The notes beneath the pieces were generated by a model that did no database searches, was not told the origin of the DNA, and was given only the letters and a program-made list of their open reading frames with translations. A DNA stretch of 37,634 nucleotides, taken from the NCBI GenBank assembly GCA_016199665.1, contig JACQGG010000020.1, positions 1 through 37,634 on the forward strand, given 5' to 3'. This document shows, in pieces, positions 1 to 37,634 of the stretch. Position 1 is the first letter of the stretch; every line of letters begins with the position of its first letter. Position numbers and translations under genes: made by a program. The stretch comes from Acidobacteriota bacterium (GTDB lineage: Bacteria > Acidobacteriota > UBA6911 > JACQSX01).

Positions 1-1599
1 AGCCTGCCCCACCGCCTGATTGTTGGCGGCAGTAATGCCCATATAGTGGTCGTTTTCAATAACGCGAACCTGCGGGTAGTATTCCCTGACAAATTGCACG
101 CTTCCGTCCGATGAAACATTGTCGGAGAAGATGATCTCAAAATCCTGAAAGGCGCCGTGGTAGAGTGAATCAAAGCAGTTGGCCAGATATTCTTTGCCGT
201 CCCAATTCAGAATGATCACACTGACAAGGGGGGCCGCCATAGCCGCCGCCGCTCTGTGCGGCGCCGCATCCTCCGGCCGGACTTTCCCCAAGGCGGTAGT
301 ACCCAGCTCTTCAGCGCCGCCCGACAGCCGTTGCCATTGGGAGTGTCGCAACTGCTCATAGCACACGGCCAGGACCGCCGCTATCAAAAAGACAAACGCG
401 AAGCTGGCTACAATTTCAGCCACCATTACCAGATTGGCCAGCAGGAACAAAGCGCAGACCAGATTGAACGATCCCCAGACGAACAGGCAGAAGGTTGGGA
501 AATCTCTGGTGAGAACACGCACTGCCTGGGGCGCAAAAGTGACCTTGCTGTAAAGAAAATGCTTGGTCAACAGACCGGACTTGGCCGCATAACTGCGCAC
601 CCAGTTCCAGGCTCCAGCCTGCTGCTTAACGCCCAGGACTGTCTCATAGTAAAAATCGGCCAGATCGTTCATCCTATGGAGCATGTCCCTGGTGGCCGCA
701 GCTTGCGCCTGAAGCATGGATGCTTCCTGTTCCAGGTTTTCAACAACAAACTCTTCTCCCAGCTTCTTTTTCAGTTGCAGCAGTTCCAAATCGCTGTCCA
801 ATTTGCGCAGGGACGTCTGGACCTTCAGTTTGTCTATCGCCAGCGCCTGCATTTCTTTGATAAACAACGTCTTCAAAGCGACAACTTGATCCGCTATTTC
901 GCTTCCCTCTTTCTCAATAGACCTTCTCAGCGCGCGCAGTGGATCGATTTCCCGGGGTGTCGCCTCCACAATCTCTCGGTCTACCTTCGAAAGTTTTGAT
1001 TGCATCGCAGCGTTGGCGGTGCCCAGCTCAACAATGCGGCCGGCCAAAGCCTGCAGGCGGGTGACTGCCTCCTCCATCTCTTCCAGCAGAGAAACTTTCA
1101 CCTTAGGCTGAGGAGGCGCTAGGGCCGGCGCTTTTTTCTCCGCGACCTGGCGGATCCGCGGCAACAGCCTCAACGCCAGCCATAGAGGCAGGCGATACAG
1201 CGGGACAACGGCCAGCAACAGCAGGGCCAAGACGGTGAAGATGGATCTGGGAAATTCTTCGGGTCCGCCCCGGGTCAAAGTCATGAACTGCACCATGAAC
1301 GTCATCTGCAGCAGAACCCCGGCAAGCAGCCCCAGGATCAGCACGCCGATGCGGCGCAACTGTAGCTGATAAAGTCCGAAGATCTGAAAAGCCAGCAGAA
1401 GACTGACTACGATCAGCCACTCGTCATGGTCGACGTCGCCGTAAAGCTTTGCCAGGGGAGTGGCAAAGAAAAACCAGCCGGGTTCTCGCAGCGTCCAGGC
1501 ATAGCTATACAATCTACGAACCACGAAGGCATCAACAGCCACCAGTAGCGGCGTCTGTACCCAGAGAGCCGTCTTTACCAGAGAATCTGAGAATTTCAT
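1..1599 (-). CDS. Fusion protein, partial (C-terminus beyond window): N-terminal multi-TM region resembling the WcaJ/WbaP-type N-terminal membrane domain, central coiled coil, TM pair, C-terminal GT2 glycosyltransferase domain
   Basis: Manual reverse-strand translation from ATG at 1599 gives an open frame to position 1 (absent from the ORF track because it has no stop in the window): MKFSDSLVKTALWVQTPLLVAVDAFVVRRLYSYAW...DEWLIVVSLLLAFQIFGLYQLQLRR..., then a Leu/Glu/Lys-rich helical stretch, then ...MAAPLVSVIILNWDGKEYLANCFDSLYHGAFQDFEIIFSDNVSSDGS (GT2 N-terminal signature). Confidence 0.8.
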   Translation of the reverse strand, partial: MKFSDSLVKTALWVQTPLLVAVDAFVVRRLYSYAWTLREPGWFFFATPLAKLYGDVDHDEWLIVVSLLLAFQIFGLYQLQLRRIGVLILGLLAGVLLQMTFMVQFMTLTRGGPEEFPRSIFTVLALLLLAVVPLYRLPLWLALRLLPRIRQVAEKKAPALAPPQPKVKVSLLEEMEEAVTRLQALAGRIVELGTANAAMQSKLSKVDREIVEATPREIDPLRALRRSIEKEGSEIADQVVALKTLFIKEMQALAIDKLKVQTSLRKLDSDLELLQLKKKLGEEFVVENLEQEASMLQAQAAATRDMLHRMNDLADFYYETVLGVKQQAGAWNWVRSYAAKSGLLTKHFLYSKVTFAPQAVRVLTRDFPTFCLFVWGSFNLVCALFLLANLVMVAEIVASFAFVFLIAAVLAVCYEQLRHSQWQRLSGGAEELGTTALGKVRPEDAAPHRAAAAMAAPLVSVIILNWDGKEYLANCFDSLYHGAFQDFEIIFSDNVSSDGSVQFVREYYPQVRVIENDHYMGITAANNQAVGQA

Positions 1600-4500
1600 C
1601 CTCTAATCCCGCGCCAAAAATGGTCTCGGCCGATCCGCCACAGCGTCGCGCAGAGAGTCACGAGACTAACCAAAACGCCCACCTCAAGGAGCACTTGAGG
1701 GCCATACTCCGCGACAATCCGATATTGGCCCGGGCGCCGGATATACCAGCCATTGTCATGAAGATTTGCCCTGAAATGTTCCTTGAGAAGGGTCCGGTGG
1801 TTCCGCTCAAAAAACCAGCTCAGGAGCGCCGAAAACTCAAACCAGTGCGAGCGGGAAGCGCGCCGCTCGTCCAGGATATAGGCCTTCCATCCAGGGTGGA
1901 ACTCCTGCCAGAGAAGCAGCCAAAAAGGCCCCTCGCTCCTTACGTCAAAGGTGTAGCGCGTCAGACGAGAGGAGCGATGAACCTCGGCGAAACTGCGGTT
2001 TATGACGGGTCTGGTAATACCCTTGCGCATCTCCACAAGCGCCACTTCAAACGTGGCATCCAACTTTACGTTGAGACCTCCGGGGATGTAGCCTGCAGAC
2101 TCCGCATGGAGGGACGTGGGTTTGGACCACAGGAATTCACTATTCAAACCATTTGCATAGTCCTGCGACTCGGGCTGGAACTGAAACAGTTCTTTGCCCA
2201 GAGTGAAAAGGGGTCGGTCGATTGCATGAGATAACAGACGGGGCCAGTTCTCAAATCTGCCGGAGAAGGGCACTTTGGAGTAAAGCCCCACTTCCTCTAT
2301 CTCAAAAGAATATTCCTGTGGACCTCGAGTCGGCTGGAAAGCCCGGGATCGAGCCAATCGCAGACGTAAGGTCACAGGTCTGGCCTGTGGGCTCCTGGGA
2401 TAGAACTCAGCCCGGAGGTCTGGCCAGTTCAGCTCCAACGTGTTCCCTCTTCCCCCAAAAATATTCGAGTGGGGGAGAGGCAGATACTCCACCGAGTAAA
2501 CCTCCTGGGGAGCAGTTCCTGAAGGCACGGTTATCTGCAGCAGGCGCCGGGGCACATCCTCCTTCGGAGGCTGATCCGCAGGCTGAAGCGGGAAACCCCT
2601 CCAGCCAATCACCTTCACGGCCTCCTCATCGGGGGGCCAGCCGTTCCAGGTTGTGGCCAGAGGCACGCCGTTTTTTTTGACGACAAAGTAGTCCATACCC
2701 CACGAAGTCTCCGCCTGATTGCTTGTGTCGTACACATTCGGGAAGTCCTGCGGAAGCCGGGTTTGGAACACCTGGTACGGCCCCACGGTGTCCGCATACT
2801 TCCATTCCTTCAGCGCCTCGCGCTTGCCGGGAAACAGAGTTTCGTCTCCCTTGCCATCGCCGTCTACATCAATCACCAGTTCCGGCATCAGCGTTTGAGC
2901 CGCACGGTCATCGAGCCGGTAGGTCACCATCAGAGAGGAGGCCTGTGCGAAGTTCGCCCCCCTCAGGTCGACGGACGCAACCAACGCGTCTGGAGCAAAC
3001 TCCGTCTGGCTCTCAGGTTCGAGATCCACTCGAAGTGAGATTCCGTCCCTTCGTAACGCAACAGTCGCTCCATCGAGCTCTTTAACTCTCGCTACGGTTA
3101 TCGTCTGCTCGTCTTCTTTGACTGCAGTCCCCGTAACTTGGGTGATGCGGGAATGCACCTTAGGCTCCTTCAACGTCTCCTGAAGCTCCGTTGGGACTTC
3201 ACTTTCCGCAGTTGTTTCCAACTGCGCGGCGGTTTCCGATACTTTCGGGTAATCCACCTGAACCCTGCTCAGCTCGGCCTTGAGAATGAACGTAGCCGTG
3301 GACCCAAGCCGCGATGTCGCTATCACTCTATCAGTCCGGTTCTCATAGGTGCCGGATACAACCCAGGTGTTTTCGTCAGTCACAAGACTTCGATGGCGAA
3401 GAGCCGATCCATCGGGTCGTTGTACCGGCTGCAAGGTCCAGCTCTCCCAGCGGGACAAGGACACTTTGTCTTCCCTGACCAGTAATGACAGGTCGTTGTA
3501 GATAGACAATTCCCGGATCTCGAAAGTGAAAGGCGCCTCCTTGCTGAGAGCGGCCGTTCCTTTACCCGGCTTTTTCCTGGCAACCAGAAACAATCTCACC
3601 AGGCGAGGCTTGGCAAGCCGGTAGAATGCATCCGCAACCGGCGTATTCCGGACAACGTCGGGTTCAGGAATACCGGCCAGTTCCATGGTACTGAGCTTGG
3701 CGGTGACTTCCAGCTCATTTGGCCGATCTTTGACTCGGCTGGCGGTCGCTGGAATCCACTCGCTGACTTCCTCACTGCCATTATGACTGATCCCAAAAAC
3801 CACATCCATCGCCTGAACTGACGGGTCCGTAACAAACAATCGCAGCTTGAAATACGGGTAATCATCCAGGTCAATGCCGGGAGTCGGACGGCCTGTCGCT
3901 GCTCCGGGCGAAGCGAGATCCGACAGGTCCCTTTCGAGAATCTCATACTCCATTTCAGGGGAATCCTTATCGAAGAACATTCTCACCTGCATGCCATCCG
4001 CTGTCCCTGCTAACGCCGTCACCACGGTCGCCTCCGGTGGGATTCCAGTATCTGCCCGTTCTTTTTCCTTAAAATCCAGACCCTCCCAGATTTGAATACT
4101 GGCCGCCCGGTCATCTGCGTTGTCCAGAAGTTCGGTGAGTCTCTCCACTTTCTGCGGGGTGTAGAGCAATAATTCATTGGCCCCCGGTTTCAACGTGACA
4201 TCCTTCAACTCAATCAAATCGCCGCCGACAGGAAATGGAGTCTGGTACCGCGCCCACGACTTTCCGAAAACCCAGGAGCTCACCAGTCGCTGGAAAGAAA
4301 AAGGGGCCTCAAGGTACCGGGAGCGCAGCCTGAAGTTGCGCGTCTGGTCTCTATTCAGGGACACCCGCAGATCGCGATCCCCGACACTGGATACGTAGAA
4401 ACTCAGATCCCCTTTAACAGAAAAACGGCGCGGGTTGACTAGCAGCATCCTCATGTTGTTGGATCCCCAGCGCCAGCGGTGGTGATGGTCTGTTTCCAAT

Positions 4501-7500
4501 TCGTAAATGTTCTCTCGATCGAGCACAAAGGGTTTGGCTGATCTCTCCGCTGAGCCCTCGCTCCGGGTGATAAGGGGATTGAACCAGCGCGTCGCTTCCA
4601 CTTCCCAGTTGCGTTCCCCGGAAAGTGCAAAAACCGGACTCGAGTGCAAGCGAGGTCTGATCAGCGCACGCATCTGATAATCCCCTGGGGCGGGAACCAA
4701 AACATCGTTTCGATTTTGCGTTATTCCATGCTCATACTTACCGCGAACATCCGTCGGAGCATATCCCGTGGATTGGTAGCGCTCGACGTCCCGGCGTTCC
4801 TGGGTTTGAATTAAATTTCGATAAGGCTCTTCATTTGTTGCCACAATCCGGTTCAAGAGAGAATTTACCTCTGCCTTGGGCGCAACTAAAACTGCGGAAA
4901 CATGGCGGTTCATGTTGCGAGAAAGGAAGAAAAGCCGGGCATTCGCCAGCGAGTCACGATCTGCCATGGACGCAGACCGAAATCCAACAATGACACTCCG
5001 CCGTTTCTCATAACCAATTTCGTAGAGAGTCTGGTCGCCCTTCCGAAGTTCTGCATCCGGGCCGATTTTCTCGCTGGTGCTCAAAGCAGACCAGTCCCCG
5101 TAAGTTGAGGCAATTTGCCGGTCACCCAGAAACAAAAGGGTTGTGGCATTCCCGCCACGGGTGTTGTAGTCCGGGAAGTCTTTGGGCAGGTTTGCCTCGA
5201 ACAGTTTTATCGATACATCCGGAATGTACCTGGGACGCCAGCTTTTCAGATTCGCCAATTGGAAAACCTTGATCTCGTGGCGCCCTCTGTCAAGATTGGC
5301 CTCGCCGTGAAACTGCCACACTCGGGAAAGCTGGACCAGTTGACCGGTGGGGCTGGTTTGGTCCGCAGGCGCCAGCAGTTGATCGTCAACGGTGAGCAGG
5401 ATTTCCGCAGGCCTCTGGTCTGGCACCCTTTGGGAAAGCACGTAGCGTGTTTGGGATTCGGATGCAGAGTTGAAGGCGAGACCGGAACCGTTGCCGGCAG
5501 CCAGGCGATACGGGGAGTCTATCAAGTTCAGAACAAAATCGGCCACGTCCTTGCCCAGAAGCAGCCTGCTCTGGGTGGCACTGAGCAGTGACTCAAGCCT
5601 TTCGAACGGAGCCGTGCCCTGGCTCTTGCCCTGACCGTTGGCAGATACAAAGATTTGCCGGGGATCCCATGCGTTCTTAAACATTGCGGGCAGTGAATCC
5701 AGCTTGGAAGTCTCGTCCTGAAAGTCGCGATACGGAACATTGGTTAGCACGGCGCTCTCTTTGGCGGCGCTCTCCAATGAACTGTCCGGGCGAAGCTCAT
5801 AGAAGGCAAAATAGGGAGTCTCCCGGATCAGCGTGAAGAAGCGGACATCGGCTAAAATCGCGCGTAAGGCCCAATAATCCCTCGGCGGATTCGGAGACAC
5901 GGGAGGAAATACTATGGAAGCATTTTGATAGTCCTTGTGCACCAGCAGGTAGCGAAAGCGCGAAGTCTTCAGGAGTTGATAAGCCATCTCGGGGTCGCCC
6001 CCAACTCCTGAGCTTAGAACCTGCGGTGTGATTCCCAGGCGTCGCCTTCCCGTCAGGGAGTAGCTGATCGGGCCTTTTGCGGGCTCTTCACTGTAACCCG
6101 TCACCAGACCCAGGCTTGGAATCGACCTCAACAGGCCAGGGATGTCGGGAAACGTAAAATACGGCCACCAGCCATAAACCGCAGGACCCATCTCCCACCA
6201 GGGTAGATTGAGGAGACGGTCTCCCTCCCTGTGATTCTTCAAAATGTAAGTGTGAACCCACTGATACGGTTCGGGAATCTTGACGGTCGGTGTGTGGAAC
6301 GGAGCCATATGCCTCTTCCACGGTCCATAGGTTGGGCGGACACTGATCAACTGAGGCCATCCGTTAACAAGAGTAATATGCGACACGATGAGAGCGACTA
6401 TCAGGACTCCCAAGTACGGCCGGAACCTGGTGTGGAGGTGTGAGTTCCAGAAATGCTGGAGTATGTTCTGGACAGTTGCTCCCGCAAGCACCGCGTAAAG
6501 AATGCCCATTATGAAAAGCCAATAGTTGGGTGACTGAATGATGTTAAATCCCGGAACGTAGGTAAACATCAGAACATATAATTTATCAAGTACCGGGTAA
6601 TGGGACGCCGCCGCCAGAACGGTCAGCAGGAGGGAAACCAGAGCAAAGGGCAAAGTTCTCCGTCGGGGCTTCCAGAGCAGACAGGCATAAACATACAGCG
6701 GACACAACAAACTTAGAGGCGCCCACGGAACCTGCATCATTATGCCTGATGCGATGTTGTCCGGATTGCCCGTGATCAGCCGCGAAATCCAGAGTACCCC
6801 GGCCCAAGGCTTGTTGAATTCATACCATTGGATCCTTTGAGTGAAAACACCCTCCGTTACGAACAAATCACCGATTGCGTTGCCCGTGTAGAACCAAACG
6901 ATCGGTAAGATCCAAAAAAAGTTCAACAGGATCATCATGGTGGCAGCGACAGACAAGAACTTGAGCGTCAACCAACCGCGGAGTTCGGGTTCGAATAATA
7001 GTCGAATCAGGATGTAAGCGCCGACGGCAACTCCGGTTATGATGGTGAAGCGAGGGCTCGGTGCGCTCATGAGAAACCCTAACGCGACGAGCAGAGCAGG
7101 CTTTAACGCACCTTTGCCGGGGTTTTCCAAACCCCGAATCACCCCGGCCAGAATCAGCGCATCTCCCCCCAGAGCAAGCGAGAAAAGCGATGTGCCCGGA
7201 AATTCGGGCTGCAACATCGCAAACATGGCAGCCACCAGGCTGGAAATTTGCGAAAACCGGCCTCGAAAAACAGTATGTCCCAAATACAAAACTCCCCAGC
7301 CCAAAGCGGCGGTGGGAACCACCAAGTACAGCCTGTTTAAGACCCACAAGGGTACCTTGAGCCAGTAAAGGACACAGACCATCAAGTGCCAGGGCCCAAA
7401 AGACAGCCAAACGTTGGCCTGGCCCCACAAATTATAGGGGGACCAGGTCGACAGGGCTTCTTCAAGGCTCTTGGCCGGGTCCATGGGGGCAACCAAGTCT

Positions 7501-7622
7501 CCCCAGTTGATATAGGTTCCGGGCGTGAAAAAGCCCGGGCAGTGCCACAGCGCCATGGCCAACAGCACAATCACCAGGGCGGGGCCAAAGCGGCCGATCG
7601 AAGGAACGAGGTTTTTACTCAT
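1596..7622 (-). CDS. Giant (2008 aa) integral membrane protein, GT-C/YfhO/AftD-like N-terminal multi-TM region with a very long extracytoplasmic portion and C-terminal TM anchor
   Basis: Long uninterrupted ORF; N-terminal hydrophobic segments with INWGDLVAPMDPAKSLEEAL...W; C-terminal HPGWKAYI...YIRRPGQYRIVAEYGPQVLLEVGVLVSLVTLCATLW as in YfhO/GT-C-like membrane proteins. Confidence 0.85.
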   Translation of the reverse strand: MSKNLVPSIGRFGPALVIVLLAMALWHCPGFFTPGTYINWGDLVAPMDPAKSLEEALSTWSPYNLWGQANVWLSFGPWHLMVCVLYWLKVPLWVLNRLYLVVPTAALGWGVLYLGHTVFRGRFSQISSLVAAMFAMLQPEFPGTSLFSLALGGDALILAGVIRGLENPGKGALKPALLVALGFLMSAPSPRFTIITGVAVGAYILIRLLFEPELRGWLTLKFLSVAATMMILLNFFWILPIVWFYTGNAIGDLFVTEGVFTQRIQWYEFNKPWAGVLWISRLITGNPDNIASGIMMQVPWAPLSLLCPLYVYACLLWKPRRRTLPFALVSLLLTVLAAASHYPVLDKLYVLMFTYVPGFNIIQSPNYWLFIMGILYAVLAGATVQNILQHFWNSHLHTRFRPYLGVLIVALIVSHITLVNGWPQLISVRPTYGPWKRHMAPFHTPTVKIPEPYQWVHTYILKNHREGDRLLNLPWWEMGPAVYGWWPYFTFPDIPGLLRSIPSLGLVTGYSEEPAKGPISYSLTGRRRLGITPQVLSSGVGGDPEMAYQLLKTSRFRYLLVHKDYQNASIVFPPVSPNPPRDYWALRAILADVRFFTLIRETPYFAFYELRPDSSLESAAKESAVLTNVPYRDFQDETSKLDSLPAMFKNAWDPRQIFVSANGQGKSQGTAPFERLESLLSATQSRLLLGKDVADFVLNLIDSPYRLAAGNGSGLAFNSASESQTRYVLSQRVPDQRPAEILLTVDDQLLAPADQTSPTGQLVQLSRVWQFHGEANLDRGRHEIKVFQLANLKSWRPRYIPDVSIKLFEANLPKDFPDYNTRGGNATTLLFLGDRQIASTYGDWSALSTSEKIGPDAELRKGDQTLYEIGYEKRRSVIVGFRSASMADRDSLANARLFFLSRNMNRHVSAVLVAPKAEVNSLLNRIVATNEEPYRNLIQTQERRDVERYQSTGYAPTDVRGKYEHGITQNRNDVLVPAPGDYQMRALIRPRLHSSPVFALSGERNWEVEATRWFNPLITRSEGSAERSAKPFVLDRENIYELETDHHHRWRWGSNNMRMLLVNPRRFSVKGDLSFYVSSVGDRDLRVSLNRDQTRNFRLRSRYLEAPFSFQRLVSSWVFGKSWARYQTPFPVGGDLIELKDVTLKPGANELLLYTPQKVERLTELLDNADDRAASIQIWEGLDFKEKERADTGIPPEATVVTALAGTADGMQVRMFFDKDSPEMEYEILERDLSDLASPGAATGRPTPGIDLDDYPYFKLRLFVTDPSVQAMDVVFGISHNGSEEVSEWIPATASRVKDRPNELEVTAKLSTMELAGIPEPDVVRNTPVADAFYRLAKPRLVRLFLVARKKPGKGTAALSKEAPFTFEIRELSIYNDLSLLVREDKVSLSRWESWTLQPVQRPDGSALRHRSLVTDENTWVVSGTYENRTDRVIATSRLGSTATFILKAELSRVQVDYPKVSETAAQLETTAESEVPTELQETLKEPKVHSRITQVTGTAVKEDEQTITVARVKELDGATVALRRDGISLRVDLEPESQTEFAPDALVASVDLRGANFAQASSLMVTYRLDDRAAQTLMPELVIDVDGDGKGDETLFPGKREALKEWKYADTVGPYQVFQTRLPQDFPNVYDTSNQAETSWGMDYFVVKKNGVPLATTWNGWPPDEEAVKVIGWRGFPLQPADQPPKEDVPRRLLQITVPSGTAPQEVYSVEYLPLPHSNIFGGRGNTLELNWPDLRAEFYPRSPQARPVTLRLRLARSRAFQPTRGPQEYSFEIEEVGLYSKVPFSGRFENWPRLLSHAIDRPLFTLGKELFQFQPESQDYANGLNSEFLWSKPTSLHAESAGYIPGGLNVKLDATFEVALVEMRKGITRPVINRSFAEVHRSSRLTRYTFDVRSEGPFWLLLWQEFHPGWKAYILDERRASRSHWFEFSALLSWFFERNHRTLLKEHFRANLHDNGWYIRRPGQYRIVAEYGPQVLLEVGVLVSLVTLCATLWRIGRDHFWRGIRG

Positions 7623-7678
7623 GATCTATCTGATGGTAACACTGAAAGCCCAGCCTGCCGGCTCTTAGCGGGAGTACC

Positions 7679-9034
7679 TCACTTGTCCATAGGGGGGGGA
7701 ACCTTACTGCAAAAAATTCTGGGAAGCGTCTGCAGAAACGCCCTGTCAAAAATAGCCTCAGAGGTGCATTCATAAGCCAACTCGCCCGCATTCTTTCTAA
7801 ACTCCCGGAGCACGTTCTCGTCACCGAGTAAATCAATCACCGCCTCGGCAAGATCCTCGGCCTGATATTCGATGGTATGCCCGGCTCGGTGCCGGCTTAT
7901 CGTCTGCGCAAACTGGGGAACCGATGTAATAACCACGGGGAGTCCGCACACCAGGTACAGTTTCGGCTTGCCAGGATCACAGTGATAAGCGGGGTTGTCC
8001 GGAAGGTCCGAGTAAGGAGCAACGCCTATGGCGCACCGCGAGAGCGCCCGGCAAAGATCCTCCTGCCTCTTGATGAATCCTTCAAAAACAAAATGTCGGT
8101 CCATGCCCGCCTTGACCACCTCATTCTTGAACGGCCCCCAGTCTCCATAGCCGAACAGGCGCACTTTGACATCGGGAAGCTTCTCTGCAATCAGTGGCAG
8201 GGCTTCGACCAGCAGTGAGAGACCATGATAGAGGCCAGGCCCTCCCACATATCCAATAGTCCGCCGCTCAATGTCATTCATGGGAGATCGTTGAACCAGC
8301 CTGGAGCTGAACCCCAGCGGCACGAGGGTGGAAAGATAGCTCCCTTCCGGAACCCCACCGATCCTGGCGCGCCCCTTTTCGATCCCTTCGGAAATGCTCC
8401 AAGCGAAGTCGGACTTGCGCACCCCAAGCCGATCAAATGCAAAAATCAGCCGGCGAATGACGTTGTGAAAATACAGGCGATCCGACAGAGGAAAATAATC
8501 GATGCTGTAGTGAATCAGCTTACTTACCACCCCCATCTTCTTCAGACACATCCCAACCACAATGGGAAAGCAGCCGATGCCAATAAATAGGTCGAATTTA
8601 CGCCCCAGCCTGAACATTGTTCGAAGGATAGAAAACAGGCAAATCAGGTAAATGGGAAAGATCAGCGGAAGCCGGAACCAGGCATGGTTCTTGAGCCGCC
8701 CACTCCTAATCGTTCGAAAGTGCTTGGCGCCTCCTTTTTCGAAGACGGAAACACGGGCCGTGTCTTCGGTCGCATAGGTGTTGTTGGTGCCAATGACCGC
8801 GAGTGTTCTGACACGCTCCTGAAGGTATTCCTCCAGGACTTCGGTCCGCGCCGTCAGCAGTTCTCCCGCAATCAGGACATCCAAATCGGCCAAAGAGGGG
8901 TAATCCTGCACACCCTGGGAACGTGGGGATTCCACCGGCGTGGAGCTGGAGGCGAACGGGGGCGGATACACGTCCGCATCCCGCCCGGACCGTCCAGACA
9001 TTCTAGGCTCTAATTCTGCCCCAGACTTACCCAA
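7679..9034 (-). CDS. Glycosyltransferase, GT4-like (GT-B fold)
   Basis: 451 aa; RRTIGYVGGPGLYHGLSLLVEALPLIAEKLPDVKVRLFGYGDWGPFKNEV...VFEGFIKRQEDLCRALSRCAIGVAPYSD...PGKPKLYLVCGLPVVITSVPQFAQ is typical of the GT4 C-terminal domain. Confidence 0.85.
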   Translation of the reverse strand: MGKSGAELEPRMSGRSGRDADVYPPPFASSSTPVESPRSQGVQDYPSLADLDVLIAGELLTARTEVLEEYLQERVRTLAVIGTNNTYATEDTARVSVFEKGGAKHFRTIRSGRLKNHAWFRLPLIFPIYLICLFSILRTMFRLGRKFDLFIGIGCFPIVVGMCLKKMGVVSKLIHYSIDYFPLSDRLYFHNVIRRLIFAFDRLGVRKSDFAWSISEGIEKGRARIGGVPEGSYLSTLVPLGFSSRLVQRSPMNDIERRTIGYVGGPGLYHGLSLLVEALPLIAEKLPDVKVRLFGYGDWGPFKNEVVKAGMDRHFVFEGFIKRQEDLCRALSRCAIGVAPYSDLPDNPAYHCDPGKPKLYLVCGLPVVITSVPQFAQTISRHRAGHTIEYQAEDLAEAVIDLLGDENVLREFRKNAGELAYECTSEAIFDRAFLQTLPRIFCSKVPPPMDK

Positions 9035-9036
9035 GA

Positions 9037-10455
9037 TTATGGCTTGTAAAGCGCTGGCACGTTGTCCCGCAGCACGAAAATGCTGAGAAATTTGGAAAGG
9101 GCAAAGCGAAACGAATCGTAATCCCTCATGTAGTCATAGAGAATTCGCGGACGCAGGTTGAAGCGAAGATGTGCATAACGTCGAATCTTGTCCAGTTCCT
9201 CACGCGTCATCCCTTGAGGAGCATAGGTCACCTTGTCGGTCGACAATAACGTGAAGTCAAAATTCGCTGGCAACTCTCCATTCTCTTCAATTATATGGTA
9301 GACCTCAGTTCCCGGAAGCGGCAGGAGGCAGGAAAATGCAGCCCGATAGAGACGCAGGGAACAAGCGAATTGGATTGTCTCCATCATTTCTTCGCGCGTC
9401 TCGGTCGGATAGCCCAGGATAAAATATCCGATAGGACGATAACCGCACTGGTACAAAAGGTCGACCTGAGCCCGGATCTCATCTTTAGTCAGCTTCTTCT
9501 TCATGATCTTCAGGATTCGGTCGGAACCGGATTCAATGCCGACCGCCACCCGGGCGTCAAAACCGGCTTTTTTCATCAGCAGCAGAAGTTCACGACTGAT
9601 TGAATCAAGGCGAATCCCATTGGGGAGCGTGAACTTGACCTTCAAGCCCCTTTCCAGAATCGCGTTGCAGAACTCTTCCACAAAGCCGGCGTGCATGGTA
9701 AAGACTTCATCGTAGACCACAAAATGACGCGTACCGTGATTCTTGTAGAGGTACATCAGCTCGTCCATGGTCACTTCAAACGGGCGGCGGCGGAATTTGT
9801 ACCCGGCGATAATCCAGACGGAACAAAAGCTGCAGTGAAACGGACACCCGCGACTTGTGATAAAGGGCGCCGCTCCTTCACCAATCATGTTTCCGTGCCC
9901 TGCGTAGCTCTCCGGCGGTATCAAGTCCCATGCGGGCATACCCAGTTCTTCCAGGTCTGAATAATAGACCGGGGAGTTGTGGAAGACCTTCCCATCCTCT
10001 CTCCATATCAATCCCGGAATTTCCGGAAACGGCTTTGTTTCGCCCCCCCAAAGGTTATTCAACAGTTGCGGCAAGCCGACTTCCGCTTCGCCCTGAATGC
10101 CATAATCTGCATCTTTGAGGAGCTCCAGGCTTTCCACAGGCAGCGCCGATGGATGCGGCCCTCCGATCATCGTCACAATATTGGGATCGACTTCCTTGGT
10201 CAGACGGAGACCCTTCTGGACCTCTGCCAAACCCAAGGACCAAGTCGTGAAACCGACCACGTCGGGCTTCTGGGATCGAACAATGTTGGAAAATGCGGAA
10301 TCGGTAATCTGCGTGTCCCGGACGCGGTCCACGATACTCACGTCATAATCATGCCTTCGCAAAGCTGTGGTCAGATAGCCCAGCCCGATCGGAGGAAATT
10401 TTTCCAGCCCAAAATATTTTCCTTTGGGAGGAACTACCAGCATGACCTTCTTCAT
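9037..10455 (-). CDS. B12-binding-domain radical SAM protein
   Basis: 472 aa; N-terminal PPIGLGYLTTALRRHDYDVSIVD...GGPHPSALP; canonical SRGCPFHCSFC (CX3CX2C); strong SD (AGGAG) upstream of ATG at 10455. Confidence 0.92.
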   Translation of the reverse strand: MKKVMLVVPPKGKYFGLEKFPPIGLGYLTTALRRHDYDVSIVDRVRDTQITDSAFSNIVRSQKPDVVGFTTWSLGLAEVQKGLRLTKEVDPNIVTMIGGPHPSALPVESLELLKDADYGIQGEAEVGLPQLLNNLWGGETKPFPEIPGLIWREDGKVFHNSPVYYSDLEELGMPAWDLIPPESYAGHGNMIGEGAAPFITSRGCPFHCSFCSVWIIAGYKFRRRPFEVTMDELMYLYKNHGTRHFVVYDEVFTMHAGFVEEFCNAILERGLKVKFTLPNGIRLDSISRELLLLMKKAGFDARVAVGIESGSDRILKIMKKKLTKDEIRAQVDLLYQCGYRPIGYFILGYPTETREEMMETIQFACSLRLYRAAFSCLLPLPGTEVYHIIEENGELPANFDFTLLSTDKVTYAPQGMTREELDKIRRYAHLRFNLRPRILYDYMRDYDSFRFALSKFLSIFVLRDNVPALYKP

Positions 10456-10708
10456 GGTCAGTCTCCTTCAGTTGCCAACGGAGGCGCCCGGCTGGAGTCC
10501 GAAATTCCTAATTTCCAACAGGATACCACCCACCCCAAGTCTTGTGTATGCCAGAACTGGAGTCGGTGTCAACAAGAAACTACGCCGGGCCGCCCCGGGG
10601 CATTATTTGGCGGCATTCCGGGACCGCATTGCCGGCGTCGCCCGGCGGGTCGGCACGCCGCTCGGCCTGAGCCTGAGTACGACAAGACAGACCCAAACGG
10701 TTGATCCG

Positions 10709-11017
10709 CTACGATGGCTGCTTCGGCTTGACCCCCTGGCTCACCAGCTTCATCCGGATGTACTCACGAACCAGCTCGATTGGAACTTCGGCCGTTGCAT
10801 AGACGGTCTTGCAGCGGTCGCATTGCCGGTCACGCGCTCTAAACTCCTGAACCGGCAATACTTTATTGATCTCCAACTGTTCATATTCCTTCATGCGAAT
10901 CAACTGCGTCTGCATGCCCAGGTCATAAAAATTGATTGTGTGATTGTTTGTTTCACCGCAATGGGGACACTTAAATGAATTGATCATAATTAGCTCCGTC
11001 ATCTGCCCTAAACTCAT
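10709..11017 (-). CDS. Small zinc-ribbon-like protein (two CXXC knuckles)
   Basis: 102 aa; FKCPHCGE ... RDRQCDRCKTVYATAEVPIELVREYIRMKL. Start uncertain (internal Met at 11002 also possible). Confidence 0.65.
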   Translation of the reverse strand: MSLGQMTELIMINSFKCPHCGETNNHTINFYDLGMQTQLIRMKEYEQLEINKVLPVQEFRARDRQCDRCKTVYATAEVPIELVREYIRMKLVSQGVKPKQPS

Positions 11018-11077
11018 GGATCATCGGGAGTTAATGATCGTAGGACAAGGCCGCATTGCCCGTGTGCCAGCGGTGGC

Positions 11078-12430
11078 TCATTCGCCAACCAGCAAACGGA
11101 GCTCGTCAAGAAACTCCTGCGACAGGCGCGCGCCATCGCCACGCCCCACGGCCAGATACACCGTTCCTTCGGGCAGAGAGCCCTGATCCAGCCAGCGCCA
11201 GCAGTCTACCACGATGAAAGGGTTCTTCTGGGGCCATCTCAGGCTTCTTAATTCCGGCAGTTCGTTAGTGACCACCAGAACGTTCGCCGAACCAACACAT
11301 TGCTGCAGACTGTCGCAGTAGGTGACCGAACCGGACAGAGACGGCATCGACTTTGCGTAAACCGAAGGGTCATAGACGAACACCGGGACATTCCGCTCGA
11401 GCAGCGACCGTGCAAGGCCCAGACCGAAAGAGCACTCGGTAACGTCGGTATGAAGTTTGTAACTCAGACCAGCCACACCCACGGTCATACCCGGCTGATA
11501 GCGCGACAGCGCCAGATCAACCAGTTCCCTGGCTCGAAGCTGATTGGACTCATGAACGGTCCGGGCCAAGCTGGCCTTCCGTCCCACCTTCTCCGCCACA
11601 TAGAGCATCGCCAGGTTGTCGCGAGGGAAGCAGGGACCTCCATACGGGATGGCTCCTTTCAGGAAGCGCGCTCCTCGGTTTCTGTGGCCAAGCGCCTCGG
11701 TGACGGAATCTACATTGGCGCCCGGCAGATTCTGACACACGTCGGCAATCATGTTGGCGAAGGTGACCTTGGTTGTGTCGAGACAGTTGGAAGCGAGCTT
11801 AGTCACCTCAGCATCGATGAAACTCATCTTCAGGATAGGCGGATTGTTCTCGCACAACTGGCGATAGATGCCTTCGATAACGGTGGCCGCCTTCAAGTCG
11901 GAAGATCCAATGAGCGCGTAATCCGGGCGCAACAGTCCCGACAGGACGTCGCCCAAAGCGATGAACACAGGGCTATAACAAAATCCAAAGCCTTCGTCGC
12001 AGCGCTTTCCCGATTTCCTTTCAATGAAAGGCTGCAGCACGTACTGCATCGAACCCGGAACGACGGTGCTGGTCAGCGCGATCACGTGGTAATCCTTTTT
12101 ACGCGACAGGGGCCCGGCTATCTCCTCAAGGGCCCTACAAACGTACTTCAGGGAAAAGCTGCCCCGGGTCGTGCTGGGCGTCGGCACGATAATGAACGTG
12201 ACCTGGGAAGACTGTATAGCTTTGTCATAATCCATCGTGGCAGTGAGCCGGGGGGCCGCCGAAGCCAGGAGTTCCTTCAAACCCGGCTCCACGAGCGCGC
12301 ATCGCCCATTCTGAATATCCTCGACGACTGCCGCATTGACATCCACTCCCATGACGTTGAAACCGCGGTGCGCCAGCGAAGTCGCCAGACACATCCCCAG
12401 CTTACCCAGACCCACAACTGAAATATCCAT
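11078..12430 (-). CDS. UDP-glucose/GDP-mannose dehydrogenase family protein
   Basis: 450 aa; N-terminal VVGLGKLGMCLATSLAHRGFNVMGVDVN; catalytic GGPCFPRDN and EVTKLASNCLDTTKVTFANMIADVC motifs. Confidence 0.93.
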   Translation of the reverse strand: MDISVVGLGKLGMCLATSLAHRGFNVMGVDVNAAVVEDIQNGRCALVEPGLKELLASAAPRLTATMDYDKAIQSSQVTFIIVPTPSTTRGSFSLKYVCRALEEIAGPLSRKKDYHVIALTSTVVPGSMQYVLQPFIERKSGKRCDEGFGFCYSPVFIALGDVLSGLLRPDYALIGSSDLKAATVIEGIYRQLCENNPPILKMSFIDAEVTKLASNCLDTTKVTFANMIADVCQNLPGANVDSVTEALGHRNRGARFLKGAIPYGGPCFPRDNLAMLYVAEKVGRKASLARTVHESNQLRARELVDLALSRYQPGMTVGVAGLSYKLHTDVTECSFGLGLARSLLERNVPVFVYDPSVYAKSMPSLSGSVTYCDSLQQCVGSANVLVVTNELPELRSLRWPQKNPFIVVDCWRWLDQGSLPEGTVYLAVGRGDGARLSQEFLDELRLLVGE

Positions 12431-12465
12431 CCCAGTTCTCTCCGCGCTGTTGAATGATCCGATGG

Positions 12466-13467
12466 TTATGATTTCTGATCGGCCGCCGCCTTGTTATGTC
12501 GGTACCAGTCCACAGTCCGCCTCAGTCCCTCGCGAAGCGACGTCGCAGGGCGCCAACCAAGACACCGGGCCATGCGACCAACATCGAGAGTCTTGACCCG
12601 TTGCCCATCCGGCTTGCTGCTGTCATAGGCGATCTCCCCGGTGTAGCCCACAACGTCGGAAAGAGTCTCCACCAGTTCCCGGATGGAAGTCCCTCTTCCG
12701 GGGCCCACGTTGACTGGCGCGGGATCATCATAAACCTCCGCCGCCCGCAGCACGACTTGCGCACAATCTTCGACGTACAGAAAATCCCTGACGGGCCGAC
12801 CGCTTCCCCAGACCTCAATCCGGGCCGCACCTTGCTCCTTCGCCTCAACAAATCTTCGTATCAGCGCCGCAACGACGTGCGACCGGTCGGGGTGAAACGT
12901 GTCACGCGGCCCGTACAGATTGGCCAGGATCAAATGAACGGCATTGAACTGATATTGCTCATAGTAGATCATCCCCTGAACGATCATCATCTTCTTGGAA
13001 AGGCCGTAGTGATAAACCGACTTGTGCGGAAAGCCCTTCCAGAGGTCATCCTCGTTCATGGAGTCCCCAATATCCCCGGGATACGAACAGGCCGTCCCGG
13101 TCACAACAACCTTGGCAACACCTGCAAGGCGCCCCGCTTCCAGCATGTTGGCGCCCATTACCAGATTGTCATAATAAAGCTTTGCCGGGTTCACCTGCAT
13201 CATGCCCAAGCCGCCTCCGTAGGCAGCCCCATGAATTACAAGGTCCGGCTGGAAATTGTCTAGGCAAGCTTTGGCTTCCGCGAAATTGACAAGGTCATAT
13301 TCGTGGCGCCGGGGAGCAAACGTCTCGCACTTGAACCCTGACAGGACGTCGACAATATGGCTGCCCAGGAAGCCGGCTCCCCCCGTCACCAGAACTTTCT
13401 TGTGCCTCCAAAAGGCCGGACGCAGCATCCCTCCATCTTGCGCCGGAGCGGCTGTCGTGTCAGGCAT
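12466..13467 (-). CDS. NAD(P)-dependent SDR epimerase/reductase, GDP-L-fucose synthase-like
   Basis: 333 aa; KVLVTGGAGFLGSHIVDVL, YHYGLSKKM (YxxxK), ANLYGPRDTFHPDRSHVVAALIRRF. Confidence 0.88.
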   Translation of the reverse strand: MPDTTAAPAQDGGMLRPAFWRHKKVLVTGGAGFLGSHIVDVLSGFKCETFAPRRHEYDLVNFAEAKACLDNFQPDLVIHGAAYGGGLGMMQVNPAKLYYDNLVMGANMLEAGRLAGVAKVVVTGTACSYPGDIGDSMNEDDLWKGFPHKSVYHYGLSKKMMIVQGMIYYEQYQFNAVHLILANLYGPRDTFHPDRSHVVAALIRRFVEAKEQGAARIEVWGSGRPVRDFLYVEDCAQVVLRAAEVYDDPAPVNVGPGRGTSIRELVETLSDVVGYTGEIAYDSSKPDGQRVKTLDVGRMARCLGWRPATSLREGLRRTVDWYRHNKAAADQKS

Positions 13468-14389
13468 TGGCGTAGGGGCGCTGGATGCTTACGGTGGAGA
13501 GGCCCTTGATCAACTCATCGAGTCCGCACTCGATGGAAACCGTGGTGTCGTAACCCAGATTCCGAATCTTTTCGTAACTCACTTCATAATTCCGCTTGTC
13601 CTGATCCTCGCCCTGATCGGCCCAGTAGATCAAATAGTCAATCTTCTTGCGGATCAGGTTGGCGACATCCTCTTTGCTCAAGTTCATTCGCTCGGAACCC
13701 ACATTGAAGACTTCGTTGACCATCCGGTCATAATGTTCGATGGCAAAAATAAAGGCGCGCGCAATGTCGCGCACGTGGACAAACGTGCGTTTAAAATGAC
13801 GCTCGTAAATCACCAGATAGTGATCCTGCAGCGAGCGGTAGACAAAATCGTTTATCAGCAGATCCAGCCTCAATCGCGGCGACAAGCCGAAGGCCGTGGC
13901 GAAACGAAAGGCCACCACGTTACCCGCCTCGAGAAGATGCTCCTCGGCGGCGGTCTTGGTGCGACCATAGACAGTGAGCGGTCGCAACGGTGTCTTCTCG
14001 GTGCAGATTTCCCCGACCACGGCGCCGTAATTACTTCCTGTTGAAGCAAACATTACCGGCTGGGACTTGCTGCGCACCTTGTCCACAATCCGGGTGCCGC
14101 CTAAATTAATTTCTTCGGCGGCACGCGGATCTTTGTTGCAGGCCGGGTAGCCGACGATGCCGGCAAGATGAATGATCAGGTCGACGCTCTTGACTGCATC
14201 CCTGACGCCCGACTCATCGCGAATGTCGCCTTTGATGAAGGAAAAGTTCGGGTTGATGAAATGGCTCAACATCCCCAATCCGCCGTGCAGCAGGCTGTCG
14301 TAGACGATAACGGAGTAACCCCCTTTCAGTAACTCGGGGACCAGAACCGAGCCCACATAACCGGCCCCCCCGGTAACCAAAACTTTCAA
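13460..14389 (-). CDS. NAD-dependent epimerase/dehydratase (extended SDR)
   Basis: 309 aa; MKVLVTGGAGYVGSVLVPELL, YGRTKTAAE (YxxxK). Start codon is TTG at 14389 with a strong upstream SD (AGGAGG). Confidence 0.9.
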   Translation of the reverse strand: MKVLVTGGAGYVGSVLVPELLKGGYSVIVYDSLLHGGLGMLSHFINPNFSFIKGDIRDESGVRDAVKSVDLIIHLAGIVGYPACNKDPRAAEEINLGGTRIVDKVRSKSQPVMFASTGSNYGAVVGEICTEKTPLRPLTVYGRTKTAAEEHLLEAGNVVAFRFATAFGLSPRLRLDLLINDFVYRSLQDHYLVIYERHFKRTFVHVRDIARAFIFAIEHYDRMVNEVFNVGSERMNLSKEDVANLIRKKIDYLIYWADQGEDQDKRNYEVSYEKIRNLGYDTTVSIECGLDELIKGLSTVSIQRPYANA

Positions 14390-14425
14390 TTCTCACCTCC
14401 TGATAAGATTTGAAGATTGAGACTC

Positions 14426-15742
14426 CTAAATGGAGCGCATGAACTGGTGGATGCAGCGTACCAGATATTCTCTTTGCTGGTCCCCGATACCCTGGTGGTT
14501 GCCAAGGAAGAAGCCGTTTCTCAGAATGAACCTGGCATTCTTCAAGGATCCCACGCGGCGGTGTTTGAAAAGCTTCAGGCCGGGCTGCTCCGCCATGTTC
14601 CCGCCTTCGATCTGGCGCGTCTCAATTCCCTTGCGCTCCAGGAAGTCTGCCAGTTGATCCTTTGTAAACGGGGCGCCGCGCTTGACCATCAGTGCATACG
14701 CAAACGATACGTGGCGCGTCCCCGGCCTCTCGCGCGGAAGCGCTAGGCGCCTCGAGAATCTCCGTAGTTCTTCAGTCCAGAAGGCTGCGTTGCTCCGCCG
14801 GATTTCAATGAATTCCTCCAGACGCTTCATCTGCTGCAGGCCGAAAGCCCCTTGGACCTCCGTCGGGCGGAAATTGAACCCTGAGTGAATAAACAGAAAG
14901 CGGGGATCAATCTGGCGGTATCTCTTCCTCAACGCCTGCTCATTCTTTAGCTCGCGAATCCATCCGTGCGCTCGCAGGGATTTTGCGATCTCGGCATACG
15001 GCTCGTTATTGGTCACCAACATGCCACCTTCAACGGTAGTGATGTGATGCGAGAAGAAGAAGCTGAAAGTGCCCAGGTCGCCCAGGGTTCCCGCTTTCTT
15101 CCCCTTGAGCTCCGCTCCATGCGCTTCGCAAGTGTCTTCCATGATGTGCAGCCCGTGTTCCCTGGCGATTGATTTGACGGCGCCCATGTCACATGGATTG
15201 CCCAGCAGGTGCACCGGAACAATCGCTTTGGTCTTCCGCGTGATTGCCTTGCGTACCTCCGCTGGATCCAGGTTGTAGCCGTCCATCTCCACATCCACCA
15301 GCACGGGGACCGCTCCGACGTTAATGATGGGCCAGATGGATGTAGACCAGGTGACCGCGGGCACGATGACCTCATCTCCCGGCTTGATCGGGTTTTTGAC
15401 TAGGGGGCTGGCCAGGACGGAGAGTGCAACCAGATTGGCCGACGAACCTGAGTTGACCATCACGGCGCGCTTCACTCCCAAGTAAGACGCAAACTCCTCT
15501 TCAAACCGACGCACCTTCGCCCCCATGGTGACCCGTGTGCTGAGAAGCGAATCGAGCGCCTCGCAGACCTCTTCGCTTCCGTAAGGGCAGTCAATTAGAG
15601 GAATGCCCCTAACCACCTTCTGCGCTTCAAAAAGTCTGAAGTAGCGCCGAACCAGAGAAAATATGTTCTGCCTTGTCGATTCCAGACCATTCACGATCTT
15701 CATAACTTCCGCCACGTGTCCCAAGCCTCGTCCAGTCAACAC
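14426..15742 (-). CDS. DegT/DnrJ/EryC1/StrS-fold protein with His replacing the PLP Lys (RfbH/ColD-like 3-dehydrase type)
   Basis: 438 aa; GDEVIVPAVTWSTSIWPIINVGAVPVLVDVEMDGYNLDP...EDTCEAHGAELKGKKAGTLGDLGTFSFFFSHHITTVEGGM. Start may be the internal Met at 15703. Confidence 0.88.
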   Translation of the reverse strand: MLTGRGLGHVAEVMKIVNGLESTRQNIFSLVRRYFRLFEAQKVVRGIPLIDCPYGSEEVCEALDSLLSTRVTMGAKVRRFEEEFASYLGVKRAVMVNSGSSANLVALSVLASPLVKNPIKPGDEVIVPAVTWSTSIWPIINVGAVPVLVDVEMDGYNLDPAEVRKAITRKTKAIVPVHLLGNPCDMGAVKSIAREHGLHIMEDTCEAHGAELKGKKAGTLGDLGTFSFFFSHHITTVEGGMLVTNNEPYAEIAKSLRAHGWIRELKNEQALRKRYRQIDPRFLFIHSGFNFRPTEVQGAFGLQQMKRLEEFIEIRRSNAAFWTEELRRFSRRLALPRERPGTRHVSFAYALMVKRGAPFTKDQLADFLERKGIETRQIEGGNMAEQPGLKLFKHRRVGSLKNARFILRNGFFLGNHQGIGDQQREYLVRCIHQFMRSI

Positions 15743-15884
15743 TCCCCCGTCGATGCGCGAATGGTATCACACCAGTGCCGCTGATGTTGAACAACGGATC
15801 GCACCGCCACCCGGCGTCGTGCCGCCGACCCAATCAAATCCGCCCCTTTCAAGGCCACCTAGAACCCGACGGCCAGTCCCATCC

Positions 15885-17852
15885 CTAGAGAAGTCTAAAA
15901 ATCTTAACAATCGGCCCCCAGTTCTTGCCGTCAGGTCTGACTTCGTAGACCTGTTCAAAGTCGCTTCCTTTGGCCCCGGCCAGCAAGGGAAGGTAAAACT
16001 CCCGGGCGTTCTTGACCAGGTAGAAGAGCAATCCGTGAAAACTGTCTTCCTGGTAGGAAGCGGCTTGTTTGTTGTTCGCCAGCGTGTCCTCTATTCCGGA
16101 CGGATCGAAGAGCCCTGTCTTTCTCGCGTCGTCATCCAGCAGAAAATGACAGTAGGCAAAACTGGAGATGACCAGATATTGGGCCCCCTGCTGCTTGAGC
16201 TGTTTCAGCGAGTAGAAGTTAAAGCGGCTGTACAGATGCCTGATGGCCGGATACCGCAGCGCTTTTTCCACCACGGCCGCCGGCATCTCCTTGGGCCAAT
16301 GGGGCTGGTCGGTCGCGTACATCGCGCTCAGCAGCGGATAAGTGGTTCGGTCCCGGACTCGTTCGAAGTACGCGTTCTTGAGCGATGCGTCAATGTGATT
16401 TTCCCAGTAGTCGGTGGCGCGCGGATTGCTCACCGCCACCGGAGCGGCCCCGGGCAGTTGGGGCCCGAGTTCAAACCAGTCCACCGCAATCCGGGTACCG
16501 GCAGGGATATGCGTGGTCACCCAGGCCACCGCAATCTCACGCGTGTCCGGCTCTGATCTTGCCGAGTCCAGCCGCGCGACCCGAACCACGGATCCCGAGA
16601 TGATAGCCAGACAGGAAAACGCCATCACCCATTTTCGCCACGCGGACGGAACACGCGAAGCCAGATCGGCGCACAGGCGGGCTGCAAGCAGGCAGAGAAC
16701 TCCAAAAGTGGCAACCAACAGATGCAGATAGCGAATACCCCATCCAGAAAGCGCAAACAGCGTCACAGCCAGGAACGAAAGGATCAAGAGATCCCGCACG
16801 GTATGCCGATAGATGGCGTACAGGATGCCTGCAACCAGCATCGCTCCCAGGAGCAATTCCTGACGGACCAGTTCTCTGGCAAACCAGATTGAGATACTCA
16901 ACATGCCCGGCCTGTAGGTCGCTCGAGATGAAATGCCCAAGACTCCTATCTGGGAGAGCTCAGAGAACTTCTGGTGAATTTCCCGGTACTGGAAGAGCCA
17001 CGCCAAATTTCCCGCAAGCGACGACGCCATCAAAGCGAGAGCCCCCCACGCCGCCGGCTTGACGACAGACCGGGCTGATCGATCCCGAACCGCGACCCAA
17101 ACGTGGGTCAGGAGAAGAGGAAACAGGAGAAACAAGCCGTGGTATTTGATCGAAATGGCTGCTCCTGCCCACAGGCTGGCCAAAACAGAATTGGAAACTT
17201 GGGGGGAATCCAGATACTGGAACAGGTAGTGGAGCGTCACCGTGCACGCCACCGCCAGAAAGATGTCGGGCAAAGCCCATTGAGAATGCCCAACCAAATG
17301 AATCATGCACATTCCAAACAGAATGGCGGCCCAACCGGTGGCAGTCGTATACAGGCGTCTGCCGACGAAAAACAGAACGACTCCCAAGCCGGTTCCTGCG
17401 ACAACGCTCAGCAGGCGTCCCAGCCAGAAAAAGGGGCTGGAGTCGACAAAATAATGCACCGCGAAATCCGAAGGCCCATGAAACCAGCCCAGCAGCATTC
17501 CGACGGCATAGTATCCTCCATAGGCAACCAGCAGGAAGTACTTGTGCAGGGCGGGATAGGTGTGATCCACGGGCAGGGGGCTCAGCCGCTGCCCCATGCT
17601 CAGAGCATCCAGGACCTGCCTGGTTTCGTCAGGGTGAAACACGGAAGGAAGTCCATAGCCCATGCCCGCAAAGCGCAGCGTAAATCCCAAAATCACCAGG
17701 ACGCACAGCAAGAGAGCGTCCTGCTTGGACCAGCAAGTGGCTGAAGCAGACTGGCGACCCATGGTCTTTTCCGATCCGGACCCTTCCTGTGCTCTTTCGG
17801 CGCCGACGGTGTTCGCCTCCTGAAAAGGCGTGGAACCGGTCTCCCTGTCCAT
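15885..17852 (-). CDS. ArnT/PMT-like (GT39-type) membrane glycosyltransferase
   Basis: ORF of 671 aa from 17900; ATG at 17852 (MDRETGSTP...) lies just after the stop of the upstream gene and is preferred. LRFAGMGYGLPSVFHPDETRQVLDALSMG plus many TM helices. Confidence 0.8.
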   Translation of the reverse strand: MDRETGSTPFQEANTVGAERAQEGSGSEKTMGRQSASATCWSKQDALLLCVLVILGFTLRFAGMGYGLPSVFHPDETRQVLDALSMGQRLSPLPVDHTYPALHKYFLLVAYGGYYAVGMLLGWFHGPSDFAVHYFVDSSPFFWLGRLLSVVAGTGLGVVLFFVGRRLYTTATGWAAILFGMCMIHLVGHSQWALPDIFLAVACTVTLHYLFQYLDSPQVSNSVLASLWAGAAISIKYHGLFLLFPLLLTHVWVAVRDRSARSVVKPAAWGALALMASSLAGNLAWLFQYREIHQKFSELSQIGVLGISSRATYRPGMLSISIWFARELVRQELLLGAMLVAGILYAIYRHTVRDLLILSFLAVTLFALSGWGIRYLHLLVATFGVLCLLAARLCADLASRVPSAWRKWVMAFSCLAIISGSVVRVARLDSARSEPDTREIAVAWVTTHIPAGTRIAVDWFELGPQLPGAAPVAVSNPRATDYWENHIDASLKNAYFERVRDRTTYPLLSAMYATDQPHWPKEMPAAVVEKALRYPAIRHLYSRFNFYSLKQLKQQGAQYLVISSFAYCHFLLDDDARKTGLFDPSGIEDTLANNKQAASYQEDSFHGLLFYLVKNAREFYLPLLAGAKGSDFEQVYEVRPDGKNWGPIVKIFRLL

Positions 17853-17859
17853 AGTTCTC

Positions 17860-18966
17860 TTAGCGGGCGGAAAAGAAATCTGAGACCGCCTGAGCCACAA
17901 AAGAGACCTGGTTCTCGCCCATCTCCGGGTACATGGGCAGCGACAGGATTTCTCCGGCTGATTTTTCCGTTACTGGAAACTTTCCCGCGGGGTAATTCAA
18001 GTCCCGATAAGCGTTCTGGAGGTGAATGGGGATGGGGTAGTGCATCCCCGTGGAGATGGCCCGGCTTTGCAGCCAAGCCTGCATTTCATCGCGCCGGCGA
18101 GTTCGAATGACGTAAAGATGATAGACGTGTTCTGCCAATGGGCTGGCAAACGGGGTGACGACCTCCACGTCCTTTAGCAACTGGTCGTACAGGGCTGCTC
18201 GCTTCCGCCGGTTTCGGTTCCACTCGTCCAGGTGGCGCAGCTTGATACGAAGGACCGCCGCCTGGACCGTGTCCAGGCGGTGGTTGAACGCGAGAAAGTC
18301 GTGGACATACTTTCGGCTTTGACCATAGTTCCGGAGCATTCTCACCTTGTCGGCGACCTCGGCCGAGTTGGTTACCAGCATGCCCCCATCCCCGAACGCG
18401 CCCAGGTTCTTGCCGGGATAAAAGCTGAAGGCGGCTGCGTGCCCGAGCGAACCGACTCGGCGCCCCTTGTAGTGGGCTCCATGAGCTTGGCAGGCGTCTT
18501 CCAGAACGACCAGCCGGTGTTTTTCCGCGATTGACAGGATGGGATCCATGTCGGCCGGCTGGCCGTAGAGATGGACGGGAACAACGGCTCGCGTACGATG
18601 GGTGATCGCGGCCTCGACGGCGGGAGGATCCATGTTATAGGTCCGCGGGTCCACATCCACTAATACCGGCCTGGCTCCCGCAAAGGAGATCGATGACGCG
18701 GTTGCGATGAAGGTGTTGGCAACGGTAATGACTTCATCTCCCGCCTGGATCCCCAGCGCGCGCAGTCCCAGCTCCAGCGCCGAAATGCCGGAGTCAAGGC
18801 CCACCGCGTACCGGACCCCGCAGTACGAAGCGAACTCCTCCTCAAGCAGCGATACTTCTTCCCCAAGAATGAAGTCAGCTCGGTCCAGAACGCCCTCAAT
18901 GGCTTGCAGAACCTCTCCCTTGAGAGCCCGGCATTGCGTTTTCAAGTCAACAAAGGGAACTTGCAT
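17860..18966 (-). CDS. DegT/DnrJ/EryC1/StrS family PLP aminotransferase
   Basis: 368 aa; VPFVDLKTQ start, GDEVITVANTFIATASSISFAGARPVLVDVDPRTYNMDP, EDACQAHGAHYKGRRVGSLGHAAAFSFYPGKNLGAFGDGGM with PLP Lys present. Confidence 0.93.
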   Translation of the reverse strand: MQVPFVDLKTQCRALKGEVLQAIEGVLDRADFILGEEVSLLEEEFASYCGVRYAVGLDSGISALELGLRALGIQAGDEVITVANTFIATASSISFAGARPVLVDVDPRTYNMDPPAVEAAITHRTRAVVPVHLYGQPADMDPILSIAEKHRLVVLEDACQAHGAHYKGRRVGSLGHAAAFSFYPGKNLGAFGDGGMLVTNSAEVADKVRMLRNYGQSRKYVHDFLAFNHRLDTVQAAVLRIKLRHLDEWNRNRRKRAALYDQLLKDVEVVTPFASPLAEHVYHLYVIRTRRRDEMQAWLQSRAISTGMHYPIPIHLQNAYRDLNYPAGKFPVTEKSAGEILSLPMYPEMGENQVSFVAQAVSDFFSAR

Positions 18967-19074
18967 TCGGTCAACTCCTGCGTGCGAAGCGTCGGCGCCT
19001 TTACCAGCGCCGTGTGAGTGCCGCTGGTCTTACCAGCAATCGCCTCATTTCGAAAAGCTGTTGCACTTACCAGT

Positions 19075-20091
19075 TCAGCCAGGCCGCTCGCGATCCTGTA
19101 CTCGAACTGTCTCGACGAACATCTTCCGGGCTGCCCGCTCCCGAAGCGTATAGTAGGCGTAAATTGCAGTTTGCACGAAGCTTACCACCGGGTGGTAGAG
19201 CCAGTATCGGTTTCGCTCTCTCAGAGCCAGATAAAGGGCATGCGCCATCGAAACGACTGGAATGCCGCTGTAAAGGGCCCATAACGCGAGCTTCCATTTA
19301 AAGGAACGATTAAAAACCCACCGCATATTCCGCGTCCGGTAGTTGCTGGCCAGATGATACCGATAGTTGCGCGCCATCTTTGCAGACCACTCACGCAGCG
19401 AAGTGACTGTATGGTGGTAGGTCTGCAGCGAAGGAATGTAACCGACCCGAGTGTGCCCTTTTTCAATCAGATCCTGAAAAACGTCATTGTCGCCGAAAAA
19501 GCCTTCCTGCAGAATGGCGTCCCGTACCAGGTCCATTCGATAAACCAGCCCGTTGGCTCCCCAAACCAGCGGTTTTTCCGGCGTCACGTCGAAGGTGTAG
19601 CAGTCGGCGGCAGGGTCGTGCCGTGCGGATCGAAAGTAGTGTTTCAGATTCTTGTTGAGAAAGTGGTTGATCGGATCGCTTTGAATCAGCTCATAGTATT
19701 TATTGATAGGAGGATCCTGGTCTCCTGAAACCAGCTTCCCCCACAGGGCAGCCAGCTTTGAATCTCCTTCAAACTGCCGGGAAGCGCGCTGCAGCCAGTC
19801 GCGGCCTTTCAAACCATTGTCGGCAGCAAAAATGACCAGCAAATCGCCGCTGGCGTTTTTAACGTTGATCTTCGCGCCGAAATCCGCAAGTTTTCTCGGA
19901 TTGGGGAAGATTCTCGCCCCATACCGGCGGGCAATCTGCAGAGTTCCATCCGAGGAGCCGCCATCCGCCACCAGGATTTCCACTCGCTCCCGCGGATAGT
20001 CCTGATCCCGGATTGACCGGAGACATTCCGCCAAATACCGCTCAGCGTTGTACGTCGGCAGGGAAAAACTGAATTTGAGCATTACACGCAA
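19075..20091 (-). CDS. GT2 family glycosyltransferase
   Basis: 338 aa; FSFSLPTYNAERYLAECLRSIRDQDYPRERVEILVADGGSSDGTLQIAR; C-terminal hydrophobic segment. Confidence 0.88.
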   Translation of the reverse strand: MRVMLKFSFSLPTYNAERYLAECLRSIRDQDYPRERVEILVADGGSSDGTLQIARRYGARIFPNPRKLADFGAKINVKNASGDLLVIFAADNGLKGRDWLQRASRQFEGDSKLAALWGKLVSGDQDPPINKYYELIQSDPINHFLNKNLKHYFRSARHDPAADCYTFDVTPEKPLVWGANGLVYRMDLVRDAILQEGFFGDNDVFQDLIEKGHTRVGYIPSLQTYHHTVTSLREWSAKMARNYRYHLASNYRTRNMRWVFNRSFKWKLALWALYSGIPVVSMAHALYLALRERNRYWLYHPVVSFVQTAIYAYYTLRERAARKMFVETVRVQDRERPG

Positions 20092-20744
20092 ACCCTCGGA
20101 AGAATGGAGACCAGTTCCGCCAGATCTCGGATAATGAAGTCCGGGGAGACGCCGGCCAGGGGGTCGCGACTTCGGATGCCGTTCAACACAGCCACCGAAG
20201 CCAACCCCAGGGCCCTGGCGGCCAGGACATCCACTTCGGTGTCTCCCACCAGCAGAAGGGCATCGCGCAGACGCTGCGGCGCCGTTTCAATGAGCCGCCG
20301 CTTCAAAATCCACCCTTCGGCAGACTGCGTGTCACCGGAACAGAGGATTTCGTCAAATGCGCCGCGCACTCCCAAACGTTCGAGTTCCCAAAGCAGGTTG
20401 TCACACTGCTGCCTCAAGGTAGCCGCCGCAAGCTGAAACCCTTCGCCGCGAAGATGCTGCAGCGCCGGAGCCGCGCCCTGCTGTATCTGATCAAGATACA
20501 GGAACCGCCGATCTTCTATGCTTTCGAGCCACCGGACGCGGTAGCGCGACAGGACGCTCGGGTCGGCAAGACCGGGCTCTATTTGATCGAGCGCCTGCCG
20601 TTTTCGCTTGCCTTCCCAGTAGACGGCATAGGGCGCCGGGGTGACATCGATATCCTTGAGGATTTCGCTATGAACCGCGTAATAGCGCCGTGATACGTCG
20701 ATGACCGGACCATCCAAGTCCAGAAAAATAGTTTTGCCCATCGG
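20082..20744 (-). CDS. HAD-superfamily phosphatase/hydrolase
   Basis: MGKTIFLDLDGPVIDVSRRYY (motif I), LLVGDTEVDVLAARALGLASVAV (motif IV). ORF track start is 20759; internal Met MGKT at 20744 preferred. Confidence 0.85.
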   Translation of the reverse strand, partial: PMGKTIFLDLDGPVIDVSRRYYAVHSEILKDIDVTPAPYAVYWEGKRKRQALDQIEPGLADPSVLSRYRVRWLESIEDRRFLYLDQIQQGAAPALQHLRGEGFQLAAATLRQQCDNLLWELERLGVRGAFDEILCSGDTQSAEGWILKRRLIETAPQRLRDALLLVGDTEVDVLAARALGLASVAVLNGIRSRDPLAGVSPDFIIRDLAELVSILPRVCV

Positions 20745-20774
20745 GCTCCCCGCCCGCATCCTGACAAATGCGAG

Positions 20775-21809
20775 CTAGACCTTAAAACGTGTCCAGCGGC
20801 TGATATGATCCGCCAGCCAGTCCAGCTCCTCCACAATGCCGTCCAGGAGCCCCACCTGAGGCTTCCAGCCCAGCAACTGCGTCGCTCGATTGGGACTGAG
20901 GATCATCGTCTGCAGTTCCGACGGCAGCCGCACTCGCCCTTCAACCAGCGCGGAACTTTCTCCCGGCTGGATCGATTCATGCACGATATCGATGGTGCCC
21001 TGGCTCAAGCCGGCAACCTTCTCCGCCAGTTCTCGGACCGACGTTCCGGTGCCGCTGGAAACATTGAGCGGCTCCCCGCAGTTGTTGAACCGGCGCACCA
21101 ACAGCGTGTTGAGCCGGGCCACATCGGATACATGCACAAAATCACGCTGTTGGCCGCCATCCCCAAAAACCACGAGGTGCTTCTTCTCCAGCAATCGCTT
21201 CAGGAACACGGTAAGGACCCGGCCGTACCACTCCCGCGAGCCAAAGACGATGGAGTACCTTAAACTGTAAACGGGAATCCCGTGCTCCCGCTGGTAGTAG
21301 TCGGCGTAGAGTTCCGCCGAAAGCTTGCTGGCGCCGTAGGGCCAGTTTGGCTTCAACGGATGGGATTCGGCCTCCGGCACAGACTGAGCCTGGCCGTATA
21401 CGCACGCCGACGACGCGTTGATCACCGCCTCAACGCCCTGCTCGATGCAGGCCTGCAGGACGTTGACGGTGCCTGCGGTATTGATGGTCAGGTCATGCAC
21501 CGGATGGTCGATGCATTTTATGATTTCGAGCTGCGCCGCCTGATGGGAAACAATTTGATGTCCCGCAATCGCGTTGGACAGTGCCTCGAAATCGAGAATG
21601 TCCCCTTCGACAATCCTGACGTCGGCCTGCACTTCCTTCAGGTTTTCGCGGTAGCCGGAGGAAAAATCATCGTAAACGGTGACGCGAGCGCCCTGGCGCA
21701 CCAGATCTTCGACCACATGGGAGCCGATGAATCCAGCGCCTCCCGTCACCAGAATCCGGAGGTTGTTCAAATCAGGCATTGCCTTGAGGTTCCCTGCCGT
21801 CGGCCACAA
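20775..21809 (-). CDS. NAD-dependent epimerase/dehydratase (UDP-glucose 4-epimerase-like)
   Basis: 344 aa; NLRILVTGGAGFIGSHVVEDLVRQGARVTVYDDFSSGYRENL; SSACVYGQ; YGASKLSAELYADYY. Met at 21779 may be the true start. Confidence 0.92.
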   Translation of the reverse strand: MWPTAGNLKAMPDLNNLRILVTGGAGFIGSHVVEDLVRQGARVTVYDDFSSGYRENLKEVQADVRIVEGDILDFEALSNAIAGHQIVSHQAAQLEIIKCIDHPVHDLTINTAGTVNVLQACIEQGVEAVINASSACVYGQAQSVPEAESHPLKPNWPYGASKLSAELYADYYQREHGIPVYSLRYSIVFGSREWYGRVLTVFLKRLLEKKHLVVFGDGGQQRDFVHVSDVARLNTLLVRRFNNCGEPLNVSSGTGTSVRELAEKVAGLSQGTIDIVHESIQPGESSALVEGRVRLPSELQTMILSPNRATQLLGWKPQVGLLDGIVEELDWLADHISRWTRFKV

Positions 21810-22758
21810 AAAATTCCTGCCAAGTCCGGAGCATCAGGAGATCGAAGACCAGTCCCCGGGAAGGGTCCGGGATCGGCTGGCCCTGGTAAAGCTGAAGCAG
21901 CAGGAGCGGAAGGTTCAATCCTGCCTTGACCGTCAGCGGCAGGCTGGCCGGAAATTTCGGATTGATTTCAATCAAGAAGATCTCCTCTCCCCTGCGAATG
22001 CACTGGATGTTGACGCGCGGAGTCAGATCAAACAGACGGGAGACCTTTCGGGCATATTCCACCAGAAGGGGATCCCCCACCGTCCTGCCCTTCACCTGCA
22101 TGCCCGCCTTGACCTCAATTCGAACTTTGGGCAGAGCGCAGATGAGCTCTCCCTTGAGATCCGTCAAAACATCTATGGTGTACTCGGCCCCCTCCACAAA
22201 ATCCTGGATGATGGCATCCGGCACGTAGCTGGAGAAGAACGCGAGCTCTTTCTTGTTCTCGATCCGGTAGACATTGGCCGACCCGCGGCCTCTTGACGGC
22301 TTAATCAGGAGCGGAAAAGACGCCTCTTCCAGTTCCGGCGCTCCCGGCAAATAAGTCCGCGGAGTGAGCAAGCCGAGCTCCTGGCAGCGCTTGAAGAACG
22401 CGTACTTATCCTTGGTAATCCTCACCGTTTCCGCGGTATTGCCGATTACGGTCACACCGTGGCTCTTGAAGAATGCAGCCTGCTCGGCAAAGACAGGAAG
22501 CTCCTCATCTATGATCGGGAAAACATACCCGGCCCCGCGAGAACGGCAGATCTCGAGAACCCTGGGAACAAACTCAGGAGCATCGGCCCTGGGCACGACG
22601 AAATTCTCATGGGCCAGCCTGAAACCCACCGACCGCGGGTTCATGTCGGCGGCCAACAGCGTCAGGCGACCATCGGCTCGAAGAGCCTGAAGCACGGCAA
22701 AGCCCGGAACCGAGCCGGCGCTCATGACCAGAACACTGGGGGGGGGGCTAGCGGGCAT
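21772..22758 (-). CDS. ATP-grasp domain protein (carbamoyl-phosphate-synthase-like/peptide or amino-acid ligase family)
   Basis: Preferred start MPASPPPSVLVMSAGSVPGFAVLQAL at 22758 (ORF track start is 22860); DKYAFFKRCQELGLLTPRTYL, FPLLIKPSRGRGSANVYRIENKKEL, FLIEINPKFPASLPLTVKAG. Confidence 0.85.
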   Translation of the reverse strand: MPASPPPSVLVMSAGSVPGFAVLQALRADGRLTLLAADMNPRSVGFRLAHENFVVPRADAPEFVPRVLEICRSRGAGYVFPIIDEELPVFAEQAAFFKSHGVTVIGNTAETVRITKDKYAFFKRCQELGLLTPRTYLPGAPELEEASFPLLIKPSRGRGSANVYRIENKKELAFFSSYVPDAIIQDFVEGAEYTIDVLTDLKGELICALPKVRIEVKAGMQVKGRTVGDPLLVEYARKVSRLFDLTPRVNIQCIRRGEEIFLIEINPKFPASLPLTVKAGLNLPLLLLQLYQGQPIPDPSRGLVFDLLMLRTWQEFFVADGREPQGNA

Positions 22759-23806
22759 GTGAAGCCGCCGGAGACTCAACAGGTTCAGCCGCACTGCCAT
22801 TTTGAATCGATCTTTCGATTGCCTTGAGAATTCGTATGATTCCGACGGCGTGCCTTCCATCCGTCAACGGGGTTTGGCCCAAGGCAACGCACTTCAGAAA
22901 GTGCGCACACAGGTTTTTCAGCGGCTCGCTGGCTTCAATCTTGGGAGACCTGATGGCGCCGTCTCTCATGAGAAGCTTGAATTCTCCAAAGCTGTCCACT
23001 TCCGCCTGCACCGGAACCACACCCTTTTCAAAGATGCGTATCGGCTCGAGTGAATCGAGGTCGTCAAATACGATCCGCTGATTGCTCCCAACCACGGTGA
23101 CACGCCGGACCTTGTTGGGGTCCGCCCAGCTTACGTGAATGTTGCAGAGCACGTTGTTGGGGTAGTGCAGGGTGATGAAAGCTACATCTTCACGCGCATT
23201 TCCCAGAAATCGGGCGCCGACGGCGCTGACGCTCACCGGTTCATCCCCCAGTACAAAATTCGCAATTGAGATGTCATGGGTGGCCAGGTCCCACACCGCG
23301 TTGACGTCCTTGCGAATCGGACCCAGGTTGGTGCGAGTGGCGTGGATATAGTAGGCTTTGCCGAATTCGGCGCTCTCCACATAGTGTTTCAACGCTGTCA
23401 CGCCGGCGTTGAACAGGAAGGTGTGGCCGACCATCAGGACGCATTTCCGCGCCTGGGCGAGCGCTACCAGCGCCTCCGCCTCACCCACTTCCAGCGTGAT
23501 TGGCTTTTCAACCAGCAGATGTTTCCCAGCCTCGAGAACCTGACAAGCCACCGCATAGTGCGTCGCGGCGGGAGTGGCGACCACCACGGCATCCGCTTCG
23601 GCCAGCAACGCACCCATTTCCCGGTAAGCTCTGATCGCGGGAAATCGTTCCAGAGCCATGGCCACGCGGGGGGCGTCCGGCTCCAACAGTCCGATCAACT
23701 GCGATTCGCGGATTTCACTGAAGACCCTCAGATAGTTCATCCCCCAGTGGCCGCACCCGATGACGCCGATCTTTAGCTTCTGGCTAGAATCCACCCGTTT
23801 CTCCAC
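22748..23806 (-). CDS. Gfo/Idh/MocA family oxidoreductase
   Basis: 352 aa; KIGVIGCGHWGMNYLRVF; VVVATPAATHYAVACQVLEAGKHLLVEKPITLEVGEAEALVALA. Confidence 0.93.
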   Translation of the reverse strand: MEKRVDSSQKLKIGVIGCGHWGMNYLRVFSEIRESQLIGLLEPDAPRVAMALERFPAIRAYREMGALLAEADAVVVATPAATHYAVACQVLEAGKHLLVEKPITLEVGEAEALVALAQARKCVLMVGHTFLFNAGVTALKHYVESAEFGKAYYIHATRTNLGPIRKDVNAVWDLATHDISIANFVLGDEPVSVSAVGARFLGNAREDVAFITLHYPNNVLCNIHVSWADPNKVRRVTVVGSNQRIVFDDLDSLEPIRIFEKGVVPVQAEVDSFGEFKLLMRDGAIRSPKIEASEPLKNLCAHFLKCVALGQTPLTDGRHAVGIIRILKAIERSIQNGSAAEPVESPAASHAR

Positions 23807-23895
23807 GGAAGAATTTCAGGAAAAAAGACAACTTTTTCCCTTCCTCAATGTCTCGCTCTAAGAAAAACAACAGAAAGATGTTCGAAAAAACCGTC

Positions 23896-25386
23896 TTAAT
23901 GCGGGGTAGCGGCAGAGCTGAGCTTAAGGTTGTCGAGCGCAAAATCCTTCAGGTGACCTACAACTTTCCATGCTGCCCGCCCCAGGAACTTGATGTCATC
24001 CAGGCTTCGCACCGATATCACCTTGCGCGCGATGTATTGCGGACTCATAAATGACTTGTACAACTGCTGGGATAGCTGCAGAACATCTTCGGTGGTCAGT
24101 TGGCTTACCATCACTTGTTCGCGCATGTCGTAGCGATCCCAGTCCTCATGCAGCAGCCAGCCGTTCTCTCTGCACTGCTTGAACAACTGCGTTCCCGGAT
24201 AAGGGATCGTGATGGTGGCCTGAAGGGTATCGATCCATCCGCGCTGGAACAGATCCTTGCATAAATCGATGGTCTGCTGGGCCTGCGCCTTGGTTTCCCA
24301 TGGATAGCCGACCATGCAGGTAACGTGGGGTTCCAGGCCCGCTCTTTTCGCCATGCGCATTGCGTCGCGGATATCCTGAACCGTGTTTCCCTTGTTGAGC
24401 CTTTCCAGCGTCCGGTCATTGCCCGACTCCACCCCGTAAAGAATGAAGCGGAAACCGGCCCGTCCCATCAAATTGTACTGCTCCTGATTTAACGCTCCCG
24501 GCTTCATATTGCAGCCGAATTTGAGCTTCTTGTTGTACCCGCGCGCGATCATCGCTTCGCAGAATTTCTGCAGAAACGCTCCACCCGGGAAAGTGCCGGT
24601 ATCGTCAAAGATTTCCTTGACACCGTACTTGTGGATCAGTACTTCCACTTCTTCCAAAAGCTGGTCGGCAGTCATGACCTGAAACTTGGGAAAGATCGTC
24701 GTCCAGGAGCAGAAAGTGCAGCCGCCATCCTTGCGCCACCAGCAGTCCCGGCCCGCCATGGTGTAGGTTCCCGGCAAGTACTTGTAATTCCCGTTATGAT
24801 ACGCGTAGAGCCGCCACTTAGTGAGGTCACGGTCCAGCATTGGGATTTCGTGGAGACTCCCTTTTTGTTCGAAATGCCCGGTTGACTTAAAGCCGTTGCC
24901 GTCGCGATAGAAGACCCCGGCCGCGAGCGCCTCGCCTCCGGAAATGTTTCCGGCAAGATTCAGCAGCGAAAGATCATAGTTGCCGCCTGTTATCACATAG
25001 TCCACCCCGGAGTTTTCCATCGACTCCTCAGGAAAACCGGTGACGTGATCCCCCATCAGCACCGTAATGATGTCCGGGCGCAGCTCTTTGATGCGGTTGA
25101 TGATGCGCCAGTGTGTGCGGATGACGGGCGTCTTGGATTCAATCGCAATCAAATCGACATCCGAGTGTTGCAGCTCCTCCAGCCAGGGGCGCAGCCTCTT
25201 TTTTTCCGCGATCGCGTCGTCCCACACCACTTCGTATCCGCTCCGCTTCAGGAGAGTGGCCGCATAGGCGGGCACCATGGGATAGATGTAGGTGGGAGCA
25301 TTAAAGTACTGAAACTGCCGATTTTGAGCCAGAAGCGGAGTCCCCTTGGGAGAATCAATTGGCGGATAGGAAATCGCAATTTTCAT
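23896..25386 (-). CDS. B12-binding-domain-type radical SAM protein with atypical CX7CX2C cluster motif
   Basis: 496 aa; GRDCWWRKDGGCTFCSW; FILYGVESGNDRTLERLNKGNTVQDIRDAMRMAKRAGLEPHVTCMVGYPWET; N-terminal Rossmann-like region with DYVITGGNYD. Confidence 0.88.
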   Translation of the reverse strand: MKIAISYPPIDSPKGTPLLAQNRQFQYFNAPTYIYPMVPAYAATLLKRSGYEVVWDDAIAEKKRLRPWLEELQHSDVDLIAIESKTPVIRTHWRIINRIKELRPDIITVLMGDHVTGFPEESMENSGVDYVITGGNYDLSLLNLAGNISGGEALAAGVFYRDGNGFKSTGHFEQKGSLHEIPMLDRDLTKWRLYAYHNGNYKYLPGTYTMAGRDCWWRKDGGCTFCSWTTIFPKFQVMTADQLLEEVEVLIHKYGVKEIFDDTGTFPGGAFLQKFCEAMIARGYNKKLKFGCNMKPGALNQEQYNLMGRAGFRFILYGVESGNDRTLERLNKGNTVQDIRDAMRMAKRAGLEPHVTCMVGYPWETKAQAQQTIDLCKDLFQRGWIDTLQATITIPYPGTQLFKQCRENGWLLHEDWDRYDMREQVMVSQLTTEDVLQLSQQLYKSFMSPQYIARKVISVRSLDDIKFLGRAAWKVVGHLKDFALDNLKLSSAATPH

Positions 25387-25522
25387 AGGGTATTACCCGC
25401 GCCGACCCGGACGCGACAGAGCTTGCCTGAACATACTAACCGCTGGCCAGTGCCCTGCGCAATAGTTTTCTCTGACGACTCCGACGATCTCTCTGTAACG
25501 CTCTCTGTTGCAATACCGCGCT

Positions 25523-26521
25523 TCATCGAACCAGCCTTCGAGTAAGCAAACCCTTTATGAAATAGAGCCCGTAGCAAAAGTGCGTCGTGAAGATCCCTGC
25601 CCCACTCAGCAGCCCAAGCGCGAGGCTCCTGGTTCGGGCGGAAACAGCCGCCACTGAGACGATCAGCAGCGCTCCATAAGCCGTCACCAGCATCAGTGGA
25701 AGTCTGAGCAGCGGGCTGCTGCTGAAAACTGCAGGCAACGCCGCCAGCAGGGTGATGGTGAAAGCCGAAGGGAGGAAGTAGCTGGCTCGGAGTGACGTAT
25801 CAGGGTAAACCTTGGCAAAAAATCCCCGGTGCAGGGCATAATTGGTTATCTGCCTGAGGTGAGGCAGGAAGAGCTCCCGGCGGTGGTGCCATACGAAAAC
25901 ATTCGGATCATAAATGATCTTTAGCCCCAGTTCCTTGGTCACCGCCAGGCAGAGCTTGGTGTCTTCCCCCGGCCAAAAAGTTGAATCAAACCCCCCCGCC
26001 TTTTCAAATACGTCCCTGCGAATGAGGAAGTTGACCGAAGGGTAGTCGTCCACCTCGCGTTTTCGCTGGGGCACATAACGATATGCAAACACCCCTCCTC
26101 CAAGCCAGGTGGAAAAGACTTCGCCCGAGGCCTTCTGCCAGAGGTTGTCATCGACAGGGGTGACGGCCGGCCCTCCGACAGCCCCTACGCCGGGGTCCTC
26201 AAAGTGAAGCAAGGCATGATCGAGCCAGTCAGCCGTCGGATAAGCGTCGTCGTCGAGAAACGCCAGAACCTGAGCATCGGAAAACCGGAGAGCCATATCC
26301 CTCTTTTCGGCGGGACCGACGGCGCCAGTGGGCAAGATCTTGACCCGGCCGCCGCCAGGGAAGAACTCGCCTGTTTCGGCAGCGTCCGGCAGAATCAGAA
26401 CTTCAAAATTGCCGTAGTTGAGGTTCAAAATGTGAGGGACAGACTCCCTCACGTAGGCGTTGATCTTTCTAACGGGAATAATGATCGCGACTTGCGGCGA
26501 TCGCAGCGGATCGAGTTGCAT
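25523..26521 (-). CDS. GT2 family glycosyltransferase with C-terminal TM helices
   Basis: 332 aa; VAIIIPVRKINAYVRESVPHILNL; AFLDDDAYPTADWLDHAL; FWPGEDTKLCLAV. Confidence 0.88.
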   Translation of the reverse strand: MQLDPLRSPQVAIIIPVRKINAYVRESVPHILNLNYGNFEVLILPDAAETGEFFPGGGRVKILPTGAVGPAEKRDMALRFSDAQVLAFLDDDAYPTADWLDHALLHFEDPGVGAVGGPAVTPVDDNLWQKASGEVFSTWLGGGVFAYRYVPQRKREVDDYPSVNFLIRRDVFEKAGGFDSTFWPGEDTKLCLAVTKELGLKIIYDPNVFVWHHRRELFLPHLRQITNYALHRGFFAKVYPDTSLRASYFLPSAFTITLLAALPAVFSSSPLLRLPLMLVTAYGALLIVSVAAVSARTRSLALGLLSGAGIFTTHFCYGLYFIKGLLTRRLVR

Positions 26522-27767
26522 GGACTATTCTCACCAGCAGCAAGACACAGGCCATGAGGCCCGTAACCGTCATGTAGAAAAGGACATCGGGAATGTTCCG
26601 ACTCCAGAAGTAGAGGCTCCCAACCTGAAACAAGGAGACGAATGCAAGAACCTTGTAGGTATCCTGGATGTCACGGGCCAGGCAATAATTTACCGATAAG
26701 GTCATGATGGCAAAACAGACCATAGCCAGTCCGTAAGGTCCGAGGAAGGCGGCTCCCCCCTGGTATTGGCCCCCCAGAAACAGACGCAGCAAAGGCTCCG
26801 GAAAAGCATAAAAAAAGATAACGCCGGCCAGCGAGATGCCGGCTGTCAGCACGGTCGAGAAAACAAACAAGCGGAAGGACTCGGCGCGCTCTGCGCCCGA
26901 AACCTTGGGGAGCAACACCTGCGCCACGGCCGCCGGCAGGTACAGAATGGTTCGTCCCAGAACACACACGCCGGCGTAGATCCCGGCCTGCTCGGGATTG
27001 AACCGGTGTTTGACCAGCACCATGTCGATGAAAGTGATCAGAGTGAGAAAGAAGAGCGTTGCCGATGTGGACGAGAACTGCAGGCTCTCGGGCTTCTCCC
27101 CGTTCTCGTCCGGGTAGGGCCGGAGAAGGCTGCGGATCAACAGGAAAGAGAGGATAAATACCGCCGCCGTGGCGAGGATCGCCGCCGAGAGCGCTCCCAC
27201 CAGCGCCGCACCCGCCCAAACCAGGAGGACCGCCGCCACGAGCCGAATTCCGCCCAGAATCGTCCCGAGTCCTGCATACACGGCAAAGCGCTGAAGACCC
27301 TGATAAAAGCCGATGTTGAGCGCCGCCAGAAGGGACCAGAACACCAGAACGGCAAACAACATGAGCGGCCAGAACTGCTCCAGGTTCAGGAACCGCTGCA
27401 GCGGAGAAAACATCAGGACCACCGTGGCGGCGGCGGCTCCGGAAAAGAACGCCGTCTTTTTCAGCACCGAGTAATAGAGGGCCCGAATCTGCCCCCAGGA
27501 CTCTCGACGCGCCATGCGAGCAATGTGTTTGGCCTTGACCAGCGTGATGGTGGCGGCCGGAACCGAAATGATGATCGTCAACGACAGAATGGCATTCAGC
27601 GCGCCGAAATCGGCCAGCGTTAAAAGCCTCCCCATGGCAAACTGGTAAAGGTAGTTGGCCACATTCCCCAACATTCCGACAACCAGGACCACGGCGCTGG
27701 AACGAAGCAGATCCCGCCGCTCGGTGTTCAGCAGCGTGCGTCCCCACCTCAGTACCAGCGAGGTCAT
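26469..27767 (-). CDS. Polysaccharide flippase/oligosaccharide transporter (Wzx/MATE-like)
   Basis: 432 aa, about 12 hydrophobic segments; SSAVVLVVGMLGNVANYLYQFAMGRLLTLADFGALNAILSL typical N-terminus. Confidence 0.87.
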   Translation of the reverse strand: MTSLVLRWGRTLLNTERRDLLRSSAVVLVVGMLGNVANYLYQFAMGRLLTLADFGALNAILSLTIIISVPAATITLVKAKHIARMARRESWGQIRALYYSVLKKTAFFSGAAAATVVLMFSPLQRFLNLEQFWPLMLFAVLVFWSLLAALNIGFYQGLQRFAVYAGLGTILGGIRLVAAVLLVWAGAALVGALSAAILATAAVFILSFLLIRSLLRPYPDENGEKPESLQFSSTSATLFFLTLITFIDMVLVKHRFNPEQAGIYAGVCVLGRTILYLPAAVAQVLLPKVSGAERAESFRLFVFSTVLTAGISLAGVIFFYAFPEPLLRLFLGGQYQGGAAFLGPYGLAMVCFAIMTLSVNYCLARDIQDTYKVLAFVSLFQVGSLYFWSRNIPDVLFYMTVTGLMACVLLLVRIVHATRSAAIAASRDHYSR

Positions 27768-27768
27768 A

Positions 27769-29511
27769 TTAATGTTTCAATTCCACGGCGACAGGCTTGA
27801 TCCCGGAACGCTGGTTCAGAAGCAGCGCCATCCAGCATCCGACTCCGTAGGCGATGTGCGTCGACACAATCCCACTCCCGATTGCCAGGATCATTCCAGG
27901 TCGGAGACTTGAGAAGGATTCCAAAGCCACCAGCACCAGGTAAACTGCGATCGCCGCCAGGAAAACTTTTGCAAAAAGAGGACTGAGCAACGCCATGGGA
28001 AGACCCACTGCCAGAAAAAGCACCAGCAGCGCAGGCAGAACAAAGACCGTCTCCGGCCACCGGAACAGCGAAGCTGGATTCAACCTTATATACTGGCCGC
28101 GAGTGTGACCCCAGGTGAAAATCGTCGAGAAGTAGGGGACAAACAGAGGCGCAAACCTGCGGTGCACAACCACCTCCGGATCATAGACAACGCGTTTGCG
28201 CCCTTTCTGGATGTAATGACCCAGCCACGTCTCTACACCGGTATCGAGGCGATTTCGCCTCAACGCCGAGACCAGGTCTTCTTTTTTCATGATCAGGTTC
28301 TCAAGGGTAATCGTATTGACGTAGCGATGGAGAGACTGCATATAGCGATATCTAAATCCGCCGCAACCCATTAATGAACTCAAGACCTCCCGCACCGCCT
28401 CGCTCCAGAAATCGCCCGCCTGCGGCAGGATCGGCCCGGACACGGCGACGATGTCAGCCGAACCCAGGTTCCTGGAGGCTTTCTCAAGCCAGAATCTGTC
28501 GGGTACTGCTCCCGGCCTCACGAATGCCAGCGCCTCTGTGGGCAGTCCTTCGATGATTTCCAGAAGGGACGCCCGTCGCGCGTCCAGTGGTACATAGAGG
28601 ATCCGGTCCGACTCCAAACGCGGGGGATCGGTTCCACAGGCGATCACGGTGAAACTACCGAATTGGATATCCAGACACCCGCGCAGCGTTTCTTCGACTT
28701 CCGGAGAGTACCGGTCGTATGGAACGATCACCGATACGGTCGGGTACGAACCCTCTCTGAGGAACTTCAGGTCATAGTATTTCAAAATATGCATCCGATA
28801 AAAAATCGCCAGGGTATCGAGCAGCGTGCTCCAGAGCGTGTCATAAGTAACGCGTCCCCATCGAACCGTTCTCCTGAACTCCAGCTCGATCGGCGCCTCG
28901 ATGATCTTGTAGTTCAGCCGGTGGATGTTGGCCAGCAACTCAACGTCCAGTGCGAAGCGCTTGCAGAGAATCTTGTAAAAAACCTCTTCCAGCACCCGGC
29001 GCCGGAACACTTTCAGCCCTACCTGCGTGTCCCGGAGCGGAAGGCCGAACAAAAGCCAGAGGATAAAATGGTAGGTCTTGCTGATAAGTCTCCGGCGCAG
29101 CGGGTAGGAAACGCGAGACTCGGGGTGGCGCTTGGACCCGATGACCACATCAGCGTCCTGCTCCTGCATGAGCTGAAAGAACTTTCCCAGCACGCGCGGG
29201 TGCAGGTCAAGATCCGCGTCCAGGAATACAACGTAGTCTCCATCAGCGGCCTGGAAGGCGCAACGGAGCGCAAATCCCTTGCCCTCGTTCTGCCGGTAGT
29301 GAAGGACCCGGATGTGCGGGTCCCGCTCGGCCACCGCCTTTAGCTTTGCCAGAGTTCCGTCCTGGCTGCCATCGTCGACGCAGATCACTTCATAGCTTTC
29401 GGAAAACTCGGCGAAAAAGGCGCTGATCTCGCGCAAGTTCTCCCGGATGGATCCTGCCTCGTTGAAACAGGGAATCAGGACACTGATCTTTCCTTGAATC
29501 GGGGCAAGCAT
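27769..29511 (-). CDS. Two-domain GT2 protein: N-terminal dolichyl-phosphate-sugar-synthase-like GT2, C-terminal GT2-like (apparently degenerate) domain plus TM helices
   Basis: 580 aa; KISVLIPCFNEAGSIRENLREI...VICVDDGSQDGTLAKLK...VVFLDADLDLHPRVL; then YPTVSVIVPYDRYSPEVEETLRGCLDIQ... with TM tail. Confidence 0.87.
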   Translation of the reverse strand: MLAPIQGKISVLIPCFNEAGSIRENLREISAFFAEFSESYEVICVDDGSQDGTLAKLKAVAERDPHIRVLHYRQNEGKGFALRCAFQAADGDYVVFLDADLDLHPRVLGKFFQLMQEQDADVVIGSKRHPESRVSYPLRRRLISKTYHFILWLLFGLPLRDTQVGLKVFRRRVLEEVFYKILCKRFALDVELLANIHRLNYKIIEAPIELEFRRTVRWGRVTYDTLWSTLLDTLAIFYRMHILKYYDLKFLREGSYPTVSVIVPYDRYSPEVEETLRGCLDIQFGSFTVIACGTDPPRLESDRILYVPLDARRASLLEIIEGLPTEALAFVRPGAVPDRFWLEKASRNLGSADIVAVSGPILPQAGDFWSEAVREVLSSLMGCGGFRYRYMQSLHRYVNTITLENLIMKKEDLVSALRRNRLDTGVETWLGHYIQKGRKRVVYDPEVVVHRRFAPLFVPYFSTIFTWGHTRGQYIRLNPASLFRWPETVFVLPALLVLFLAVGLPMALLSPLFAKVFLAAIAVYLVLVALESFSSLRPGMILAIGSGIVSTHIAYGVGCWMALLLNQRSGIKPVAVELKH

Positions 29512-29557
29512 GGTGTTTCAACTGCCTTTCAATCTCAGTCTGCGGATGAATCCATAA

Positions 29558-30607
29558 TCAATCCGAATTCTCACTCCAGGATCGATCGGAATAGTACTCG
29601 ATGACCCGCCGGATCATGTCGTCCAGCTGCACCCGGGGTTCCCACTCGATGTAAGCGCGGATCTTGGAAATGTCGGGAACCCGGCGCGGCATGTCCTCGA
29701 AACCTTCGCCGTAGACCTGGTCATAGGGCAGGCGCTGGATCTCTGAATCGCTGCCGGACGCGAGCTTGACTCGACGCGCCAGATCCTCGATGCTCACTTC
29801 GACGCCGTTTCCGACATTAAAAATCTGTCCCACGGCCCGCTCGCAGGATGCCAGTTGCACCAGGGCGTTCACCACATCCCCGACGTAGCTGAATGACCGC
29901 GTCTGCCTGCCGTCGCCATAAACGGTAATCGGTTTTCCAGCCAACGCCTGCTTTACAAAGTTAGGGAGGACCATCCCATAGCGACCCGTCTGACGCGGCC
30001 CCACGGTATTGAAGAGGCGCACGACCACCACAGGCAGCCGTTTCTCCTTCCAGTACGCGATCGTCAGAAACTCGTCCAGGGCCTTGGAACAGGCATAGGC
30101 CCATCGGCCTTTCACCGTGGGGCCGAGCACCAGATCATCATCCTCCGAAAAAGGCACCTTGGTGGCTTTGCCGTACACTTCAGACGTGGATGCCAGCAGC
30201 ACTTTCTTTTTCTTCTTGTGGGCCAGCTCCAGAACCACCTCGGTGCCGCGCACATTGGTTTCGATGGTCCGAACCGGACTTTCCACGATCAGCCGCACCC
30301 CGACTGCCGCCGCCAGGTGGTAAATCACGTCGCACTGATCCACCAGTTCCGCCAGAATCGGGACGTTCAGGACGGAATCAATTGTATAGTCGAACCGCGG
30401 AGTTCCGCCCGCGGTCGATGGATCGCCGCCACGGCCGGTGCCCACGGTCCCGCCGGAGCGGGGATACCGGGCTTTCAAGTGCTGCACATTCTCGATGGAA
30501 CCGGTGGACAGGTCATCGATGATGGCCACGCCGTGCCCCTGGCTCAGCAGAGCTTCGGCCAGATGACTGCCGATGAAACCGGCGCCGCCGGTGATGAGAA
30601 CCCGCAT
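29558..30607 (-). CDS. NAD-dependent epimerase/dehydratase, UDP-glucuronate decarboxylase-like extended SDR
   Basis: 349 aa; MRVLITGGAGFIGSHLAEALLSQGHGVAIIDDLSTGSIENVQHL; VIYHLAAAVGVRLIVESPVRTIETNVRGTEVVLELAHKKKKKVLLASTSEVYG; RLFNTVGPRQTGRYGMVLPNFV. Confidence 0.92.
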   Translation of the reverse strand: MRVLITGGAGFIGSHLAEALLSQGHGVAIIDDLSTGSIENVQHLKARYPRSGGTVGTGRGGDPSTAGGTPRFDYTIDSVLNVPILAELVDQCDVIYHLAAAVGVRLIVESPVRTIETNVRGTEVVLELAHKKKKKVLLASTSEVYGKATKVPFSEDDDLVLGPTVKGRWAYACSKALDEFLTIAYWKEKRLPVVVVRLFNTVGPRQTGRYGMVLPNFVKQALAGKPITVYGDGRQTRSFSYVGDVVNALVQLASCERAVGQIFNVGNGVEVSIEDLARRVKLASGSDSEIQRLPYDQVYGEGFEDMPRRVPDISKIRAYIEWEPRVQLDDMIRRVIEYYSDRSWSENSD

Positions 30608-30751
30608 AAAAACTTCAACCTCGCGTCATAAATAAGGGGCTATTGTGCACCAAAGCGCTGCCGGTGTCGAATCACCCCGGGGGGAAAACCCCGCGCATCC
30701 TTGAGATTGCGGGAAGATTGCGGGCGGGTTTTGAGCCCTCACCCAAGCTTT

Positions 30752-30908
30752 CACTAGCGCTTCACGCTGACCAGGGCGGTCAGCATTCAGCCGTCAGCCC
30801 GTCAGCGGTCAGCCGACAACATTCGCCAGCAGAAGCTGACCGCCGAATGCTGAATGCTGATCGCCCAGTCCAGTTGTTTATTGGACACGACACTAGCGCT
30901 TCGCGCTG
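30752..30908. repeat. Small repeat/hairpin element: 18-bp direct repeats flanking a segment with a 17-bp inverted repeat
   Basis: CACTAGCGCTTCACGCTG (30752-30769) vs CACTAGCGCTTCGCGCTG (30891-30908), 17/18; between them GGCGGTCAGCATTCAGC (30775-30791) pairs with GCTGAATGCTGATCGCC (30849-30865), 16/17. Confidence 0.75.
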
Positions 30909-31735
30909 GGAAGCGGTACTGAAGCGGGCCGGTCCAAGACGAGTTCCAGGGTTGTGCCTCTTTTCAACACCTGGTCCTTGCCTCCTTCGGCCAGGCTCCC
31001 GATAATGCCGGCGATAATGCCGATGCCGGCGCCGATCGCGGCGCCCTGCCTGCCATCGACCGCCGCGCCAACCGCCGCTCCTGCTCCCGCAGCGCCGACT
31101 ACAGTCGTCTTGCGCAGGCCAGACACCTTCCGACCTACATCTCCTTCATCGGACGGATTCAGTGCTTCTCCGCCTGCCGCCACCGGAGACGCGCTAATGT
31201 CAAACGCATGGCCGGAAGGAAGCTCCACAGTGTGAAAGTGCAGCGCCAGCTCGGCGCGACCCCGGAGACGACCCGCCCGGCTCGCCCGTACAATCGATCC
31301 ACGCAAGACACTTCCTTTTGGAATTGCCAGGTTGTCCTCGATCCAGAAGTCATGGCTCAACACTGCCTCAAACTCCTCGCCTTTGGTGGCCGTCCGGGTT
31401 GAGATTTCCCGTGAAAGCCGCACTTTCAAGTGGGCTCCCTTCTCAATTTCGATCGTCTGACAAAGGAGCCAGCCGCTGGAAAGCTGGAACAACAGCACCA
31501 GCGGGCCCCCCCATCGCCAGGCGCGGGTCCCCGCCCCAAGACTGCGACCCCCTTTTTTCTGTCGCAGACGGGAATATTTGTGTGCCCCAGGATTCACAAG
31601 ATTCACTTCCACTGGCCCCAAGTATACCGCAGCATTCACTTGGATGGTTGCCGGAACGGAAAGGTTCGCAAAATTGCAGCACGCAATCTTGATCTTGAAA
31701 CCGCTCGGGCAAAACCTGTAACTTTCTAGCAGCAT
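30893..31735 (-). CDS. Secreted/envelope protein with C-terminal glycine-zipper-like region; true start likely downstream of 31735
   Basis: Signal-like WGGPLVLLFQLSSGWLLCQ; C-terminal VVGAAGAGAAVGAAVDGRQGAAIGAGIGIIAGIIGSLAEGG; the annotated start overlaps the divergent GntR start. Confidence 0.65.
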   Translation of the reverse strand: MLLESYRFCPSGFKIKIACCNFANLSVPATIQVNAAVYLGPVEVNLVNPGAHKYSRLRQKKGGRSLGAGTRAWRWGGPLVLLFQLSSGWLLCQTIEIEKGAHLKVRLSREISTRTATKGEEFEAVLSHDFWIEDNLAIPKGSVLRGSIVRASRAGRLRGRAELALHFHTVELPSGHAFDISASPVAAGGEALNPSDEGDVGRKVSGLRKTTVVGAAGAGAAVGAAVDGRQGAAIGAGIGIIAGIIGSLAEGGKDQVLKRGTTLELVLDRPASVPLPSAKR

Positions 31736-32687
31736 GACCCAGGTTCATTTCACAGTGGATAAGGACTGCGGCCTTTCGTTGTACGAGCAGGTCAAAGGAC
31801 AACTGCTTTCCGGCCTTTACACGGGAAAGCTCAAACCGGGCGACCGCCTTCCCTCCGTGCGCGAGATGTCGCGCCATACCGGCATTAACCTGAAATCCGC
31901 GCAGCGGATTTATCAGAAGCTCTCCCTGGAGCATTGTGTCGAAATTCACAGGGGAAGCGGGGTATTTGTCCGCGAGCGGGATCAGCAGACTTATGACCGC
32001 ATGCGACGCAAGGCAATTCACAAGCTGATCTCCGATGCGCTGGAAAAAGCCCGCGGTCTCGGACTGACGCCGGAAAAGCTGCAGCAGTTGATTGAGAACC
32101 TCAGTACCGGCAGAAACCTCCGCCGTATCGTGCTCACCGTGGTTGACCACGAAGAAGAGGCCAATATCTTCTCCAACGAGATTCGGGAGCGCGTCGCGCC
32201 GGCCGAGGTCTATGCCCTCTGCCTGGAAAAGAGGCAGAACGGCGTGGACCCCGCCGCTCTGGAAAAGTCAGAGTATGTTCTCACTACTAGCTGGCATCTC
32301 GATGCGGTTCAGGAGCTGGTCCGCCGGTATGGAAAACCGGTCCTTGAGATCCGGCCCAACCCGCTGATCTCAGCCGAGATCCTGGAAGCGGCGCGCACCC
32401 GGAATGTGGCGCTGGTTGTCAAAGATGAGCACACCATGCATGCAAGCTGGGACATGCACATGACAATTTTTCACCCCTCCACGGACAGGAAGTTCTTCAT
32501 CTGTCCCTTGAGTCGGAAGGAAATGATTCGGAAGATTCTGAAGGAAGCGCAGGCAATTTATGTCACTCCAGCCTGCTGGGATGAAATGCGCAAGATCACT
32601 CCTTTGCATGTTGAACTGAAAACCTACCAGAGTTTCATCTCTGACGAGACGATTGCAACGCTGCGGGAAATCCAACTGTATGACTGA
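31734..32687 (+). CDS. GntR family transcriptional regulator (N-terminal wHTH) with non-aminotransferase C-terminal domain
   Basis: LSLYEQVKGQLLSGLYTGKLKPGDRLPSVREMSRHTGINLKSAQRIYQKLSLEHCVEIHRGSGVFV. Confidence 0.88.
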   Translation: MTQVHFTVDKDCGLSLYEQVKGQLLSGLYTGKLKPGDRLPSVREMSRHTGINLKSAQRIYQKLSLEHCVEIHRGSGVFVRERDQQTYDRMRRKAIHKLISDALEKARGLGLTPEKLQQLIENLSTGRNLRRIVLTVVDHEEEANIFSNEIRERVAPAEVYALCLEKRQNGVDPAALEKSEYVLTTSWHLDAVQELVRRYGKPVLEIRPNPLISAEILEAARTRNVALVVKDEHTMHASWDMHMTIFHPSTDRKFFICPLSRKEMIRKILKEAQAIYVTPACWDEMRKITPLHVELKTYQSFISDETIATLREIQLYD

Positions 32688-32727
32688 TCGCAGGTAGCCG
32701 TTTCATAGACTTGGAGGCCAGGCTGCG

Positions 32728-33732
32728 ATGACGCACGCTGCCGGGACGGAACTGCGAGACATTTCAAAGATTGAAACGCACCTGCATCTGGAAGGTTCTC
32801 TGACCGAGCAGCGCCTGGTTGCCCTTGCCAGCAAACATCAGAGTTCTCTGCTGGAGAAAGGTCCGGACGCGGCCGCCCAGTTGTACAACTTCGAAACCTT
32901 CACCGGCTTTCTCAACGCCTACAAGGTCTGCTGCGAACACCTTAAAACGCCGGAAGATTACCGGCAACTTACCGCGGAGCTGTTGCAGCGGCTGGCGGAC
33001 CAGCACTGCGTTTATGCCGAGATTCTTTTTACTCCCTCCATCTGCCCTCGTTTCGGTCTCCCAGCCCGGGAAGTGATAGAAGCGGTGCTGGAGACCGGCC
33101 GCGAAGGGCAGCCTCGCGGAATCCAGGTGCGATGGATTTTTGACACAGTGCGGCAGTGGGGCGCCGATCCCTGTTGGCAGACTCTGGAATGGGCCCTGCA
33201 ATACCGGGACCACGGCGTGGTGGGACTCTGCATCGGCGGCGACGAAGCGAGCCAGCCGGCCCGCGTCTTCCGCGACGTCTTTGAATCGGCGGAAAAGGCG
33301 GGCCTGCACCGCTCCGCGCACGCCGGGGAGATCTGCGACGCCCGCAGCGTCTGGCATGCCATCGAAGAACTTCGTGCGGAACGCATCGGCCATGGCGTTC
33401 ATGCGCTTGAGGATCCACTGCTGGTGGACTATCTGATCCGCCACAGTCTGCCCCTGGAGATCAGCATCACCAGCAATTTTCGAACCGGCGCCGTCGACAA
33501 GGATTGCGTACATCCTATCCTTGAGATCAACCGGCGCGGCATCCCGTTCACGTTGAACAGCGATGATCCGGGCTTGTTCCGGACCTCGCTACAGCGTGAA
33601 TGGGAACTCGCGGCGGGGATATTGGGATGGTTTCCAGAACAGTTTGTCGAACTGGTGCGGCGCACCTTGCGCTATACATTCCTCACCGAGGACGAGCGTG
33701 AGCAGATCCGGGCCATACTCGGAGACGGCTGA
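32728..33732 (+). CDS. add: Adenosine deaminase family protein
   Basis: KIETHLHLEGSL; HAGEICDARSVWHAIEELRAERIGHGVHA; LNSDDPGLF metal/active-site motifs. Confidence 0.88.
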   Translation: MTHAAGTELRDISKIETHLHLEGSLTEQRLVALASKHQSSLLEKGPDAAAQLYNFETFTGFLNAYKVCCEHLKTPEDYRQLTAELLQRLADQHCVYAEILFTPSICPRFGLPAREVIEAVLETGREGQPRGIQVRWIFDTVRQWGADPCWQTLEWALQYRDHGVVGLCIGGDEASQPARVFRDVFESAEKAGLHRSAHAGEICDARSVWHAIEELRAERIGHGVHALEDPLLVDYLIRHSLPLEISITSNFRTGAVDKDCVHPILEINRRGIPFTLNSDDPGLFRTSLQREWELAAGILGWFPEQFVELVRRTLRYTFLTEDEREQIRAILGDG

Positions 33733-33783
33733 AACTTCCCGCGCTCCCGGACGGAGGCAGCGGCTGAACCGCCGCATGTTTTC

Positions 33784-35724
33784 ATGGTTTCAAGCTACAA
33801 TAAGTGCAGGATGAATCCCTTAAGTCCAGGCCAAGACATCGGACATCCAAGCTGGGACCGCAAGAGGGCGGACCTCTCGAGGTCGCGACTTCCGCTTGCT
33901 GAGATCCGTTTCCCGGATTTTTCACGGCGGCACCCTCGGCACGCGGCATCCCCCCGGCGGCCGCGGGTCAGGCGCGCCCTTTCATGCATGGCTTTGAACG
34001 CAATTCTTCTCTGCGTCGCATCGGCTCAGGACGCGGGCCGTTCCGACCGCGGGACCGGCAAGGACAAAAGTCCGCCGGGCAGCTCGGAACAGAGCCGGTT
34101 TGAGCAGCTCGTGGCCCAGTGGATGGAAGATTCCCTGCGGCTTGACCCGGTTCAGGCGACCATTCTGGGAATCCACAAGTATGACGATCAACTCGGTGAT
34201 TTCTCGGCGGAGGGCTTCCGCACCCGCTCCGAACTGGCCAAAAGACACCTGAGCGCTCTGGAGAGTATCCCGGTGGCTTCGCTGTCACCGTCAGCTCAGG
34301 CCGACTACCGGGTGTTGCAAGGACATTTGAAAGTCGCGGTCAAGGACCTGGACCAGATTCAGTCCTGGAAGAGAATGCCTTCGCTCTATTCGGATATCCC
34401 CACCAGGATCGTTTTCCTGATGGCGTCCCGGGAGTATGCGCCGCTTGAGGACCGTCTGAAGAACATCATCGCCCGCATGCGACAGATTCCGGAAGTGCTG
34501 GAGGCCGCCAGACGCAACCTGAACGACCCGCCCCGGATCTGGACTGAAATTGCTATTGATTCCACCGGTGGGAGCATTGAATTCTTTGACCGCACTGTCC
34601 CGGTTCTTGCCGGCGCCATCCCCCCGCTGCAGCAGAGCCTTGCTCTTGAAAGCCGGCGCGCAGCCGACGCCTTTCGCGAACATTTGAAATTCCTCAAGGA
34701 AGACCTGCTGCCGCGATCCGGGGGAGACTTCAAAGCTGGAAAAGAGAACTTTGAGTACTATCTTAAGAACAACTACTTGCTGGAAGAGAGCAGCGACCAG
34801 CTGCTGGCATTGGGGCGCATGGTTTTTGACCGGACCAGAAAACAGGTCATCGACGTGGCGAAGCTGGTCGATTCCGGCAAGGACTGGAAAGAGGTGCTGG
34901 ACGGCGTCAAGCGACATCATCCATCCGCCTCCACGTTGATGGATGAATACCGCAGGGAAGTCGCGCGGGCCCGAGCTTTCCTGCTGAAGAAAGACCTGGT
35001 CGCTATTCCCGCGGACGAAAAGCTTCAGATTATCGAGACACCCGTTTTCCAGCGCGGAACGGTTCCTTACGCCCAGTATTACAGTCCCGCGCCCTATGAA
35101 AAAGATCAGACCGGATACTTTACCGTTACTCCTGTGGACACCGGCCGGCCGCCGCAAGAGCAGGAAGCGCAACTGAGCGGTCATAGTCACGGCGATATCG
35201 TCAATACGGCTGTCCACGAGGCATACCCCGGTCATCATTTGCAGTTTCTTTACTCCAATCGAAGTGAATCGACGATCAAGAAAATATTAGCGAGCTCTAT
35301 CTTCTCGGAAGGATGGGGACTTTATTCGGAGGAACTGCTTTCCGAGAGCGGCTATTACTCTCCGGAGGAAAGACTCATCCAGTTGCAGTGGACGCTGGTG
35401 CGGGCGGCCCGAGTCCTGATTGACGTCGGACTGCACACGGGCAGCATGTCTTTCGACGATGCAGTCGCCTTTCTGACAGACGAAGTGCGGCTGGACAAAG
35501 CCGGGGCAACCGCGGAAGTCAGGCGCTACACCATGAATCCCACACAGCCTCTCAGCTATCTCGTGGGGCGCGAGTTGATCTTCCGGATTCGGGATGACTA
35601 CGCCCGAAAACAGGGAAAGAAATACAAGCTCAAGAACTTCCACGCTGAACTGCTCGGCAGCGGCGCGATCCCGCCTCCGTTGATTCGGGAGCTGATGCAG
35701 CGGAAGGGACTGCTGGAAAGGTGA
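33784..35724 (+). CDS. DUF885 family protein (putative metallopeptidase-like)
   Basis: 646 aa; VNTAVHEAYPGHHLQFLYSNR; SIFSEGWGLYSEELLSESGYYSPEERLIQLQW; true start may be further downstream (e.g. Met at about 33988, MALNAILLCVASAQ). Confidence 0.87.
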   Translation: MVSSYNKCRMNPLSPGQDIGHPSWDRKRADLSRSRLPLAEIRFPDFSRRHPRHAASPRRPRVRRALSCMALNAILLCVASAQDAGRSDRGTGKDKSPPGSSEQSRFEQLVAQWMEDSLRLDPVQATILGIHKYDDQLGDFSAEGFRTRSELAKRHLSALESIPVASLSPSAQADYRVLQGHLKVAVKDLDQIQSWKRMPSLYSDIPTRIVFLMASREYAPLEDRLKNIIARMRQIPEVLEAARRNLNDPPRIWTEIAIDSTGGSIEFFDRTVPVLAGAIPPLQQSLALESRRAADAFREHLKFLKEDLLPRSGGDFKAGKENFEYYLKNNYLLEESSDQLLALGRMVFDRTRKQVIDVAKLVDSGKDWKEVLDGVKRHHPSASTLMDEYRREVARARAFLLKKDLVAIPADEKLQIIETPVFQRGTVPYAQYYSPAPYEKDQTGYFTVTPVDTGRPPQEQEAQLSGHSHGDIVNTAVHEAYPGHHLQFLYSNRSESTIKKILASSIFSEGWGLYSEELLSESGYYSPEERLIQLQWTLVRAARVLIDVGLHTGSMSFDDAVAFLTDEVRLDKAGATAEVRRYTMNPTQPLSYLVGRELIFRIRDDYARKQGKKYKLKNFHAELLGSGAIPPPLIRELMQRKGLLER

Positions 35725-35725
35725 G

Positions 35726-36030
35726 CCGCAAATGAACGCGAATGAACGCGAATGTTGTCGGCCGCTGGTGTTTCTTGCCGCTCGCCGCGAATGAACGCGA
35801 ATGTTGTTGGGCGCTGGTGTTTCTTGCCGCTCGCCGCGAATGAACGCGATTCTTGTCGGCCACTGATTTCTTGCCGTTTGCCGGGCCGGGAAGGGACGCG
35901 AATGAACGCGCACCTCTGCCGATGCACCGGCTCGGTCAGCCCCGCCTCTTGACTCGAGAGGCGCAGGAGGCACGTAGAATGCGCCCACCTGCATCGGTAG
36001 AGATGCGCGTTCATTTGCGTTCATTTGCGG
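35726..36030. repeat. TIR-bounded repeat element (305 bp) between convergent genes
   Basis: Left end CCGCAAATGAACGCGAATGAACGCG (35726-35750); right end 36006-36030 reverse complement CCGCAAATGAACGCAAATGAACGCG; 24/25 identical. Confidence 0.85.
35738..35882. repeat. Three near-tandem units, 49-bp period
   Basis: GCGAATGAACGCGAATGTTGTCGGCCGCTGGTGTTTCTTGCCGCTCGCC starting at 35738, 35787 and 35836 (third unit shortened/diverged). Confidence 0.85.
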
Positions 36031-36775
36031 CCCTTGTCAGTCTGACGAAGTATTCCTGATTCCCTTCAGCGCCCAGAATCGGGCAAGGAAAGACTTGGGG
36101 ATCGACAAAGCCTGCCCGGAACCCGGCCTCGACGACACGCTGCACCACGCTTCTCCCTTCTTCCGGATTCTGGACCAGCCCGCCCCGAGCGATCCGATCC
36201 GGGGGCAACTCGAACTGCGGCTTGACCAGAAGCAGCAGCAGCGAGTCGGCTTCTCTTTTGGCCTGAAAGCCGGCGGCGATCGCGGGCACAATCCGTCGCA
36301 AGGAAATGAATGATACATCGACCGTCATCAAGAAGAAGGACCGGGGAAGGTCATCGGGATTCAAATACCGCACATTGAATTGATCGCGTAGGCTAACACG
36401 GGGGTCGGTGGCCAGACGCCAGGCAATCTGGCCGCGACCAACGTCAAATGCGTAAACATGGCAGGCGCCATTTTGCAGAAGGCAGTCCACGAATCCTCCG
36501 GTCGAAGACCCGAGGTCGACGCATACGCGGTCCCGCACCGGGATCTGGAAGAACTCCAAAGCGCGTTGGAGCTTCTCGCCGCCGCGGCTGACAAACCGGG
36601 GCGACCTGCGCACTTCAATCGCCGCTGTGGATGAGACGAGCGTCCCCGGCTTCTCAATTTTGTTGGAACCAACAAAGACGCGCCCGGCCAGAATCAGGGC
36701 GTGGGCCTTTTGACGATTTTCAGCGAATCCGCTCTCGACGAGTAACTGGTCAAGTCGAGCTTTCGATTTCGGCAT
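36011..36775 (-). CDS. tlyA: TlyA family rRNA methyltransferase/hemolysin-like protein
   Basis: 254 aa; [39 protein letters not shown] (S4 domain); [54 protein letters not shown]. Confidence 0.94.
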
Positions 36776-37634
36776 TCATCCAGGAAGATTTTGACGCGAT
36801 GGTAGATTCCGTCGGCATCAAGCCCATACTTGGCGTACAGCAGATCGGGCGGGCCGTGGGGAATAATGCGGTCGGGCACGGCAATGCGCAGGATCTTGAT
36901 GTCAAAGAGGCGCCGGTCGGCCAGCATTTCCAGTACGGAACTGGCAAAGCCTCCGTGCTCGCTGTGATCCTCCAGCATCACCAGCAGTCCCGTTCGCGCT
37001 GCCGCCGACAGGATCAAAGCCTCATCCAGCGGCTTCACAAAGCGCGCGTTAATAACCCCGGCTTCAACCCCGTCCTTATGCAGCATTTCGGCCGCCGTCA
37101 ATGCCGGATGGACCATGCTGCCCAGAGCGACCAGCGCCAGGTCCCGCCCCTCCCGCAACTGCTCTCCTTTGCCGATTTCCAGCGCATGGAGTTCTTCATC
37201 CAGCGTGACGCCCAAGCCACTGCCGCGCGGGTAACGAACGGCCGCAGGATGGGGACATTCAATGCAGGTCTTCAGCATATGCTGCAGTTCGTTCTCGTCC
37301 TTGGGCGCCATGACATGCATGTGAGGCAGAGTCCGCAGGTATGCCAGATCATAAATTCCATGGTGTGTTGTTCCGTCCTGCCCCACCAGGCCTGCGCGAT
37401 CCAGGGCGAAAGTGACCGGCAAATCCATCAGGCAGACGTCATGCACGATCTGATCATAGGCGCGCTGCAGGAAGGTTGAGTAAATCGCCGCCACGGGCTT
37501 GAGGCCTTCCAGAGCCATCCCGGCGCAAAACGTCACGCCGTGCTGCTCGGCGATGCCCACGTCATAGAACCGGTCCGGGAAGGCCTGCTGGAACTTGTCG
37601 AGCCCCGTCCCGTCGGGCATGGCGGCGGTGATGC
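36694..37634 (-). CDS. dxs: 1-deoxy-D-xylulose-5-phosphate synthase, C-terminal part (N-terminus beyond window)
   Basis: [116 protein letters not shown]; frame open to the window edge. Confidence 0.96.

Follow-up and report, generated by a model that had tools for sequence, protein, structure and literature searches.

An AftD-like GT-C glycosyltransferase predicted to carry a fused extracytoplasmic module in an Acidobacteriota surface-polysaccharide cluster

AftD, the alpha-(1->3)-arabinofuranosyltransferase of mycobacterial arabinan synthesis (PF11847; PDB 6W98), is a very large GT-C enzyme, and in both EmbC and AftD the CBMs make contact with the acceptor (PMC11127046). In the GT136 Ribf transferase, ORF12 of Citrobacter youngae O1, a C-terminal CBM binds the unmodified glycan (PMC11127046). 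For small GT-Cs a second, acceptor-binding protein has been proposed to be needed, and the matter of a separate polymer-recognising protein for such enzymes is explicitly stated to be an open question (PMC8035078). Here, we describe a gene of an Acidobacteriota bacterium whose product is predicted to combine an AftD-like membrane core and a large extracytoplasmic module in a single chain. The window, that is, the whole stretch of 37,634 nucleotides that was analysed, is the entire contig C237 of a metagenome-assembled genome of 2.54 Mb that is 78 % complete.

The reading frame and its AftD-like N-terminal module

The gene (positions 1596 to 7622, minus strand) is a single open frame of 2008 codons followed by a TGA stop, and its product is referred to as P0001. 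Only about 1e-29 frames of such length are expected by chance within the window, and the position-specific GC content (58/44/63 %) is of the coding type and alike in both halves of the gene. Hydropathy and structure prediction place ~9-12 helices in residues 1 to ~425 and a lone C-terminal helix at ~1969-1997, while the long middle of the protein is hydrophilic and strand-rich. The stop codon (1598-1596) overlaps the ATG (1599-1597) of the downstream gene in a 4-nt ATGA (1596 to 1599, minus strand; junction ...AGGATGAAATTC). An exceptionally large frame, membrane helices at both ends of a beta-type soluble middle and the 4-nt overlap are the traits which a first-pass annotation of this DNA had pointed out, and all of them were borne out.

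The full 2008-residue sequence found no match in Pfam (E 0.1) or NCBIfam and nothing significant among PDB chains. Likewise, a first scan of genome contigs with the bare protein returned no relatives, and the genomes of its class and order held no full-length match. The N-terminal half, as a single sequence, likewise drew a blank in Pfam, NCBIfam and PDB. Residues 1-600 (5823 to 7622, minus strand), the N-module, are predicted to form an AftD-like GT-C domain with ~10 membrane helices, the GT-C module proper spanning residues 1 to ~565 according to both profile and fold. The A4 profile, built from 18 aligned N-terminal modules, matched the AftD structures 6W98/6WBX with an E-value of 7e-17, and these were the sole significant matches in the PDB. 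One further match, at E 0.66, is at chance level. When A4 was aligned with the AftD segment by hhalign, the result was 97 % across 481 columns. With a two-row profile the hhalign match to AftD was weak (44 %, E 2e-4, the comparison value given by the window's own PMT_2 protein being 0.3 %) and hmmsearch did not reach AftD; the AftD link therefore runs via intermediates. A structure predicted with moderate confidence for residues 1-700 (pLDDT 62, pTM 0.70) had AftD 6W98 as its best Foldseek match (E 3.9e-7), followed by OST/STT3, DPY19, PglB and ArnT.

The first-pass annotation had proposed to look in Pfam for AftD-type, YfhO and CBM-like domains. The AftD family was found in relatives only, with PF11847 matching two aligned relatives (5e-7 at best), and the 2008-residue protein itself matched neither this family at E 0.1, nor YfhO (PF09586), nor any CBM-like family. 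L035, a relative of 1415 residues, reached 3.3e-6 against Pfam GT-C_AftD, with a score of 25.8 where the curated cut-off is 26. DUF6541 (PF20176) and PTPS_related (PF10131) weakly matched some members of the N-module alignment and not the 2008-residue protein. Among 386 Omnitrophota genomes, the N-module profile recovered only the Omnitrophica genome described below and one marginal match.

Asp42 (codon 7497 to 7499, minus strand), which follows the first helix, is the putative catalytic acid of the first extracytoplasmic loop. In the alignment, where overall identity among relatives is 13-26 %, this position is acidic in 18/18 sequences and Asp in 16, and Asp564 is invariant among the 18 N-modules. 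The loop bearing Asp42 has a pLDDT below 50 in the model of residues 1-700.

In conclusion, profile comparisons and structural modelling together indicate that the N-module is a GT-C of the AftD superfamily, not of the YfhO family. The GT-C core, the AftD-like resemblance and the acid in the first extracytoplasmic loop had all been anticipated from the letters of the DNA; the YfhO-like character put forward alongside them fell away, the closest solved structure being that of AftD.

The C-module in fused, split and stand-alone forms

The C-module (residues 951-2008; 1596 to 4772, minus strand) is beta-rich, is predicted to be extracytoplasmic, ends in a C-terminal TM helix and occurs elsewhere as a separate protein. 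A repeat profile seeded from L035 and Kuenenia sequences only, and thus made without the window protein, finds two copies in the latter with a whole-sequence E-value of 3.5e-10, compared to 0.024 at best in the reversed and shuffled controls. Copy 1 lies at residues 1250-1373 (3504 to 3875, minus strand) and the first part of copy 2 at residues 1557-1596 (2835 to 2954, minus strand); in the other C-module proteins the same profile detects one to four copies each. A calcium-type loop, DVDGDGKGD, is located at residues 1585-1593 (2844 to 2870, minus strand), and loops of the DxDxDGxxD type are also present in L009, L011, L014, L017, L018, L019, L028 and L035. Given their resemblance to calcium-binding loops, they may bind calcium. 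The best-conserved block of the C-module comprises its C-terminal ~105 residues (1888-1994; 1641 to 1961, minus strand), with the pattern F.PGW...NGWY followed by a single TM helix.

The family profile of the C-module matched no Pfam family and no PDB chain, AftD included, and no description of the C-module or of the cassette discussed below was found in the open-licence literature. Modelling followed by Foldseek, also proposed in the first-pass annotation, returned a GT-C fold for residues 1-700, but not a reliable C-module, whose AlphaFold model reached a pLDDT of 42 and a pTM of 0.29. With this model, Foldseek listed many CBM22/35/36/6 domains among other jelly rolls, a likeness to CBMs that is suggestive only. 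Some target TM-scores of these CBM-type matches were around 0.5. Hence, the large extracytoplasmic region claimed at the outset stands, and the carbohydrate binding ascribed to it is a prediction, according to which the module may bind glycan.

Complete C-module proteins without a GT-C part are encoded in genomes of candidate division B38 (962-969 aa), in Kuenenia (1573 aa) and in Omnitrophota (744 and 907 aa). Records of candidate division B38 and of 'Aminicenantes' are among the genomes assigned to the phylum of the window. In Omnitrophica WOR_2 RBG_13_41_10 (L031), the counterpart of the window protein is encoded by two genes lying 2 bp apart: the first, of 701 aa, matches residues 12-609 (E 4e-49) and the second, of 744 aa, matches residues 1029-1994. 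A second Omnitrophota locus (L028) shows the gene order 592-aa GT-C, 229-aa gene and 907-aa C-module protein. L035, with its 1415 aa, is a second natural fusion, in which the GT-C part is matched with an E-value of 1e-14 and the C-module part with 3e-41. The GT-C half and the C-module are thus fused in the window and in L035, and encoded by neighbouring genes in L031 and L028. Because the halves are fused in one lineage and adjacent in others, they carry a classical sign of acting together. The extra half would accordingly be a working partner of the sugar transferase, and probably the part holding the polysaccharide under construction. Stand-alone forms also have GT-C-type neighbours: in B38 the C-module gene adjoins a flippase and an 840-aa YfhO-type protein (with a Pfam YfhO match), and in anammox planctomycetes a flippase and a gene of DUF2079, which we take to be a family of the GT-C clan.

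A different explanation of the fused form is that catalysis has been lost in the GT-C half, leaving it to anchor a surface-exposed C-module in the membrane or to act as its scaffold for glycan export. In keeping with this idea, the C-module also exists as an exported protein of its own, whose blocks are strongly conserved. Nevertheless, we regard it as very improbable, as the acid of loop 1 is kept in all 18 relatives despite their low identity and, where the protein is split, a conserved gene of its own encodes the GT-C part.

Between the two modules, a linker of residues 601-950 (4773 to 5822, minus strand) is largely peculiar to the window protein; within it, residues 802-861 are similar to part of the B38 C-module. 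By eye, residues 600-1000 had looked related to the 229-aa gene of L028 and to the N-terminus of the Kuenenia protein, and both were ruled out by hhalign (E 0.2 and 0.04, respectively); an internal duplication of 690-960 versus 1480-1900 was rejected as well, being no better than shuffles. Copies of segment 1050-1178 stand at the C-termini of the B38 YfhO protein and of a 712-aa protein of L035.

The polysaccharide cluster and its genomic setting

The genes from 30607 down to 1 all lie on the minus strand and are read as a surface-polysaccharide cluster. On the Omnitrophica contig, a stretch of about fifty kilobases holds counterparts of the majority of the distinctive genes in nearly the same order, and its cluster ends, after GT1, with the GT-C gene and then the C-module gene. 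Specifically, the window encodes (percentages refer to the Omnitrophica counterparts) the GT4-type glycosyltransferase GT1 (7679 to 9034; 34 %), a B12-binding radical SAM protein (9037 to 10455; 47 %), a nucleotide-sugar dehydrogenase (11078 to 12430; 37 %), a second GT-C, PMT_2 (15885 to 17900; 35 %), a GT2 (19075 to 20091; 52 %) and a GFO/IDH/MocA sugar oxidoreductase (22748 to 23806; 46 %). These are accompanied by a cassette consisting of another B12-binding radical SAM protein (23896 to 25386; 48 %), GT2a (25523 to 26521; 47 %), a Wzx-type flippase (26469 to 27767; 25 %) and GT2b (27769 to 29511; 48 %). The N-terminal domain of GT2b, comprising its first ~200 residues, resembles the polyprenyl-phosphate sugar synthases ArnC and DPMS, by which GT2b is a candidate donor maker. 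The Wzx and GT2b genes and a few others are swapped in Omnitrophica, and several of the window's genes lack a counterpart there.

In Omnitrophota, 19 of 154 genomes carry the cassette radical SAM gene, which in most cases lies within a Wzx-GT2b-GT2a-radical SAM block. Cassette orthologues located near C-module or AftD-like genes are found in Kuenenia, Chloroflexi, Patescibacteria and two archaea, and are absent from every other Acidobacteriota genome among 297. The radical SAM gene is commoner in Omnitrophota with C-module matches (at least 6 of 12, compared to 13 of ~142; Fisher p 9e-4, a guide only, as genome sampling differed between the searches). The tie between cassette and C-module is loose, since many of the cassette loci lack an AftD-like gene within 20 kb.

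No Wzy polymerase was recognised in the window, and the contig ends inside the cluster. Since Wzy was not found there, the main alternative to a single-sugar transferase is a polymerase or en-bloc ligase that would move undecaprenyl-diphosphate-linked repeat units delivered by Wzx. Such an activity is compatible with the Wzx gene of the window and with the oligosaccharyltransferases among the next Foldseek matches, and would be well served by a large acceptor-binding module. On the other hand, the closest GT-C, AftD, transfers single sugars, GT2b is a candidate for the synthesis of a monophosphate donor, and a Wzy gene could lie beyond the contig end, inside the same cluster; on balance, we consider a polymerase or ligase unlikely.

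The downstream gene (1 to 1599, minus strand) is incomplete because its frame runs off the contig end. Its 533 aa include TM segments, a coiled-coil-like stretch and a GT2 domain from residue ~457. The first-pass annotation had proposed that this fusion glycosyltransferase and the 2008-residue protein form a dedicated pair, in which the former might act as the donor maker; the 4-nt overlap speaks in favour of this arrangement, and the GT2 domain could make a lipid-linked donor. However, no counterpart of the downstream gene adjoins any relative, its N-terminal 450 aa have no match in the relatives' loci, where only the generic GT2 part is matched, and in Omnitrophica a methyltransferase follows the split pair at the place occupied by the fusion glycosyltransferase in the window. 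Homologues thus occur without the downstream gene, an outcome that speaks against the pair by the annotation's own reckoning, and such a pairing now appears decidedly improbable. Genome comparison supports as the partner not the downstream glycosyltransferase but the C-terminal half of the protein itself.

Beside the cluster, a native flank of four genes (30893 to 35724) keeps its order in one other compared genome of the genus (93 % complete), where the genes are 58-82 % identical, different genes follow the flank and the cluster is absent; the 2008-residue protein has no match in that genome. As the flank is conserved there without the cluster, the contig is native and the cluster has the appearance of an accessory island, either acquired in this genome or lost from the genus relative. 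GC content does not distinguish the island from the rest. A mis-binned contig was ruled out, DXS being 85 % identical to the genus relative in addition to the values of the other flank genes.

Proposed mechanism and comparison with known systems

Taken together, we think it probable that a GT-C glycosyltransferase of the AftD superfamily and its acceptor-handling subunit are joined in this protein. The N-module, in the inner membrane, would transfer a sugar from a polyprenyl-phosphate-linked donor, with Asp42 as the putative acidic catalytic residue, and the donor might be provided by GT2b or by another GT2 of the cluster. The C-module, with its ~1000 residues outside the membrane and tethered by the last helix, would use its repeated beta domains, of the calcium type, to bind the growing or flipped glycan and bring it to the active site. 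It is along these lines that we infer the activity, the sugar and the acceptor of the fused protein. The acceptor contacts described for CBMs, as well as the two-protein proposal for small GT-Cs, support the logic of this mechanism.

A broader reading, which we put forward tentatively, is that the C-module could be a detachable subunit, new of its type, through which extracytoplasmic GT-Cs recognise their acceptors, of the kind postulated as a second protein in small systems. C-modules exported alone are observed beside AftD-like, YfhO and DUF2079 GT-Cs in Omnitrophota, B38 and anammox planctomycetes. The natural fusions and splits of both modules provide comparative evidence that an acceptor-recognition partner exists and name a candidate family, so that the partner question becomes testable with one gene pair; in addition, the cassette around the protein recurs in bacterial and archaeal loci.

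Among described systems, the three-component teichoic-acid glycosylation by YfhO/CsbB/GtcA likewise relies on a GT-C with an extracellular domain and on a GT2 as the source of the lipid-linked sugar. In contrast, the window protein has no YfhO profile match, its cluster is of the Wzx type, and no flippase of the GtrA type was found in the window. The GT136 Ribf transferase also joins a GT-C to an extracytoplasmic beta domain, which is, however, a much smaller single domain, a CBM that catalysis reportedly does not require; we claim no relation in sequence between it and the window protein. DUF6541 and PTPS_related, the families weakly matched by members of the N-module alignment, are uncharacterised GT-C-like membrane families. 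AftD shares with the window protein a GT-C core formed by the first ~560 residues, a similar order of helices and first soluble domain, a large extracytoplasmic beta-domain region and the very large size. It differs in that PF11847 does not match the 2008-residue protein, that its C-terminal region shows no relation in sequence to the C-module and that the window bears no sign of arabinan genes, while the second half of the protein described here also exists as a separate gene.

A beta domain shared among GT-C-like proteins

Two other GT-C-like proteins, encoded at L009:9314-11836 (a B38 locus) and L035:8216-10354 (the locus with a second natural fusion), have a C-terminal copy of the stretch that corresponds to residues about 1045-1189 in the window protein. 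This beta domain is thus one that GT-C enzymes pass among themselves.

In Omnitrophota, a gene for a 344-401-aa protein lies directly after the C-module or AftD-like gene, or one gene further on (L028:12621-13682, L031:11675-12754, L034:4092-5165, L043:1995-3029 and L044:1910-3115). These proteins, grouped by layout, have a similar order of an N-terminal helix, a soluble stretch and about six helices, and a Pfam scan of two of them gave no significant match.

The downstream gene and the apparent island boundary

The downstream gene (1-1599, minus strand, truncated) shows an unusual order of a TM bundle, a coiled-coil-like stretch, a TM hairpin and a GT2 domain; for its first 450 aa, no relative was found among the fetched loci. 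An accessory polysaccharide island appears to have its edge at 30607-30893: to the right of it, genes are kept in the same order in the genus's other genome compared, and the polysaccharide cluster to the left of it is missing from that genome.

The conserved flippase–radical SAM cassette

The cassette Wzx, GT2b, GT2a and B12-binding radical SAM (23896-29511, minus strand) is conserved, and our literature search found no description of it. Whole or partial counterparts occur at fetched loci L017, L019, L023, L025, L030 and L071-L090, from Omnitrophota, anammox planctomycetes, Chloroflexi, Patescibacteria and two archaea (Micrarchaeota and Thermoproteota), with 43-61% identity in the radical SAM protein across these loci.

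The window GT2b (27769-29511, minus strand) has 580 aa, compared to about 250 aa elsewhere, and its C-terminal some 350 residues lack Pfam annotation. In two Omnitrophota genomes, the radical SAM protein is enlarged to 842 or 989 aa (L089:8322-10848 and L090:8370-11336), compared to the 496-aa form, and its match to the latter splits in two, marking a big insertion near the middle of the protein.
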